Below, in pieces: positions 1 to 64,000 of a stretch of 64,000 nucleotides of DNA. Both the position numbers and the translations under genes were made by a program. The DNA comes from a beta proteobacterium MWH-UniP1. Lineage in GTDB: Bacteria > Pseudomonadota > Gammaproteobacteria > Burkholderiales > Burkholderiaceae_A. The notes below the pieces were generated by a model. That model did not search any database. It had not been told where the DNA came from and saw only the letters and a list, made by a program, of their open reading frames with translations. Positions within the stretch are counted from its first letter, which is position 1; every line of letters starts with the position of its first letter. The stretch lies in assembly GCA_036362785.1 (NCBI GenBank), contig CP143625.1, positions 621,401 to 685,400 on the forward strand, given 5' to 3'.

Positions 1-93
1 TACGGTGAGTCGGCCCCAGCCGGTGAGCTCTTCAAATATTTCGGCATCACGGTAGACAACCTGGTGGCCACTGCAAAGGCAGTTGCCAACTAA
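1..93 (+). CDS. tkt: Transketolase, C-terminal end (partial)
   Basis: Only the last 30 codons are present, ending with TAA at 91-93. The tail reads YGESAPAGELFKYFG and then a short helix ending AVAN, which resembles the C-terminus of bacterial transketolases, where the GESAP motif is followed by a helix. Transketolase moves two-carbon units between sugar phosphates with thiamine diphosphate in the pentose phosphate pathway. It lies 33 bases before gap and probably heads the same operon. The identification rests on this short tail and on the neighbourhood, because tkt-gap is a common pair in Burkholderiales. Confidence 0.75.
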   Translation, partial: YGESAPAGELFKYFGITVDNLVATAKAVAN

Positions 94-126
94 ACGTTTA
101 ATTTTTTAATTCAGGAGAGGAATGCA

Positions 127-1143
127 ATGACCATCAAAGTCGCAATCAACGGGTACGGACGTATTGGCCGCAATGTGCTGCGGGCCCACTACGAAGGTGG
201 CAAGAAACATGACATTCAAATCGTGGCCATCAATGACCTTGGCGACCCCAAAACCAATGCCCACCTGACCCAATACGACACGGCCCATGGCAAGTTTCCT
301 GGCACCGTTTCGGTCGATGGTGATTGCATGGTGGTCAATGGCGATCGCATTCGTGTTCTGGCCAATCGCAATCCTGCTGAACTGCCCTGGGGTGAGTTGG
401 GTGTGGATGTGGTGCTGGAGTGCACCGGATTTTTCACCAGCAAAGAAAAGGCTTCTGCCCACTTAAAGGGCGGCGCGAAAAAAGTTGTGATCTCTGCCCC
501 TGGCGGTAAAGATGTCGACGCTACCGTTGTCTATGGTGTGAACCAAGGCGTGCTTAAGGCCTCCCACACCGTGATTTCGAATGCATCGTGCACCACCAAC
601 TGTCTGGCTCCCGTTGCAAAAGTGCTCAACGACAAGCTTGGCATTGAAAGCGGTTTGATGACCACGATTCATGCTTACACCAACGACCAGGTGTTGACTG
701 ACGTGTATCACGAAGATCTGCGCCGTGCCCGTTCGGCCACCATGTCCATGATTCCTACCAAAACCGGTGCTGCTGCCGCAGTCGGCCTGGTGCTGCCCGA
801 ACTCAATGGCAAGTTGGATGGCTTTGCCATGCGTGTGCCCACCATCAACGTGTCGGTGGTTGACCTAAGCTTTGTGTCGAAAAAAGCCACCACCGTGGAA
901 GAAGTCAACGCCATGATGAAGGCCGCCAGCGAAGGCGAGCTAAAGGGTATTTTGGGATATAACACTGCCCCGCTGGTGTCGATCGACTTTAATCACGATG
1001 CCCGTTCCAGCGTGTTTGATTCCACCCAGACCCGCGTGTCGCACGACGGCAAGCTGGTGAAAATCCTGTCGTGGTACGACAACGAGTGGGGCTTTTCTAA
1101 CCGCATGTTGGACACCACGGTTGCACTGATGTCCGCGAAGTAA
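127..1143 (+). CDS. gap: Glyceraldehyde-3-phosphate dehydrogenase, type I
   Basis: This cytosolic enzyme oxidises glyceraldehyde 3-phosphate to 1,3-bisphosphoglycerate with NAD and phosphate. The 338-residue length is normal for the family. The N-terminal Rossmann motif NGYGRIGRN is at residues 8-16. The catalytic cysteine is C155 in [12 protein letters not shown], the partner histidine is H182 in [10 protein letters not shown], and the C-terminal [12 protein letters not shown] motif is intact. A strong ribosome binding site (AGGAGAGG, about 113-120) supports the start. It lies between tkt and pyk. In many Burkholderiales I would expect pgk directly after gap or before pyk, but here only 28 bases separate gap and pyk. 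Confidence 0.97.
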
Positions 1144-1171
1144 TCCGCGGCGCATCAACGGCAAGACTTAA

Positions 1172-2686
1172 ATGCCTGATCAACTCGCAGTGGCCCTGCC
1201 GCGTGCAACGAAGATTGTTGCGACGCTGGGCCCTGCGACTTCTTCTTCCGAGATGATCGAGCGGCTTATTGCCGCCGGGGTCAATGTGGTGCGCCTGAAT
1301 TTTTCGCACGGCTCAGCCCAGGATCATTTGCAGCGTGCAGCGATCGTGCGTGCCGCAGCAGAAAAGCTGGGCCGAGATGTGGGCATTCTGGTGGACCTTC
1401 AGGGCCCAAAGATTCGTGTGGGCAAATTCTCCGAAGGCCGTGTGAACCTGGCGGCGGGCGACACCTTTACCTTTGACACCGCCTGCACCCTGGGGGATCA
1501 GCATCGCGTTGGGCTGGACTACCCCGAGCTTGTGAACGACGTGGCGCCTGGTGATACCTTGCTGCTCAATGACGGGCAGATCTCCATGCGGGTCAATGAA
1601 GTGACCGCAAGCACCATTGTCTGCACCGTGCTCGAGGGCGGCGTGCTGTCTGATCGCAAGGGCATCAATCGCCAGGGTGGTGGCTTGTCTGCACCAGCAT
1701 TGACCGATAAAGACATTGAGGACATCCAAACAGCCGCTGCAATGGAGGCTGATTTTCTGGCCGTGTCTTTTCCCAAGGGGGCTGCCGATATGCTGCAGGC
1801 CCGATCAATTCTAAAAAAAGCTGGTGGCCGCGCAGCCCTAGTGGCAAAGATTGAGCGTGTCGAAGCCATCGACAATCTGCAAGAAATTATTGATGCCTCC
1901 GACGTCATCATGGTGGCCCGCGGTGATCTAGCAGTGGAGGTGGGGGATGCAGCCGTGCCCGCCTTGCAAAAACGGATGATCCGCATGGCCCGTGAATCCA
2001 ATCGGGTCACGATCACGGCCACCCAGATGATGGAGTCCATGATCTCATCGCCTGTGCCCACCCGTGCCGAAGTCTCCGATGTGGCCAATGCGGTGTTGGA
2101 CGGTTCCGATGCCGTCATGCTCTCGGCAGAAACAGCGGCGGGCAGTTACCCCGTGCAGACGGTGCAGGCCATGGCCCGCGTTTGTCTTGAAGCAGAAAAG
2201 TCGGCCCAGATCGCGCTGGAATCAGATTTTCTAAACCGCACCTTTGACCGTGTCGATCAGTCGATTGCCATGGCATCCCTTTTTACCGCGCGGCACTTAC
2301 AGGTGAAAGCCATTGCCGCGCTCACCGAGTCGGGCTCGACGGCCTTGTGGCTGTCCCGCCTGAATTCTGGTGTGCCGATTTATGCATTGACGCCCGCAAA
2401 GGCCAGCCGCCAGAAGATGGCGCTCTATCGCGACGTCACGCCCGTGTTTTTTGATTACAACTCCCGAGAGCGTGAAGAAGTGCTTCGCGAAGCCGAGCAG
2501 CGCTTGGTCGATGAGGGGATTTTGAGTGCCGGCGATCTTTTGGTGATCACGATTGGCGAGCCCATTGGTCAGTCGGGCGGCACGAACACCATGAAGATTG
2601 TTCGGGTGACGGCATCCCCACGATCCGGCAGCAAAGCGATTTCAAATCTCAATTTAGATTTACAACCTCCCATTCAACCCCGATAA
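1172..2686 (+). CDS. pyk: Pyruvate kinase
   Basis: It transfers phosphate from phosphoenolpyruvate to ADP, the last step of glycolysis, in the cytosol. The 504-residue chain starts with the typical [15 protein letters not shown] segment and contains the substrate region [10 protein letters not shown], the metal and PEP site around AVSFPKGA and AKIERVEA, the [10 protein letters not shown] motif and the TATQMMESM signature. The last 150 residues form the regulatory C-terminal domain ([14 protein letters not shown]). The start is ATG 1172; upstream sequence is short and has no strong Shine-Dalgarno. It sits between gap and fba in one transcriptional direction. Confidence 0.96.
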
Positions 2687-2714
2687 ATTTAGTGAATTAA
2701 AAAAGGAGACGGTC

Positions 2715-3779
2715 ATGCCCTTGGTATCCATGCGACAACTCTTAGACCATGCTGCAGAAAATGGTTATGGAATCCCAGCGTTTAACGTGAACAATCTGGA
2801 GCAGGTGCAGGCCATCATGGCAGCCGCAGCAGAATGCGATGCGCCGGTCATCATGCAGGCATCCGCTGGTGCCCGTAAATACGCAGGCGAAGCCTTTTTG
2901 AAGCATTTGATTCAGGCGGCCGTAGAAACTTATCCATCGATTCCTATCGTGATGCACCAGGACCACGGCCAAAGCCCCGATGTCTGTCAGGGCGCGATCG
3001 CCTTGGGTTTTTCCAGTGTGATGATGGATGGTTCGCTTGAAGCGGACGGCAAGACTATTGCCAGCTATGACTACAACGTTGATGTCACCAAAAAGGTTGT
3101 CGAGATGGCCCATGCCACGGGCGTGTCCGTCGAAGGCGAACTGGGCTGCCTGGGTTCTTTGGAAACCATGAAGGGCGATAAAGAAGATGGCCACGGCACC
3201 GATTCCACCATGACCCATGATCAGCTTCTGACCGACCCGGAACAGGCGGCTGATTTTGTGAAGCGCACCCAGCTAGATGCCTTGGCGATTGCGATTGGCA
3301 CGAGCCATGGCGCTTATAAATTCACCCGCAAGCCCACCGGTGACATCCTGGCCATTGATCGCATCAAAGAGATCAACAAGCGCATCCCGAACACCCACCT
3401 GGTGATGCACGGGTCCTCTTCTGTGCCCCAGGAATTGCTGGCTGAGATCCGTCAGTTTGGCGGCGACATGAAAGAGACCTATGGTGTGCCGGTGGAAGAG
3501 ATCCAAGAGGCGATCAAGCACGGCGTTCGTAAAGTCAACATCGATACCGATATCCGCTTGGCCATGACGGCAGCGGTGCGTCGTTACTTGTTTGAAAACC
3601 CGTCGAAGTTTGATCCACGCGATTTTCTAAAACCAGCCCGTGAGGCAGCCAAGAAGATCTGTATGGATCGCTATCGTCAATTCAACACCGCTGGCCAGGC
3701 CAGCAAAATCAAGCCGGTTCCGCTTTCTGAAATTGCGAACCGTTATAAGTCGGGCGCTCTTGCCCAGATGGTCAAGTGA
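2715..3779 (+). CDS. fba: Fructose-bisphosphate aldolase, class II
   Basis: This zinc-dependent aldolase reversibly cleaves fructose 1,6-bisphosphate into two triose phosphates. The 354-residue length fits the class II Calvin-type subgroup. Visible landmarks are AFNVNNLEQ near residue 23, the zinc-site region [10 protein letters not shown], the EGELGCLGS segment, the [10 protein letters not shown] zinc ligand region, the MHGSSSVP phosphate-binding loop and the [10 protein letters not shown] motif. A clear ribosome binding site (AAGGAG at about 2703) precedes the ATG. It follows pyk by 28 bases and precedes purC-purE by 11, so all are probably co-transcribed. Confidence 0.97.
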
Positions 3780-3790
3780 TTGGTTAACGC

Positions 3791-5164
3791 ATGTCTGCTT
3801 TGCTTCAGTCTTCTATCCGCTCTTTGCCACTGATTTCTCGTGGCAAAGTCCGTGACATCTATGCCGTCGGTGACGATAAGTTGCTGATGATCACCACGGA
3901 CCGTCTCTCGGCATTTGATGTCATCATGAGCCGGCCGATCCCTGAAAAGGGGGTGGTGCTCAATCGCATGACGGACTTCTGGTTTTCGCGTCTGGGCCAT
4001 ATCGTGCCCAACCACTTAACGGGTATTGCACCAGAGTCGGTGGTGGATGAATCTGAAGTTGATCAGGTCCGCGGCCGCGCCGTGGTGGCCAAGCGACTCA
4101 AGCCCGTTCCGGTGGAGGCAGTCGTTCGCGGTTACATCATTGGTTCCGGCTGGAAGGACTACCAGGCCACCGGCAGCGTCTGCGGCATTGCGCTACCAGC
4201 TGGCTTAAAGCAGGCAGCGAAACTGCCAAGCCCCATTTTTACGCCAGCGCACAAGGCCGAGATGGGCCTGCACGATGAAAACATCACGTTTGAGCAGATG
4301 TGTGCGCAGGTGGGCAAGGATCTTGCTGAAAAGATTCGCGACATCAGCTTAAAGCTCTATCAAGAGGCCAGTAGCTACGCCCTTGAGCAAGGCATCATCA
4401 TTGCGGATACCAAGTTTGAATTTGGGCTAGACGATGCTGGCACGCTGCATCTGATGGATGAAGTGCTTACGGCGGACTCGTCACGTTTTTGGCCTGCGGA
4501 TGAATATCGTGAGGGCATCAGCCCCCCAAGTTTTGATAAGCAGTTTGTCCGTGATTATTTAGAAACGTTGGATTGGGGCAAAACACCGCCACCACCACCT
4601 CTGCCGGATCATGTGGTGGAGCGCACGGCGGCGAAATATCGCGAGGCCCTGTTTCGAATTGCTGGTGTGCGACTGCCTGTGGTGGGCGTGGTCATGGGGT
4701 CCCAGTCGGACTGGGACGTGATGAAACACGCAGTGGCGATATTGGATCAGTTCGGCATTCCGCACGAGGCCCGTGTGGTCTCAGCCCATCGCATGCCGGA
4801 TACGCTGTATGCCTACGCCGAAGCGGCACAGGCCCGGGGCCTGCGCGGCATTATTGCCGGCGCTGGCGGTGCCGCGCACCTGCCTGGCATGCTGGCTGCG
4901 AAAACCACAGTGCCTGTCTTTGGGGTGCCGGTGCCGTCGAAATATCTGCGCGGGGAGGATTCCTTGTATTCGATTGTTCAGATGCCCAAAGGCATTCCCG
5001 TGGCGACATTTGCGATTGGTGAGGCGGGTGCTGCCAATGCGGCCTTGCACTTGATTGCAACATTGGCTTGTGAAGATGAGGTGCTGCGGGATCGGCTGGC
5101 GGCTTTCCGCGCTCAGCAGACCCAGGATGCACAGTCCATGAACGCAACCCTTGGTCACGCATGA
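3791..5164 (+). CDS. purCE: Fused SAICAR synthase and N5-CAIR mutase (PurC-PurE)
   Basis: One uninterrupted 457-codon frame holds two purine enzymes. Residues 1 to about 290 are SAICAR synthetase: [31 protein letters not shown] and [10 protein letters not shown] are PurC landmarks. Residues about 295-457 are Pur[10 protein letters not shown] (303-311), SAHRMPD (331-337), [12 protein letters not shown] and [17 protein letters not shown] match class I N5-CAIR mutases, consistent with purK next door. The join is tight: PurC ends [13 protein letters not shown] and PurE begins at once (about base 4670), with no Met and no stop. The order matches animal PAICS, although the animal carboxylase is class II. 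Burkholderiales usually encode these as separate adjacent genes, so this looks like a local gene fusion. A purK start overlaps its stop by four bases. Confidence 0.95.
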
Positions 5165-6303
5165 TTGGTCTGATGGGGGGCGGCCAGCTTGGCCGCATGA
5201 TGATTCAGGCTGCCCATCGTCTGGGCCAGCAGGTCATCGTTCTTGATCCCGATGCAAACGGACCAGCCGCCCAAATTGCTGATCAGGTGGTTGCGGCGGA
5301 TTACACGGACTTCCAAGCCCTGGCAACGCTGGCTGAAAAAGCGAAGGTATTCACCACCGAGTTTGAAAATGTTCCGGCGGAGTCGCTTCGGTTTTTGGCC
5401 AAGTACGGCAAGACCATGCCAGACGCCAATAGTGTTGGTATTGCCCAAGACCGTATTGATGAGAAGCGGTTTATTGCATCAACGGGTGTCGATGTCGCAC
5501 CCTACGCGGTGATCACACGCGCCGAAGATTTTGATGATCTTCCTGAAGGCCTATTCCCCGGTATTTTGAAATCTGCACGGCTGGGCTATGACGGCAAGGG
5601 TCAACACAAGGTTCACACCGCTGCCGAAGCACGCAGCGCCTGGCAGTCCATGGGCAATGTTCCTTGTGTGTTGGAAAAGATGTTGCCACTCGAGCGCGAG
5701 ATCTCGGTGATCTGTGCCCGCGATCGCGACGGAAATATTCAGGTCTTTCCGGTGGGCGAAAACACCCATCGCCACGGCATCTTGGCGGTAACCCGGGTGC
5801 CCGCAAGAATTTCTCAAGGTTTAGAAGAGCGCGCCCGTGCGGCAGCCCATTCGATTATTGGTGCGCTGGGGTATGTGGGCGTCTTGTGTGTGGAATTCTT
5901 TGTGTTGTCGGGCAATCGCTTGGTCGCCAACGAGATGGCTCCACGGCCACACAACAGTGGCCATTACACCATTGAGGCTTGCACGACCAGTCAGTTTGAA
6001 GAGCAGGTCAGAATCTGCGCGGGCTTACCTTTGGGGGCTACCGATCTGAAGTCGCCAGCCGTCATGCTCAATGTGCTGGGTGACAGTTGGTTCAAATCAT
6101 CCAGCGAACCCATTGAACCCGATTGGGAAGCGGTCCGTGCGCAGCGCGGTGTCTATCTGCATCTCTACGGCAAGGCTGAGCCGCGTCGTGGCCGCAAGAT
6201 GGCCCATGTCACGTGCTTGGGTGAGTCGATTGAGCAGGCCTGTCAGCGGGCCCGAGTCGTGGCTGACATTCTGGGTTTGGATGTTGGCAACGCGCTCATC
6301 TGA
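5161..6303 (+). CDS. purK: N5-carboxyaminoimidazole ribonucleotide synthase
   Basis: PurK carboxylates AIR with ATP and bicarbonate to N5-CAIR, the substrate of the PurE domain encoded just upstream. The 380-residue ATP-grasp protein begins [14 protein letters not shown] and contains [12 protein letters not shown], the ATP-binding [21 protein letters not shown] and the [14 protein letters not shown] signature. The ATG overlaps the purC-purE TGA (ATGA), which suggests translational coupling. PurK supports assigning the PurE domain to the bacterial mutase class rather than to the direct carboxylase class. Confidence 0.96.
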
Positions 6304-6360
6304 GTTGCATCAAGTCGCCCAATCCAGAGCCACTTAAAGCAACCAAAGCAATCGCCTGAT

Positions 6361-7380
6361 ATGGCCAAACCACAATCGGTCAACCCCTGTCTGCTATCAA
6401 CCGCAGCTGAGCTGCTGGCCCTTGGCCATTTGGTGGCCTTTCCGACCGAGACCGTTTATGGCCTGGGGGCAGATGGATTAAATCCAAAGGCTGTGGCGAA
6501 GATTTTCCAAGCCAAGGGCCGGCCTGCAGATCACCCCGTGATTTTGCATGTAGCCGATGTCACCAAGGCCAAGAGCCTGGCGCTAAATTGGCCTGCCGTT
6601 GCTGATCAGTTGGCCCAGGCCTTTTGGCCGGGACCAATGACATTAATTTTGAAGCGGGCCGCCCATGTGCCCGATGCCGTGACGGGTGGGCAGGAGTCGG
6701 TCGGGGTTCGCATTCCTTCCCATCCGGTGGCACTCACACTGTTGCGTGAGTTTTCAGGAATCGGTAGCGGTGTGATTGCGGCCCCATCGGCCAATCGATT
6801 TGGTGCGATTAGTCCGACACGTGCCATTGATGTGGCCAACAGCATCGGTGATCGTCTTGGGCCCCATGATTTGATTTTGGATGGTGGTGATTGTCAGGTG
6901 GGCGTGGAATCCACAATCGTTGATCTGAGTGGTGATGCCCCAAGAATTCTTCGGCCCGGTGGTATTGGCCGCCAGGCGATTGAAGACGTGATTGGCCAGA
7001 TGACATCGGCCACTGGCAATGCGCCGCGTGTTTCGGGTGCCTTGGCCTCGCACTACGCACCGCAAGCCAAGACTATGTTGATCGACGCGGCACGGGTGGT
7101 GGAGACAATCAACAAGCACCACCTTGAGCAGCCCACGTTAAAAATTGGCGGCCTGCTGATTCGCGCAACATTGCCGCAAGAAATAGCAGGCAATCTCCAG
7201 CTTCATATCAAAGCCATGCCGGCCGATCCTGCCGCCTATGCCCATGATCTTTATGCCGCACTCAACGATTTGGATCGCCAGGGTTTAGATCTGATTGTGA
7301 TCGAGGCCCCCGCCCACACGCCCGAGTGGGAAGCAGTCTTGGATCGATTAAAGCGCGCGACGTACTCAACGTCGAAGTAA
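6361..7380 (+). CDS. tsaC: L-threonylcarbamoyladenylate synthase (Sua5/YrdC type)
   Basis: It makes threonylcarbamoyl-AMP from threonine, bicarbonate and ATP, the precursor of the t6A37 modification of ANN-decoding tRNAs. Residues 1 to about 200 are the YrdC domain, with FPTETVYGLGADG, KIFQAKGRPADHP, WPGPMTLIL, VGVRIPSHP and APSANRFGAISPT. The 339-residue length and the C-terminal part following SGALASHYAPQAK indicate the longer Sua5 form with an extra domain, rather than the short TsaC. It closes the left-hand plus-strand gene run and converges on the HIT gene. Confidence 0.9.
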   Translation: MAKPQSVNPCLLSTAAELLALGHLVAFPTETVYGLGADGLNPKAVAKIFQAKGRPADHPVILHVADVTKAKSLALNWPAVADQLAQAFWPGPMTLILKRAAHVPDAVTGGQESVGVRIPSHPVALTLLREFSGIGSGVIAAPSANRFGAISPTRAIDVANSIGDRLGPHDLILDGGDCQVGVESTIVDLSGDAPRILRPGGIGRQAIEDVIGQMTSATGNAPRVSGALASHYAPQAKTMLIDAARVVETINKHHLEQPTLKIGGLLIRATLPQEIAGNLQLHIKAMPADPAAYAHDLYAALNDLDRQGLDLIVIEAPAHTPEWEAVLDRLKRATYSTSK

Positions 7381-7395
7381 ACGCGAGCTCAGGCT

Positions 7396-7887
7396 TTAAT
7401 AGATCGTCTTTGGGCAGAGTGCTGGTAGTTCTGCAAAGAGCGCGTCGGCCGCTTGCTGGCGCTGGGCTAGAACATCTGCCGCAGGGGATGCGTTGGTGGG
7501 AGCAGTCCAGATGCTATTGGGAAAGCAGGGGTCGTCTTTCCAGCGCGGAATAATATGCCAGTGCTGGTGGGGCACCTGGTTGCCAAGACTGGCGATGTTG
7601 ATTTTGTCTGGGTTGATCAACTCACGCATGCGGGTCTCAATGGCGACCAATAGCTTAAAGAGTTGCTGCTGCTCTGGCGCAGCCAATTCGCTGAACTCGG
7701 CCACATGCCGATTCACAATCAGTCGCAGATAGCCGGGGTAGTTGGGATCATCTACCGAGACCACACGCCAGAAGGCACCGCGCCAGATCAGCCGGTCACC
7801 ATCGGTGGTGCACAAGGAGCAATCCGGCTGCGGCATGGAGGAGCGCTCATTGGCCGGCGATTTCATCAAGACATCTAAGATCGACAT
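7396..7887 (-). CDS. HIT family protein
   Basis: A 163-residue histidine triad protein; members hydrolyse or transfer nucleotides at phosphate bonds. The triad HQHWHIIPRW near residue 109 has the HxHxHxx pattern. An early CSLC pair might bind metal, as in some HIT proteins. The substrate cannot be inferred. The ATG at 7887 directly follows the stop of the 49-residue membrane peptide, so it looks like the last gene of the rhodanese-YeeE/YedE operon, though a functional link to sulfur is not evident. It converges on tsaC with 15 bases between the stops. Confidence 0.85.
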   Translation of the reverse strand: MSILDVLMKSPANERSSMPQPDCSLCTTDGDRLIWRGAFWRVVSVDDPNYPGYLRLIVNRHVAEFSELAAPEQQQLFKLLVAIETRMRELINPDKINIASLGNQVPHQHWHIIPRWKDDPCFPNSIWTAPTNASPAADVLAQRQQAADALFAELPALCPKTIY

Positions 7888-8037
7888 TTATCTTCCTGAA
7901 CAGTGGCCACCGGTGGATGCTTCACCGCTGCCCAGCGCAAATGGTGGGGGTTCGACACGTGGATGGCCGCTTGCAGCGTAATCCAGCGTGAGCAGCCCGA
8001 CAAATATTACCCAAAATACGATGACGCCGCGGGTCAT
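7888..8037 (-). CDS. Small single-pass membrane peptide, 49 residues
   Basis: I do not recognise a family. The peptide starts MTRGVIVFWVIFVGLLTL, which is one hydrophobic helix at about residues 4-19, followed by a proline-rich and glycine-rich tail with one cysteine near the end (GGHCSGR). Its ATG overlaps the TGA of the upstream YeeE/YedE gene (ATGA at 8034-8037), and its stop abuts the HIT start. This tight coupling supports a real gene. A longer reading beginning at 8103 would overlap the transporter and is less likely. It may be a small partner of the transporter; that is inference from position only. Confidence 0.6.
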   Translation of the reverse strand: MTRGVIVFWVIFVGLLTLDYAASGHPRVEPPPFALGSGEASTGGHCSGR

Positions 8038-9170
8038 GCGATCCCCGCTTTCTGGCGTGCTTTCACGCCAAAGATGGATCCGATAAAGGCAAAGCCAAAC
8101 CATACCCAGCCGTGCAGACTGGCGGAAGCCACACCGCCCAAATAGGCGCCTACGTTACAGCCATAGGCCAGGCGCGAGCTATAGCCCATGAGCAGGCCCG
8201 CGATAATGCTAATGATGAGCTGTGGTGCATTGGGCCACTGCTTTAAATGAAAACCTTTGTTGTTCCAGCGGCTGGCCATCAGTGCGCCATACAGCAGGCC
8301 AATATTGGTGACCGATGTCACGTCCCACAAGACCGGCTCAGCAATGCGCTGGGCATGTGGGGCAACGCCCCAGAAGCTGTCATTAGACAAATCTACACCC
8401 ACTGCACTGACTGCTTTTGCACCCCACAAGCCCAGGCCATAAACAATGCCCCAGGGCTGACCCGCCACGATCAAATGCATCGCATAAAGAATGGCGATCA
8501 CCAAGGCGCCCCACAACCAACGTTGTGGGACTGCCGGTAGAGATTTGCCACGTTTGCGTGAGGCACGGTTGGCATAGATCAGGCTTACTGCAGTCACAAG
8601 AGCGCAACCGATAAGCGTGATGATCAAAGCGTTTTGAACACCATAGAGTTCAATGAAGTCGACGGCAGCAGCTTCCTCTTGTAATCCTGCGAACTCCAGT
8701 GGGCCGCCGAGTGATGCCCAGCCGGCCTGGTGGGATGCGCCGACAAAACTGCCAATGATGAACGCGGGCAGCACCACCCAAGACGTTGGCGAAGATGCCC
8801 CTGCTTTATACAAGGTGCCAGACCCGCAGCCATCGGCCAGCTGCATGGCAAATCCAAAGAGCAGGGCACCGATCAGCAGACTCCAGGTAATGGGGGCCAC
8901 TGCGCCGACAATTTCCGATGAGTAGCTATTCAGTAACGGAAAGGCCAAAAGCGCACAGAGCACCATCATGACCATCTGGCCAATCATGCCCCAGGGGTCT
9001 TTGTTGACCATGAGATTGCGCCAGCCGGTTGTGAAACCAAAGCGTGAAGCGCTGAGTGCCGCGCCAAAGCCCAGCCCTAGAATGAGCAGAAAGCCGGCCC
9101 GCAGGCCAGCAATCCAAGTCACAGCGAGCCAGCCCAGAATGGCTGGGCTGATCAGGGTCAGGCGATACAT
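8034..9170 (-). CDS. YeeE/YedE family sulfur-compound transporter
   Basis: A 378-residue integral membrane protein with about ten hydrophobic segments. Two conserved cysteine loops are visible: ADGCGSGTLYKAG (C115) and AYGCNVGAYLGG (C338). These match the YeeE/YedE family, in which TsuA members take up thiosulfate by relaying it along cysteines. The upstream gene, abutting with no gap, encodes a periplasmic two-domain rhodanese, which supports a role with thiosulfate or sulfane sulfur. Substrate specificity is inferred. The start ATG at 9170 directly follows the rhodanese stop. Confidence 0.85.
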   Translation of the reverse strand: MYRLTLISPAILGWLAVTWIAGLRAGFLLILGLGFGAALSASRFGFTTGWRNLMVNKDPWGMIGQMVMMVLCALLAFPLLNSYSSEIVGAVAPITWSLLIGALLFGFAMQLADGCGSGTLYKAGASSPTSWVVLPAFIIGSFVGASHQAGWASLGGPLEFAGLQEEAAAVDFIELYGVQNALIITLIGCALVTAVSLIYANRASRKRGKSLPAVPQRWLWGALVIAILYAMHLIVAGQPWGIVYGLGLWGAKAVSAVGVDLSNDSFWGVAPHAQRIAEPVLWDVTSVTNIGLLYGALMASRWNNKGFHLKQWPNAPQLIISIIAGLLMGYSSRLAYGCNVGAYLGGVASASLHGWVWFGFAFIGSIFGVKARQKAGIA

Positions 9171-10199
9171 TTATTTCTTCAGGTTGGAGACAGCATCTTT
9201 AAGCTGATTCATTAGGACTTTGCCGCGTGCCGGTTCGTTGTCCATTGGATTGCGTGATTTAGACCAACCAATTGTGGATTCCGGGTACATGCGGACATTG
9301 GGCTGGCCGAGTATTTCGGACAGAACAAACCAAGTGGTAGCACTCCAATGGCCGGTGTTGCAAAAACTAATGACTTCATCACTGGTGATCAGCCCCGCAC
9401 TTTTGGCCAGCGACTCGAGTTGGGCCTTGGGTAAAAGCTTGCCAGTGTTGAGCTGGAACCACTCTTCATGGTCAAAGTTTTTGGCACCCGGTAGTGTGCC
9501 AGCGCGTGCTGCAGCGGAGTGTTTGTCTTGCCCAAGAAAATAATCCTCTGGGCGCGAGTCGGTGAGCAACAGTTTCTTTTTGCCAGCATTACGCTGGGCG
9601 ATTAATTCTGCGACTTGGGCAGTGGTTGGAATCTGCCGTTTATCCAAGGTGACTTGAATTTTTGTGGAGGTGATTTTTGGCGTAGCCGTCTCAAGCGGAT
9701 ACTTCAAGGCGCCCCAAGCACCCAGGCCGCCATCCAAGATGGAGATGCGTTGAATGCCAGCGAGTTTCAGTGTCCAGTAAAAACGGGCGGCGCCACCAAA
9801 GTCACTGCCGTCAGCACCGGTGTGGGCAATCACAACATAAGTGCTGCGATCAATGCCCCATTGGCTGAGTAATTCGGAGAGTTCTTTATCGGAGATGACT
9901 TCTCCAGGGTTTGATTCTGGCCCGCGAATCGACGAGTAGGGTGCAGCAACCGCGCCGGGGATATGGCCGGCTTCGTAATTGGGGGTCTTGCCATCGTTTT
10001 GAAATAACTCGCGGATATCCAATACGCGAACGGCCTTACGTTCAATCAGTGTGCGCAATTCTGCTGGCGTGACGATGGGGCTTACGGTTGCCGGGGATTT
10101 GGCCTGGGCCACGGGAGTGTGCAGCATTTGTGCGCTGATCAGTCCGATAGCAACGGTCAGGCTCATGAGAATGCGTTGAAAAAACACGGTTATGCTCAC
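9171..10199 (-). CDS. Periplasmic two-domain rhodanese sulfurtransferase
   Basis: Two rhodanese domains are visible. The first (about 50-170) has VRVLDIRE and GHIPGAV but no clear catalytic cysteine. The second carries the active loop CNTGHWSAT, so it probably makes the persulfide. The N-terminus has a signal peptide ending near VAQAKSPA, placing it in the periplasm. The start is uncertain: a GTG at 10199 gives a normal signal peptide with one arginine, ATG 10166 a shorter one, and a TTG lies at 10232. It heads the operon with the YeeE/YedE transporter, so it may process thiosulfate or deliver sulfur to it. Confidence 0.85.
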   Translation of the reverse strand: MSITVFFQRILMSLTVAIGLISAQMLHTPVAQAKSPATVSPIVTPAELRTLIERKAVRVLDIRELFQNDGKTPNYEAGHIPGAVAAPYSSIRGPESNPGEVISDKELSELLSQWGIDRSTYVVIAHTGADGSDFGGAARFYWTLKLAGIQRISILDGGLGAWGALKYPLETATPKITSTKIQVTLDKRQIPTTAQVAELIAQRNAGKKKLLLTDSRPEDYFLGQDKHSAAARAGTLPGAKNFDHEEWFQLNTGKLLPKAQLESLAKSAGLITSDEVISFCNTGHWSATTWFVLSEILGQPNVRMYPESTIGWSKSRNPMDNEPARGKVLMNQLKDAVSNLKK

Positions 10200-10326
10200 T
10201 TGAAGGATTGTCTTGTGCCGAAGGCCCGGCAAGAGATCATTAGAATTGGATCGGCAAGGATACGGGAATTTTCATGGCCGTTTTTATCCTTATCTTGATA
10301 ACGATTTCTCAAATTGGAATATAGGA

Positions 10327-10995
10327 ATGGACGTCGCGATTCTGGGTGGTGGGTGTTTTTGGTGCCTTGAGGCGGTTTATCAAAAGATGCGTGGGGTCCA
10401 GTCGGTGACCTCGGGCTATATGGGTGGGCATGTGGCCAACCCCAGTTACGAACAGGTCTGTGGCAAGCAGACTGGCCATGCCGAGGTGGTGCGGGTTGTG
10501 TTTGATCCTGCTGTGGTGAGTTACGAAGATCTGTTGGCGGTCTTTTTCACCATTCATGACCCAACCACGCCCAACCGGCAGGGCAATGATGTGGGGCCAC
10601 AGTACCGCTCGGTGATTTTCGCCACATCGGATGCGCAGATGGCCACGGCTCGGGCAGCGATTGCTGTGTTAAACGGCGGCCCAGCAGCTGCAGATTGCCC
10701 CGCAGGCCTGGTGGCACGCTTTGCTGCCATGGCCCCAGGGGTGCCCATCGTGACCGAGTTGATTCAGGTCGGGGCGTCAGGCGAGGTGCCAGGCGAGGTG
10801 TCAGACACCCCGGGCAAGGTGTCTGACACCTCGCCTGACATCCCGCCTCAAGCAGTGCCTGACACCTTCTGGCCGGCGGAAGAGGAGCATCACAACTACT
10901 TTGAGCGCCACCCCTTCCAGGGCTATTGCCACTTCGTGGTGGCGCCAAAGGTGGTCAAGGCCCAGGCCTATTTTTCAGGGCTTATGCGCGACTAA
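10327..10995 (+). CDS. msrA: Peptide methionine sulfoxide reductase MsrA with repeat-derived insertion
   Basis: It repairs oxidised methionine (S-sulfoxide) in proteins. ATG 10327 is preceded by TAGGA and gives 222 residues. The active motif GGCFWCLEAVY (catalytic C10), the GGHVANPSYEQVC segment and QYRSVIF are standard. Between PIVTEL and FWPAEEEHHNYF, where the normal protein runs on directly, there is an extra stretch at about residues 146-180 with the units EVSDT, KVSDT and AVPDT. This stretch is encoded by copies of a dispersed GGTGTC(A/T)GACACC palindrome, so the insertion is repeat-derived and in frame. The fold is probably retained, with a loop protruding near the active site. It is divergent from the rhodanese gene. 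Confidence 0.93.
   Translation: MDVAILGGGCFWCLEAVYQKMRGVQSVTSGYMGGHVANPSYEQVCGKQTGHAEVVRVVFDPAVVSYEDLLAVFFTIHDPTTPNRQGNDVGPQYRSVIFATSDAQMATARAAIAVLNGGPAAADCPAGLVARFAAMAPGVPIVTELIQVGASGEVPGEVSDTPGKVSDTSPDIPPQAVPDTFWPAEEEHHNYFERHPFQGYCHFVVAPKVVKAQAYFSGLMRD
10792..10866 (+). repeat. Palindromic repeat cluster inside msrA
   Basis: Two perfect 13-base palindromes, GGTGTCAGACACC at 10797-10809 and GGTGTCTGACACC at 10818-10830, form a larger perfect inverted repeat with 18-base arms (10792-10809 and 10818-10835). A degenerate copy, GTGCCTGACACC, lies at 10855-10866. The cluster is fully within the msrA reading frame and encodes SDT or PDT units. The same element occurs elsewhere in the window, inside genes and between them. 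Confidence 0.85.
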
Positions 10996-10996
10996 G

Positions 10997-11680
10997 TTAG
11001 GGTGCCAGCCGCTCAATTGCCCACTGGGCGGGGCCGCCAAGGCCGGGTTGCAGGCGATAGCGGATGCGGTCATGAAGCCTGGACGGCCGCCCCTGCCAGA
11101 ACTCAAAGGCGCTGGGGCTTAGCCGATACCCACCCCAATGGCTGGGCCGTGGTGGTTCCACCGACTGCTCTGCCGGGAATTTCTCCTGCAGGTTTTGCTG
11201 CCGAAGCTCCAGCCACTCTCGATTCGGAATCACTTCGCTCTGGGGCGAGGCCCAGGCGCCGAGTTTGCTGCCCAGGGGCCGCGAGTGGTAGTACTCATCG
11301 GACTCTTCGGCGCTGACCTTGGCCACCTTGCCATCAATTCGGACCTGGCGCTCTAGTTCAGGCCAGAAGAACACCAGACTGGCATAGGGATTGGCGGCTA
11401 AGCCCTGGCCCTTGCGGCTGTCGTAGTTGGTGAAAAAAGTAACGCCTTGTTCGTCGATGCCCTTGATCAGCACGATTCGGCCGGATGGCCGGCCATCGGG
11501 GTCGATCGTGCATAGGGTCATGGCGTTGGGCTCAAGTACCTCGGCCTGCATGGCCTCGTGAAACCAGCGCTCGAATTGGGCCTTGGGGCTGGGATCGACG
11601 TCGTGAATGTCTAGCGCCGCCTGTGCGTAGTCCTTGCGCAGGTCGGCAAGCCGTTGGGTATTGGATTTGGGAGTGACCAT
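10997..11680 (-). CDS. pdxH: Pyridoxamine 5'-phosphate oxidase
   Basis: This FMN enzyme oxidises pyridoxine or pyridoxamine phosphate to pyridoxal phosphate. The recommended start at 11680 gives [18 protein letters not shown], as in the family; a longer frame from 11722 adds 14 unlikely residues. Landmarks are [23 protein letters not shown], the [13 protein letters not shown] motif, [16 protein letters not shown] and the C-terminal signature [14 protein letters not shown]. Length is 227 residues. It converges on msrA with a single base between the stop codons, so the two transcripts must overlap. Confidence 0.95.
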
Positions 11681-11846
11681 GGTTTTAGCGCTCTTCGGGG
11701 GATAAAAACAACCAGAAAACACCGCAACAGGGCGGTAGATCTCTCATTTTAGGCGGGATCCCCCTAGTGTTCGGCGTGGAAAGATGTCGATAAACTGTCC
11801 TAGACGTTCAATTGATTGTTTTAATCAATTAATAAGAAAGTATCAA

Positions 11847-11876
11847 TTGGACTTTTCTAAACATCCTGCCTAGGAT
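11847..11876 (+). promoter_or_regulatory. Candidate promoter and leader of the rubrerythrin gene
   Basis: The 313-base gap 11681-11993 holds no convincing gene. TTGGAC (11847-11852) and TAGGAT (11871-11876) are spaced by 18 bases and could be -35 and -10 boxes. Just upstream, AATTGATT and AATCAATT (11810-11817 and 11823-11830) form an 8-base inverted repeat that could bind a regulator. About 110 bases of leader follow, ending in the strong Shine-Dalgarno AAGGAG near 11980. This is read by eye only. Confidence 0.4.
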
Positions 11877-11993
11877 GCGGTCGTTCGAAGTTGGTCTTGG
11901 AAGGGCTCCAACCTCCAAAACCCATCTTCGGCACCGGTGCAAGTCCGCCTTAAAAAATCGGAAATTGTTGTTTAACTAAAGGAGATCGTAGTC

Positions 11994-12416
11994 ATGCCTC
12001 AACTCAAAGGAAGCAAGACTCACCAGCATCTGAAAGATGCCTTCGCAGGTGAGAGCCAAGCAAACCGCCGTTACCTGTACTTCGCGAACAAGGCCGACGT
12101 AGAAGGCTACACCGAAGTCGCAGCACTGTTCCGCTCGACCGCAGAAGGCGAGACCGGCCACGCACACGGCCACCTCGACTACCTGGCCGAAGTGGGTGAC
12201 CCCGCAACGGATATGCCCATTGGTGATTCCGCATCCAACCTGAAGTCTGCTGTTGCTGGCGAGACCCACGAGTACACCGACATGTACCCCGGTATGGCCA
12301 AAGACGCACGTGCTGAAGGCTTTGACGAAATCGCTGACTGGTTTGAGACCTTGGCCAAGGCCGAGCGCTCGCACGCCAACAAGTTCCAGAAGGCACTCGA
12401 AGCATTGGCAGCGTAA
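11994..12416 (+). CDS. Rubrerythrin-family diiron protein without rubredoxin domain
   Basis: A 140-residue four-helix diiron protein. The metal-binding pattern is clear: [34 protein letters not shown] and [11 protein letters not shown] give the repeated ExxH-type ligands. The C-terminal rubredoxin domain of classical rubrerythrin is missing, as in the short erythrin or sulerythrin forms. The family reduces hydrogen peroxide or manages iron under oxidative stress. A strong ribosome binding site precedes the ATG. An Fe-S protein and a DUF3501 protein follow in the same direction, a trio I recall as common in proteobacteria. Confidence 0.92.
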
Positions 12417-12425
12417 TGCCGCGTG

Positions 12426-12501
12426 ATTTGGGCTGATTCAGCCCAAATTGTGCTGAAGGAAAGCAGTTGATTTGCAAGGCCTCAGTCTTCTGGGGCCTTG
12501 C
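12426..12501 (+). other. Two hairpins between rubrerythrin and Fe-S protein genes
   Basis: The 162-base gap contains a perfect hairpin at 12426-12448 with 11-base arms (ATTTGGGCTGA and TCAGCCCAAAT) around one base, and a second at 12474-12501 with 8-base arms (GCAAGGCC and GGCCTTGC) around 12 bases. Neither is followed by a run of T, so they are poor intrinsic terminators. They may protect the rubrerythrin message or reduce read-through into the downstream genes. Confidence 0.5.
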
Positions 12502-12578
12502 GGAACAGATGCTTCAAGACTCTGCGGTAAATCTGTTGTTCCCCTAATTCCCGGCAGTTCAAACAAGAGAGATCGGCT

Positions 12579-13940
12579 ATGACGGTTCGTGAAGGTTCGT
12601 TAGAAGCGCCCACGCGGCATCCTATTGATTGGAAAAGCAAGGAGTTTTACGACGAGAAGGCCTGCTTCGATGAGATGGAGCGTGTCTTTGATATCTGCCA
12701 CGGCTGCCGTCGTTGCGTGAGCCTTTGTAATTCCTTTCCCCGTCTGTTTGATTTGATTGACGAGGGCCCCACCGGCGAGATGGATGGTGTGCCCCGTGAA
12801 AAATATTGGGAAGTGGTCGACCAGTGTTATCTGTGCGATGTCTGCTACATGACCAAGTGCCCCTATGTGCCACCACACCCTTGGAACCTGGACTTTCCCC
12901 ACCTGATGCTGCGGGCCAAGGCCATTCAGTTTAAGCAGGGCACGCCCACGAAATTCCGCGACACCACCTTATCGAACACCGCTGCCAACGGTAAGCTGGC
13001 ATCGATCCCCATCGTTGTGCAGGCCGTGAACGCTTTGTCGAAAAACAAGACGGCCCGCGCATTAGGTGAAAAAGTTTTGGGCGTGCACAAAGACGCATGG
13101 CTGCCTGAGTTTGCAAGCAAGCCGTTTGAAAAGTCGCACGAAACATCCAAGCCGCTTCCTGTGAAAGACGGCGCCAAGACTCCAGGCAAGGTAGCGATCT
13201 ATTCGACCTGCTATGTGAACTGGAACGAGCCGGGCATTGGCCATGACCTGATCAAAGTGTTACAGCACAACGAGATCCCGTATGTGGTGGTTGAAAAGCA
13301 GGCCTGCTGTGGCATGCCCAAGTTAGAACTCGGCGATTTGGAATCTGTCGAGGCCTTGGCGAAGCAGAATCTGCCGGTGTTGGCTAAGCTTGCCCGTGAA
13401 GGCTACGCCATCATGACGCCGATTCCTTCTTGTACGCTGATGTTTAAGCAAGAAATTCCGCTCATGTTCCCCAATGACGCCGATGCGCAGGCTGTCAAAG
13501 CCGCCATGTTTGATCCGTTTGAGTACTTTGTGAATCGAAACAAAGACGGCCTGTTGAAGACTGACTTCAAACAGGGCCTGGGCAATGTCTCGTATCACAT
13601 TGCATGTCACCTGCGCGTGCAAAACGTCGGCCAAAAAACCCGCGAGATGTTGGAAATGGTGCCTGACACCACAGTGAATACTGTTGAGCGTTGCTCGGGC
13701 CATGCGGGTACCTGGGGCGTGAAGAAAGAGTTCCACGAGATCGCAATGAAGATCGGCCGCCCCGTATTTCGTCAGATGGGCGAGCACCCAAAGGCCAATG
13801 GTGGCAAGGGTGGCGAGCCTGATTTCGTGGCGTCGGACTGCCAGCTGGCGGGCCACCATATTGAGCAGGGCATGGCAGGAAAAGCAGACGGCAAGGTGGA
13901 ACACCCGCTCTCCTTGCTGGCCAAAGCCTACGGGTATTAA
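12579..13940 (+). CDS. Heterodisulfide reductase-related iron-sulfur protein
   Basis: This 453-residue protein has an N-terminal ferredoxin-like region with two cysteine clusters, CHGCRRCVSLC and CYLCDVCYMTKCP, and two C-terminal CCG-type domains recognisable from QACCGMPKLE and RCSGHAGTWG. This is the architecture of GlpC and HdrD-like proteins, which pass electrons between Fe-S clusters and a disulfide or a quinone. No flavin or membrane segment is seen. Placed between rubrerythrin and DUF3501, it could supply electrons to the rubrerythrin, which lacks its own rubredoxin domain. That role is inference. The 30-base spacing to the next gene suggests co-transcription. Confidence 0.88.
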   Translation: MTVREGSLEAPTRHPIDWKSKEFYDEKACFDEMERVFDICHGCRRCVSLCNSFPRLFDLIDEGPTGEMDGVPREKYWEVVDQCYLCDVCYMTKCPYVPPHPWNLDFPHLMLRAKAIQFKQGTPTKFRDTTLSNTAANGKLASIPIVVQAVNALSKNKTARALGEKVLGVHKDAWLPEFASKPFEKSHETSKPLPVKDGAKTPGKVAIYSTCYVNWNEPGIGHDLIKVLQHNEIPYVVVEKQACCGMPKLELGDLESVEALAKQNLPVLAKLAREGYAIMTPIPSCTLMFKQEIPLMFPNDADAQAVKAAMFDPFEYFVNRNKDGLLKTDFKQGLGNVSYHIACHLRVQNVGQKTREMLEMVPDTTVNTVERCSGHAGTWGVKKEFHEIAMKIGRPVFRQMGEHPKANGGKGGEPDFVASDCQLAGHHIEQGMAGKADGKVEHPLSLLAKAYGY

Positions 13941-13970
13941 TTTATTTTTTAATAATGGAGTAACTGGAGA

Positions 13971-14561
13971 ATGACCATGGCACAACTTTCACGTGATTCT
14001 CTTTGGACACTGGAGCACTACGCACGGATCCGTAATCAATTCCGTCAGGAAGTGATTGCCCACAAGAAGACTCGCCAAGTAGCGCTCGGGGATCACATCA
14101 CCCTGTTTTTCGAAGACGAGAAGACCATTCGTTATCAAATTCAGGAAATGCTGCGCATTGAAAAAACATTTGAAGAAGCAGGCATTCAAGACGAACTCGA
14201 TGCCTACAATCCATTGATTCCCGATGGTCGCAATTTCAAATGCACCATGATGATTGAGTATCCGGATCCTGAAATTCGTAAAGTCGAACTCGCCCGCTTA
14301 AAGGGTGTGGAAGACCGTGTCTGGATTCAAGTCGAGGGCCGCGAAAAAGTCTATGCCATTGCAGATGAAGATTTGGAGCGTGAAAACGACGAGAAGACGT
14401 CTTCGGTGCACTTTATGCGCTTTGAGTTAGATGAAGACATGGCCAGTGCATTGAAGTATGGCGTTGGTCTTGCCATGGGTGTTGATCATCCCAACTACAA
14501 CGTTGTGGTTGATCCGGTGGCTCCCGAGACTCGTGCATCGCTGGTCAAAGACTTGGCCTGA
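13971..14561 (+). CDS. DUF3501 family protein
   Basis: A 196-residue soluble protein of unknown function. The family is recognisable from the opening LSRDSLWTLEHYARIR, the GDHITLFFEDEKTIRYQIQEMLRIEK stretch and the end MGVDHPNYNV. It is almost always found after a rubrerythrin and a heterodisulfide-reductase-like Fe-S protein, as here. I see no catalytic motif and no cysteine. The charged helical sequence suggests a partner or scaffold for the stress-response Fe-S protein, but this is inference. Confidence 0.85.
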   Translation: MTMAQLSRDSLWTLEHYARIRNQFRQEVIAHKKTRQVALGDHITLFFEDEKTIRYQIQEMLRIEKTFEEAGIQDELDAYNPLIPDGRNFKCTMMIEYPDPEIRKVELARLKGVEDRVWIQVEGREKVYAIADEDLERENDEKTSSVHFMRFELDEDMASALKYGVGLAMGVDHPNYNVVVDPVAPETRASLVKDLA

Positions 14562-14572
14562 GCCGTTTGTCC

Positions 14573-14947
14573 ATGAGCGAGAAAGCAAAAAACGTTTTAG
14601 GGACCGAGCTGCAGCCCTGCAGCATGGACCCGCTCACTGGGTTTTTCCGTGATGGCTGCTGTAACACCTGCCAAGATGACTACGGTAGCCACACGGTCTG
14701 CGCCCAGATGACCGATGTGTTTTTAGAGTTTTCTAAATCCCGCGGCAACGACCTCAGCACGCCCAATCCTCAGTATCGCTTTCCTGGCCTAAAGGCCGGT
14801 GATCGATGGTGCGTCTGTGCGGCCCGCTGGCGGGAGGCTGCCGAGGCGGGCGTGGCACCCCCGGTGGTGCTGGAATCGACCCACGAACGGGCCCTGGAAG
14901 TGATTGCCTTGGCAGACTTGGAGTATCACGCCCTACAGGCGGCCTGA
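14573..14947 (+). CDS. DUF2237 family protein
   Basis: A small protein (124 residues from ATG 14573; a TTG at 14567 is in frame). The family is seen from NVLGTELQPCSMDPLTGFFRDG, CNTCQDDYGSHTVCAQMT, GNDLSTPNPQYRFPGLKAGDRWCVCAARW and the ending LEVIALADLEYHAL. Several conserved cysteines suggest metal binding or redox activity, but no function is established to my knowledge. It begins 11 bases after the DUF3501 gene, so it may belong to that operon. Confidence 0.85.
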   Translation: MSEKAKNVLGTELQPCSMDPLTGFFRDGCCNTCQDDYGSHTVCAQMTDVFLEFSKSRGNDLSTPNPQYRFPGLKAGDRWCVCAARWREAAEAGVAPPVVLESTHERALEVIALADLEYHALQAA

Positions 14948-15074
14948 TTTTTGGCCTATCTTTGATTCAGTTCAATAGAAGCGCTGGGGCGTTCCCGGCT
15001 TTCGGCGCAGAATTAAAAGCTGTTCATATCAAGGGAGAGGTCTGGGGGATTTCACATCTCAGGCCCGAAGCACC

Positions 15075-16346
15075 ATGCCAGCATCAAAAGCCTCAGCCAA
15101 ACGGTCAGCACCAGCCGTAAAGACCGCCAAGGTGACCACGAAGGTCACTTCGAGCACCCAAAACCCCAAAGCTATTCCCCGTAAGTCACGTGCCTCGAAA
15201 GCGGCATCTGTAGCGTCGACTGGCGAGAGGATTCGTTCGGTGGGGGCAGGTGATGTGCCGCCTGATCTCAGCCCCGAAGCATTAGAGCGCTATCTGGCAG
15301 ATCGCGCCGTGCGATCAGCCCGTGGCAAACAAAAAGCAGCGGTCAGCGCTGTTTTGTCAGGTGCTTCTGCTGATCTTCCGCTGGCTCGGCGGGTAGACGA
15401 TCTGCGCGCCATGATTGCTGGCGCATCGCCCGATGACGCGGCTGCGTTACGCAAGGCGATTATGTCAACGCCTTCTGCGGTAGATGCGGCCGGTGCCCTG
15501 CCAAGCAATCCAGATGATGAACTCTCAGCAGATTGGCGCGAAGGGGGCTATCCGTATAAAAACCTGATGCGTCGATCCACGTACGAGGCGCAGAAATACA
15601 AACTTCAGGTTGAACTTTTGAAGCTTCAGGCCTGGGTGAAAGAAAACGGTCAGCGTGTGGTGGTGCTGTTTGAGGGCCGCGATGCGGCCGGCAAAGGTGG
15701 CACGATTAAGCGCTTTATGGAGCATTTGAATCCGCGGGGTGCGCGTGTGGTGGCACTTGAAAAGCCATCAGAGATTGAGCGTGGCCAGTGGTATTTTCAG
15801 CGCTATGTGCAGCACCTCCCCACGGCGGGTGAGATCGCTTTGTTTGACCGCAGTTGGTATAACCGTGCGGGTGTAGAGCGGGTCATGGGCTTTTGCACCG
15901 ATGCGGAATACAACGAGTTCATGCGGCAGGCCCCTGAGTTTGAGCGGCACTTGGTGCGTAGTGGTGTCTGGCTAATCAAGTTCTGGTTTTCTGTGAGCCA
16001 GAAAGAACAGCGCCGTCGATTCAAAGAGCGTGAGGTGCATCCCTTAAAGCAATGGAAATTAAGCCCGATTGATAAGCAATCACTGAACAAATGGAAAGAC
16101 TACACCGCGGCCAAAGAGGCCATGTTTAGTCAGACCGATACCGCTGATGCGCCGTGGACAGTGATCAAGAGTGACTGTAAAAAACGGGCCCGTTTAAATG
16201 CCCTGCGTTATGTGTTGCACAAGCTGCCCTATGCGAACAAAGACGTGGAGCAAATCGGCCGGCTCGACCCTTTGATTGTTGGCCGTGCCCATGTGGTCTA
16301 TGAGCGTGGCGAACGACCAGGAGAGCTTGGCACAGCGATTCTTTAG
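15075..16346 (+). CDS. ppk2: Polyphosphate kinase 2 with basic N-terminal extension
   Basis: PPK2 enzymes use polyphosphate to phosphorylate nucleoside di- or monophosphates, or the reverse. The catalytic core (about residues 150-410) has the Walker A motif EGRDAAGKGGTIKRF, the GQWYFQRYVQHLP lid region, Walker B LFDRSWYNRAGVERVMGF and the KFWFSVSQKEQRRRFKER segment. The first 60 or so residues are rich in lysine, alanine, serine and threonine, like a histone H1 tail, followed by another alanine-rich helix; this extension is longer than in many PPK2 proteins and could bind polyphosphate or DNA. The substrate class (mono- or diphosphate) cannot be decided by eye. Confidence 0.92.
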   Translation: MPASKASAKRSAPAVKTAKVTTKVTSSTQNPKAIPRKSRASKAASVASTGERIRSVGAGDVPPDLSPEALERYLADRAVRSARGKQKAAVSAVLSGASADLPLARRVDDLRAMIAGASPDDAAALRKAIMSTPSAVDAAGALPSNPDDELSADWREGGYPYKNLMRRSTYEAQKYKLQVELLKLQAWVKENGQRVVVLFEGRDAAGKGGTIKRFMEHLNPRGARVVALEKPSEIERGQWYFQRYVQHLPTAGEIALFDRSWYNRAGVERVMGFCTDAEYNEFMRQAPEFERHLVRSGVWLIKFWFSVSQKEQRRRFKEREVHPLKQWKLSPIDKQSLNKWKDYTAAKEAMFSQTDTADAPWTVIKSDCKKRARLNALRYVLHKLPYANKDVEQIGRLDPLIVGRAHVVYERGERPGELGTAIL

Positions 16347-16422
16347 CAAAAAGGTGAAATAGCTTTATACGATTCATCACCACGCTAAAAGTCGACTCGT
16401 TCGCTTCTGTCATAATCGCCCA

Positions 16423-17055
16423 ATGGATTTTGAGATTTTCCCGGTCACTGCCTTTCAACAAAACTGCTCATTGGTGGTCTGTCCTGAGACTCGCAAGGCC
16501 GCCTTTGTCGACCCTGGTGGCGACATTGAGCACCTGCAGGCGGTGGCCCAGCAGGCTGGCGTGGCGATTGAAAAAATCCTGCTCACCCACGGTCATATTG
16601 ATCACTGTGGCCAGGCCGGTCTTCTGGCAGAGCGCCTGGGTGTGCCCATCGAAGGTCCCCATCAGGCGGACAATTTCTGGATCGAGCAGTTGAAGCATCA
16701 GGGCGACATGTTTGGCATGCATGGGGCAGATGCCTTCACGCCCGACCGTTGGCTCGAAGATGGCGACACCGTGACCGTTGGCCATCAGCGATTGGAAGTC
16801 ATTCATTGCCCTGGCCATACGCCGGGCCACGTGGTGTTTGTGCATGCAAAAGATCGTGTCGCTTTTGTTGGCGATGTTTTGTTTGCAGGGTCGATTGGCC
16901 GAACCGATTTCCCCCAGGGCAATCACGCGCAACTGATTTCGTCGATCAAAGAAAAATTATTCCCGCTGGGGGACGACATTGAATTTGTCCCCGGGCATGG
17001 GCCCATGAGTACGTTTGGCGAAGAACGCCGATCCAATCCCTTTGTTGGAGAGTAA
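16423..17055 (+). CDS. MBL-fold metallohydrolase (glyoxalase II-like)
   Basis: A 210-residue metallo-beta-lactamase-fold enzyme. Metal ligands are in LTHGHIDHCGQ, HCPGHTPGHVVF, the VGDVLFAGSIGRTDFP aspartate and the final VPGHGPMS histidine. It resembles the YcbL/GloB group of thioester or persulfide hydrolases. It lacks the C-terminal glutathione-binding domain of full glyoxalase II, so the substrate is open. It lies two bases upstream of fpr and is probably co-transcribed. Confidence 0.88.
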   Translation: MDFEIFPVTAFQQNCSLVVCPETRKAAFVDPGGDIEHLQAVAQQAGVAIEKILLTHGHIDHCGQAGLLAERLGVPIEGPHQADNFWIEQLKHQGDMFGMHGADAFTPDRWLEDGDTVTVGHQRLEVIHCPGHTPGHVVFVHAKDRVAFVGDVLFAGSIGRTDFPQGNHAQLISSIKEKLFPLGDDIEFVPGHGPMSTFGEERRSNPFVGE

Positions 17056-17057
17056 GT

Positions 17058-17834
17058 ATGTCGAAGTATCAAACTGAAACCGTCTTGAGCGTGCATCATT
17101 GGAATGACACGCTGTTTAGTTTTACAACCACCCGCCGTCAGGGCCTGCGCTTTCGCAACGGTCATTTTTTAATGATTGGCTTGGAAGTCGATGGCAAGCC
17201 GCTGGTGCGTGCCTACAGTGTGGTCAGCCCAAACTATGAAGAGCACTTGGAGTTCTTGAGCATCAAGGTGCCTAACGGTCCGTTGACCTCACGGCTGCAG
17301 AACATCAAGGTCGGCGATCCGGTTTTGGTGAGTGAAAAATCAGTGGGCACCTTGGTGATTGATGACCTAAACCCGGGCAAACATCTCTATCTCTTTAGCA
17401 CGGGCACTGGCATGGCGCCCTTCATGAGCATCATTCGTGACCCCGAGACTTATGAGCATTTTGAAAAAGTAATTCTGGTGCATGGGGTTCGCTTGGTCAG
17501 TGAGTTAGCCTATGCGGATTACCTGAAAAACGAACTGCCCAAAGATGAGTTTCTGGGCGAGATGGTCAGCAATCAGTTTATCTATTACCCCACCGTTACG
17601 CGCGAGGCCTTTAAGCAAACTGGCCGGCTGACCACGGCCATTGAGACCGGCCAGCTGTTTAAAGATATTGGCCTGCCACCGTTAGATCCTGCCGTTGATC
17701 GGGCCATGATTTGTGGAAGCCCTGCCATGCTGAAAGAAACATCTGAGATGTTGGATGCACGTGGCTTTAAAGTATCGCCCAGCCTGGGGTTGCCCGGCGA
17801 CTATGTGTTTGAACGGGCCTTTGTTGAAAAGTAA
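17058..17834 (+). CDS. fpr: Ferredoxin/flavodoxin-NADP reductase
   Basis: A 258-residue FAD enzyme moving electrons between NADPH and ferredoxin or flavodoxin. FAD binding is seen in PLVRAYSVVSPNYEEHLEF, and the NADP fold in STGTGMAPFMSII; the C-terminus YVFERAFVEK is typical of the bacterial subclass. It is linked to the upstream MBL hydrolase and followed by a repeat-based terminator at 17835-17863. It may support the sulfite, biosynthetic or stress enzymes, but the context does not specify a partner. Confidence 0.93.
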   Translation: MSKYQTETVLSVHHWNDTLFSFTTTRRQGLRFRNGHFLMIGLEVDGKPLVRAYSVVSPNYEEHLEFLSIKVPNGPLTSRLQNIKVGDPVLVSEKSVGTLVIDDLNPGKHLYLFSTGTGMAPFMSIIRDPETYEHFEKVILVHGVRLVSELAYADYLKNELPKDEFLGEMVSNQFIYYPTVTREAFKQTGRLTTAIETGQLFKDIGLPPLDPAVDRAMICGSPAMLKETSEMLDARGFKVSPSLGLPGDYVFERAFVEK

Positions 17835-17863
17835 AAAAAGGCGGTGTCAGACACCGCCTTTTT
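17835..17863 (+). terminator. Terminator built from the GGTGTCAGACACC palindrome
   Basis: A perfect hairpin with 14-base arms around one A: AAAAAGGCGGTGTC pairs with GACACCGCCTTTTT. The stem is GC-rich and flanked by A and T runs, so it can act as an intrinsic terminator on both strands, for fpr (stop at 17834) and for gdhA arriving from the right. Its core, GGTGTCAGACACC at 17843-17855, is a copy of the dispersed palindrome. Confidence 0.8.
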
Positions 17864-17868
17864 AAACA

Positions 17869-17885
17869 GCGGTGTCTGACACCGC
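17869..17885 (+). repeat. Second intergenic copy of the dispersed palindrome
   Basis: GCGGTGTC and GACACCGC flank a single T, giving 8-base arms. It contains GGTGTCTGACACC at 17871-17883, the mirror version of the copy a few bases upstream. It has no T run, so alone it is a weak terminator. Two closely spaced copies in opposite orientation also occur in msrA and cobT, suggesting that the unit spreads or duplicates as a pair. Confidence 0.75.
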
Positions 17886-17925
17886 CGGTTTTGTTTCGAG
17901 CGTTTGCTAAAGACTGCCCGGGCCT

Positions 17926-19275
17926 TTAGACCACCCCCTGGGCCAGCATGGCGTCAGCCACTTTCACAAAGCCAGCCACGTTGGCACCGGTGACATAGCT
18001 AAAGCTGCCGTCGGGGTTGCGGCCGTGGCGCAGGCAGGCCTCGTGGATATTGCGCATGATGGCATGCAACCGGGCATCCACTTCTTCACGCGACCAGGCC
18101 AGGCGGGTTGCGTTTTGGCTCATCTCTAAGCCTGATGTGGCCACGCCACCAGCGTTGCTGGCCTTGCCGGGGGCATAGAGCACGCCGTTACTTTCAAACA
18201 CGCCAATTGCATCGATGGTGGTGGGCATGTTGGCGCCCTCGGCGACACAGATCACGCCGTTTTTCACCAGCTCTTCGGCGTCTTTTTTGTGAAGTTCGTT
18301 TTGGGTCGCGCAAGGCAGTGCGACATCAACGGGTACATGCCATGGCGTAGCGCCCGCGATAAATTTACTGCCGGGGACTTTTGCAGCGTATTCGCTGATG
18401 CGGCCATATTCCACGTTTTTGATGTGCATCAGCAGCTTGAGTTTTTCATCCGTCATGCCGGCCGTGTCGACCACGGTGCCGCTGGAGTCGGAAACAGTGA
18501 CGACTTTCGCACCAAACTCCATGGCTTTTTCTGCGGCGTATTGGGCCACATTGCCAGACCCAGAGATGCTCACGCGCAGACCATCAAAACTGCGGCTCTT
18601 TTGTTTGAGCATTTCGTGGGCGAAGTAGACCGTGCCATAGCCGGTGGATTCGGGGCGAATGAGTGATCCGCCAAAACTGAGTCCCTTGCCGGTGAAAATG
18701 CAGTCCGAGCGGTTGCTCAGCTTTTTCATCATGCCGGCCATGTAGCCCACCTCACGACCACCTACACCAATGTCGCCTGCAGGAATGTCGGTATCAGAAC
18801 CGAGATGGCGATAGAGCTCGCTGATAAACGCCTGGCAGAAACGCATGATCTCGCCGGGGCTTTTGCCCTTGGGATCAAAATCAGAGCCGCCTTTACCGCC
18901 GCCCATGGGCAGGGTGGTTAGTGCATTTTTAAAGGTCTGCTCGAATGCAAGAAACTTCAGAATCGACAGGTTGACCGAGGGGTGAAAACGCAGGCCGCCT
19001 TTGTAAGGGCCAATCGCTGAGTTGTGTTGAATGCGATAGCCCTTGTTCACGTGCACGTTGTTATGGTCGTCTACCCAAGAGATGCGGAACATGATCACGC
19101 GTTCGGGTTCGGTGAGCCGCTCCAGTAGACCGTGCTCAGAGTAATTCGGGTTCTCTTCGATAAAAGGCCACAGCGTTAAGAAAACCTCGGTGGCGGCTTG
19201 CAGGAATTCGGGTTCGTTGGGGTTGCGGCGGGCAAGGTTATTGAGAAAGTCTTGCGCAGATTTGTAATGAGACAT
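17926..19275 (-). CDS. gdhA: NADP-specific glutamate dehydrogenase
   Basis: It makes glutamate from 2-oxoglutarate and ammonium with NADPH. ATG 19275 (MSHYKSAQDFLNNL) gives 449 residues, matching the E. coli enzyme. A longer frame to 19386 adds a lysine-rich stretch from the leader and is rejected. Catalytic landmarks are GPYKGGLRFHPSVNLSILKFL, PMGGGKGGSDFDPKGKS and the cofactor fold VSISGSGNVAQYAAEKA. It is the likely route for ammonium released from taurine to enter metabolism, but it lies outside the sulfonate operons. Confidence 0.95.
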   Translation of the reverse strand: MSHYKSAQDFLNNLARRNPNEPEFLQAATEVFLTLWPFIEENPNYSEHGLLERLTEPERVIMFRISWVDDHNNVHVNKGYRIQHNSAIGPYKGGLRFHPSVNLSILKFLAFEQTFKNALTTLPMGGGKGGSDFDPKGKSPGEIMRFCQAFISELYRHLGSDTDIPAGDIGVGGREVGYMAGMMKKLSNRSDCIFTGKGLSFGGSLIRPESTGYGTVYFAHEMLKQKSRSFDGLRVSISGSGNVAQYAAEKAMEFGAKVVTVSDSSGTVVDTAGMTDEKLKLLMHIKNVEYGRISEYAAKVPGSKFIAGATPWHVPVDVALPCATQNELHKKDAEELVKNGVICVAEGANMPTTIDAIGVFESNGVLYAPGKASNAGGVATSGLEMSQNATRLAWSREEVDARLHAIMRNIHEACLRHGRNPDGSFSYVTGANVAGFVKVADAMLAQGVV

Positions 19276-19507
19276 GAGAGGGCCTGTGATTGGAGAATCT
19301 GTTTGAAATGTGACAAACCTGTGAATTTTTGCACTTTTAGGGTGCTTTTTTGGCCTCTTCAGCACTTTTTTTGTGCGGGAGATCAAAAAATATGATCCCG
19401 GGGGCCCCGCCGAACGGGACCAGCCATCAAGGCGGGTGTCAGCTTGGGTTGGCTTGGGTCAGATCGCCCCTGTGGGCCTGGGTCGACTGCTCGGGCGAAA
19501 AGCTGGC

Positions 19508-20398
19508 CTAGCGAACCTCGGGCTGAAGCGTGGCGTGATCAATGCCATGTTTTTCGCGAAGCATGGATTGGATTTTTGGCAGATCACGGGCCCAGTGGTC
19601 CAGGCTTTGGAGCTCTAAGTGGGCGGTCAGGGTGACATGTCCGGGACTGGTCTCCCAGATATGCAGGTTGTGCACTCTGAGTACTCCCGAAAGACTGGAG
19701 AGCTCTTTGCCCACAGTTTCGAAGTCGATATGGCTGGGCACATGCTCCATCAAGATCCCATAAGAGCTTTTCAGAAGGCCAGCGGTGGATTTAAGAATCA
19801 AGCCACAGACAAAGAGTGAGAGCAGTGGGTCGATGGGTGTCCAGCCGGTGAAATAAATCACCGCACCCGAGACCAGCGCTGCGACAGACCCCAGCAGGTC
19901 CCCCAGGACATGGACAAGCGCCGCCTTGGTGTTCAGGCTGTCTTGGTCTTTGGATAGCACCCAGGCCACGACGATATTGATCAACAAACCAACGCCAGCC
20001 ACCAGCATGACAGTCTGGCCAGTGATTTCATGGGGGCTCTTAAAGCGGCCCATGGCTTCTATGGCAATCCAGATCGCCAGACCCAGCATGGCCAGTGAGT
20101 TGACAAAGGCGGCAAGCGCCTCGATCCGGCCATCACCGTAGGACCGCTGCGCAGACGGTGGGCGACGGGCCATCCACTGGGCGACGAGTGCCAAAAAGAG
20201 CGCGGTGGAGTCGGTCACCATGTGGCCTGCATCGGCCATGAGCGCAATCGAGCCCGAGTAAAGGGCGGCGAAAAACTCTACCCCCGCAAACCCCAGGGTG
20301 AGGGACACCGCAATGCCGAGCGCGCGGGCGTTGGTCTTGGCTCGGGCATGGCCAACGGCCGCATCGTGGGGATCGTGGTGATGGAGGTGGTCTTGCAT
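19508..20398 (-). CDS. Cation diffusion facilitator metal exporter
   Basis: A 296-residue inner-membrane proton/metal antiporter with about six transmembrane helices. It has a histidine-rich N-terminus (MQDHLHHHDPHD), the transport-site motifs MADAGHMVTDS and HVLGDLLGS, and a cytoplasmic C-terminal domain ending HATLQPEVR. This pattern matches the CzcD/ZitB subgroup, which exports zinc, cobalt or cadmium. Metal choice cannot be proven. The 232-base gap between gdhA and this gene shows nothing convincing. Confidence 0.9.
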   Translation of the reverse strand: MQDHLHHHDPHDAAVGHARAKTNARALGIAVSLTLGFAGVEFFAALYSGSIALMADAGHMVTDSTALFLALVAQWMARRPPSAQRSYGDGRIEALAAFVNSLAMLGLAIWIAIEAMGRFKSPHEITGQTVMLVAGVGLLINIVVAWVLSKDQDSLNTKAALVHVLGDLLGSVAALVSGAVIYFTGWTPIDPLLSLFVCGLILKSTAGLLKSSYGILMEHVPSHIDFETVGKELSSLSGVLRVHNLHIWETSPGHVTLTAHLELQSLDHWARDLPKIQSMLREKHGIDHATLQPEVR

Positions 20399-20505
20399 GC
20401 CGGCATTCTAGCCGTAAGCAAGACAGGCCAGATGACCATCACCACAGAATTACTGGTGATGTCGAGTCTGAGCCGATTTCTGGCGCGTTGGCGACTCTCG
20501 CGCCC

Positions 20506-21135
20506 TTACGTTAATGGAATCTGGACCCAGCGTTTGAATTCCGGCTGCTCGCGCATGGCCGAAAACCAGGGCTTTAGGCCAGCGCATTCTGGGCCATCAA
20601 TTGAGACGACGCCAATTCCATCGCAGCGGTAAGTGGCCGCGCTCATGATGATGTCGGCAAGGGTCATCTCATTGCCCACAATGAACTGTCGGCCCTGTAA
20701 ATATTGATTGAGCACCTTCAAGGCATCCACTGTTTTCTTGCGTTCTTCTTCGATGCGCACCGGGTTACGTTGGGCTTCGGGCGTGCGGATGAGTTGCTGA
20801 AAGACAAACCCCATGGAGATGCAGAGTGTGCCAATGGCCCAATCCAGCCACTGGTCGACCTGGGCGCGTGATGCAGCATCTGTGGGGTAGAGCGTTTGTC
20901 CGGCCGTGATATTGCACAGGTATTTGCAGATGGCGTTGGATTCCCAAACGGTGGTGTCACCATCTTTGATCAGGGGAATTTTCCCGTGGGGATTCATGGC
21001 CAGAAACTCTGGCGAGTTGTTCACGCCAAACTGAAGCCCCGCATCAATCCGCTGATACGGAATCTGCAGGTGGTCTAAGACCCACAGGACTTTCTGAACA
21101 TTGATGGAATTGGTTCGACCCCAGAGTGTGATCAT
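20506..21135 (-). CDS. Glutathione S-transferase family protein
   Basis: ATG 21135 (MITLWGRTNSINVQKVLWVLD) gives 209 residues. The N-terminal thioredoxin-like domain has the NPHGKIPLIKDGDTTVWESNAI motif with the glutathione-binding ES pair, and the C-terminal domain is helical (VDQWLDWAIGTL). The start overlaps the stop of soeC (TAATG), so it is translationally coupled to the sulfite dehydrogenase operon. A role in handling sulfite, or an aldehyde conjugate, is possible but is inference. Confidence 0.88.
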   Translation of the reverse strand: MITLWGRTNSINVQKVLWVLDHLQIPYQRIDAGLQFGVNNSPEFLAMNPHGKIPLIKDGDTTVWESNAICKYLCNITAGQTLYPTDAASRAQVDQWLDWAIGTLCISMGFVFQQLIRTPEAQRNPVRIEEERKKTVDALKVLNQYLQGRQFIVGNEMTLADIIMSAATYRCDGIGVVSIDGPECAGLKPWFSAMREQPEFKRWVQIPLT

Positions 21136-22055
21136 TAGGACACCGTTTGGTAGTAGATATTTTGTGGATGACGGGCTTGTGCGAAAAAGAGCCATCGCTC
21201 AGACAGTAGCCCAAGATACTGGATTGGAAAGGCCAGTGCCAGTAGCGCGCGCGAATCTAAGCTGGTGCCCAGCAGAATCAAGATCACGGGCGCGGCGAAG
21301 CAAAGCCCCAGCATGAGCGATTTGATATTGCGTACAAAGAATTCGGTCTTGCCGTGGAAGAACTCCCGGGTGTTAAAGGCGCCTGCACTCATGCCCATGG
21401 ATTTCTGTTGAATCACTGTGTTCTGAATGCCGGTGGCGCTTTGCAGTGTGGATTTGGGTTTAAGCGATGCATTGCGCTGCAAGGCCACCCAGCGGGTGGC
21501 CAGGCCAACGAGTGTGGCCACCACGGCCCAGAGCGCGGTCTTTTGGGTGAGCACCGTATCAGCACCGGTGAGTGCAAAGACAGAGGTGAGCAGCACCAGG
21601 CCAGAGGCCATGCCCAGCACAAAGTAGTTCACCACCGTGATGCTGTGGGCCCACTCTTGAATAAATTTTATGCAGGCATAGATCATGGCGGTGCAGTACC
21701 AGAGCAGGGCCGACATCAGGATGAGTGCCAGCACCAACAGGCTAGAGCCTGCGCCCATCAGTTCTAAGAGCGCCCAGAGTGCGGTTAGCCCAATAAAGAT
21801 AGGTAACACAATGACTTCGCGCGACAGCCACGAGGTGCGCCACATGGCCGCAGCCCGCCAGGCCCGCTCGGGGTGGCCCAGGTGAAGGAACGATGCCCCT
21901 AGGCTGATGATGAGCAACACCACTGCAAAGACGAGTAGCCCAAACAGGTTGGGAATAGTCGCACCGGCCAGTGTGAGCACACTGAGAGCCACCACGAACC
22001 CTTGGGTGGCACCGAGCAGGGTGGTAAAGCTAATAACAGAGAACGCGGGATGCAT
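21135..22055 (-). CDS. soeC: Sulfite dehydrogenase membrane anchor (DmsC-like)
   Basis: A 306-residue membrane protein with about eight hydrophobic helices and the DmsC-family look (MHPAFSVISFTTLLGATQGF, SLGASFLHLGHPERAWRA, LSREVIVLP). It is the likely quinone-reducing anchor for the SoeAB heterodimer, holding it on the cytoplasmic face and passing electrons to the quinone pool. It follows soeB by 12 bases. DMSO reductase anchors are similar, so the sulfite role rests on the xsc/pta neighbourhood and on SoeA having no Tat signal. Confidence 0.78.
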   Translation of the reverse strand: MHPAFSVISFTTLLGATQGFVVALSVLTLAGATIPNLFGLLVFAVVLLIISLGASFLHLGHPERAWRAAAMWRTSWLSREVIVLPIFIGLTALWALLELMGAGSSLLVLALILMSALLWYCTAMIYACIKFIQEWAHSITVVNYFVLGMASGLVLLTSVFALTGADTVLTQKTALWAVVATLVGLATRWVALQRNASLKPKSTLQSATGIQNTVIQQKSMGMSAGAFNTREFFHGKTEFFVRNIKSLMLGLCFAAPVILILLGTSLDSRALLALAFPIQYLGLLSERWLFFAQARHPQNIYYQTVS

Positions 22056-22067
22056 AGTGGGTCTTTC

Positions 22068-22724
22068 TTAAAAGTCTTTCTTCGCAGCCTCAATGACTGC
22101 CGTGATTGAGCGCGGCAGATAATGATTGGCCGGCTTGGTCTCGTGCTCGGGCATCAAGGCGTAGCCATTGCGCTCACGAATGGCCTTGGACACTTCGGAT
22201 GACTCATCTTTGATGTCGCCAAAGAGCCGCGCGTTGGTGGGGCAGGCCATCACGCAGGCGGGTTTGCGCTCGTTTTCCGGCAGGGTCTTGCTGTAGATGC
22301 GATCCACACAGAGCGTGCACTTGGTCATGACCTGGCGATCTTCGTCTAACTCACGTGCGCCATAGGGGCAGGCCCATGAGCAGTATTTGCAGCCAATGCA
22401 CTTGTCGTAATCGACCAGCACAATGCCGTCTTCCTTGCGTTTGTAGCTTGCGCCAGTTGGACAGACGGGCACACAGGGTGGGTCTTCACAGTGCAGGCAT
22501 GACTTCGGGAAGTGGATGGTCTGGGTCACAGGAAAGGTGCCGGCCTCATAGGTCTGCACCCGGTTGAAAAATGTTCCCGTTGGGTCTGCGCCATAGGGGT
22601 TCTGGTCACTCATGGGACCAGCCGCGCCGGACGTATTCCATTGTTTGCACGACGTGACACAGGCATGGCAGCCCACGCAGACGTTTAAGTCAATGACCAA
22701 GGCGAGTTGTTTTTGTGTGCTCAT
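22068..22724 (-). CDS. soeB: Sulfite dehydrogenase iron-sulfur subunit (DmsB-like)
   Basis: A 218-residue ferredoxin-type subunit with four 4Fe-4S cysteine groups: CVGCHACVTSC, CLHCEDPPCVPVCP, CIGCKYCSWACPYG, and CTLC with ACVMACP. It conducts electrons from the molybdenum subunit to the membrane anchor. There is no signal peptide. Its ATG overlaps the soeA TGA (ATGA at 22721-22724). The protein type is certain; the sulfite assignment comes from the operon. Confidence 0.85.
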   Translation of the reverse strand: MSTQKQLALVIDLNVCVGCHACVTSCKQWNTSGAAGPMSDQNPYGADPTGTFFNRVQTYEAGTFPVTQTIHFPKSCLHCEDPPCVPVCPTGASYKRKEDGIVLVDYDKCIGCKYCSWACPYGARELDEDRQVMTKCTLCVDRIYSKTLPENERKPACVMACPTNARLFGDIKDESSEVSKAIRERNGYALMPEHETKPANHYLPRSITAVIEAAKKDF

Positions 22725-25621
22725 GATGCGTTGTAGGCGAGTTTGGTGGGAGCAGGCGCACCGCCTGGGCTGGACTTGGTGCTGGTCTGTGGGAAGGAGA
22801 CCTTCTCTTCCGACGGATCAGCGGGGCGAATCCGCACGCGCACGTCATACCAGCCGGCCTGGCCGGTGATGGGGTCGGAGTTGCTGATCACGCGGCCCTG
22901 GGCGCCTATTGGAAGCTCTTCACTGATTAAGTGATTGAGCAAAAAGCCTTTGCGCGATTCGTCAGCACCCGGCGCCAGTCGCCATGCGCCATCGGATTTA
23001 CCAATGGCGTTCCAGGTCCAGACGGTGCCGGGCTCCACCGCTTCCGAGTAACGGGCCATGCAGCGGACCTTGCCCCACTGAGACTCGACCCAGAGCCAGC
23101 CGCCATCGTCGACACCTGCTGCTTTCGCGGTGACAGGGTTCACAAAAAGATAGTTGTGGCTATGGATCTGGCGCAGCCAAGCGTTTTGTGAATCCCAGGA
23201 GTGATACATCGCCATGGGGCGCTGGGTGAGCGCGTGTAATGGGTAGGCATCTAAATCACTGACGCCATCTTCAAGCGGTGCATACCAAAACGGCAGCGGG
23301 TCAAAGAAGGTGGCAATCCGTTCGCGTAACTCTTGCGGGGGCTGTCGGCCGTCGCGTTTGCCCTGGGCGGCCAGGCGGAAATACTGCAGGTGTTCACAGT
23401 AGATCGCGATCTGCACGGGTTCTTCTTTTTGCCGCATGCCATAGTCTTTTGCAAAGCGGATGTAATCCCGGTTCCAGTTGCGCATGTATTGCAGCGATGG
23501 TTCTAACTCGAAGTGAAAGACGCAATTGTTTTGCTGATACATCTCCCACTGTTTTGGGTTGGGCTCGCCTTTGAGTGACTTACTGCCATCTTTGCCACGC
23601 CAGCCGGCTAAAAAGCCAATGCCAGAGCCTGGTGCGGTTTCGAAGTTCACCACAAAGTCTGGGTAGTCCTTAAACTTGCGGCCGCCTTCGGCAGTGGTAA
23701 ATGCTGGAAGTTTTAATCGCGAGGCCAATTCCACCAAGACTTCTTGGAAGGGTTTGCATTCGCCCTTGGGGGCCACCACGGGAATACGCACGGAATCCAC
23801 TGGGCCATCAAACTCGGAGATGGGGCGGTCTAACATGCTCATGCAGTCGTGGCGCTCTAAATAAGTGGTGTCCGGCAGTACTAAGTCGGCATAGGCCACC
23901 ATCTCGGAATCAAACGCATCACAAACAACCAAAAATGGAATCTTGAATTCGCCCTTGTCATCCTTGGCATTGAGCATGTCACGCACGGCCATGGTGTTCA
24001 TGGTGGAGTTCCAGGCCATATTGGCCATGAAGATCATGAGCGTGTCGATGGGATAGGGATCACCGCGAACTGCATTGGTGATCACGTTGTGCATCAGACC
24101 GTGGGCCGACAGTGGGTGTTCCCAAGAAAAGGCCTTGTCGATACGAATCGGGTCCCCCGATGCGGTGACCGCCAGATCTTCTGGCCGTGCGGGCCAGCCC
24201 AGTGGCGCAGCACCGAGTGGCGTATTGGGTTTGATCTGATCTTCCGATGATGTGGAACGAATCCGTGGTGGTGTCTGCCGGGGATAGGGCGCCTTGTGGC
24301 GAAAGCCGCCTGGCCGATCAATGGTCCCCAGCAGGCTCATCAGAATGGCAAGGGAACGAATGGTTTGAAAGCCGTTGGAGTGCGCAGCGAGTCCACGCAT
24401 GGCATGAAAGGCCACTGGCCGGCCAATCACTTTGTCATGGGTCTTGCCCCAGGCATCGGTCCATTGAATTGGCAGATCAAAGGCCTGTTGAAAGGCGCTG
24501 TAGGCCATTTCTTTGGCAAGCAATTTGATTCGTACGGCAGGAATACCAGTAATCGATTCGGCCCACTCTGGCGTGGCGTGCTGGACCTGGCGCTTGAGTA
24601 ATTCAAAGCTGGTGGCGACACGCTTACCAGCGTGTACGCCGCTGGTGATTTCGAACTCGCCTTCGAGCGCGAAAGATTCTGTTTCGCTCGTTTCACGGGG
24701 TACTGGTCGATTGGTTTTGGTGCACCAGGCCAGTTTATTCAGTGGCAGGTCTTCGCTCACCACAGGCCGATCGGGGTCTAGCAGAAAGAGTCCCTGATCG
24801 GGCCCTTCGTTCATGATGATGAGATCAGGGCTATTGGAAAACGAACGCAGAAACTCATGATCGATCTGATTGGAATTGATCAGTTCACGAACCAAGGCAA
24901 GCAGTAGTGCGCCGTCGGTACCGGGGCGAATTGGGATCCACTCATCGGCAATCGCGGAGTAGCCGGTGCGCACCGGGTTAATTGAAATGAACCGGCCGCC
25001 ATCGCGCTTAAATTTTGAGAGCGCGATCTTCATGGGGTTGCTGTGGTGATCTTCGGCAGTGCCAATCATCACAAAGAGTTTGGCCTGATCCAGATCGGGC
25101 CCGCCAAATTCCCAGAAGCTGCCGCCAATGGTGTAGATCATGCCGGCGGCCATGTTGACCGAGCAAAAACCACCGTGGGCCGCGTAGTTGGGTGTACCGA
25201 ATTGCCGCGCAAACAGCCCCGTGAGTGCCTGCATCTGATCGCGGCCGGTAAAGAGTGCAAACCTCTTGGGATCGGTGGCACGAATATGGGCAAGGCGCTT
25301 TTCCAGCATGGAAAAGGCTTCTCCCCAACTGATCTCCTCAAAGTTGGATTCGCCACGATCAGCCCCGGCGACTCGGCGCAGTGGCTTGGTCAGCCGTGCA
25401 GGCGAGTGCTGCTTCATGATGCCGGAAGACCCCTTGGCGCAGATCACACCCTTGTTCAGCGGGTGCTCTGGGTTGCCGTCGATATAGCGGACTTCGCCAT
25501 CGCGCAGGTGCACGCGAATGCCGCAGCGGCAGGCACACATATAACAGGTGGTGTTTTTGATCTCGGCCTTACCCGTTGATGGGTCCTGGGTCGGGTCATG
25601 AATAGGGCTGTTGTCTCGCAT
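22721..25621 (-). CDS. soeA: Cytoplasmic molybdopterin sulfite dehydrogenase, catalytic subunit
   Basis: A 966-residue bis-molybdopterin enzyme of the DMSO reductase superfamily. The N-terminal 4Fe-4S ligands are C26, C29, C33 and C61 in TTCYMCACRCG and GVICAKGSSG. Later motifs include GGFCSVNMAAG (a possible Mo-ligand region), PIRPGTDGAL, MFMANMAWNSTM-type and the C-terminal pterin domain LTQRPMAMYHSWDSQNAW. No Tat signal precedes the cluster, so it stays in the cytoplasm, as I recall for SoeA of Allochromatium and Ruegeria. Together with Pta upstream and Xsc nearby, this supports oxidation of sulfite from sulfoacetaldehyde. Thiosulfate or polysulfide reductase is the main alternative. Confidence 0.75.
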   Translation of the reverse strand: MRDNSPIHDPTQDPSTGKAEIKNTTCYMCACRCGIRVHLRDGEVRYIDGNPEHPLNKGVICAKGSSGIMKQHSPARLTKPLRRVAGADRGESNFEEISWGEAFSMLEKRLAHIRATDPKRFALFTGRDQMQALTGLFARQFGTPNYAAHGGFCSVNMAAGMIYTIGGSFWEFGGPDLDQAKLFVMIGTAEDHHSNPMKIALSKFKRDGGRFISINPVRTGYSAIADEWIPIRPGTDGALLLALVRELINSNQIDHEFLRSFSNSPDLIIMNEGPDQGLFLLDPDRPVVSEDLPLNKLAWCTKTNRPVPRETSETESFALEGEFEITSGVHAGKRVATSFELLKRQVQHATPEWAESITGIPAVRIKLLAKEMAYSAFQQAFDLPIQWTDAWGKTHDKVIGRPVAFHAMRGLAAHSNGFQTIRSLAILMSLLGTIDRPGGFRHKAPYPRQTPPRIRSTSSEDQIKPNTPLGAAPLGWPARPEDLAVTASGDPIRIDKAFSWEHPLSAHGLMHNVITNAVRGDPYPIDTLMIFMANMAWNSTMNTMAVRDMLNAKDDKGEFKIPFLVVCDAFDSEMVAYADLVLPDTTYLERHDCMSMLDRPISEFDGPVDSVRIPVVAPKGECKPFQEVLVELASRLKLPAFTTAEGGRKFKDYPDFVVNFETAPGSGIGFLAGWRGKDGSKSLKGEPNPKQWEMYQQNNCVFHFELEPSLQYMRNWNRDYIRFAKDYGMRQKEEPVQIAIYCEHLQYFRLAAQGKRDGRQPPQELRERIATFFDPLPFWYAPLEDGVSDLDAYPLHALTQRPMAMYHSWDSQNAWLRQIHSHNYLFVNPVTAKAAGVDDGGWLWVESQWGKVRCMARYSEAVEPGTVWTWNAIGKSDGAWRLAPGADESRKGFLLNHLISEELPIGAQGRVISNSDPITGQAGWYDVRVRIRPADPSEEKVSFPQTSTKSSPGGAPAPTKLAYNAS

Positions 25622-25639
25622 ATTTATTTTTTCTTATGG

Positions 25640-26557
25640 TTACTTGGAATGTCGTGCGGCACGCACGGCCAAGGCCGCAGAGGCCACCCGTGAAAAAGTG
25701 CTGTCAGAGCGTGAGATCAGGGCAATCGGTGCCGACACACCGGTCACAATGCCGGCGCAGGCGGCGCCAGCCATGTAGACCAGTGACTTAAACAGGATAT
25801 TGGCTGCGTCTAAATCTGGAAGTAGTAAGAGATCAGGGTCGCCCGCAACGTTGGATTGAATGCCTTTGATTTTTGCTGACTCTTTTGAGATGGCGTTATC
25901 AAAGCCAAAGGGTCCTTCCACAATGGAATCTGGAAACTGCCCCTGCTTGGCCATCTCTACCAAGGCGGCGGCATCGAGTGTGGCCACCATGGCGGGGTTA
26001 ACACTTTCTACCGCCCCCACGATCGCAACCTTTGGCTGTTTAATGCCAAGACGCTGCAGTAGTGTGATCGCATCAAACAGGAACTGTTTTTTGTGTTCCA
26101 GTGTCGGTGCGATGTTGACCACACAATCAGAGAGTGACAACAGCTTGTGATAGGCCGGCACATCGCAAATGATCACGTGCCCAATTCGGTGGGGGGTGCG
26201 CAGCCCGGTTTCTTTGTTCACGGCGGCGGCCATGAGTTCATCGGTGTGGAGTGACCCCTTCATCAATGCGGCAAGCTTTCCCTCGCGCACCAGCTTGGTG
26301 GCAGTTGTGGCCGTGACCTTGGGGTCATCGATCGTGTCCACAATGGTCATCAATGACAGATCGGCATTGGCCCCCTTTGCTGCAGCTTGAATCTTTGCAG
26401 TGGGTCCAATCAAAAAGACTTTGGCAATACCCAGCGATGCAATCTGATGGGCGGCCGTCATGGCTGGAACATCGCAGGGATAGACCACCCCCAGCGGCGT
26501 GTCGGAACGCTCCTGGGCAATGATCTCGGATAGGCGTGGGTGGGATGGACTATGCAT
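25640..26557 (-). CDS. pta: Phosphate acetyltransferase
   Basis: It converts acetyl phosphate, the Xsc product, to acetyl-CoA. The 305-residue protein is the short PTA/PTB-family form, with GVVYPCDVPAMTAA, LMKGSLHTDELMAA, DCVVNIAPTLEHKKQFL, VAIVGAVESVNPAM and PDLDAANILFKSLVYMAGA. Its start overlaps the end of cobT by eight bases, and soeA follows 18 bases later, so it is inside the IclR-cobS-cobT-pta-soeABC-gst operon. Pta next to sulfonate genes is well known (xsc-pta). Confidence 0.9.
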   Translation of the reverse strand: MHSPSHPRLSEIIAQERSDTPLGVVYPCDVPAMTAAHQIASLGIAKVFLIGPTAKIQAAAKGANADLSLMTIVDTIDDPKVTATTATKLVREGKLAALMKGSLHTDELMAAAVNKETGLRTPHRIGHVIICDVPAYHKLLSLSDCVVNIAPTLEHKKQFLFDAITLLQRLGIKQPKVAIVGAVESVNPAMVATLDAAALVEMAKQGQFPDSIVEGPFGFDNAISKESAKIKGIQSNVAGDPDLLLLPDLDAANILFKSLVYMAGAACAGIVTGVSAPIALISRSDSTFSRVASAALAVRAARHSK

Positions 26558-28316
26558 GGCGTGATTTGGTCATCATGTTAACGATCTCAAGTAAAACAGC
26601 TTCACTAATTCCCCCGCCGAGATCCAGGGCTAATCGGTGCCGATAAAAACAGCCCAGATCTAGCCCAACGCCCAGCGCAGACACTTCAATGGATTTGCCG
26701 AATTCTATTTCTCTTATGACCTGCTTGAGGTGTTCATCCAGATAATGGTCATCATTTTCCTGGTGTGTTGCACTGTCCATCGGGCAGCCATCCGAGACCA
26801 CGATCAGTAAGCGGCGATTGGCCGGGGTTTGGTTTAGCCGTTGTGCCGCCCAAGCCAATGCTTCGCCATCAATGCCTTCACGGAACAAGTCAAGACGACG
26901 CATGCCAGCAAGTCCCATACGTGCACGACGCCAGTCACGATTGGCGGGCTTGAAAACAATGTGGAGCTGTTCATTTAATCGGCCAGGCAGCTCTGGCTTT
27001 CCGGCCCGCATCCAGTCGCGTTTGGCTCGGCCACCATTCCAGCTCTGGGTTGAAAAGCCCAGCACTTCATTGCTGACACCAGCCATATCCAGAGCGCGGC
27101 AGAGCACATCCATCATTAGCGATAGCTGCTGTGCATGGGCCTTCATTGATCCAGAGCAGTCCAGTAAAAAGGTCACAGCCGCATTGCTTATCGGATGGAC
27201 GAATTCCTGTTGAAAAACATCACGGGCCTGTGGGTCGGCAATGAGTCTGGCCAGTCTTCTGCCATCGATATAGCCCTCTTCCTGTTCAAACTCCCAGCCG
27301 TCACGCTCTGGCCGTGAGAGTCGATTCAAAAATATTCGGGCAAGCCTGGGCACATTGACACCAAGTTCGATGAGTTCCTGATCCATCTGGGCGCGGAACT
27401 CTCGCAGCTGAGCCGTGCGCACGAGATCGGTGGCATCGGATTCTTGGTCATAAGCTTTGGTGAAAACCCGATAGCGCTGATGCGATGCCTGCCAGGCTTT
27501 GCTCTGGCCACTGGCAGCAATCGGTGCTTCTGGCGTTTGCGATGACTCAAAATGCAGCCGCAGTGAAAACCCATTGCGCTGCGGCCGATTGCGTGTGGTA
27601 CTGCCCGCTTGGCTTTCGGCGGTCTCAATGGCCGTGGCCACCCATTGGGCCAGCGCAATCGCGTGTGGAATAAAGGCGGACTGATCGGCCAAATGGTCTT
27701 TCATGCCGCGAAGCATGGGGCCAATTTCGGGCACGATATTCACACGGGTGCCTTCCATCAAATCCGACATCTGGTCGGGCGGCTCTTCACCAGTCAGCCG
27801 TGACCACGAGGCCACGGCAATCGTGAAGAGCAAAATCCCCAGACTCGTTTCCGTTAAGCCAGAGTTTTGAAACTCATCGGCCCAGAGCAAAAACCGTTTA
27901 CGCAGATTGTGTTTCAGTCCTGGCAGGTCATCGGGGGCAAGGGCCTCGACTCGGATCTGCTCTAACAACTCAAAGACAAAACGTTGCGTCTCATTGCTGG
28001 GGCAGTGCTGCGCGTGAAGTGCAGCATCACTCAAGCGCAGCCTTAGCGCAGCCCCATCAAGCAGTGCCCGTTGATCCAAAAGCCGCTGGGCCACATCACT
28101 CTGATGGGCTGCATTGAGCGGCACCACCTCTGTGCCGCGATAGAGTGTCTGGCCACTCCACTGCAGGCTTGCATCATTGGCCAGTGCGCGCACCACGGCA
28201 CCACCCACCGACGCAAACCGATCGGTGTCAGACACCCATCTTCCGCATCTTCCGGTGTCTGACACCGGGGTGATCAGTCGGCTAGTGTCTGACACCATGG
28301 TGTGCGCTGGGCTCAC
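26550..28316 (-). CDS. cobT: CobT-like VWA-domain protein with repeat-derived N-terminus
   Basis: A 588-residue homologue of CobT, the VWA subunit of cobaltochelatase. The middle (RYRVFTKAYDQE, RPERDGWEFEQEEGYID) and the VWA domain from about residue 375 match CobT; the metal-adhesion site is D386, S388 and S390 in DCSGSM, with ISDG-type VVSDGCPMD later, and GFSTQSWNGGRAKRDWMRAGKPELPGRLN. In cobaltochelatase, CobS and CobT drive metal insertion by CobN, but no cobN is in the window. The first 31 residues carry three VSDT units at 8-11, 18-21 and 28-31, encoded by palindromic repeats; normal CobT seems to begin after them. The start is GTG 28316 or ATG 28298. It overlaps pta by eight bases, so it shares the sulfite operon. 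Confidence 0.82.
   Translation of the reverse strand: MSPAHTMVSDTSRLITPVSDTGRCGRWVSDTDRFASVGGAVVRALANDASLQWSGQTLYRGTEVVPLNAAHQSDVAQRLLDQRALLDGAALRLRLSDAALHAQHCPSNETQRFVFELLEQIRVEALAPDDLPGLKHNLRKRFLLWADEFQNSGLTETSLGILLFTIAVASWSRLTGEEPPDQMSDLMEGTRVNIVPEIGPMLRGMKDHLADQSAFIPHAIALAQWVATAIETAESQAGSTTRNRPQRNGFSLRLHFESSQTPEAPIAASGQSKAWQASHQRYRVFTKAYDQESDATDLVRTAQLREFRAQMDQELIELGVNVPRLARIFLNRLSRPERDGWEFEQEEGYIDGRRLARLIADPQARDVFQQEFVHPISNAAVTFLLDCSGSMKAHAQQLSLMMDVLCRALDMAGVSNEVLGFSTQSWNGGRAKRDWMRAGKPELPGRLNEQLHIVFKPANRDWRRARMGLAGMRRLDLFREGIDGEALAWAAQRLNQTPANRRLLIVVSDGCPMDSATHQENDDHYLDEHLKQVIREIEFGKSIEVSALGVGLDLGCFYRHRLALDLGGGISEAVLLEIVNMMTKSRHA
28224..28296 (+). repeat. Three palindromic repeats at the start of cobT
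   Basis: GGTGTCAGACACC at 28224-28236, GGTGTCTGACACC at 28254-28266 and AGTGTCTGACACC at 28284-28296 are spaced 30 bases start to start. All are in the same frame of cobT and each encodes VSDT on the minus strand. The 30-base spacing keeps frame and gives a ten-residue period. They lie between cobS and the conserved part of cobT. Confidence 0.85.
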
Positions 28317-28320
28317 AAAA

Positions 28321-29301
28321 TTAGGCCTGGTCTTGGCTGCTTTGTGGCAGCACGAGTTCTTGGTTAAAGCAGCGTTGGAAATATTCCGCGACCAGGGCGC
28401 GCTCTACGGGCTCGCACTTATTCAGAAATGAGAGCTGAAAGGCCAGGCCAAGATCGTGAAAAATCTCGCTGTTCTCTGCCCAGGTAATGATGGTTCGCGG
28501 TGTCATCAAAAGCGACAAATCCCCTGCGGCAAATCCCTTTCGGGTTAGACCGGCCAGGGCCACCATGGCACGAATCTGGGCCATCCCGGCGGTGTTGTTC
28601 ATCGACGGCACGCGGGCCAACACAATGGCCACTTCTTCTTCGGGTGAGAGATAGTCAAGCGATGCCACCAGGTTCCAGCGATCAAGCTGGGCATGATTGA
28701 GAAGCTGTGTGCCCTGATACGAGCCGCTTAAATTACCAAGCCCCAGCGTATTCATGGTGGCAAACAATCGAAACGATGGGTGGGGCCGGATCACACGTTT
28801 TTGATCAATCAGGGTGAAGCTGCCCTCGCGCTCTAAAATCCGTTGAATCACAAACATCACATCGGGCCGGCCAGCATCGTATTCATCAAAGATCATGGCC
28901 ATGGGCCGCTGAAGTGCCCAGGGCAAGATGCCTTCTTGAAACTCGGTCACCTGATTGCCATCGCGCAGCACGATCACATCCTTGCCCACCAGATCCAGGC
29001 GGCTGATGTGGCCATCCAGATTCACGCGAACACAGGGCCAATTCAATCGCGCAGCAACCTGCTCAATGTGGGTGGATTTTCCCGTGCCATGCATGCCTTG
29101 CAGCACCACTCGCCGATTAAAGGCAAAGCCCGCAAGAATGGTGAGTGTGACTTGTGGATTAAAGCGATAAGCCAAGTCGATTTCCGGCACATGGTCATCT
29201 TGCTCGGCAAAGGCCGGCACCATCATGTCGCTATCAATGCCAAAGACCTCTCTCACCGAGAGTCGTTGGGTGGGCTGGAGTTGCTCAAGATCAGTCGTCA
29301 T
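28321..29301 (-). CDS. cobS: CobS-like AAA+ ATPase
   Basis: ATG 29301 gives 326 residues, close to CobS of cobaltochelatase. Near-identical landmarks are VREVFGIDSDMMVPAF, Walker A GMHGTGKST (69-77), the loop VNLDGHISRLDLVGKD, Walker B MIFDEYDAGRPDVMFVIQRILER and FATMNTLGLGNLSGSYQGTQ. It is a MoxR-type AAA+ motor that works with a VWA protein; cobT follows by four bases. Its start overlaps the IclR stop by 11 bases. With no cobN nearby and six sulfonate or redox genes in the same transcript, it may serve as a chaperone for another enzyme. Confidence 0.9.
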   Translation of the reverse strand: MTTDLEQLQPTQRLSVREVFGIDSDMMVPAFAEQDDHVPEIDLAYRFNPQVTLTILAGFAFNRRVVLQGMHGTGKSTHIEQVAARLNWPCVRVNLDGHISRLDLVGKDVIVLRDGNQVTEFQEGILPWALQRPMAMIFDEYDAGRPDVMFVIQRILEREGSFTLIDQKRVIRPHPSFRLFATMNTLGLGNLSGSYQGTQLLNHAQLDRWNLVASLDYLSPEEEVAIVLARVPSMNNTAGMAQIRAMVALAGLTRKGFAAGDLSLLMTPRTIITWAENSEIFHDLGLAFQLSFLNKCEPVERALVAEYFQRCFNQELVLPQSSQDQA

Positions 29302-30106
29302 GGGTTTGCTCGGCAGTGAAGTCGTCGTTAATGCGCGCAATGGCCTGGGCCGCACGCTGCAAGGCGGGAAGACAAGACAGTGCGCGTTCCATCGAAAACC
29401 GCATGACCGGGGCCTGCAGGGCCAGGCCCATGTTGGAACTGCCAGTGGGCGAGGGCACCAACACGCCCAAGCAGAGCAGGCCCGGCAGAAACTCTTCGTT
29501 ATCGAAAGCGTAGCCCTGCTGCTTCACCTGCAGGATTTCTTTTTCGAGTGACTCTAAGGTGGTGTAGGTGTTGGCGGTGAATTTTTCCAGCGTGCCTGCA
29601 TCCAGCAGTCGACGGCGCTGGGCTGGCGCCATCTGGCTTAAAAACAATTTGCCCGTGGCCGAGCAGTGGGCCGGTACACGGGAGCCAGGGTGAAGATAAA
29701 AACGCAGCGGTGCTGCGGTCTCGACTCGGTCGAGATAGAGCACTTCGCCGCCAGAAAATGCGGTGAGGTTGCAGCTCTCGCCAATCTCATCAACGAGTTG
29801 ACGCAATATCGCGTGGCGTGCCCCATGGGTGGTGGTGTTCAACAGCAGCCGCTCGGCAAGCCGAATGAGTCGCTGCCCCGTGCTGTAGTGCCGGCCATTG
29901 CCGTCTCGCTGCAAGATGCCAGCGCTTTCTAACTGCGACAGCATGCGGTGCAGGGTGGGCTTAGGCAGGCCAGTCTCTTCCACCATGGCCTGAAGGGTGA
30001 AAGGCGCGTCTTTGCCGGCGATAACTTCCAGCAGGGCAAAGAGCCGCAGGTTGGGCGTGTCGCCGTCAATCCGGCTGCCGCCTAGGGGGTCGGTTAAGGT
30101 GTTCAT
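29291..30106 (-). CDS. IclR-family transcriptional regulator (first)
   Basis: ATG 30106 (MNTLTDPLGGSR) gives 271 residues; a longer frame runs into the xsc leader. It has the IclR winged helix (about 18-80; LPKPTLHRMLSQLESAGIL) and effector domain (LTAFSGGEVLYLDRVE, HCSATGKLFL). It is divergent from xsc and heads the cobS-cobT-pta-soeABC-gst operon, so it is well placed to control the shared lower pathway, with sulfoacetaldehyde or a related compound as the possible effector (inference). Confidence 0.9.
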   Translation of the reverse strand: MNTLTDPLGGSRIDGDTPNLRLFALLEVIAGKDAPFTLQAMVEETGLPKPTLHRMLSQLESAGILQRDGNGRHYSTGQRLIRLAERLLLNTTTHGARHAILRQLVDEIGESCNLTAFSGGEVLYLDRVETAAPLRFYLHPGSRVPAHCSATGKLFLSQMAPAQRRRLLDAGTLEKFTANTYTTLESLEKEILQVKQQGYAFDNEEFLPGLLCLGVLVPSPTGSSNMGLALQAPVMRFSMERALSCLPALQRAAQAIARINDDFTAEQTHDD

Positions 30107-30249
30107 CGTGCCGAAATCATAAGTTATTCCATTTTTTTTAACAATAAGTTCCGAAAAAAGAGATTTTGTTTGACATCGAAGATTTTCGCCCCTAGAGTTC
30201 GGCTCACTGGCCCCGGGGGAGCGGGGCCACCCCAATACAAAAAGAGGAG
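30107..30249 (+). promoter_or_regulatory. Divergent promoter region between IclR and xsc
   Basis: TTGACA (30171-30176) and TAGAGT (30193-30198) are 16 bases apart and form a good sigma70-type promoter for xsc. Two direct copies of GT(G/T)CCGAAA lie at 30108-30116 and 30149-30157, 41 bases apart start to start, and could be regulator sites. The Shine-Dalgarno GAGGAG at 30244-30249 favours ATG 30256 as the xsc start. No CTGGAC-type TauR motif is seen here. Confidence 0.5.
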
Positions 30250-30255
30250 ATGGAA

Positions 30256-32070
30256 ATGAATGCAATGAACGAGATGCGCAAGGTGGCCCAGGGCGTCCAA
30301 AAAATGACGCCGTCGGAGGCTTTTGTGGAGACCTGTGTGGCCAACGGCGTGACCGAAATGTTCGGTATCATGGGCTCGGCTTTTATGGATGCCATGGATA
30401 TTTTTGCCCCGGCTGGTATTCGGTTGATTCCAGTCGTGCATGAGCAGGGCGCAGCCCACATGGCCGACGGCTATGCCCGCGTGTCGGGCCGCCACGGTGT
30501 GGTGATTGGTCAAAACGGCCCTGGCATTAGTAACTGCGTGACAGCAATCGCTGCCGCGTATTGGGCTCACAGCCCTGTGGTCATCATCACGCCCGAGACC
30601 GGCACCATGGGCATTGGCCTTGGCGGTTTCCAAGAGGCCAATCAGTTGCCCATGTTCCAGGAATTCACCAAGTATCAGGGCCATGTGGTCAACCCCAAGC
30701 GCATGGCTGAAATTACGGCACGCTGCTTTGATCGTGCCATTTCTGAGATGGGCCCAACCCAGCTGAACATTCCCCGTGACTACTTCTACGGCGAGATCAC
30801 TTGCGAGATTCCCAAGCCCATGCGTGTTGAGCGTGGCTCGGGTGGTGAGAACAGCCTGAAGGCTGCTGCTGAATTGTTGGCGACCGCTAAATTCCCGGTA
30901 ATTCTTGCTGGCGGTGGCGTGGTCATGGGTGATGCGGTGGAAGAATGCAAGGCACTGGCTGAGCGTTTGGGGTCACCAGTTGCGGTGGGTTATTTGCGTA
31001 ACGACGCATTCCCGGCAAGCCATCCGCTGTGGGCCGGTCCCCTGGGTTATCAGGGCTCTAAGGCTGCAATGAAATTAATTTCACAGGCAGATGTGGTGAT
31101 CGCTCTTGGGTCGCGCATGGGGCCATTTGGCACGCTGCCACAGCACGGCATGGATTACTGGCCCAAAGAAGCCAAGATCATTCAGGTGGAAGCCGATCAC
31201 ACCAACCTGGGTTTGGTGAAAAAGATTGCCGTTGGTATTCACGGTGATGCCAAGGCCGTGGCCAAGGCATTACTTGCCCATATCAGCAAGGCCACTTTGG
31301 CATGTGACGCCACCAAGGCCGAGCGTGCTGCGAAGATCAAGGCTGAAAAAGATGCATGGGAAAAAGAACTCACCGAGTGGACTCATGAGCGCGATGCCTA
31401 TAGCTTGGACATGATTGAAGAGGCTAAAAAAGAGCGTACCTTTAACGGCGGCCACTATCTGCATCCACGCCAGGTGCTACGCGAGTTGGAAAAGGCCATG
31501 CCCCCACGTGTCATGGTGTCCACCGATATCGGCAACATCAATTCGGTGGCCAACAGTTACCTGCGGTTTGAAGAGCCACGCAGCTTCTTTGCCCCCATGA
31601 GCTTTGGTAACTGCGGCTATGCCCTGCCCACGATGATTGGCGCGAAGGTCGCTGCACCGGATCGCCCTGCAGTGGCTTACGCGGGTGATGGTGCCTGGGC
31701 CATGAGCATGGTGGAGATCATGACGGCCGTGCGTCACGACATTCCGGTCACGGCCGTGGTCTTCCACAATCGCCAGTGGGGTGCTGAGAAGAAAAACCAG
31801 GTCGACTTCTACAACCGTCGATTCGTGGCGGGTGAGCTCGAGAGCCCCAGCTTTGCGGACATTGCGAAGTCGATGGGTGCAGAAGGCATTGTGGTCGACG
31901 AGCTTGAAAATGTTGGCCCAGCGCTCAAAAAAGCGATCGATATGCAGATGAATCAGCGCAAGACCTGCGTGATTGAAATCATGTGTACCCGTGAGCTGGG
32001 GGATCCCTTCCGCCGTGATGCGCTGAGCAAACCCGTGCGCTTTTTGGAGAAGTACAAAGATTACGTTTGA
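30256..32070 (+). CDS. xsc: Sulfoacetaldehyde acetyltransferase
   Basis: Xsc is a thiamine diphosphate enzyme that cleaves sulfoacetaldehyde with phosphate to acetyl phosphate and sulfite, the step that breaks the C-S bond. The 604-residue protein has MTPSEAFVETCVANGVTEMFGIMGSAFMDA at the front, PVVHEQGAAHMADGYARVSGR, NIPRDYFYGEI, the diphosphate-binding AYAGDGAWAMSMVE motif and CTRELGDPFRRDALSKPVRFL at the end, which distinguish it from acetolactate synthase. ATG 30256 is chosen because the Shine-Dalgarno is six bases upstream; ATG 30250 overlaps it. Its stop overlaps the convergent IclR gene by ten bases. Sulfoacetaldehyde is the meeting point of both upper pathways. Confidence 0.95.
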   Translation: MNAMNEMRKVAQGVQKMTPSEAFVETCVANGVTEMFGIMGSAFMDAMDIFAPAGIRLIPVVHEQGAAHMADGYARVSGRHGVVIGQNGPGISNCVTAIAAAYWAHSPVVIITPETGTMGIGLGGFQEANQLPMFQEFTKYQGHVVNPKRMAEITARCFDRAISEMGPTQLNIPRDYFYGEITCEIPKPMRVERGSGGENSLKAAAELLATAKFPVILAGGGVVMGDAVEECKALAERLGSPVAVGYLRNDAFPASHPLWAGPLGYQGSKAAMKLISQADVVIALGSRMGPFGTLPQHGMDYWPKEAKIIQVEADHTNLGLVKKIAVGIHGDAKAVAKALLAHISKATLACDATKAERAAKIKAEKDAWEKELTEWTHERDAYSLDMIEEAKKERTFNGGHYLHPRQVLRELEKAMPPRVMVSTDIGNINSVANSYLRFEEPRSFFAPMSFGNCGYALPTMIGAKVAAPDRPAVAYAGDGAWAMSMVEIMTAVRHDIPVTAVVFHNRQWGAEKKNQVDFYNRRFVAGELESPSFADIAKSMGAEGIVVDELENVGPALKKAIDMQMNQRKTCVIEIMCTRELGDPFRRDALSKPVRFLEKYKDYV

Positions 32071-32846
32071 TCTGCAAATTCGGAGTCGCTGCAGAAGGAT
32101 TTTCCAATCGCTTCTGCAGCACTTCGCATCTTGGGCACAAAGCCTAACAAATCCTCTAGACTTTTTCTTCCAACCGGGGCCTGCACAGAGATCGCTGCGC
32201 AGGCTTTTTCTTTTGTCAGCATCACCGGCACGGCAACGGCAATCAGTCCCTGCAGGTGTTCTTCCTGATTGATCCCAATTTTTTCACGACGGGTTTTGAC
32301 AAGGTCTTGTTCTAAGGCATGACGCTCGGTGTGTGTTTTGCCGGTGATGGGCCGCATGGGCATGAGATTGAGCAGCCGCTCTCGTTGTGGCTTGGGCAAT
32401 AGACTGAGCAAGAGTTTGCCGCTGGCCGTGGCATGTAGTGGCACATGGCTTCCCGGTGTCAGGATGGCCCGCAGTGGCCAGGCAGCCTCGACCCGATCGA
32501 GATAAACAATGTCAGAGCCTGCCAAGGCAGTGATGTTGCAGGTTTCCCCCAGATCATCAACCAAGGACTGCAGGATGGCGTGCCGTTCACGCTGGCTTGG
32601 CGAGTGCATCAGGGCTGAGACCGCAAAGTCTTCAATTCGGCGCCCGAGCTGATAGCGCCGATCCCCTGGGTACTTCACCACCAGTCCTGCCAAGAGCAGC
32701 TGCTCCAGGATTCGGTGCACGGTCTGTTTGGGCAGGGCCGTGTCCCGCATGAGCTCGGACATGGTTTTGCCATCGGATTGTTGGGCGATGCACTCCAGCA
32801 TGCGAAAGGCGCGCAGGGCCGAGGAGTTTGATTGATTGCTTTCCAT
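32061..32846 (-). CDS. IclR-family transcriptional regulator (second)
   Basis: ATG 32846 (MESNQSNSSALRAF) gives 261 residues with an IclR helix-turn-helix (LPKQTVHRILEQLLLAGL) and effector domain (ITALAGSDIVYLDRVEAAWPLRAILTPGSHVP). It is divergent from the tripartite transporter and sau genes, 96 bases away, and is the natural candidate regulator of that operon. It resembles the first IclR protein and may be a paralogue. I cannot assign the name SauR with confidence. Confidence 0.9.
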   Translation of the reverse strand: MESNQSNSSALRAFRMLECIAQQSDGKTMSELMRDTALPKQTVHRILEQLLLAGLVVKYPGDRRYQLGRRIEDFAVSALMHSPSQRERHAILQSLVDDLGETCNITALAGSDIVYLDRVEAAWPLRAILTPGSHVPLHATASGKLLLSLLPKPQRERLLNLMPMRPITGKTHTERHALEQDLVKTRREKIGINQEEHLQGLIAVAVPVMLTKEKACAAISVQAPVGRKSLEDLLGFVPKMRSAAEAIGKSFCSDSEFADQT

Positions 32847-32942
32847 GGTCACCCAGGATACCTCATAAATACCAGATATCGGGACTTTTTTGCATCGCAA
32901 TCTGCAATAACGTACGTTTAATCACACCACAGGAGACGCCTC

Positions 32943-33905
32943 ATGAACACTTTTCAAACACGCCGCCGCTTGTTGCAGTCCACCTTGGCTCTGTCTGCGG
33001 GTGCTGCTGGCTTGGTCCATGCACCGTCGCTCTTTGCCCAGGCCAAGTACCCCAGCCGCCCTGTGGAATTCATCGTGCCCTGGGGTGCTGGGGGCGGGGC
33101 CGATCAGCTGGCCCGCAAGGTTGGAAAAATTCTTGAGGCAGATCTCAAGGCCTCTTTCCCCATCGTGAACGTGGCCGGTGCTACCGGAAACACGGGCATG
33201 ACCAAGATGCTGACTGCGGCAGCCGATGGTTATTCAATTGGTATTTTGATTGGTGACACGCTGGCCACCTTGGCCGGCGGTGGGGCCCGCTGGAAACTCA
33301 ACGAGATCGTGCCTCTGGGCATCATGATCCGTCAGCCGACCGGCATCTTTGTGAAGGCGGACAGCAAGTACAAGACTTTCCAAGATCTGCTCAATGACAC
33401 GAAGAGTAACGAAGTGAAGGTGGCCATTCTTGGTTTCGGTAGCGCCGACGAAATCATGGTCAAGCAGATGGTGGCCAAGGGCCACAAGATGCGCATGGTG
33501 CCATTTGCCAAACCCGGCGAGCGTTACTCGTCAATCCTGGGTGGCCATGCGGACGTGCTCTTGGAGCAGGCCGGTGATGTCGGCTCCTTCCTGAGTTCAA
33601 AACAGATGCGTCCATTGGCATTTTTTGCCGATGCTCCCGCCCCTGGGTTTCCTAATGTTCCGCTGGTGAAAGATTCTGGGTTCCCCATCAGCATTAGTCA
33701 GTTCCGTGCGATTGTGATGCGCGCTGGCACTGATGCGGGTCAGGTGTCGGCACTGGCGGCAGCGATTGAGCGTGCCGCAAAGTCGGCCGAATTTAAGCAG
33801 TATCTCTCTGACGAGCAGGCGTATGCCGACAGCTTTATTGCGCAGAAAGACTCGATGGCGTTTTTGCAGCGGGAACTCAAGGCGATTGAATCGAATAAAT
33901 CCTGA
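32943..33905 (+). CDS. TctC/Bug-family periplasmic binding protein
   Basis: A 320-residue extracytoplasmic solute receptor of a tripartite tricarboxylate transporter. The N-terminus has a signal peptide with a twin-arginine-like MNTFQTRRRLLQ and an Ala-rich core cut near LFAQA. The mature part begins YPSRPVEFIVPWGAGGGADQLAR, diagnostic of Bug proteins. Its partners follow directly, then sauS and sauT, so the ligand is probably sulfoacetate (inference). ATG 32943 has a good Shine-Dalgarno (AGGAGA). Confidence 0.93.
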   Translation: MNTFQTRRRLLQSTLALSAGAAGLVHAPSLFAQAKYPSRPVEFIVPWGAGGGADQLARKVGKILEADLKASFPIVNVAGATGNTGMTKMLTAAADGYSIGILIGDTLATLAGGGARWKLNEIVPLGIMIRQPTGIFVKADSKYKTFQDLLNDTKSNEVKVAILGFGSADEIMVKQMVAKGHKMRMVPFAKPGERYSSILGGHADVLLEQAGDVGSFLSSKQMRPLAFFADAPAPGFPNVPLVKDSGFPISISQFRAIVMRAGTDAGQVSALAAAIERAAKSAEFKQYLSDEQAYADSFIAQKDSMAFLQRELKAIESNKS

Positions 33906-33926
33906 ACTTGTGATTGGAATCGTCTT

Positions 33927-34523
33927 ATGACACGCATTCGCCGTGCGGCGCCGTACATGTTGTTACTGGTGGTGTCTTTTGTGTTGTTGTGGTCTTTAAG
34001 CCAGACGCCCACCGATAGCGTGCCCGAGGGCACACTTGGGCCAACCGCCTGGCCCAAGGCCATCGTGGCCCTAATGATTTTGTTGTGCGTCTACGAGACA
34101 TTGAAACGTCTGGCGCGGGCAAAAGATTTGTTTACTGGATTTATTGATCGGCAGGAGCAGGCTGCTGCGCGCGGCGAAGAGGTGGGCTCCATCAAGACGC
34201 TGCTCGCGCCCACGGTGGAAGAATCGCAAGACGACGACCCGCCAATTCAGCCGCTCAAACTGATGGGTGGTATCGCGCTGATCGCAGGCTATGCAGTGGG
34301 CATCACCACCCTTGGTTTTTTTCTCAGTAGCGCCGTGTTTCTGTCGGTCTTCGCAGCGATCGGTGGCTATCGGCACGTGATTTGGAACCCGGTGATCTGC
34401 CTGATTGGCAGCTTTGGTTTTTTCTTTGTGTTTATGCGGGTGGCTTATATCTCGCTTCCTTTGGGGGAGGGCCTTTTTAAAGAGTTTTCCCTGCTGTTAC
34501 TCAAACTGATCGGAGTGAGCTAA
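33927..34523 (+). CDS. TctB-family small membrane subunit
   Basis: A 198-residue protein with four hydrophobic segments (for example AAPYMLLLVVSFVLLWSLS and LMGGIALIAGYAVGITTLGFFLSSAVFLS), the small subunit of the tripartite transporter. A charged cytoplasmic loop lies between helices 2 and 3. It is four bases upstream of tctA. TctB sequences diverge widely, so the family is inferred from position and topology. Confidence 0.88.
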   Translation: MTRIRRAAPYMLLLVVSFVLLWSLSQTPTDSVPEGTLGPTAWPKAIVALMILLCVYETLKRLARAKDLFTGFIDRQEQAAARGEEVGSIKTLLAPTVEESQDDDPPIQPLKLMGGIALIAGYAVGITTLGFFLSSAVFLSVFAAIGGYRHVIWNPVICLIGSFGFFFVFMRVAYISLPLGEGLFKEFSLLLLKLIGVS

Positions 34524-34527
34524 AGCT

Positions 34528-36036
34528 ATGGACGTCTTACTCAATCTATTTCAAGGGGTCGTCACCGTTTTCACGCCAGTGAATTTTCTGGTGATGGTGA
34601 TTGGCCTGGTGCTGGGCATGCTGGTGGCAGTGCTGCCTGGGCTAACACTCGTGATGGGCGTGGTGCTCGCCCTGCCGTTTACCTATCAAATGGGGGTTGG
34701 CCCCGCACTCATTTTGCTTACCGCCATGTATGTGTCGGGCACCTACGGCGGTGCCATTACCGCGATTCTTTTTCGCATTCCTGGGGAACCCATGGATGTG
34801 CCCCTGCTGTGGGACGGTTATGAAATGACCAAGCAGGGTCTGGCTGCCAAGGCCCTGGGCTATTCGCTGATCGCAGCGCTGGTGGGTGGGTTGGCTTCTG
34901 CGGTGTTGATGGTGGCCATGGCCAAGCCGGTTGCTGAAGTTGCCCTGAAGTTTTCCTCGCCAGAATTTTTTGCAGTTATTGTTTTTGGCTTATCCAGTGT
35001 GGTGTCGTTGGGCGGCAAGTCATTGGTCAATGCCTTGATCAGTCTGTGTCTTGGCCTGTTGTTCGCAACGGTGGGTGTCGATTCTATTTATGGACAAGAG
35101 CGCCTGACTTTTTCTCAGCCATTTCTCATGGATGGCATTGAGTTTCTCTTGGTCATGGTGGGGGCCTATGGGATTGGTGAAGTACTCACGCGGCTCTCGG
35201 TGGGCTATCCCAGCGAGGGCGGTGATGATCAGGCCGCCAAGCCAAGTCGGTTTGTGACCGCGTTTCCCAAGCTTCGCGAATTGCTGCCACTGAAGGGGAG
35301 TTTTGTGCGTGGCACCGGCACTGGTGTCGTGGTGGGATTGGTTCCCGGTGCAGGCGCCACCGTGTCGTCGTTTGTGGCCTACGGTATTGAGCGGCAATAC
35401 GGTAAGAACGGCAATAAGCTGGGCACCGGTGCACCCGAGGGCATTATTGCGGCCAAGTCAGCGGCCACGGCGTCAGTCGGTGGGGCCTTGGTACCCCTGC
35501 TGACCATGGGTATTCCGGGAAGTGGTGCCACCGCCATTATTTTGGCGGCCTTTTTGTTGCACGGCATTCAGCCAGGCCCCCAGGTTTTTGTGAGCAGCTC
35601 TGCCTTGATCTACACGGTTTTTGCATCCGTTTTTATTGGTGTGATTGGCATGTGTATCTTGGGCTACTTTGCAATCAAGCCGCTCACCAAGGTCTTGGAT
35701 GCGCCCGAAGCCGTGGTCTCGGCCTTTGTGATTATGTTTTGTTTTGTCGGCGCCTTTGCTGCCCGCAACAACACATCCGATCTTTATGTGATTGCGGCGT
35801 TTGGCCTGTTGGGATTTTTGTTTGAGCGGTTTAAGTTTCCGATTGCACCGCTTGTGCTGGGAACGATTCTTGGCCCGCTTGCGGAAGACAACTTCATGAC
35901 GACCATGGTCAGTTTTAATAACGACTGGACGGTCTTTCTTACCCGGCCGATTAGCCTTGGTATTCTGATCGTGGCTGCCATAGGCGTGTTTTATCCCATG
36001 ATTCGCTCGACCTACGCCAAGAAATCGCAAACCTAA
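34528..36036 (+). CDS. TctA-family large membrane subunit
   Basis: A 502-residue channel subunit with about 11-12 helices. It has the TctA signature regions LPGLTLVMGVVLALPFTYQMG, YVSGTYGGAITAILFRIPGEP, GLVPGAGATVSSFVAYGIE and MGIPGSGATAIILAAFLLHG. With the TctC and TctB genes it makes a secondary, sodium- or proton-driven importer. TTT systems for C3 sulfonates (sulfolactate) are known; import of C2 sulfoacetate is suggested by sauS-sauT directly downstream. Confidence 0.95.
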   Translation: MDVLLNLFQGVVTVFTPVNFLVMVIGLVLGMLVAVLPGLTLVMGVVLALPFTYQMGVGPALILLTAMYVSGTYGGAITAILFRIPGEPMDVPLLWDGYEMTKQGLAAKALGYSLIAALVGGLASAVLMVAMAKPVAEVALKFSSPEFFAVIVFGLSSVVSLGGKSLVNALISLCLGLLFATVGVDSIYGQERLTFSQPFLMDGIEFLLVMVGAYGIGEVLTRLSVGYPSEGGDDQAAKPSRFVTAFPKLRELLPLKGSFVRGTGTGVVVGLVPGAGATVSSFVAYGIERQYGKNGNKLGTGAPEGIIAAKSAATASVGGALVPLLTMGIPGSGATAIILAAFLLHGIQPGPQVFVSSSALIYTVFASVFIGVIGMCILGYFAIKPLTKVLDAPEAVVSAFVIMFCFVGAFAARNNTSDLYVIAAFGLLGFLFERFKFPIAPLVLGTILGPLAEDNFMTTMVSFNNDWTVFLTRPISLGILIVAAIGVFYPMIRSTYAKKSQT

Positions 36037-36082
36037 AAAGAAAAACAAGTAACACCAAGATCCCTCACGAAAGGTAATACAG

Positions 36083-37522
36083 ATGGCAGAAGTGGTTGCA
36101 ACACCCGCAGGCCCAGTTGGCACAATGGTCCAGGGCTTGATTGATCGGGCCCGTCAGGCCCAACAGAAAATTGACGGGTATACCCAGGCGCAGGTGGACC
36201 TGATGGTGTCATCGGTCGCCTGGGCTATTTTGGAGCCGGGCCGCAATCGGCTACTGGCTGACCTGGCGGTAAAGGATTCTGGCATTGGCAATGCAGACGA
36301 CAAGTTCACCAAAAATTTTCGCAAGACCTTAGGCCTGGTGCGCGACTTAAAGGGCGCCATCTCGGTGGGCGTGTTGCGTGAAGACCCCGCCAATGGCATT
36401 ACTGAAATTGCGCGGCCCGCAGGGGTGGTAGCGGCCATTACACCGTCGACCAATCCCGGGGCAACACCGATTAATAAAATTCTAAATTCCTTGAAATGCC
36501 GAAATGCCGTGATCTTGGCACCATCGCCCAAGGGCGCATCCACCTGTGCCACGTTGTTGGGTTTTGTGCATGAGCAGTTACGAAAGGTGGGTGCGCCAGA
36601 AGATCTGGTGCAGATGCTGCCCGCCCCGATCTCAAAAGAAGCCACTCATGAACTGATGCGCCGCGCGGATCTGATTGTGGCCACCGGCTCTCAGGCCAAT
36701 ATTCGCTCGGCCTATTCCAGCGGCACGCCGGCCTTTGGCGTGGGTGCAGGTAATGCGGCAGCGATTATCGATGAGTATGCCGATGTCGCAGCAACTGCAG
36801 TCAAGATTGCCCGCTCGAAGACGTTTGATCACGCCACGAGCTGTTCTAGTGAAAATGGTGCTGTGATTGTCGATGCCATCTACGACAAGGCGATTGCCGC
36901 ATTACAAACGGCTGGTGGTGTGATGCTGACACCTGAAGATCAGGCCAGGCTGCAGGCGTTTATGTTCCCCGGCGGCAAACTCTCATCCGCCGCAACCGCC
37001 CAGTCGGCGGTGACGATTGCACAGCGTGCTGGCTTAACCACTCCTGGTGCGAATAAGGCCAAGTTCTTGATGGTGACCGCGACCTCAGCGGGCAAAGAAG
37101 AACCTTTTTCTGGTGAGAAGCTCAGCCCCGTGTTGACCGTCTGGCGTGTGGCCGACTTTCAAGCGGCGGCTGCCATGGTGGCCAAGATCTATGCCTATCA
37201 GGGTGCCGGCCATTCGGTCAGTCTTCATACCGCCGCCAGTGGCGATGTCTTGGAAACCCGCGCCCGCGACCTTGCCCACCACTTGCCGGTCTGCCGTGTG
37301 ATTGTGAATCAGGCCCATGCGATTGCCACAGGCGGCAGTTTTGACAATGGCCTGCCATTCTCGCTTTCCATGGGCTGCGGCACCTGGGGCAAGAATAGTT
37401 TTTCAGAGAATATGAATTATCGGCATTACATGAACATCACGCGGATTGCCCGGCCCATCCCGGAAAAGGTGCCAACCGTCGACGAGTTGCTGGCTGACTA
37501 TTTTGAAAAGTTTGGACGTTAA
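36083..37522 (+). CDS. sauS: Sulfoacetaldehyde dehydrogenase (CoA-acylating), SauS-like
   Basis: A 479-residue acylating aldehyde dehydrogenase. The catalytic cysteine is C254 in FDHATSCSSENG, and the NAD(P) region shows ITPSTNPGATPINKILNSLKCRNAV and GVGAGNAAAIID. It is the right size and type for SauS, which reduces sulfoacetyl-CoA to sulfoacetaldehyde in Cupriavidus. Here the downstream ligase SauT and the shared lower pathway support that role. A general acetaldehyde/CoA dehydrogenase is the alternative. Confidence 0.78.
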   Translation: MAEVVATPAGPVGTMVQGLIDRARQAQQKIDGYTQAQVDLMVSSVAWAILEPGRNRLLADLAVKDSGIGNADDKFTKNFRKTLGLVRDLKGAISVGVLREDPANGITEIARPAGVVAAITPSTNPGATPINKILNSLKCRNAVILAPSPKGASTCATLLGFVHEQLRKVGAPEDLVQMLPAPISKEATHELMRRADLIVATGSQANIRSAYSSGTPAFGVGAGNAAAIIDEYADVAATAVKIARSKTFDHATSCSSENGAVIVDAIYDKAIAALQTAGGVMLTPEDQARLQAFMFPGGKLSSAATAQSAVTIAQRAGLTTPGANKAKFLMVTATSAGKEEPFSGEKLSPVLTVWRVADFQAAAAMVAKIYAYQGAGHSVSLHTAASGDVLETRARDLAHHLPVCRVIVNQAHAIATGGSFDNGLPFSLSMGCGTWGKNSFSENMNYRHYMNITRIARPIPEKVPTVDELLADYFEKFGR

Positions 37523-37526
37523 ATCA

Positions 37527-39035
37527 ATGAAGACGCTTCAAGACGTATGGGTGCACTGGGCAGTGAGCCAGCCCGATGCACCCATATTGATCTCCCCTGA
37601 AACCGATCGCCGTGTCACTTACGCCGAGTTGCATCAGCAGACTCGGGAGCTGGCCGGTACGCTTAAGCGCATGGGCATTCAACCGGGCACCCATATTGGC
37701 CTGTATTTGCAAAATGGTCTGCAGACGACCCGATTGTTTTTGTCCATCATGGCGGCAGGTTATGTGGTCACGCCGTTTAATCTGCTGGCCCATGTGGATC
37801 AGCTGGCCTGGGTCTTGGACCACAGTGATTGTGAGCTGGTGTTCTATGGGGAAGGCCAGCGCGAGACCCTGTTGGCAGCACTCAAGAAAACCCAACGCAG
37901 TTTTGCCACCCGTCAGATTGATTCCGATGCGCAAACGCTCGCGCTTGACGATGGCGCGGCAGTGGAACTCAGCCCCTTGGCGGCAGATCAGCCCGCCCTG
38001 CTGATGTACACATCAGGCACTACGGGCACGCCCAAGGGCGTGCGGCTCACGCATCGCAATCTTTTGCATGCGGCCCACACAGTCAGCCAGTGGCACCAGC
38101 TCACACATCAAGACCGTGTGCTGAGTTCATTGCCCATTTATCACATCAACGGGCAGTCGATTGCCACCATCACGCCGTTTTATTCGGGCGGCAGCATTGT
38201 GTTGCCCCAGAAGTTCTCGGTGTCGCAGTGGTGGCCTGCCGTGCTGAAGTACGAGTGCACCTGGATCAACATGGTGCCCACCATCATTGCTTACTTACTC
38301 AATTCGGCAAAAGATGCCAATGCACCTGCGGCCCAGGCCCTAAAGCGGGTGCGGTTTGGCCGATCTGCATCGGCACCGCTTCCGCCGGAGCATCATCGGG
38401 CCTTTGAGGAGCGCTTTGGCATTCCCGTGATTGAAGCCATGGGCATGACGGAATCGGCGTCTGTTGTATTTTGTAATCCGCATGATGATCGGCGTCGCTA
38501 TGGCAGTCCGGGCCTGCCCTGTGGTGTGCAGGCCAAGGTGGTCAGCCCCGATGGCGTGGCGCTTGGGGACAACGAAACAGGTGAGCTCTGTTTGTATGGC
38601 GATAACGTGATGTCTGGCTACTACAAGTCTGATGCAGAAACAGCAAAGGCATTTGATGCCCAGGGCTGGTTAAAGACAGGAGACTTGGGCTATCGCGATG
38701 CAGATGGTTTTTATTTTGTAACGGGCCGGCTGAAAGAGCTGATCATCAAAGGCGGGGAAAACATTGCGCCCCGCGAGATCGATGAAGTCTTGTTAAAGCA
38801 CCCATCGGTACTCGATGCCGCCTGCGTGGGCATTCCCGACCCAAACTATGGACAAGAGATTCTGGCCTGCATTGTCTTGAAAGAAGGAAGTGCTTGTACC
38901 GAAGAGGAAATTCGTGGGTTTTCCATTGAACGACTTGGCAAATACAAGACACCAAAGGTGTTTCATTTCGTTGCCGATCTTCCACGCGGACCATCTGGAA
39001 AGGTGCAAAGGCTAAAACTGATCGATTGGGTATAG
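37527..39035 (+). CDS. sauT: Sulfoacetate-CoA ligase, SauT-like (AMP-forming)
   Basis: A 502-residue acyl-CoA synthetase from ATG 37527, five bases after sauS. Motifs: MYTSGTTGTPKGVRLTHRN (AMP binding), PIYHINGQSIATITPF, EAMGMTESASVVFCN, LKTGDLGYRDADGFYFVTGRLKELIIKGGENIAPREID and the lysine motif GPSGKVQRLKL. The type is clear. Substrate (sulfoacetate) is inferred from its position after sauS and the TTT importer, matching sauST of Cupriavidus necator. Confidence 0.78.
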   Translation: MKTLQDVWVHWAVSQPDAPILISPETDRRVTYAELHQQTRELAGTLKRMGIQPGTHIGLYLQNGLQTTRLFLSIMAAGYVVTPFNLLAHVDQLAWVLDHSDCELVFYGEGQRETLLAALKKTQRSFATRQIDSDAQTLALDDGAAVELSPLAADQPALLMYTSGTTGTPKGVRLTHRNLLHAAHTVSQWHQLTHQDRVLSSLPIYHINGQSIATITPFYSGGSIVLPQKFSVSQWWPAVLKYECTWINMVPTIIAYLLNSAKDANAPAAQALKRVRFGRSASAPLPPEHHRAFEERFGIPVIEAMGMTESASVVFCNPHDDRRRYGSPGLPCGVQAKVVSPDGVALGDNETGELCLYGDNVMSGYYKSDAETAKAFDAQGWLKTGDLGYRDADGFYFVTGRLKELIIKGGENIAPREIDEVLLKHPSVLDAACVGIPDPNYGQEILACIVLKEGSACTEEEIRGFSIERLGKYKTPKVFHFVADLPRGPSGKVQRLKLIDWV

Positions 39036-39043
39036 TGGCGCCC

Positions 39044-40315
39044 ATGAAGTATCTGCCCTTTGCGCGATGGTCCCAGGATTGGAAAACGCCTGGCACCATT
39101 CGCACGGATCTGCTTGCTGGTCTTACCGGCGCCATTGTGGTGCTGCCCCAGGGGCTGGCCTTTGCTACTTTGGCGGGCATGCCACCGCACTACGGCCTGT
39201 ATGCCGCGATTCTGCCGTGCATCATTGCCGCGCTGTTTGGTTCGAGCCGACTGATGGTAACGGGGCCTGCCAACGCAATTTCGCTCACCACCATGGCCCT
39301 GATTGGGTCGATGGCAATTCCCGAGAGCCCAGAGTACGTCAGTCTTGTGTTGACCTTGAGTTTCTTGGTGGGCATCTTGCAGATTGCGCTTGGGCTTGGG
39401 GGTGTTGGCAAGTGGGTTGAAAAAGTGCCGCACTCGGTCATTGTGGGCTTCACCACAGGGGCCGCCATTCTGATTATCAATAGCCAGGTGGGCAGCCTGG
39501 TTGGCGTAGAGATTCCCAGGGGCGTGAGTGTGGCCGAGACACTGCAGGCTGCGTTTACTGGCGTTGTACAGGGTGTGGCCCAGCCCCTTGCACCGCTGTT
39601 GGTCGTCTTAACTCTGATTGTGATGCGTCTGTGGCGGCCTTTGAATCGAAAAATTCCGGCAATGTTGATTGCGGTTATTTTTGGAAGCCTTGCGGCGATG
39701 GCGCTTGAGCACTGGCTGGGTAACGGCTACACATTTCGCCGAGTGAGTGCTATTCCGGGGGCGATCCCACCGCTCTCCATGCCCGATTTTCGACTGAGCA
39801 CTGTTCAGCAGCTCTTTGGTGCGGCGATGGTCATGGTGTTGTTGGCGTCGACCGAGGCCATGGCGATTGCCCGTGCCATGGCGCTCAAAACCAAAGATCC
39901 GTTCGATGCCAATCAGGAATTTATTGGTCAGGGCCTGGCCAATCTTGGTGGCGCCTTTACATCGGCCTATCCGGCAAGCGGTTCCTTTAATCGATCGGGT
40001 GTGAACTTTGCCGCAGGTGCGCGCACGCCGCTATCGGCAGCCAGTGCCGGCGTGTTTCTGGTGCTGATTTTGCTGTTCGTGTCACCCCTGGCCATGTATC
40101 TGCCCTATGTGGTGATCTCGGCTTTGCTGTTGGCGGTTGCCTGGGGCCTGATCGACATGAGACAGATTCGGCATGAAATTCATGCAGGCCCACGCGAGTG
40201 GCTGCCGATGGCCGTCACCGGCATTGGCACGGTCGCTGCGTCACTGGAGTGGGCCGTGTTACTTGGCATTTGCACCGCCATGATCACGCATCGCTTTTTA
40301 AAGAAAAAGCACTGA
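39044..40315 (+). CDS. SulP-family anion permease lacking the STAS domain
   Basis: A 423-residue transporter from ATG 39044, eight bases after the sauT stop (a TTG at 39026 would overlap sauT). It has the SulP motifs DLLAGLTGAIVVLPQGLAFATLAGMPPHYGLYAA, VTGPANAIS and SAYPASGSFNRSGVNFAAGARTPLS. It ends soon after the last helix (ITHRFLKKKH), so the cytoplasmic STAS domain of typical SulP proteins is absent. In this operon it may export sulfate or sulfite released from sulfonates, or import an anion; direction is unknown. Confidence 0.88.
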   Translation: MKYLPFARWSQDWKTPGTIRTDLLAGLTGAIVVLPQGLAFATLAGMPPHYGLYAAILPCIIAALFGSSRLMVTGPANAISLTTMALIGSMAIPESPEYVSLVLTLSFLVGILQIALGLGGVGKWVEKVPHSVIVGFTTGAAILIINSQVGSLVGVEIPRGVSVAETLQAAFTGVVQGVAQPLAPLLVVLTLIVMRLWRPLNRKIPAMLIAVIFGSLAAMALEHWLGNGYTFRRVSAIPGAIPPLSMPDFRLSTVQQLFGAAMVMVLLASTEAMAIARAMALKTKDPFDANQEFIGQGLANLGGAFTSAYPASGSFNRSGVNFAAGARTPLSAASAGVFLVLILLFVSPLAMYLPYVVISALLLAVAWGLIDMRQIRHEIHAGPREWLPMAVTGIGTVAASLEWAVLLGICTAMITHRFLKKKH

Positions 40316-40447
40316 ATTACCCCGGGTGTTTTATTGGCCGGGGCGAGGCCGGCCGACACAGTATTTACCCCTAGACATTCCATCTAACGCCCCCAAATCG
40401 TTGTGAACACGGCATCCTGCGGTGGCGCCGTTTTTCTGCGGTGCAGC

Positions 40448-40480
40448 GTGGATCTAAACAAAACAGATCCCTGGACCTAT
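40448..40480 (+). promoter_or_regulatory. Candidate TauR operator upstream of tauA
   Basis: GTGGATCTAA (40448-40457) and CTGGACCTAT (40471-40480) are direct repeats 23 bases apart start to start. They resemble the CTGGAC(T/C)TAA direct repeats I recall as TauR binding sites in alphaproteobacteria. The same two motifs with the same 23-base spacing recur before tauX. A plausible promoter follows: TTGTCT at 40490-40495 and TACTAA at 40514-40519. The rest of the 225-base gap after the SulP gene shows only a weak GC-rich hairpin at 40320-40343. Confidence 0.6.
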
Positions 40481-40540
40481 CCGAGCAGATTGTCTGATCG
40501 GTAGTCTTTGCCTTACTAAAATAATTACGAGGAGATAGAC

Positions 40541-41560
40541 ATGCACATCAACATTATTCGCCGCGCAGTCGTGGGTGCAATTGCCGCAAGCGGACTCATG
40601 GGTGCTCAAGCGTATGCACAGCCCAAAGAAGTCACGATTGCATACCAAGACATGATGATGCCCTGGCGTTTTGCTCACGCCACGGGTGAGATTGAAAAAG
40701 CCACCGGTTACAAAATCAATTACCGCAAGTTTGGCGGTGGTGGCGATGTGATTCGCGCGATGGCCTCTGGCCAGGTGCAAATTGGCGAAGCCGGTTCCGC
40801 GCCGATTGCCTCGGCACTCTCGCAAGGTCTGCCGGTGGAATTAATCTGGATCATGGCGGATATTGGAGACGCCGAAGCCTTGGTGGCCCGTAAGGCCAGC
40901 GGCGTGAAGAGTGTTGCCGATCTGAAAGGCAAAAAAATTGGGGTGCCGTTTACATCGACCACTCACTTTCATACCCTGGTTGCTCTGGAGGCTGCAAAGC
41001 TGAAAGCCACTGATGTGCGCATTCTGAATATGCGCCCGCCAGAGGTTGCAGCAGCCTGGGAGCGTGGCGATATTGATGCCACCTTTATCTGGGACCCGGT
41101 ATTGGCCAAGGTGAAGTCCAGCGGTGTGGTGCTCACCACTTCTGGAAAAATTTCCCAAGACACAGGCAAGGCAACTTTTGAGGGCATCTTGGCCCAAAAG
41201 GAATGGGCCAAGTCGAATCAAGACTTTGTGGTGAAGTTTCTAAAAGTCATCGCAAACGCCGACGACAACTATCGTAAAAACGCTGCCAAGTGGGTGGTGG
41301 GCTCGCCCATGGTGAAAGCCGTGGCCGATGTCACGGGTGCCAAGGCTGAAGATGTACCACCCGGTATGCAGTTGTATCGCTTCCCGACCATCGCTGAGCA
41401 GACATCGAAGACCTGGATGGGCGGCGGTAAAGACAGCGGGGCAGCGAAGTCACTGGCGGCTACTGCTGCATTTCTAAAGTCGCAGGGCACGATATCGGCC
41501 ACGTTAAACGACTACTCGGTTGGCGTGAACCCACGCTTTGCTGAGTCAGCGGGTAAATAA
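40541..41560 (+). CDS. tauA: Taurine ABC transporter periplasmic binding protein
   Basis: A 339-residue protein with a signal peptide (RRAVVGAIAASGLMGAQAYA, cut near residue 26) and an ABC solute-binding fold: VTIAYQDMMMPWRFA, YRKFGGGGDVIRAMASGQVQIGEAGSAPIA and IGVPFTSTTHFHTLVALEA match TauA-type proteins. tauB and tauC follow, with the TauR-like regulator and TauXY. It begins with a Shine-Dalgarno GAGGAGA and is preceded by candidate TauR repeats. Confidence 0.9.
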   Translation: MHINIIRRAVVGAIAASGLMGAQAYAQPKEVTIAYQDMMMPWRFAHATGEIEKATGYKINYRKFGGGGDVIRAMASGQVQIGEAGSAPIASALSQGLPVELIWIMADIGDAEALVARKASGVKSVADLKGKKIGVPFTSTTHFHTLVALEAAKLKATDVRILNMRPPEVAAAWERGDIDATFIWDPVLAKVKSSGVVLTTSGKISQDTGKATFEGILAQKEWAKSNQDFVVKFLKVIANADDNYRKNAAKWVVGSPMVKAVADVTGAKAEDVPPGMQLYRFPTIAEQTSKTWMGGGKDSGAAKSLAATAAFLKSQGTISATLNDYSVGVNPRFAESAGK

Positions 41561-41585
41561 TAAAAAAATAACGGGGGAGACACCA

Positions 41586-42365
41586 TTGAGTACGTTGCAT
41601 ATCCAAGATGTATCGGTTCAGTTTGAGACTCGACGTGGCGAATCCACGCTGGCGCTCTCGACGGTCAATCTCGAGATGAACTCGGGAGATTTTGTGGTGG
41701 CCATCGGGGCGTCGGGCTGCGGGAAGACCACACTACTGTCTTGCATTGCCGGGTTCTTGGAGCCGTCACAAGGCGATATCGTGCTCAATGGTGCCGTTGT
41801 CCACGGCCCCGGTGCCGACCGGGGCGTGGTGTTTCAAAAGCATGCGCTCATGCCCTGGCTTAACGTGATCGAAAACGTTGAGTTTGGTTTGAAAATGCGG
41901 GGTGTTCCGAAAAAAGAGCGCCGCGAAGTCGCGATGGACAAGATCCAAGCGGTTGGACTGACCAAATATGTGAATTCGCCGGTCTATCAGCTCTCGGGCG
42001 GCATGCAGCAGCGGGTGGGCATTGCCCGTGCATTGGCCTCTAACCCAGAAGTGTTGCTTATGGATGAACCACTGGGGGCGCTGGATGCCTTAACCCGTGA
42101 GTCAATTCAAGAAACCATTCTTCGGCTCTGGGACAAAGAAAAGAAGATTGTCTTTTTTATTACCCACTCGGTAGAAGAGGCGCTTTTCTTGGCAACCGAC
42201 TTGATTGTGATGTCGCCATCACCTGGCCGGATTGTGAAGCGCTACAAGCTGTCGTTTTGTCATGACTTTATCCGCACGGGCGATGCACGTGCCGTCAAGT
42301 CGCAGCCCGAATTTATTCGCATGCGTGAAGAAGTGGTCTCGCTGATTCACGACACCAAACATTGA
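41586..42365 (+). CDS. tauB: Taurine ABC transporter ATP-binding protein
   Basis: A 259-residue ABC ATPase: Walker [15 protein letters not shown], signature [15 protein letters not shown], Walker [14 protein letters not shown] and the switch histidine in [11 protein letters not shown] choose TTG 41586, because the Shine-Dalgarno GGGGGAGA (41573-41580) is five bases upstream and the product then starts [14 protein letters not shown]; a longer frame from 41538 would overlap tauA. It powers taurine uptake with TauA and TauC. Confidence 0.9.
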
Positions 42366-42381
42366 GCCACGGAGAGAAACG

Positions 42382-43203
42382 ATGAGTGCATCCAGTGCGC
42401 CGATGAGAAAAGTAAAGGGCTATCGTGTACCGGGCGAGGGCCCGACCATGACGATTTCATTGATCACCACCGCAGCGATTTTTATTCTCTGGTGGGCCAT
42501 CACGGCGGCAGGGTTGTTACCGCCCCTGGTGCTACCAACCCCAGCAGCGGTCTGGGAAGCCTTTATGGCGGGCAACCGTGGGGAATTACAGGGCGGCATT
42601 ACGCTGATTGAGCACTTTGGTTGGAGCGTCTACCGTGTGTTCGGCGCCTTTTTTCTGGCCTGCCTGTTTGCCATTCCAGTGGGTATCTTGATGGGTGTGT
42701 CACGGATCATGCGCGGTATTTTTGACCCGCCGATTGAGTTTTATCGCCCCCTGCCACCACTGGCTTATCTGCCCCTGGTCATCATCTGGTTTGGGATTGA
42801 TGAAACTTCAAAAATCATTCTGATTTATTTGGCCTGCTTTGCGCCCCTGGCGGTTGCGGCCCGCGCCGGTGTGCGTTCAGTCACGGTAGAGCAAATCAAT
42901 GCAGCATTTTCTATGGGGGCATCGCGCTCACAGGTGGTCTGGCATGTGATTTTGCCGGCGGCCCTGCCCGAGATTCTCACCGGCATGCGCATTGCGATTG
43001 GTTTTGGCTGGACCACCCTGGTGGCAGCCGAGATGGTGGCAGCCACGGCTGGCCTTGGTCAGATGGTGCTCAATGCATCGAACTTCTTGCGCACCGATGT
43101 GGTCATCATGGGCATTATCGTGATCGGTATTGTTGCCCTGCTGTTTGATGCGCTGATGCGCCGGATCGAAATCTGGGCCGTGCCTTGGCGCGGCCGCATG
43201 TAA
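42382..43203 (+). CDS. tauC: Taurine ABC transporter permease
   Basis: A 273-residue membrane subunit with six helices and the EAA loop (AAFSMGASRSQVVWHVILPAALPEILTGMRIAIGFGW) that docks TauB. LPTPAAVWEAF near the front is typical of the SsuC/TauC group. It is 16 bases after tauB and ten before tauR. Nitrate and alkanesulfonate permeases are similar; the neighbouring tauR-tauXY genes point to taurine. Confidence 0.9.
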   Translation: MSASSAPMRKVKGYRVPGEGPTMTISLITTAAIFILWWAITAAGLLPPLVLPTPAAVWEAFMAGNRGELQGGITLIEHFGWSVYRVFGAFFLACLFAIPVGILMGVSRIMRGIFDPPIEFYRPLPPLAYLPLVIIWFGIDETSKIILIYLACFAPLAVAARAGVRSVTVEQINAAFSMGASRSQVVWHVILPAALPEILTGMRIAIGFGWTTLVAAEMVAATAGLGQMVLNASNFLRTDVVIMGIIVIGIVALLFDALMRRIEIWAVPWRGRM

Positions 43204-43212
43204 ATTCTTGCC

Positions 43213-44727
43213 ATGTCCAATACCGCACCCGCCTTAAACGCTGTGATGTGGCGCGAGATTTTCGAGCGCTACCGCACGGACGGCCGAAATCTGCAAAACC
43301 AAATTCGAACCATGATTGTCGAGGCCATTCTGGATGGCCGTCTGCCGGCCAATAGTGAAGTGCCATCCAGCCGTGAACTCTCTGAAGCATTAGGCGTGGC
43401 ACGCAATACCGTGGTCTTGGCCTATCAACAGCTGGTGGCCAAGGGCTATCTGGTCACGCGAGACCGCAGCGGCCATCGGGTGAACCCAGAGATGGCCAAG
43501 CCATCCGGGCTGCAGGCCCCCAAGCGTGCCGAGCCCGCCCGGGCGCAGGTGGTGCCGATTAATCATCGTGCGCCGGATTGGACCAGCCGGCTTCAGCTGT
43601 CGGTGGGCAGCCAGCGCAATATTGTGAAGCGCTCTGATTGGCAGAAATTGCCGTATCCGTTTCTGTATGGCCAATTTGATGCCAGTCTATTTCCAACGGC
43701 GGAGTGGCGTGAGTGCTGCATGAAGGCCCTGTCGGTCGGGGATATTCGTGAGTGGGCCCAGGATCTGATTCTGCATGATGATGAAGCCCTGATTAATGAA
43801 ATCTGCACCAAGGTCTTGCCGCGCAGGGGTGTCTGGGCCACACCCGATCAGGTGGTGGTCACAGTAGGCGCGCAAAACGCGCTCTACATGATTGCTGATC
43901 TCTTGTTTTCGGAAACCACACGGGTCGGCATGGAGAATCCGTGCTACCCGGATGCGCGCAATATTTTTTCTTTAAAGTCGGGGAAGATTGTTCCCATTGA
44001 TGTGGATGACCAGGGGCTGCCAGTCGATGATCGGCTTGATGGCTGTGACTATGTCTATGTCACTCCCAGCCATCAATGCCCCACCGCCACCAAGATGTCC
44101 GTGGAGCGTCGTGAAGCGTTGTTGCGCGCCGCCGAGCAGCATGACTTTGTGATTGTCGAAGATGACTACGAAGCAGAGTCGGTCTTTGGCGAAAACCCCA
44201 GTCCTGCATTAAAGAGCAGTGACCGTTCCGGCCGCGTGCTTTATGTGGGCAGCCTATCCAAGACATTTGCGCCGGGCTTGCGCCTGGGCTATCTGGTGGG
44301 GCCCACCCCCATCATCAGTGAGCTACGCGGTCTGCGCCGGCTGATGGTGCGGCATCCGTCCGCCTTTATCCAACGTGCTTTTGCGCTTTTTATTTCTTTG
44401 GGGCATTTAGATGCCATGGTCCGCAAGCAGACCGTGATCTATCGCCAGCGTGCCATGGCGTTGCAAGAAGCCCTGGCCCGACACATGCCCGAGTTCGAGG
44501 TCTATCCCAGCCACGGCGGCTCATCACTCTGGGTCCGGGGACCACGGGGGTTAGATGCGCGGTGGCTTGCCGAGCAGGCAGAAAAAGTTGGCGTGTTGAT
44601 TGAGTGTGGCGATGTGTTTTTTGAGGAGCCTGCACCGCGTGAGTTTTTTCGACTGGGTTTTTCGGCCATCAATGTCGAGCGGATTGAGTCCGGCATTGAA
44701 TTACTGGCCAAGGTCTCGCGCGGCTGA
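43213..44727 (+). CDS. tauR: TauR-type MocR regulator
   Basis: A 504-residue MocR protein: an N-terminal GntR winged helix (ILDGRLPANSEVPSSRELSEALGVARNTVVLAYQQL) fused to an aminotransferase-like domain with the PLP lysine in VGSLSKTFAPGLRLGYL. In Rhodobacter, TauR activates taurine genes when taurine is present and binds direct repeats. Here matching direct repeats lie before tauA and tauX. It follows tauC by nine bases and precedes tauXY, so autoregulation is likely. Confidence 0.88.
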   Translation: MSNTAPALNAVMWREIFERYRTDGRNLQNQIRTMIVEAILDGRLPANSEVPSSRELSEALGVARNTVVLAYQQLVAKGYLVTRDRSGHRVNPEMAKPSGLQAPKRAEPARAQVVPINHRAPDWTSRLQLSVGSQRNIVKRSDWQKLPYPFLYGQFDASLFPTAEWRECCMKALSVGDIREWAQDLILHDDEALINEICTKVLPRRGVWATPDQVVVTVGAQNALYMIADLLFSETTRVGMENPCYPDARNIFSLKSGKIVPIDVDDQGLPVDDRLDGCDYVYVTPSHQCPTATKMSVERREALLRAAEQHDFVIVEDDYEAESVFGENPSPALKSSDRSGRVLYVGSLSKTFAPGLRLGYLVGPTPIISELRGLRRLMVRHPSAFIQRAFALFISLGHLDAMVRKQTVIYRQRAMALQEALARHMPEFEVYPSHGGSSLWVRGPRGLDARWLAEQAEKVGVLIECGDVFFEEPAPREFFRLGFSAINVERIESGIELLAKVSRG

Positions 44728-44734
44728 TTCCTGT

Positions 44735-44767
44735 CTGGACCGTAATTTAGTAGCGCTCTGGATCTAA
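44735..44767 (+). promoter_or_regulatory. Candidate TauR operator upstream of tauX
   Basis: CTGGACCGTAA (44735-44745; one base longer than the motif) and CTGGATCTAA (44758-44767) begin 23 bases apart, exactly as before tauA. A possible -10 box TACATA is at 44784-44789. A Shine-Dalgarno AAGGAGAGG precedes the GTG start of tauX. The site lies just after the tauR stop at 44727, so tauXY can be transcribed separately. Confidence 0.6.
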
Positions 44768-44820
44768 CGGCCCGTCGGTCTTCTACATAACAATGTCATC
44801 TGATCATTAAGGAGAGGCGA

Positions 44821-45201
44821 GTGAGTAAACCGGTCACTGTTGAAACCTTGGCGGCGTTTTCCGCCGCATGGAATGCCCATGACATTGATGCCCTAATGTC
44901 TTTCATGACAGACGATTGCATTTTTGAAACAGTGGCAGGGCCGGATGCCTGTGGCACACGCGTCAGCGGTGCGGCCGCAGTGCGTACAGCGTTCGAGGCA
45001 GCCTGGAAAAACTTCCCCGATGCCCAGTGGCTCGATGGCCGACATTTTGTTGCCGGTGATCGCGGTGTGTCGGAGTGGCGTTTTGTTGGCACTGGATTAG
45101 ACGGTAAGCGCATCGAGGCCAATGGCGTGGATATCTTCACCTTTCGCGACGGCAAGATCTTGATTAAGAACGCCTTTAGAAAAAACCGTGTGACCTCATG
45201 A
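44821..45201 (+). CDS. tauX: Taurine dehydrogenase small subunit (NTF2-like), TauX-like
   Basis: A 126-residue SnoaL/NTF2-fold protein from GTG 44821, which has an ideal Shine-Dalgarno AAGGAGAGG. It contains FSAAWNAHDIDALMSFMTDDCIFETVAG, GAAAVRTAFEAAWKNFPDAQW and SEWRFVGTGLDGKRIEANGVDIFTFRDGKI. TauX is reported as the small subunit of membrane-associated taurine dehydrogenase TauXY. Its stop overlaps the tauY ATG (ATGA), which supports one complex. The NTF2 fold itself says little about chemistry. Confidence 0.75.
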   Translation: MSKPVTVETLAAFSAAWNAHDIDALMSFMTDDCIFETVAGPDACGTRVSGAAAVRTAFEAAWKNFPDAQWLDGRHFVAGDRGVSEWRFVGTGLDGKRIEANGVDIFTFRDGKILIKNAFRKNRVTS

Positions 45202-46598
45202 GCGCTGCGCTACAACACCCACTTTTTCAGGCGGGCCAGCAGGCCTATAACCCACGCTTTGACCCATTGGTCTCACCCTCGGTGGGCACTGGCATGGCCT
45301 ATGCACCCACCTATTGGGTGGCCACTGCAGGCGACCCCCCAGAAGATGATGGCCCCGTGAAGGCCGACATGGATGCCGATGTGGTGATTATTGGCGCGGG
45401 CTTTACGGGCCTGGCGACCACGCTTTTCTTGGCCAAGGAATACGGCATCAAGGCCACCTTGTTGGAAGCCAATCAAACCGCCTGGGGCTGCACCAGTCGC
45501 AATGGTGGCCAGGGCCAAAACGCAAGTGGCCGGCTTTATCGTTCCCAATGGATTAAGCGTTGGGGCATGGACACGGCCAAAAAATTAGACCGCGAAATTC
45601 GAAGTGGCTTTGAGACCTTTCGTTCTTTGGTGGCGCAGATTCCCTGTGATGCGCAAGACAAGGGCCATCTCTACACAGCCCACCGCGCAAAGAAGATGGA
45701 GTTTCTGCGCAATGAAGCCCAGGTCATGCGTGAGCACTTTGGTTACCAGACTCGGGTCTTAACACCCGAACAGGTAAAAGAAGAATTCTGCGGTGATCGT
45801 GAGGCCTTCGGTGCACTCTACGAGCCCGAAGGCGTTGGTGTGCACCCCCTGAAACTGGCCCACGGCTATCACCGCATGGCCCGATCATTGGGCGCCAAGA
45901 TTCATACCTCAAGCCCCGTGCAGGGCTGGGAGAGGCGCAATGGTTATTACTATCTGCGTACGCCCGGTGGCGTTGTGCGGGCCAAGACGGTGGGCGTGGC
46001 CACGGGTGCCTATGGCGGGCAGAGCCTGACACCGTTGCTGCATAACAAGATCATGCCGATTCTGTCGAACTCCATGGTGACACGGCCGCTCACACCAGAT
46101 GAACTTGCGGCAGTGGGCATGAAGTCAGAGGCCTTTATTACAGACACACGGACCCTGCGTTTTTATTACCGGCTCTTGCCTGACAATCGGTTTCAGATTG
46201 GTAGCCGTAGTGCCATTCATGGTGCCGATGCCGAAGCGCCGCATCATATGCAACTGCTTCGCGATGGTCTGGCCCGCAAGTTTCCTGTGTTGAAAAATAT
46301 TCAGGTGGACTATTCCTGGTGGGGCTGGGTGGATGTCAGCCACGACATGATGCCCCGCATCGTGCAGCCGGACCCAGCCCAGTCAATTTTTTATGCCTTG
46401 GGCTATGGCGGCAATGGCGTGTCGTTTTCCGCCCATGCAGGCAAGCGCATGGCCGATCGGATTGCGGGCAAACAAGACACGGCCTTTCAATTGCCGATCT
46501 ACAACTCACCGCTGCCTGGCCATTTGTTTGCGCCATTTCGCCGGCTTGGCCAGGCCATGTTGTATCGCTGGTATTACCTGCGCGACGAAGTGCTTTGA
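45198..46598 (+). CDS. tauY: Taurine dehydrogenase large subunit (FAD), TauY-like
   Basis: A 466-residue FAD amine oxidoreductase of the DAO family. The dinucleotide motif is VVIIGAGFTGLATTLFLA near residue 63, TSRNGGQGQNASGRLYRS follows, and the end LFAPFRRLGQAMLYRWYYLRDE is typical of TauY. It deaminates taurine to sulfoacetaldehyde and ammonium, with electrons to cytochrome c or quinone. A cytochrome c gene lies 1.1 kb away on the other strand. Coupled start to tauX. An alternative is a related amino acid oxidase, but TauABC and TauR support taurine. Confidence 0.85.
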   Translation: MSAALQHPLFQAGQQAYNPRFDPLVSPSVGTGMAYAPTYWVATAGDPPEDDGPVKADMDADVVIIGAGFTGLATTLFLAKEYGIKATLLEANQTAWGCTSRNGGQGQNASGRLYRSQWIKRWGMDTAKKLDREIRSGFETFRSLVAQIPCDAQDKGHLYTAHRAKKMEFLRNEAQVMREHFGYQTRVLTPEQVKEEFCGDREAFGALYEPEGVGVHPLKLAHGYHRMARSLGAKIHTSSPVQGWERRNGYYYLRTPGGVVRAKTVGVATGAYGGQSLTPLLHNKIMPILSNSMVTRPLTPDELAAVGMKSEAFITDTRTLRFYYRLLPDNRFQIGSRSAIHGADAEAPHHMQLLRDGLARKFPVLKNIQVDYSWWGWVDVSHDMMPRIVQPDPAQSIFYALGYGGNGVSFSAHAGKRMADRIAGKQDTAFQLPIYNSPLPGHLFAPFRRLGQAMLYRWYYLRDEVL

Positions 46599-46630
46599 CC
46601 GTCGTGGTCGTGTGACCAAACAAGCAGTAC

Positions 46631-47581
46631 CTATCGGGCCCCAAGTTGGGCCCGAAGTTTTTCCAGCGTGTGTAAAACGGTGGGGTAGCGAAGTTTTAGG
46701 CGCAGTTCTGTATCAAGCCTTGTGGTGCGTACGCGGCGGGATTCACTTAAGAAACTCATCATCATGGGGTTGATCACCCCCGTCTTACCCAGTGCGCGCA
46801 TCTCCTCACGAGACACACGTGGTGGGCGGGGTTGCCCCAGCGTGTCGGCTACGGCATCGAAATAGTCGGCCATCTTTAAATCTGTCTTATCCACGGCATT
46901 GGTCACGCGGGCCGGGCGCCCACGGAAGACCGCAATCCAGGCCATGTGGCCCAGATCATCGGCATGAATGTGGTTGGTGAAGACGTCGTCTTCGGCGCGC
47001 AGCGCAGGGTGTCGCGCAGCAAGTCGCGCCGTGGGCAGGCGGTCTTCTGCGTAGATGCCGGGGGCCCGAAGAATGTGGGCCCCCAAAGGCCGAAGAATGC
47101 GCTCTGCATCAAGGCGGCGCTGTGATCGGGCCTGCGAAGGGCGGCAGTTGCTGACTTCGGTGACCACAGCACCCTGGTGATTGCCGTAGACGCCTGTGGT
47201 GCTGAGATAAACCAATGGCAGACGGCGGCCAGATTTTCGAATGCAGCGTGCCATGAGCCGCATCCGGGAATCTTTGGCGTGGTTGCGCGCAGAGGCATCG
47301 GCCGTTGGCACATAGACAATGGCGGCCTGGCTGATTTGAATTAAGCGCTCCGTATCGCTGCGGCGATCAACATCGGTGCGAAGCACGGCGTGCCGGTTGT
47401 GAATGAGCGTTGGTTTGAGTGAGTCAGGAATGGTGTCCCACCCGGCTCTACTGGCCAGTATCAAACGTGGCCCGTGGCTACCTAGATTGCGGCCGAGTTG
47501 TTGGGTTAGCGTGCGTTTGGCGACATCACCCACACCAACCAGGGCCACACGCAAGCGACGGAATTGACGGGGAAGTGCCAT
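46631..47581 (-). CDS. NAD(P)-binding SDR/epimerase-like protein
   Basis: A 316-residue extended short-chain dehydrogenase. The N-terminal nucleotide motif is VALVGVGDVAKRTL, and YLSTTGVYG carries the active-site-like tyrosine region; TNHIHADDLGHMAW is a typical late SDR motif. It resembles YeeZ-type proteins of unknown function. ATG 47581 is preferred over the TTG at 47587. It is convergent with tauY and separated from the cytochrome c gene by a terminator, so it is not clearly part of the sulfonate island. Confidence 0.8.
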   Translation of the reverse strand: MALPRQFRRLRVALVGVGDVAKRTLTQQLGRNLGSHGPRLILASRAGWDTIPDSLKPTLIHNRHAVLRTDVDRRSDTERLIQISQAAIVYVPTADASARNHAKDSRMRLMARCIRKSGRRLPLVYLSTTGVYGNHQGAVVTEVSNCRPSQARSQRRLDAERILRPLGAHILRAPGIYAEDRLPTARLAARHPALRAEDDVFTNHIHADDLGHMAWIAVFRGRPARVTNAVDKTDLKMADYFDAVADTLGQPRPPRVSREEMRALGKTGVINPMMMSFLSESRRVRTTRLDTELRLKLRYPTVLHTLEKLRAQLGAR

Positions 47582-47604
47582 GGGCAACTACGATACCTGA
47601 AATA

Positions 47605-47635
47605 AAAAAGCCTTCCGTTTCACGGGAAGGCTTTT
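47605..47635 (-). terminator. Intrinsic terminator after cytochrome c gene
   Basis: AAAAGCCTTCC (47606-47616) pairs with GGAAGGCTTTT (47625-47635) around an eight-base loop. Read on the minus strand, the stem ends in six T, the form of a Rho-independent terminator for the cytochrome c gene. It lies just before the SDR gene start, so that gene probably has its own promoter. Confidence 0.8.
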
Positions 47636-47677
47636 CACTCCTGCACGTCAACTTACGCGCAGATCAGGCCAACAGAA

Positions 47678-47989
47678 TTACTTGATGGCCAGAACGTACT
47701 TGGCCAGTGTCAGTGCATCGGCTTCAGACAGCTGGGGGTGTGGGGGCATGGGGATTGGGCCCCAAACGCCTTGGCCACCGGCCTTGATTTTCTTGGCCAG
47801 CTTTTCAGCTGCGCCAGCGTCTGCTTTGTACTTAGCAGCAACATCTTTGTAAGCAGGGCCAACCAGTTTTTTGTCGTTGGCGTGGCAAGCCGTACAGTTA
47901 TTTTTCTTCAGCATTTCGGCCGAAGCAAAGGCTGAACTGGCAGAAGCCATCAGGCCAGCAGCGATCGACAGAGCAACAAACTTACGCAT
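47678..47989 (-). CDS. Cytochrome c class I, periplasmic
   Basis: A 103-residue c-type cytochrome of the c551/c552 kind. A signal peptide (MRKFVALSIAAGLMASASSAFA) precedes heme motif CTACH (C32, C35, H36); the axial methionine is probably in IPMPPHP. It carries electrons in the periplasm. It has a strong Shine-Dalgarno (AGGAGA). Being near TauXY, it might accept electrons from taurine dehydrogenase, but the strand is opposite and a terminator follows, so this is speculative. Confidence 0.93.
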   Translation of the reverse strand: MRKFVALSIAAGLMASASSAFASAEMLKKNNCTACHANDKKLVGPAYKDVAAKYKADAGAAEKLAKKIKAGGQGVWGPIPMPPHPQLSEADALTLAKYVLAIK

Positions 47990-48115
47990 TCAGAGTCTCC
48001 TAAAGGTTAAGGCGATTTTGTAACCAAGCAATTCAACTCCACCTATCAACGTGCGGCCTAGACTGCTGGTTGACCGAGATTTTAGCTTTATTTTTACGGC
48101 TCACAGCCCTAGGAC

Positions 48116-49858
48116 TTACTCGGGTTGAGAAAGTTCAGGGTCGGTCACCGCTCCGCGGCTGGCACTCGAGGCCAGTTTGCCGAACTTAGCCAGCACACCG
48201 CGGGTATAGCGGGGCTTTGGCGGTTGCCAGGCGGCCTTGCGGGCAGCAAACTCAGCATTCGAGATGTTCAGCTGGATGAGCTGCTGGTGGGCATCAATCG
48301 TTACGGAGTCGCCTTCCTTGATCAGGCCAATCGGCCCGCCCACGGCGGCTTCGGGCGCCACGTGGCCCACGACCATGCCCCAGGTGCCGCCAGAGAAGCG
48401 GCCGTCGGTGATCAGACCCACAGACTCGCCCAGGCCCTGACCAACAAGTGCCGATGTGGGCGCGAGCATTTCACGCATGCCGGGGCCGCCACGTGGGCCC
48501 TCGTAGCGAATGACGACGATATCGCCTGCCTGGATGGAGCGGGCCATGATGGCCTCCATGGCGGCATCTTCCGAGTCAAAGACCCGGGCTGGGCCGGTGA
48601 TGACTGGATTTTTCAGGCCGGTGATTTTGGCCACGCAGCCCTCGGGGGACAGATTGCCTTTGAGAATCGCCAGGTGACCCTGGGGATAGAGGGCCTTACT
48701 GATTGGCAGAATCACTTCTTGGTCAGCGCGTGGCGTGCTCGGAATATCTTTGAGCATTTCCGCAACCGTTTTACCGGTGATCGTCATGCAGTGGCCATGC
48801 AGCAGGCCAGCGTCTAACAAGATCTTCATGACCTGGGGAATGCCGCCTGCCTTGTGCAGGTCTGTGGCCACGAACCGGCCGGATGGTTTCAAGTCGCAGA
48901 TCACCGGCACTTTGCGGCGCACACGCTCGAAGTCATCAATGGTCCACTTCACTTCTGCCGCGTGGGCAATGGCCAGGAAGTGCAGCACCGCGTTGGTGGA
49001 GCCGCCCACGGCCATGATCACGCTCACGGCGTTTTCAATCGATTCACGCGTGATGATGTCGCGCGGCTTTAAGCCCTTTTTGATGGCCTCGACCAAGGCG
49101 CGGGCCGAATCGGCAGCGCTGTCGATCTTTTCCTGATCCTCGTTGGCCATGGTGGAGGAGTAGGGCAGGCTCATGCCCAGGGCCTCAAAGGCCGAGCTCA
49201 TGGTGTTGGCCGTGTACATGCCGCCACAAGAGCCGGTGCCCGGGCAGGATTTCTTTTCGATCTCTTTGAATTCCGATTCGTCGAGTCGGCCAGCGGTGAA
49301 TTCGCCAACGGCCTCAAAGGCCGACACGATGGTCAGGTCTTTGCCTTTGTGGTGGCCAGGTTTGATCGTGCCGCCGTAGACATAAATCGCGGGAACATTG
49401 GTGCGGGCAATGGCCATCATGCCGCCCGGCATGTTTTTGTCGCAGCCACCGATCACGACTACGCCATCCAACCACTGGCCATTGACGCAGGTCTCGATAC
49501 AGTCAGCGATCACCTCGCGAGAGATCAGGGAATACTTCATGCCCTCGGTGCCCATGCTCATGCCATCGGAAATCGTAGGTGTACCAAACACCTGGGGATT
49601 GGCATTGGCACCTTTGAGCGCAGCGACTGCTGCATCGGCCAGGGGCTGAAGTCCGCTGTTACACGGGGTGATGGTGGAGTGGCCATTGGCAACGCCGACC
49701 ATGGGCTTATTGATGAAATCTTCTTCCTTGTAACCCATGGCGTAGTACATGGATCGATTCGGCGCCCTGGCGACACCCTCGGTCACCATGCGGGAGCGCT
49801 CGTTTAGGCGCTTTGGTGCGTTGGAATTGGCGGGTTTTGACGAATCACTCTGGGACAT
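48116..49858 (-). CDS. ilvD: Dihydroxy-acid dehydratase
   Basis: It dehydrates 2,3-dihydroxyisovalerate and its methylvalerate analogue in branched-chain amino acid synthesis. ATG 49858 ([16 protein letters not shown]) gives 580 residues; the longer frame is rejected because it reads back toward lgt. Fe-S and metal ligands are in [22 protein letters not shown] and [35 protein letters not shown] is near the end. It is divergent from lgt. Confidence 0.97.
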
Positions 49859-49900
49859 TTCCGAATACTCCTGACGGTCGCAAAGGGTATATTGTGCCGC

Positions 49901-50725
49901 ATGAACTCGCCTGTCTTGACCCATCCGCAGTTTGATCCCGTCGCTTTTTCTGTTGGCCCATTTGCTGTCCACTGGTATGGCCTGATGTATTTGGTGGCCT
50001 TTGCCGGCGTGCTGGTGCTGGGCCGCTTGCGGCTTCGGGCGGCCCGCGATCAGGGGTCAGGTTTTGATGCCAAAACACTCGACGATTTATTGCTATTTGG
50101 TGTTTTGGGTGTGGTGTTGGGCGGCCGGCTTGGCTACGTGTTGTTTTATAAGCCAGCGTATTACTTGGCCCACCCAGCGGAAATCCTGGCGATCTGGCAG
50201 GGTGGCATGGCCTTTCACGGCGGCATGCTCGGTGTGATTCTTGCCTTGGCCCTGTTTGCCCGGCTGCGTGGCCTGCGTTTTTTAGCGGTGACCGATTTCA
50301 TTGCCCCCCTGGTGCCGTTTGGCCTGGCCGCGGGCCGCCTGGGTAACTTTATTAATGGCGAGCTCTGGGGCCGCCCGGTCGAATCCACGGGGCTGCCTTG
50401 GGCCATGGTCTTTCCCCAGGCCGGTGATGGCATTGCCCGCCACCCATCTCAGCTGTACCAGATGGGGCTAGAGGGCATCACGCTTTTTGTGCTGCTCTGG
50501 TGGTTCTCATCCAAGCCCCGGCCTGTTGGCGCGGTGTCAGGCACCTTTCTTTTTGGCTACGGTGTGTTTCGATTTCTAGCCGAGTTTGCCCGTGAGCCCG
50601 ATGGCTTTTTGGGACTCTTATCCCTTGGTTTGTCCATGGGACAATGGCTGTCTTTACCCATGGTGATCGCGGGCCTGGCGTTGATCGTGATGGCCTATCG
50701 CACAACAGAACAAAGACATGTCTAA
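49901..50725 (+). CDS. lgt: Prolipoprotein diacylglyceryl transferase
   Basis: It attaches diacylglycerol to the lipobox cysteine of prolipoproteins in the inner membrane. ATG 49901 gives 274 residues with seven helices and the motifs [33 protein letters not shown], the Lgt signature [17 protein letters not shown] and [14 protein letters not shown] near 50535 lies on a degenerate form of the palindrome but may be natural sequence. Its end overlaps the next gene by eight bases. Confidence 0.96.
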
Positions 50726-51527
50726 CCCATCAAATTCGGTGGCCGGTGCCATTAGCTGGTCAGCCCAAGACAATGTGGCCACGGTACTGATCTCAAACCC
50801 TGGCCATTTGAATGCCATTAATGTGGCCATGTGGGGCCAGCTTAAAAATTGTTTTCAACAGATCAGTGCCCGAGATGATTTGCGGGCCGTGGTGGTGCGT
50901 GGTGCGCCTGGTGCCTTTGCAGCGGGTGCCGATATTGCAGAATTCAAACGTGTGCGCATGAATCGTGATCAGGTGCGCCACTATCACGAAGAAATGATTG
51001 CGCCGGCTCTGGCCAGTGTCGCGAATTGCTCAATACCTGTGTTGGCCGCAATTGATGGCCCTTGTGTTGGGGGTGGCCTAGAGATTGCCAGTGTTTGTGA
51101 TCTGCGAATTGCGACCGAGCGTAGTCGCTTTGGCATTCCAATTCTGCGGCTGGGCTTTCCCCTGGCCCCCACCGAGGCGGCAGGGCTGGTGAGCCTGGTG
51201 GGCAAGGCAGTCGCGCTTGAGATCTTGCTGGAAGGCCGCATCATGGAAGTAGATGAGGCCTATGACAAGGGCCTGGTGAATCGCATTATTCCCCTGTCGA
51301 TCTGGGAAGACGAGTTGGCCGCAACCATCCATCGCATTGCCAGTGGCGCGCCACACGCCGCGAAACGCAATAAGTGGCTGATCAATCGCCTAAGCGCAAT
51401 TCACGATCACGAGATTTTGTCGCCACAGCAGCGCGAGGCCTGTTGGGATTTTGTCGAGACCCAGGACTATGTGCGCGGCATCGAGGCTTTTTTAAGTAAG
51501 ACCGCACCGAAATTTGAAAACAATTAA
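50718..51527 (+). CDS. Enoyl-CoA hydratase/isomerase family protein
   Basis: A 269-residue crotonase-fold protein. The oxyanion-hole region [19 protein letters not shown] and [21 protein letters not shown] are present. Substrate is unknown. It starts within lgt's final codons and is followed 23 bases later by an AMP-forming ligase of the malonyl-CoA type, so the two may act on the same acid or a CoA derivative. Reported substrates of crotonase-fold enzymes are too varied to choose one. Confidence 0.88.
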
Positions 51528-51550
51528 TTTAATTTTTTACAGCACAGATC

Positions 51551-53071
51551 ATGAGTAATCTTTATCAACTTCTTGAGTCCCGCTTTCCCACCACACCCAA
51601 CACTTGCGCCTTTGAAACGCCAGATGGCCGCTATTACACCTTTGATGATCTGCGTGCCGGTAGTGCCAAGATCGCCAACTGGTTAACGTCGCTCAATATT
51701 CCGCTGGGCAGCCGCGTTGCGGTGCAGGTGGAAAAATCTGTGGAGGCGGTGATGCTGTATTTGGGCACACTGCGTGCGGGCATGGTGTTTTTGCCACTCA
51801 ACACCGCCTATCGCGAAGGCGAGATTTCATACTTCTTAAAAGATGCCGAGCCCGCTGTGGTGGTCTGCAGCCCCGACAACCTTGGCTGGATTGCACCTGC
51901 TGCACAAGCGGCGGGATGCCAGGTGGTGAAGACCCTGGGCGAGTCTGCTGATGGCAGCCTGATTGAGGCGGCCACTCCCCATGCGGCCACGTTTAAAACA
52001 GTGCGCTCTAAGCCCGATGACTTGGCGGCCATTCTTTACACATCGGGTACGACTGGCCGCAGCAAGGGTGCCATGCTGAGCCACCGCAATCTCTCGTCTA
52101 ATGCGTTAACACTACAAAAATACTGGGGCTGGAAAAAGGGCGATGTGCTTTTGCATGCGCTGCCAATTTTTCACGTGCACGGTCTGTTTGTGGCGCTTCA
52201 CGGTGCTTTGATTAACGGCAGTAAATCATTCTGGCTGCCCAAGTTTGATACCGATCTGATTGTCAAACTTTTGCCACGCTCAACGGTGATGATGGGTGTG
52301 CCCACCTTTTATGTTCGCCTGGCTGCTGACCCGCGTGTGGACCGAAAGTTAGTCAGCAATATGCGCCTTTTTATCTCGGGATCAGCGCCGCTGCTCACCG
52401 AGACCCACTCGCTTTTCGCGGAACGCACCGGCCACACCATTTTGGAGCGCTACGGCATGAGCGAAACCGTGATGCTCACATCCAACCCGTATAAGGGCGA
52501 GCGCCGCGCAGGCACGGTGGGTTTTCCTTTGCCGGGCGTGCAGGTGCGCCTGGTTGATGATGGGGGCAAGCCCATTGCGCAGAAGAAAAAAACCGAGTCG
52601 GCCATTGGTAGCGTGCAGGTCAAGGGCCCCAATGTATTTGGTGGCTATTGGCGTATGCCGGAAAAAACCAAGGAAGAATTCACAGCTGATGGCTGGTTTA
52701 AAACCGGCGATATGGGCAAGTGGGACGCCGACGGTTATTTGAATCTGGTGGGCCGCAGCAAAGATTTGATCATTACCGGGGGCTACAACGTCTACCCCAA
52801 AGAAATTGAGATGCTGATTGATGACATGCCGGGTGTGGATGAAACCGCTGTCATTGGTGTGCCGCACCCTGATTTCGGGGAAGCCGTGACTGCAGTGGTG
52901 GTGGCCAAGCCGGGTGCCAAGCTTGATGCCGAGGATATGGTTGGTTTTCTAAAAACCAAAATCGCCAACTACAAGGTGCCCAAGAAGATTTATGTGGTCG
53001 ACAGCCTGCCAAGGAACGCCATGGGCAAGGTGCAAAAAAACTTATTGCGTGAGAAGTATCAGGCGGCTTGA
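51551..53071 (+). CDS. Malonyl-CoA synthetase-like acyl-CoA ligase
   Basis: A 506-residue AMP-forming ligase: LYTSGTTGRSKGAMLSHRNLS, LPIFHVHGLFVALHGAL, ERYGMSETVMLTSNPYKGERRAGTVGFPLPGVQVRLVD, WFKTGDMGKWDADGYLNLVGRSKDLIITGGYNVYPKEIE and the catalytic lysine motif RNAMGKVQKNLLR. The HVHGLFVALHGAL and TVGFPLPGV segments fit the MatB group, which activates malonate. It differs from SauT, also in the window. It is paired with the enoyl-CoA hydratase gene. Confidence 0.8.
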   Translation: MSNLYQLLESRFPTTPNTCAFETPDGRYYTFDDLRAGSAKIANWLTSLNIPLGSRVAVQVEKSVEAVMLYLGTLRAGMVFLPLNTAYREGEISYFLKDAEPAVVVCSPDNLGWIAPAAQAAGCQVVKTLGESADGSLIEAATPHAATFKTVRSKPDDLAAILYTSGTTGRSKGAMLSHRNLSSNALTLQKYWGWKKGDVLLHALPIFHVHGLFVALHGALINGSKSFWLPKFDTDLIVKLLPRSTVMMGVPTFYVRLAADPRVDRKLVSNMRLFISGSAPLLTETHSLFAERTGHTILERYGMSETVMLTSNPYKGERRAGTVGFPLPGVQVRLVDDGGKPIAQKKKTESAIGSVQVKGPNVFGGYWRMPEKTKEEFTADGWFKTGDMGKWDADGYLNLVGRSKDLIITGGYNVYPKEIEMLIDDMPGVDETAVIGVPHPDFGEAVTAVVVAKPGAKLDAEDMVGFLKTKIANYKVPKKIYVVDSLPRNAMGKVQKNLLREKYQAA

Positions 53072-53079
53072 GGAATAAA

Positions 53080-53104
53080 GGGGTTTGGTGGGAACCAAAT
53101 CCCC
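53080..53104 (+). terminator. Possible terminator hairpin between converging genes
   Basis: GGGGTTTGGT (53080-53089) can pair with ACCAAATCCCC (53094-53104) with one bulged base. It lies between the ligase gene and the converging ZapB-like gene. There is no T run on either side, so it is only a weak terminator candidate. Confidence 0.35.
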
Positions 53105-53144
53105 ATTTGGCGGACCGACCCGAGAAGGGGTTCGCCGGGGGTGA

Positions 53145-53342
53145 TCAGGATTCTTGGGGGAGTTGCTCGATTAAGTGCTCGACCTTTTGAACCGCGGTAT
53201 TGAGCCGCTGCTGCAGGTCGCGGTGTTCGGCAGACAGTTTGGCGAAGTCGCTTCGCAACTGTTTGTTTTCCTGGCGCAGTTGATCCAGGGTGGCGATCAC
53301 CGCATCGGTTTTTTCGGCAAGCGATTCAATGTCATTGAGCAT
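53145..53342 (-). CDS. Small coiled-coil protein, ZapB/TIGR02449-like
   Basis: A 65-residue protein that is almost one continuous coiled coil: MLNDIESLAEKTDAVIATL, with leucine or isoleucine spaced as heptads through LRQENKQLRSDFAKLSAEHRDLQQRLNTAV. The length and pattern match the small ZapB-like proteins that often accompany zapA in proteobacteria. zapA is not next to it here, so the division role is tentative. It is divergent from the DsbD-like gene, 33 bases away. Confidence 0.65.
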   Translation of the reverse strand: MLNDIESLAEKTDAVIATLDQLRQENKQLRSDFAKLSAEHRDLQQRLNTAVQKVEHLIEQLPQES

Positions 53343-53375
53343 GGCGACAATGGTATCAATTTGAATGTGGCAAAG

Positions 53376-55652
53376 ATGACGGCATTTAAAAAAATCCTTT
53401 CAGCCTTAATCGGCAGCCTGGCCTTGCTTGGCCCGGGGCTACACATGGCCCACGCCCAGGGCCTGTTGCAAAAGGCCCAGTCGGTGCAGGCCCAATCGGG
53501 TGGCCGCGAGGGGCTGGTGCGGGCAGGGGAGGTCCAGGCCGGTCTGGTCGCAGAAAAAACGGCTGCACTGGCTGGCAAACCGTTTGCTTTGGGCTTGCGC
53601 ATCATTCACGACCCCCATTGGCACACCTATTGGCGAAACCCTGGGGACTCTGGCCTGCCCACCAGCATGGCGTGGCAGTTGCCCTCTGGCTGGCAGGCCG
53701 GACCAATTCAGTGGCCCACCCCGAAGCGTTTACCGGTGGGCCCGCTGGCCAACTTTGGCTTCGAGGGTGATCTGCTTCTGCCCGTAGAACTCGTGGTGCC
53801 GGCCAACGCCACGCCGGGTCCGGTGCGACTCACGGCAAAGGCCAGCTGGCTCGTCTGCAAAGATGTCTGCATTCCCGGTGAAGCGGAGCTGGCGATTGTC
53901 GTTACCGTCACGCGTGATGCATCAAGCATTCAAGACACATCGGATGCGGCGCTTTTTGCGCGGGCAAGAAGTGCAATTCCAAAGCCCGATACGACTCGGG
54001 TGGTGCGCGCGTACTTGGCGGACAAGACCCTGTCTTTGGTGTGGTTGTCCAATCAGGCCAGCGAATCAGCGGGCTTTTTCTATCCCTATACCGAAGCTCT
54101 CATTCACCCCGCAGGAGCCCAGCGTTTAGTCAAAACCGCAGATGGTTTCCGGGTAGACATTGCATTGGGTGAGGCATCGAAGTCAGCCGTGCAAGAGGTG
54201 CAAAAAACCAAACACGTTGAGGGCATCTGGGTGGTGTCAGACACCGCGGGGGTGGCGTGGCGGGCGGCATTGCAGTCGGGCCCAGCGCCAGCAGAAGTTG
54301 CCCTGGTGAGTGCGGGTCAGACGGCTGAGCAGGCGGCACCCCGTAAGGCCGAATCGGCGGGTTGGGGCGCACTCGGGGCCGCCATGATTGGCGCGCTTTT
54401 GGGCGGCATGATTTTGAATCTGATGCCCTGCGTGTTTCCGGTGATTGGCTTAAAGGTCTTGTCGTTTGCGCAGTCGGCCCATTCGCGCGCGGGTGCAATT
54501 CAACATGCACTTATCTTTGCTTCTGGTGTGATTGTGAGTTTCTTGGCCCTTGCGGGCCTGCTCTTAGCTCTGCGCGCCGCAGGGGATGCCGTGGGTTGGG
54601 GCTTTCAGTTGCAAAGCCCTTGGGTGGTCTTGCTCTTGGCATTTTTATTTGTGGCCATCGCCGTGAATTTATTTGGCGGCTTTGAGATGGGCCTGATGGG
54701 TAGCCGTGTGGCGAACTTAAGTTTTGCAGAGCGTGCGTCATCGTCGTCGGGTGCGCTGGGCGCGTTTTCTTCCGGCATCTTGGCCGTGGTGGTGGCGTCG
54801 CCCTGCACCGCACCGTTTATGGGAAGCGCGATTGGCTTTACCGCAACTGCCGGCATTGCGGAGACGCTTGCGGTCTTTGCTGCATTGGGCGTGGGCATGT
54901 CACTGCCCTATTTGGTGTTGGCCGCATGGCCGGGGCTTTTGGAAAGAATGCCGCGGCCGGGCCTTTGGATGGTGCGCTTTAAGCAGGCCATGGCCTTTCC
55001 CATGCTGGCTGCAGCAGCATGGTTGTTTTGGGTCTTGGCCAATCTGCAGGGGCCGCAGGTGGTGCTGGCTGCATTGATTGGCGCGATCGCCTTAAGTCTT
55101 GGTCTGTGGTGTTACGGCGTGATTCAGCGTGGTGGTTCGAAGATTGCTGCTGGCCTCACTCTCGTGTTGATGATGGTGCTCGTTGCTTATGCAGCGATAG
55201 AGGCAACACGCGCGGTCTCACCAGCTGCAGCACCAACCAATCTATCATCCACTGGCCCTGGCGTTTCTGTCTCGGGTGATGGGCCTGTGTCTTCTTTCGC
55301 CCCGCAAAATAGTGCGGCAATGTGGCAGCCGTGGGCGCCGGGCCTGCCAGAGCGCCTGCAGGCCCAGGGCCACACGGTGTTTGTCGATTTCACTGCCACC
55401 TGGTGTATTTCATGCCAGGCCAACAAGGTGCGTGTCTTACAAAAAGAGTCTGTGATCAATGCGTTCACGCAAAGTGGTGTGAAGACTGTTCGTGCGGACT
55501 GGACAAGGCGTGATGATCAGATTGGCGCAGAGTTAGCGCGGCATGGCCGCAACGGGATTCCGCTCTATCTGGTCTACCCCCGCGGCGGGGGTGCACCAAA
55601 AATTCTGTCGGAGTGGCTGACCGAAAAAGAAGTGATGGACGCGATTCGTTGA
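53376..55652 (+). CDS. dsbD: DsbD/ScsB-like membrane thiol-disulfide reductase
   Basis: A 758-residue protein from ATG 53376 (MTAFKKILSALIGSLALL, a signal peptide). Order: periplasmic DsbD-alpha-like domain with the cysteine pair LVCKDVCIPGEA, an eight-helix CcdA-like membrane domain with MPCVFPVIGLKVLSF and SPCTAPFMG, and a thioredoxin domain with FTATWCISCQANK (C677, C680). It carries electrons from cytosolic thioredoxin to the periplasm. The large N-terminal domain resembles ScsB more than E. coli DsbD. A palindrome copy encodes VVSDTAG near residue 286, close to the domain boundary. No strong Shine-Dalgarno; GTG 53367 is also in frame. Confidence 0.88.
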   Translation: MTAFKKILSALIGSLALLGPGLHMAHAQGLLQKAQSVQAQSGGREGLVRAGEVQAGLVAEKTAALAGKPFALGLRIIHDPHWHTYWRNPGDSGLPTSMAWQLPSGWQAGPIQWPTPKRLPVGPLANFGFEGDLLLPVELVVPANATPGPVRLTAKASWLVCKDVCIPGEAELAIVVTVTRDASSIQDTSDAALFARARSAIPKPDTTRVVRAYLADKTLSLVWLSNQASESAGFFYPYTEALIHPAGAQRLVKTADGFRVDIALGEASKSAVQEVQKTKHVEGIWVVSDTAGVAWRAALQSGPAPAEVALVSAGQTAEQAAPRKAESAGWGALGAAMIGALLGGMILNLMPCVFPVIGLKVLSFAQSAHSRAGAIQHALIFASGVIVSFLALAGLLLALRAAGDAVGWGFQLQSPWVVLLLAFLFVAIAVNLFGGFEMGLMGSRVANLSFAERASSSSGALGAFSSGILAVVVASPCTAPFMGSAIGFTATAGIAETLAVFAALGVGMSLPYLVLAAWPGLLERMPRPGLWMVRFKQAMAFPMLAAAAWLFWVLANLQGPQVVLAALIGAIALSLGLWCYGVIQRGGSKIAAGLTLVLMMVLVAYAAIEATRAVSPAAAPTNLSSTGPGVSVSGDGPVSSFAPQNSAAMWQPWAPGLPERLQAQGHTVFVDFTATWCISCQANKVRVLQKESVINAFTQSGVKTVRADWTRRDDQIGAELARHGRNGIPLYLVYPRGGGAPKILSEWLTEKEVMDAIR
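54233..54245 (+). repeat. Palindrome copy inside dsbD
   Basis: GGTGTCAGACACC occurs once, in frame, encoding GIWVVSDTAGVAW. It is an exact match to the core of the dispersed element. A single copy could be chance, but the same motif is found in an identical form in other genes and spacers. Confidence 0.6.
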
Positions 55653-55704
55653 TCGCGGCTTCACTCACATGCGCTTGCTGATTTGCTTGGCGAGCGCTGC
55701 GACC

Positions 55705-56526
55705 TTAACCCCGAAGCCCCAGCACGTCTTGCATATCAAAGACGCCCTTGGGCTGTTGCATCAGAAATTTCGCGGCCCGCACGGCACCCTGCGCATAAGT
55801 CGCGCGAGAAGACGATTTGTGGGTAATTTCAATGCGCTCACCTGTGCCGGCAAAGAGCACCGTGTGATCGCCAACAATATCGCCGCCACGAATCACCGAA
55901 AACCCAATCTCTTTGGGGTCGCGCTCACCGGTGTGGCCCTCGCGGGCGTATCGCGCAACATCTTGTAGATTGCGGCCGGCTGCCTTGGCCACGACTTCAC
56001 CAAGTTTTAATGCGGTGCCCGATGGTGCATCGACCTTGTGCCGATGATGGGCCTCGATGACTTCAATATCAAAGCCATCGGACAGATACTTGCCAGCGAC
56101 TTCCAAGAGTTTCAGCGTGATGTTCACGCCCACACTCATGTTCGGTGCGAAGACTGCGGATTGTGTTTTGCCGAATTGCTGAATCGCTGCAAGGCCAGCC
56201 GCATCAAAGCCTGTGGTGCCAATCACGGCACGCACACCATTGGCCTGGCAGGCCTTTAGGTAATCCAGTGTTGCGGCGGGCCGGGTGAAGTCGATCAGCA
56301 CATCGCTGTCTTTTAAGGCGCTCATGGCGTCTGCAGAGATCTTGATGCCCGTGGCCTGGCCCATGAAGTCACCGGCATCTTTGCCCAGCATGGGGCTTGA
56401 GGCGATATCCAGTGCCGCGCTTAAGCGTGTCTGTGGGTCGGCCAAGACCGTTTCAATCAGCATGCGGCCCATACGACCGGTCGCACCCGAAATAGCGATT
56501 CGAACAGGGGAAGTGTTGTTGGTCAT
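55705..56526 (-). CDS. dapB: 4-Hydroxy-tetrahydrodipicolinate reductase
   Basis: It reduces the lysine/diaminopimelate precursor with NAD(P)H in the cytosol. The 273-residue protein has the Rossmann motif [15 protein letters not shown], the substrate motif [20 protein letters not shown] and the C-terminal [16 protein letters not shown]. It follows bamE by three bases on the same strand. In many Burkholderiales the same pair sits beside fur and recN. Confidence 0.97.
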
Positions 56527-56529
56527 GAT

Positions 56530-56937
56530 TTAGCGTGCCGGACGTGATGGAAGAATGCCTTCGCCACCATCTTTGGGCAGGGGATCTCCCCCCCAGCTAG
56601 CCAGCAGGTTGTCTTTGAAAGTCACGGAAAAACGGCGGCGTTCTTTTCGGCCATCGCCGCGTTGAATGTCGAACACGTAATCCCAGCGGTCACTGCGAAA
56701 TGGGTCAACCAGAAGTGGGGTGCCCAATACCGCCCGGACTTGTTCCTTGGTCATGCCTTCTTTGAGCTGGGCGGCCATGGCCTCGGACACATAGTTACCC
56801 TGGCCAATATCCACGCGATACGGCGTGAGCCAATTGGGTGGGTTTTCCCTGGCGGATTTCACCCACTGTGGGGTACTGCAGCCCGCAAGCAGCAGGGGGG
56901 TTAGCAAAAGTCCGGTAAGGCGTAGTGGCTTGGTCAT
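56530..56937 (-). CDS. bamE: Outer membrane assembly lipoprotein BamE
   Basis: A 135-residue lipoprotein with a lipobox LLAGC (C20), then the SmpA/BamE domain: YRVDIGQGNYVSEAMAAQLKEGMTKEQVRAVLGTPLLVDPFRSDRWDYVFDIQRG. It is a small subunit of the BAM complex that inserts outer-membrane proteins. It is divergent from fur with about 50 bases between the starts, so the two promoters are back to back. Confidence 0.95.
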   Translation of the reverse strand: MTKPLRLTGLLLTPLLLAGCSTPQWVKSARENPPNWLTPYRVDIGQGNYVSEAMAAQLKEGMTKEQVRAVLGTPLLVDPFRSDRWDYVFDIQRGDGRKERRRFSVTFKDNLLASWGGDPLPKDGGEGILPSRPAR

Positions 56938-56950
56938 GGAAATCTCGGTG

Positions 56951-56977
56951 TTGGCAGAAGGCCTAGCCCGTTATGAT
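56951..56977 (+). promoter_or_regulatory. Candidate fur promoter, giving a near-leaderless message
   Basis: TTGGCA (56951-56956) and TATGAT (56972-56977) are 15 bases apart. TATGAT is one base from the ideal -10. Transcription would start about 56984, one base before ATG 56985. The ATG at 56973 lies inside the -10 box, so ATG 56985 is the better fur start. The spacing is shorter than ideal, and there is no Shine-Dalgarno. Confidence 0.45.
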
Positions 56978-56984
56978 ACGTCCC

Positions 56985-57446
56985 ATGCCCGGAATCGAGG
57001 ATCTCAAAACCACTGGCCTGAAGGTCACCACGCCCCGACTTAAGGTGCTGGATATCTTTCATCGGGCCAGCACCCGCCACCTGACGGCCGAAGACGTGTA
57101 TCGGGCGCTGTTGGCAGAGAACTTGGATATTGGCCTGGCCACCGTTTATCGCGTGCTGACCCAGTTTGAGCAGGCCGGTATCCTGGCCAGAAGTAATTTC
57201 GAATCGGGCAAGGCGGTCTTTGAGCTAAACGAGGGCAACCATCACGACCATCTGGTCTGCCTGGATTGCGGCCGCGTGGAAGAGTTTTTTGATTCCCAGA
57301 TCGAAGATCGTCAGCATGAGATCGCCGAGAAAAAAGGCTTTCGGCTGCAAGAGCATGCCCTGGCACTTTATGGCCACTGCACCCGAACCGATTGTGACTT
57401 TAAGCGGGGCTCAGCTGCCGACGGAAAGCTCGTCAAGGGCAAGTAG
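56985..57446 (+). CDS. fur: Ferric uptake regulator
   Basis: A 153-residue DNA-binding repressor (from ATG 56985) that senses iron. The winged helix [13 protein letters not shown]...[11 protein letters not shown] leads to [17 protein letters not shown]; the metal sites are the [16 protein letters not shown] and HCTRTDC regions. The last part reads [15 protein letters not shown], and its end overlaps recN, coming from the other strand, by 36 bases. Confidence 0.96.
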
Positions 57447-59102
57447 GCTTTTGGCGTGTTCCCGAGAGGTTTTCTCGGTACCCTGATCGCCCAGCATTCG
57501 GGCAATCTCATCCACCCGTTCTTTACTCCCCAGGGCCGTGAGTTCGCTGCTTGGTGCGCCTTTGGCGGCGGCACGTTTGGTAATGCGAAAGTGTTGATGG
57601 CCGCGTGATGCAACTTGTGGCAAGTGGGTGACACACAGCACCTGCCGTGCCTCACCAAGTTGCCGCAGAAGTTTGCCAACGGTGTGGGCCACGTTGCCGC
57701 CAATGCCGGTATCCACCTCGTCAAAGATGAGTGTCGGAATGTCGCTGGCTGCAGAGGTGACCACTGCAATGGCCAGACTGATTCGTGCCAGCTCCCCCCC
57801 TGATGCCACCTTCTGAATGGGGAAGGGCGCACCACCCGCGTGATTGCGCAGGGTGAAGATTACGTCTTCCAGGCCAAACGATGCCGGCTGCTCACGGGGC
57901 TCACAGACGGCCTGAAAGACCATCGACCCCATGGCCAACTGCCCAAACCAATCATTGACCGCGACCGAGAGCTGGTCGCAGGCTTTTTGTCGGGCCTTGG
58001 AGATCTGCTGGGCAAGTTTTTGAAAGGCGGCATCGGTGGTGGCCAACTGTTTTTTCAGCTGGGCCACATCGGCGGCCGCCTGGGCACTGGCCAATTCGCG
58101 GCGGGCGTCTTCCAAAATGTCGGTGAGTTGTTCCGGCCGGGTCTTTAATTTGCGTGCAGTGGTGAAGATCGCCTCAACGCGGCTTTCCACTTCCGCCAAT
58201 CGCTCGGGATCAAGATCGGTTTTGTCTAAGTATTTTTGAAGCGCATCGGCAGCCTCTTGAAACTGAATCGCCGTGGCCTGAACCGCTTCGGCTGCTGCGG
58301 CGATTCTTGGGTCTTTGTCGGTCAGATTGGCTAAGCGTTGGGCAATCCGTTCTGTCTGACTGAGCAGCGAGTTTTCTTCTTCATCAATACTGCTTAAGGC
58401 CGACTGGGCAGTCTGTAAGAGTTCTGCAGCGTGAGAGAGGCGCTTTTGTTCTTCTGACAAAGATGCCCACTCACCGGGCTGGAGTTTGAGCGATTCAATC
58501 TCTTCGATCTTCCACTCGAGTTGATCGCGCAGTGCCTGCATCTGTTCCGAGTGTTGCTCGGCCTGATCCAAGGCCTGCTGAATTTTTTGTTTTTCACGCC
58601 AGAGTTCAGCCAGGGCCTGGGTGTCTTTTTGCAGGCCCGCGTGGGCATCTAAGAGTTGCCGCTGTGCATTGGGCCGAAGCAGATTCTGGTGGGCATGCTG
58701 GCCGTGAATATCCACCAAGGCCTCGCCGAGTGTTTTAAGTTGCGCAAGCGTGGCAGGCTGCCCATTGATCCAGGCCCTGGATTTGCCAGTGGATTCCACC
58801 GTGCGCCGAATCAGTAGCGTTGTGGGCTCGTCTTCATCTGCTGGCTCGAGTCCCGCTTCGGTTAGCCAGGCCTGGACCTGGGGCAGGCTGCCGATATCAA
58901 AGCAGGCGGAAAGATCGGCCTTGGCAGCGCCCTCGCGAATTACCGATGTATCGGCCCGCCCACCCAGCATGAGATCCAGGGCATCAATCAGAATGGATTT
59001 GCCAGCGCCCGTTTCACCGGTCATCACGGTAAAGCCACGGGCAATGTCGAGCTCAAGGCGCTCGACAATCACAAACTGATGAACCGATAGTGAGACAAGC
59101 AT
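57411..59102 (-). CDS. recN: DNA repair protein RecN
   Basis: A 563-residue SMC-like ATPase for double-strand break repair. Walker A is [20 protein letters not shown]; a long coiled-coil region follows ([22 protein letters not shown]) and the C-terminal half has [17 protein letters not shown] and [20 protein letters not shown]. Its end overlaps the fur end by 36 bases, so the 3' parts of the two messages are antisense to each other. It follows nadK by 14 bases on the same strand. Confidence 0.96.
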
Positions 59103-59116
59103 GGCCAGCGCCTGGG

Positions 59117-60079
59117 CTAATGATTTTCGGAAGGGGGCTGCGGGTCAGGCCTGCCGACAAAAAGCGGGTTGGTACTCCAGTGGAGTTTGCGCCGAAGCAT
59201 GACAAAGTAGTCGTAGCTCTTGGGGTGAAGCAGCCGGGCCTTGTGGGCTGCATGCCGGATCACGATCTTGTCACCGTCTTCCAGCGAGGCCAGCGCCTGC
59301 ATATCGCAGTGCAGGCTGGTGCCTGCACCATCGTTGACAACGACTTGTACTTCCACCGTTTCCGGCAGCACGATGGGCCGGCTCGAGAGCGCCTGTGGGG
59401 CCACGGGAACCAGGGTCGTTCCGGCAAGTGCAGGATGCAAAATCGAGCCAAGTGCCGAAAGCGAGTAGGCCGTTGACCCGGTGGGGGTCGAGACAATTAA
59501 TCCGTCGGCCCGCAGGGTCTGCAGATAGTGGCCATCGACAAAGATTTCCAGCTCCACCATGCGGCTCACGGCCCCGCGGCTGATCACGGCATCGTTGAGC
59601 GCAGGGGCATCAAAGACGGCCACACGGCTGTGTTCGCTATTTTTTCGGCGCATGACCGAGACCTGCAGCATGCTGCGGTCTTCTTGGACATAGTCGCCCT
59701 GTAGTACCGCTGGAAGTTCGGTGTCCACCTGGGAGATATCCAGGTCGGTCATAAAGCCGAGCCGGCCCTGGTTCACACCAATCAGGGCAATCCCGTAGGG
59801 GGCGAGCTGTCGGGCAACGCCAAGCAGGGTGCCATCGCCCCCAAGAATCACGGCCAGGTCAATGTGTTGGGCAAGTTCGGTAAGCGTGCCGGTGCCGTCA
59901 GACTCGCCTTTGCCAAGGCCCGCGCTGGTGGCGGTCTCCTGTTCCAGCCAGACGGTGCCGCCCGCAGCACGGACGGTGGCGATGATTTTTCGCAAAGGCG
60001 CACCCAGGCCATCGGTCTGAGGCCGACCGAAAAGCCCAATCCGTTTAAAGGGTGTTTGACCGTTACGCATGTCCTGCAT
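59117..60079 (-). CDS. nadK: NAD kinase
   Basis: It phosphorylates NAD to NADP. The GGDGTLLGVARQL motif and the TPTGSTAYSLSALGSILHP signature are clear, with NQGRLGFMTDLD between. I choose ATG 60079 (MQDMRNGQTPFKRIGLF, 320 residues); ATG 60070 is also possible. A longer frame from 60139 would overlap the divergent hrcA gene and is rejected. recN follows by 14 bases. Confidence 0.95.
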   Translation of the reverse strand: MQDMRNGQTPFKRIGLFGRPQTDGLGAPLRKIIATVRAAGGTVWLEQETATSAGLGKGESDGTGTLTELAQHIDLAVILGGDGTLLGVARQLAPYGIALIGVNQGRLGFMTDLDISQVDTELPAVLQGDYVQEDRSMLQVSVMRRKNSEHSRVAVFDAPALNDAVISRGAVSRMVELEIFVDGHYLQTLRADGLIVSTPTGSTAYSLSALGSILHPALAGTTLVPVAPQALSSRPIVLPETVEVQVVVNDGAGTSLHCDMQALASLEDGDKIVIRHAAHKARLLHPKSYDYFVMLRRKLHWSTNPLFVGRPDPQPPSENH

Positions 60080-60116
60080 TACACCATAGGACCGGGGATG
60101 GGGAATAATGCGGTCT

Positions 60117-61151
60117 ATGCTTGATGATCGATCCCGCAACCTTCTGAAAACCCTGATTGAGCACTACATTGCCGACGGCCAGCCGGTCGGTTCGCGTGCG
60201 CTTTCCAAGTTCTCGGGCCTGGATTTGTCACCGGCCACCATTCGCAATGTGATGGCTGATTTAGAAGATATGGGCCTGGTGGCCAGCCCCCACACATCGG
60301 CTGGCCGGGTGCCCACGCCCAAGGGCTACCGGCTCTTTGTGGATAGCCTGCTCACGGTTCAGCCGATTGCCCCAACCCAGGCGGCAATGCTGGAGGGCCA
60401 GCTTCAGGCCGATGCCCCCCACCGCCTGATGAATCATGCGGCCCAGCTGCTCTCAAGCTTGTCGAGTTTTGCGGGTGTGGTGGTCACGCCCAAACGTGGC
60501 GGCGTGTTTCGGCATATTGAATTTCTGCGCTTAAGTGAGTGCCGTGTGCTGCTGATTGTGGTGAGCCCCGAAGGTGATGTGCATAACCGTATTTTGCAGA
60601 CCGACCGTGATTACACCCCCACCGAACTCACCGAGGCAGGCAATTACATCAATAGCCATTACGCGGGCCTTGATTTCGAGGCCGTGCGCCAGCGTTTAAA
60701 AGGCGAGTTGTCGGAACTTCGCAATGACATCTCGGCGCTCATGCAGTTGGCCGTTCAGACCGGTGAAGATGTGATGAAAAGCCCAGATGATGCGGTATTG
60801 GTTTCGGGTGAGCGCCGGCTTTTGGATATTTCTGATTTGTCAGAAAACATGAGTCGCTTGCGCCGGCTCTTTGACTTGTTTGAGCAAAAGGCATCGCTTG
60901 CCCAGCTGCTTGATGCGTCGACGCAAGGGCAGGGCGTGCAGATTTTCATTGGCGGAGAATCGTCATTGGTGCCAATTGAAGAGTTGTCGGTGGTGGCGGC
61001 ACCCTATGAGATTGATGGCCGAGTGGTGGGCACACTTGGTGTGATTGGCCCCACCCGCATGGCTTATGAGCGGGTGATTCCAATTGTGGACATCACTGCA
61101 AAACTACTTTCCACCGCATTGAGTCAGCCCGGCTCGGCGCATCACAATTAA
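60117..61151 (+). CDS. hrcA: Heat-inducible repressor HrcA
   Basis: HrcA represses groESL and dnaK operons through CIRCE. ATG 60117 ([21 protein letters not shown]) gives 344 residues. The N-terminal winged helix is followed by [52 protein letters not shown], and the C-terminal domain by [17 protein letters not shown]. The ATG at 60108 is also in frame but weaker. I see no CIRCE element just upstream. hemH follows by 18 bases. Confidence 0.96.
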
Positions 61152-61169
61152 AACGACAATAAAACCTAA

Positions 61170-62273
61170 ATGCCTTTCCCTTTAAAGCCCGAACCGGATT
61201 ACAGCCACGGCACACCGCTGCGCACCGGTGTGTTGTTGATCAATCTGGGCACGCCCGATGCGCCGACAGCGCCTGCTTTACGCAGCTATCTGAAAGAGTT
61301 TCTGTCAGACCCGCGTGTGGTGGAGATTCCCAAGCTAGTCTGGTGGCCCATTCTGAATGGCATCATTTTGAATGTGCGGCCGCAGAAGTCTGCCGTGAAA
61401 TACGCCAGCATCTGGATGGACGAGGGCTCGCCGCTTCGTGTCTACACCGAGCGTCAGGCCGCTTTAATTAAAGCTGAACTTGTCAATCGCGGGGTTGATG
61501 TGGATGTCGACTACGCCATGCGTTATGGCAACCCCAGCATTCCTGCGGTGATAGAGCAGATGCGCGCCCGTGGTCTGCGCCGCTTGTTGGTGCTGCCCAT
61601 GTACCCGCAGTATTCATCGAGCACCACGGCGACTGCGTTTGATGTGCTGATGGATGAATTCACCGCCATTCGCAATCAGCCCGATCTTCGACTGATTCGC
61701 AGTTTCCATGATTACGACCCGTATATCTCGGCGCTTGCCAAGAGTGTGGAGCGGCATTGGGCCGCCCATGGCCGGGGTGATCTACTGCTCTTTAGTTTCC
61801 ACGGTGTGCCCAAGCGATCGCTGTTAAAGGGCGACCCCTATCACTGCGAGTGCCATAAGACCGCACGGTTGGTGGCTGAAAAGTTGGGCCTTCCTACTTC
61901 CGCCTGGCGCCTGGCCTTTCAGTCGCGATTCGGCAAGGCCGAGTGGCTAAAGCCGTACACGTCTGAAGTGATCCATGACCTGCCCAAGCAGGGTGTTAAA
62001 ACGCTAGATGTCATGTGCCCAGGTTTTCCTGCCGATTGCTTGGAGACACTGGAAGAGATCGCCATGGAGGGCAAGGAAGATTTCTTAACGGCGGGTGGCG
62101 AGCACTATCGTTACATTCCCTGCCTGAACGATGATGCGAATGGCATTTCTGCTTTGACGGACCTGATCGAGCAGCACATGCAGGGCTGGCCCGTTAAGCG
62201 CGCCGAAGTGCCCACCCAGGGCGAGCTGGAGTTGCAGCGCGCACGTGCATTGCAGCGCGGCGCTGAGAAATAG
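61170..62273 (+). CDS. hemH: Ferrochelatase
   Basis: The last enzyme of heme synthesis; it inserts iron into protoporphyrin IX. The 367-residue protein has GVLLINLGTPDAPTAPALRSYLKEFLSDPRVVEIP, the LPMYPQYSSSTTATA region, the FHGVPKRSLLKGDPYHCECHKTARL segment with its cysteines, and the late VMCPGFPADCLETLEEI. It follows hrcA by 18 bases. A palindrome copy begins nine bases after its stop. Confidence 0.96.
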   Translation: MPFPLKPEPDYSHGTPLRTGVLLINLGTPDAPTAPALRSYLKEFLSDPRVVEIPKLVWWPILNGIILNVRPQKSAVKYASIWMDEGSPLRVYTERQAALIKAELVNRGVDVDVDYAMRYGNPSIPAVIEQMRARGLRRLLVLPMYPQYSSSTTATAFDVLMDEFTAIRNQPDLRLIRSFHDYDPYISALAKSVERHWAAHGRGDLLLFSFHGVPKRSLLKGDPYHCECHKTARLVAEKLGLPTSAWRLAFQSRFGKAEWLKPYTSEVIHDLPKQGVKTLDVMCPGFPADCLETLEEIAMEGKEDFLTAGGEHYRYIPCLNDDANGISALTDLIEQHMQGWPVKRAEVPTQGELELQRARALQRGAEK

Positions 62274-62281
62274 TTTTCTGT

Positions 62282-62294
62282 GGTGTCAGACACC
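62282..62294 (+). repeat. Palindrome copy supplying the kinase stop codon
   Basis: GGTGTCAGACACC lies between the hemH stop (62273) and the end of the minus-strand kinase gene. On the minus strand the TCA at 62286-62288 reads as TGA, the stop of the kinase frame (tail SEKPGV). So the repeat provides the stop codon. It can also form a short hairpin between converging genes. Confidence 0.8.
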
Positions 62295-63788
62295 GGGTTT
62301 CTCGCTCAGGACCTCTGACACTTTTTGGGTGATCGCCAACTCTTGCGAAGTGAGCGGGTCTGCAGACTGTAGTTGATGGGCTAGCACATCGAGCGTGGCC
62401 TCTGATGCGTCTTTTTCGCTTTGCTGGCGTTGCAAGATTCGTTCGCGACAAATCTCTGGCGCCACATCTGCATCCATGATCGTGGCAGGAACGCGGAGTT
62501 GTGCCGCGAGCGCAATAAACCTTTCGCGCAAGAGGTGGCGTAAAAAGGTGGCATCGACAATCACGCCAAAGCCAGCCTGCAAAAGCCTGGCGGCCTGTTG
62601 TTCCAAGTGATGAAAGGTGTCTTGCGTCGCCTGCTCTTGATACAGCGCTGTATTGAGTTCGGATCGGCTGCTCTCTTGAGCAGCAAGCCCATGCAGGCGC
62701 TTGCGCTCTACATCTGAGCGCAGCCGAATCATGCCCCTAGATTCCAAAATACGTTGCGACGCATAGGTCTTTCCGCTGCCAGAGAAACCATGCATCAGCA
62801 TGAGTGTTGGAACTGGTGGGGATGAGAATTCCGTGGCAAGGGTCAAATAGCGATTCGCATCATCCGATTTCTTTTGATGCAGACTAATTTTGGCCCGCAC
62901 CAATGCACGATAGGCTGCATAAAACGGAAGGGTGACCAGCCCCGCGCAGTCTCCCGTGTGTTCCAGCCAGCGGTTGAGCATACGCCAGGCCAGTGGCTTG
63001 TGGTTCCGCGCGCATAAGTCCATGAATAAAAATGCGATTTCGCTCATCACATCAATACAGCGCAGCGTGTCGCTAAATTCGATACAGTCAAAGATTAGCG
63101 GCCGACCCTCGGCCCAGGCGATATTGCCCAGGTGTAAATCACCATGCCCATCTTTCACAGCGCCTTGCTGTTTGCGTGCGGTGAAGACGGGTGTGAGTCG
63201 ATTGATGTCTTTTTCGGTCCATTGTTGTAGTGCCTGAATCCTTTGGTCTTCGGGCAGCATGGCCGCGAGTTCGGCCAGGTTTTCTCGGGCGATTCGGGCG
63301 ACTTCGGCGGCGCTTCCCAGTGGACTGTCCGCTGGGATTGATGGCTCGCTTTGGTGAAACTGCGCGATCCGGTCCGCAATCGCATCGATCTGGGCTGGCT
63401 CAACGGTCGCGGCATGGTCTAGTGTGGCGTCGGCCTCAAAAGCCTTCATCTTGACTGCCCACTCGACAATCTCGTTTGGGGCGGGTGGGGTTGTTGGGTC
63501 AATGGCCCATTCGTTCGTACTAGCGCTAAACACAATCGGCACCACGCCCAGATAAATCTCGGGCGCAAACCGCTGGTTCAGTCGGATTTCTTCTTCGCAA
63601 AAATGCTTTCGGCGCTCAAGGGTCAGAAAGTCAACAAAGGCAAACTTCACCGGCTTTTTGATCTTGTAGGCGAACCTGCCTGCGATCAGTACCCAGGAGA
63701 TATGGGTTTCGATTGGCCGCGGCTGTGTGTCTGGATAACGCCTCGACAAGTTATCGAGTAGGGCGGGAATGTTCACGGTGTCAGGCAC
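62286..63788 (-). CDS. Aminoglycoside-phosphotransferase-like kinase fused to P-loop kinase
   Basis: A 500-residue two-domain protein. Residues about 1-330 look like an APH-type kinase: the catalytic loop is DGHGDLHLGNIAW, with the metal site FDCIEFSDTLRCIDV. The C-terminal 170 residues are a P-loop kinase with MHGFSGSGKTYASQRI. Bifunctional proteins of this type are common and uncharacterised; no drug role is implied. The start is GTG 63788 (MPDTVNIP), inside a degenerate palindrome (63777-63788); the stop lies in a perfect copy, so both ends of the frame are made by the element. Confidence 0.85.
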   Translation of the reverse strand: MPDTVNIPALLDNLSRRYPDTQPRPIETHISWVLIAGRFAYKIKKPVKFAFVDFLTLERRKHFCEEEIRLNQRFAPEIYLGVVPIVFSASTNEWAIDPTTPPAPNEIVEWAVKMKAFEADATLDHAATVEPAQIDAIADRIAQFHQSEPSIPADSPLGSAAEVARIARENLAELAAMLPEDQRIQALQQWTEKDINRLTPVFTARKQQGAVKDGHGDLHLGNIAWAEGRPLIFDCIEFSDTLRCIDVMSEIAFLFMDLCARNHKPLAWRMLNRWLEHTGDCAGLVTLPFYAAYRALVRAKISLHQKKSDDANRYLTLATEFSSPPVPTLMLMHGFSGSGKTYASQRILESRGMIRLRSDVERKRLHGLAAQESSRSELNTALYQEQATQDTFHHLEQQAARLLQAGFGVIVDATFLRHLLRERFIALAAQLRVPATIMDADVAPEICRERILQRQQSEKDASEATLDVLAHQLQSADPLTSQELAITQKVSEVLSEKPGV

Positions 63789-63816
63789 GGTGTTTCAATC
63801 ACCACATTTTTACTTT

Positions 63817-64000
63817 CTACTTGCCCCATAGCGACGACAATGGCGCCGCCCAGATGCCGCCCCCCAAGGTCATCGTCTCGGTCCCGTCGTAAAGCAACAC
63901 CCCCATTTTGAATTGCTTGCCCGCTAGACTGGCCAGCTTTTTCAGCCCACGAAAATCGGTCTCTTTAACGGTGGCGGCTGCTTTGACCTCGACCCCTATC
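63817..64000 (-). CDS. ATP-binding protein with DUF4143-type C-terminus (partial)
   Basis: The C-terminal 60 codons of a minus-strand gene that runs off the window. The stop is TAG at 63817-63819. The frame reads GVEVKAAATVKETDFRGLKKLA, then FKMGVLLYDG and ends IWAAPLSSLWGK. This pattern matches the ends of AAA-type ATPases with a DUF4143 domain, whose restriction-endonuclease-like tail has the EVK motif. The conserved ATPase part is outside the window. Confidence 0.7.
   Translation of the reverse strand, partial: IGVEVKAAATVKETDFRGLKKLASLAGKQFKMGVLLYDGTETMTLGGGIWAAPLSSLWGK

Follow-up and report, generated by a model that had tools for sequence, protein, structure and literature searches.

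A tripartite tricarboxylate transporter as the proposed sulfoacetate importer of a sauST operon in a Burkholderiales bacterium

How does a bacterium that carries the sulfoacetate genes sauS and sauT take up sulfoacetate when the MFS importer SauU is missing from their cluster? The question was raised by a stretch of Burkholderiales DNA of 64,000 nucleotides, the whole of which is referred to below as the window, in which genes of a tripartite tricarboxylate transporter (TTT) precede sauST. In Cupriavidus necator H16, for which Weinitschke et al. reportedly described SauST with SauU in 2010, the available accounts have the same route through SauS and SauT to sulfoacetaldehyde, whereas the importer SauU is an MFS protein and the window has TctCBA in that place. 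The TTT SauXYZ of Bilophila wadsworthia, reportedly described by Liu et al. in 2023, stands beside sulfoacetate genes (sauS and sauCD) as in the window, but the ligase there is the ADP-forming SauCD and here SauT, and the two TTTs were likened by description. SauXYZ is cited as a putative TTT in PMC12625764 (2025), whose available text presents sauST clusters of Arctic sponge symbionts in which, as in the window, SauS and SauT are accompanied by a TTT replacing the MFS protein SauU. Those clusters come from marine symbiont genomes obtained from metagenomes, they were likened to the window by gene content, and the role of their TTT is putative. The combination of sauST with a TTT is not new, as it was already proposed in PMC12625764, and the present locus is a further, well-supported example. 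A TTT for another sulfonate was also mentioned in the first-pass annotation, which stated that such importers are known for sulfolactate; the review PMC5812351 names SlcHFG as this transporter, in the part available. SlcHFG differs in that its substrate is a C3 sulfonate of another pathway, and it was likened to the window TTT by description. The available text of PMC11097638 treats a Methanococcus homologue of SauU together with selenium uptake and has no bearing on this locus.

The following genes make up the core of the locus.

32061..32900, minus strand: IclR-family regulator, divergent from tctC (PF01614, 112.8 bits)
32943..33905, plus strand: TctC-family solute receptor of 320 amino acids, proposed sulfoacetate binder (PF03401, 70.9 bits; cut-off 27)
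33927..34523, plus strand: TctB, small membrane subunit (PF07331, 49.1 bits; cut-off 29.1)
34528..36036, plus strand: TctA, large membrane subunit (PF01970, 438.3 bits; cut-off 28.9)
36083..37522, plus strand: SauS, acylating sulfoacetaldehyde dehydrogenase (curated equivalog NF047625, 725.8 bits; cut-off 600)
37527..39035, plus strand: SauT, sulfoacetate-CoA ligase, AMP-forming (PF00501, 290.2 bits; PF13193, 67.9 bits; named from its position after SauS)

The genes tctC, tctB, tctA, sauS and sauT run head to tail on the plus strand, with intergenic gaps of 21, 4, 46 and 4 bases. The TctA, TctB and TctC homologues are adjacent on one strand and each scored above its Pfam cut-off. The coordinates and the Pfam and NCBIfam matches bore out the earlier description of TctC/TctB/TctA genes directly upstream of sauS-sauT with a divergent IclR gene. 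The start of SauT was placed at the ATG at 37527, within the open reading frame 37446-39035; its general family is AMP-binding ligase, and of its 106 matches to NCBIfam the 25 best included no SauT-specific model. No MFS protein was found among the ten open reading frames scanned from 29291 to 41560, and a SauU of the Cupriavidus type is thus missing from the cluster. The MFS protein that stands beside sauST in Advenella, used as a query without a positive control, gave no match at E 1e-20 in any of three genomes of this genus. The source genome is a single contig of 2.05 Mb. Its nearest SauS relatives among named records were those of an uncultured beta-proteobacterium (69% identity) and of two Polynucleobacter strains (68%), in a list that may omit records of this genome or a very near one.

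Further genes were found on both sides of this core.

21135..25621, minus strand: SoeABC-like set as a whole (PF00384, PF13247, PF04976)
22721-25621, minus strand: SoeABC-like molybdopterin subunit
22068-22724, minus strand: SoeABC-like 4Fe-4S subunit
21135-22055, minus strand: SoeABC-like DmsC-type anchor
25640..26557, minus strand: phosphate acetyltransferase/butyryltransferase-type enzyme (NF006045, 336.1 bits; cut-off 282)
29291..30265, minus strand: second IclR-family regulator, divergent from xsc (PF01614, 120.1 bits)
30250..32070, plus strand: Xsc, sulfoacetaldehyde acetyltransferase (TIGR03457, 1036.6 bits)
39026..40315, plus strand: SulP-type anion transporter (PF00916, 286.7 bits)
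40541..43203, plus strand: TauA, TauB and TauC, taurine ABC importer
43213..46598, plus strand: TauR-like MocR regulator, TauX-like SnoaL protein and TauY-like FAD oxidoreductase (family matches)

The first-pass annotation was silent on xsc, the second IclR gene, the SulP-type gene, tauABC and the TauR-, TauX- and TauY-like genes. Xsc was the single match in the genome at E 1e-100. TauA scored 333.9 bits with TIGR01729 (cut-off 304.25), and the best matches of TauB and TauC were taurine models with scores under the model cut-offs. The tau names of the MocR, SnoaL and FAD oxidoreductase genes follow the tauRXY gene order, and the TauX/TauY-like pair would act as a taurine dehydrogenase. The SulP-type protein, in which the Pfam scan gave no match to a STAS domain, is possibly a sulfite/sulfate exporter. 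Since no SoeABC-specific model was among the matches listed for the molybdopterin, 4Fe-4S and DmsC-anchor trio, its name was given by architecture. As judged from these families, the window plausibly encodes the conversion of sulfoacetate or taurine into sulfite and acetyl-CoA.

In the proposed mechanism, TctC would capture sulfoacetate in the periplasm and pass it to TctAB, which would bring it into the cell, probably with an ion gradient as the driving force, like other TTTs. SauT would then convert sulfoacetate into sulfoacetyl-CoA, SauS would reduce this to sulfoacetaldehyde, and Xsc would yield sulfite and acetyl phosphate. Acetyl-CoA would be regenerated from acetyl phosphate by the Pta-type enzyme, and the SoeABC-like enzyme may oxidise the sulfite. 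Regulation would fall to the IclR-family protein.

To place the locus among its relatives, SauS was searched with its model in four sets of genomes, each including the source genome, and a match above cut-off was found for 6 of the 61 relatives, for 16 of the 369 genomes drawn from the class, for 36 of 399 from the order and for 6 of 398 from the phylum. The window and 59 other distinct SauS loci formed a sample of 60. TTT genes were near sauS at 27 of these, 11 with a TctA of the window type and 16 with other types. A lone TctC, defined as a TctC gene on the same strand and at most 3.7 kb upstream of sauS with TctA absent nearby, was found at 15 loci, five of which (L104, L107, L109, L112 and L113) have a divergent gene between the two. 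The remaining 18 had neither by the rule used, and therefore sauST can do without a TTT, although these absences are not all firm because some stretches stop at contig ends. Nine of the 18 share the genus label g15, and in most of these nine several TctC genes lie farther away; one has an MFS gene (L129), one has taurine-type ABC genes (L125), and some of the seven others are near contig ends. The 15 named SauS loci comprised three with the window TctA type, two with another TTT, four with a lone TctC and six with neither. In this last group, an MFS gene adjoins sauST at L010 and L013, and L011 and L012 have an open reading frame that was likened to the MFS frame of L010 by length and place alone. 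L009, on a short contig, has a TctC divergent from sauS, and at L005 a DctM-type gene lies downstream, on the opposite strand.

The window TctA was searched against the 399 Burkholderiales genomes, with up to three candidates scored per genome. Twelve genomes gave a match at E 1e-120, and 11 of these held close relatives (more than 600 bits and at least 60% identity), the twelfth match, in G596, scoring 406 bits. All 11 genomes with a close TctA were SauS-positive, compared with 36 of the 399 overall, and in nine of them the close TctA adjoins sauS. The 11 genomes span seven family labels. The co-occurrence of this TctA type and SauS is beyond chance; its hypergeometric probability of 7e-13 is too small because the genomes share ancestry, which the calculation ignores. 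Gene order and cross-genome comparison thus give good support to a TTT, in place of an MFS importer, as the route of sulfoacetate uptake, and with no MFS protein among the ten scanned frames, the earlier proposal that the TTT replaces SauU is likely right. We propose, with a probability of about 0.8, that the operon serves both the import and the breakdown of sulfoacetate and that TctCBA is the importer in the role of SauU.

The TTTs beside sauS appeared to be of mixed descent. In a TctA tree built by a careful method, group I, the window type, held 16 rows (support 100/99), group II held 14 rows from other families than group I, some of another class, and group III held three rows, of which two come from records with SAR324 and Deltaproteobacteria in their titles. 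When 42 TTT rows from elsewhere were added and a quick method was used, one long-branched control row (L185) split group II from group I, and groups I and III met the other controls at an unresolved fork. The TctC tree, built by the quick method, contained the same three groups, with I, III and L136 together (99) and the lone sauS-linked TctCs at several further positions. Controls for the TctA tree came from a list of 83 TctA places; once the second TctA of this genome, which appears in the tree as L149, had been set aside, the first 40 were taken. A further 20, used only for comparing receptors, came from the lower end after removal of the window and of the G439 sau locus, and 20 of the 83 places stayed outside the control sets. 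The control stretches, reaching about 4 kb to either side, showed no relatives of SauS or Xsc. These trees place two or more lineages of TTT, and several of TctC, beside sauS. Three independent recruitments are not claimed, as groups I and III were not clearly split in the TctA tree and were united in the TctC tree.

The structure model of TctC (mean pLDDT 87.9) resembled the structures of Bug27, AdpC, TphC, BugD, MatC and 2dvz, which we take to be BugE, with Z values of 31-35, consistent with the TctC/Bug fold; for Bug27, BugD, AdpC, MatC and TphC the matches cover about 283-286 residues at 19-22% identity. The known ligands of Bug27, BugD, AdpC, MatC and TphC are carboxylates according to the available parts of PMC8556258 and PMC5812351. 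The structure nearest in sequence, 4x9t, was solved without a ligand, and homology therefore cannot name the substrate. The first carboxylate-holding loop is ordinary, with P-W-G-A-G-G-G-A-D for P-F-x-A-G-G-x-x-D (W for F), and the second is altered, with K190-P191 where TphC has G178-T179, a place that adjoins the ligand in TphC. At the distal-pocket positions of TphC, taken from the available text of PMC8556258, the window protein has L163, A168, D169, Q209 and Q253. That text describes the pockets of TphC, MatC and AdpC as having no positive charges, and R255, R194 and K190 of the window TctC align with uncharged TphC positions.

R255 was present in all 29 receptors of sauS-linked TTTs (12 of group I, 14 of group II and three of group III) and in all three group I relatives away from sauS. 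Receptors of other TTTs had it in 16 of 51 cases, a set of 50 distinct genes with one counted twice and three rows gapped at this position, and it was found in none of 19 lone sauS-linked TctCs and none of 12 other TctCs of the source genome. R194 occurred in 15 of 15 receptors of group I, 3 of 3 of group III, 0 of 14 of group II and 1 of 51 controls; the corresponding counts for K190 were 13 of 15, 3 of 3, 0 of 14 and 0 of 51. Because so many other TTT receptors have R255 and the lone sauS-linked ones lack it, this residue is suggestive at most, and the charged pocket was set aside as a sulfonate signature and kept as a lead only. R255 may mark a contact not only with the ligand but also with the membrane partner. 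TctC is the proposed sulfoacetate receptor, and the high affinity put forward for it in the first-pass annotation is a prediction.

The link between this TTT and sauS is strong but not exclusive, because two close TctA relatives lie on contigs other than that of sauS. One of them (L134, 63% identical) adjoins genes for a TauE/SafE exporter and for two dioxygenases of the TauD type, and the other (L135) has a type III CoA-transferase and a TPP enzyme in its vicinity. Exclusive specificity for sulfoacetate was accordingly dropped as a firm claim, and with these differing neighbourhoods the TctA subfamily may carry other sulfonates or carboxylates too. A broader sulfonate importer, serving isethionate, sulfoacetate, sulfolactate or related compounds, is compatible with the proposed role and would widen it; we regard it as a serious if somewhat doubtful possibility. 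The L134 neighbourhood, the TauE/SafE neighbour of a distant relative (L136, 43%) and the presence of Xsc and taurine genes in the window argue for it. However, taurine has its own ABC importer in the window, and the closest TctA group, formed by the window and five rows at 76-87% identity under four family labels, is beside sauS in six of six cases.

Transport of an ordinary di- or tricarboxylate, with the place beside sauST accidental or due to shared regulation only, would agree with the conserved first loop of TctC and with carboxylates being the commonest TTT substrates (PMC5812351, in the part available). This is highly improbable given the SauS-positive genomes of all 11 close TctA relatives, nine of them adjoining sauS, the second TctA lineage also found beside sauS, and the altered second loop. 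It seems very unlikely as well that the local TTT is redundant and that sulfoacetate enters through the other TctAB that the genome encodes or through an importer at an unlinked site. The source genome has 14 TctC matches, including a fragment whose open frame spans 71 residues, against only two TctA matches, so that sharing of membrane parts is likely, and the lone TctC at 15 of 60 SauS loci points the same way, but a complete tctCBA stands in line with sauST here. Uptake of sulfoacetate by TctCBA is retained as the preferred reading.

The transporter slot also varied within the genus. One congener (G001, L078) has the order of the window, with IclR, xsc, IclR, tctCBA, sauST, sulP and tau genes, and one extra divergent gene between sulP and tauA. 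Another (G003, L076), one of the lone-TctC loci, has xsc, sauST, sulP, tauABC and an extra gene of the same kind but lacks tctBA and the second IclR gene at the locus. Its sole gene between xsc and sauS encodes a TctC of another clade, scoring 77 bits with the window TctC, and sauT, sulP and tauABC come after sauS. Three TctA matches were found elsewhere in that genome. TctA was searched in 16 genomes, namely those of the 15 lone-TctC loci and G001, and all 15 of the former had at least one match. Because of these matches and the 14 TctC against two TctA in the source genome, lone receptors likely share membrane parts encoded elsewhere, in this species too. Orphan TctC/Bug proteins are an established puzzle according to the available text of PMC5812351, and no description of lone TctC genes next to sauST was found among the open-licence papers listed. 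We suggest tentatively, at somewhat short of an even chance, that TctC-fold receptors were recruited repeatedly to sulfoacetate degradation, that within the genus the transporter slot is filled now by a complete TTT and now by a single TctC, and that the lone ones are sulfoacetate-specific orphans borrowing TctAB.

Sulfoacetate can derive from taurine and nourish other bacteria, as stated in the available text of PMC12625764. Its importers are known mostly by gene neighbourhood, and the present locus adds a clear TTT case from a Burkholderiales genome of 2.05 Mb; TTT genes near sauS are common, as the sampled loci showed. The lone-TctC loci offer a way into the old question of the roles and membrane partners of orphan TctC/Bug receptors. 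If true, the orphan-receptor swap would be a concrete system for studying how orphan Bug proteins work.

Next to sauST, the genes for sulfoacetaldehyde dehydrogenase (SauS) and a sulfoacetate-CoA ligase (SauT, named by position), the window carries a SulP-type transporter gene:

39026-40315, SulP-type transporter gene, adjoining sauST

A SulP-type gene was observed in this position in 6 of the 75 examined loci, namely the window, the loci of two congeners (L076 and L078), L098, L006 and L004, and in L004 it lies on the strand opposite to sauST. No match to a STAS domain was found in the SulP-type protein of the window. The transporter could be an exporter of sulfite or sulfate. A further candidate importer type at a sauST locus was found in another genome, and one more gene pair was observed in the window:

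L125:4586-8811, taurine/alkanesulfonate-type ABC genes directly 5' of sauST
26550-29355, CobS- and CobT-like cobaltochelatase genes, scoring under the curated equivalog cut-offs, with the pta-type gene on one side and the IclR gene divergent from xsc on the other

The SauS genes of L077, L079, L129 and L081 score above the curated cut-off, and no SauT-like gene was seen near sauS in the first three, nor in L081, where sauS is close to the contig end. Such loci may use a different ligase.

A divergent gene of ~471 aa, which we take to resemble homospermidine synthase, is conserved upstream of sauS in L104, L107, L109, L112 and L113, where it separates a lone TctC receptor gene from sauS; a similar gene lies upstream of sauS in L108 and L117. 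In the 2.05 Mb genome of MWH-UniP1 itself, orphan receptors are in excess, with 14 TctC matches versus two TctA matches.
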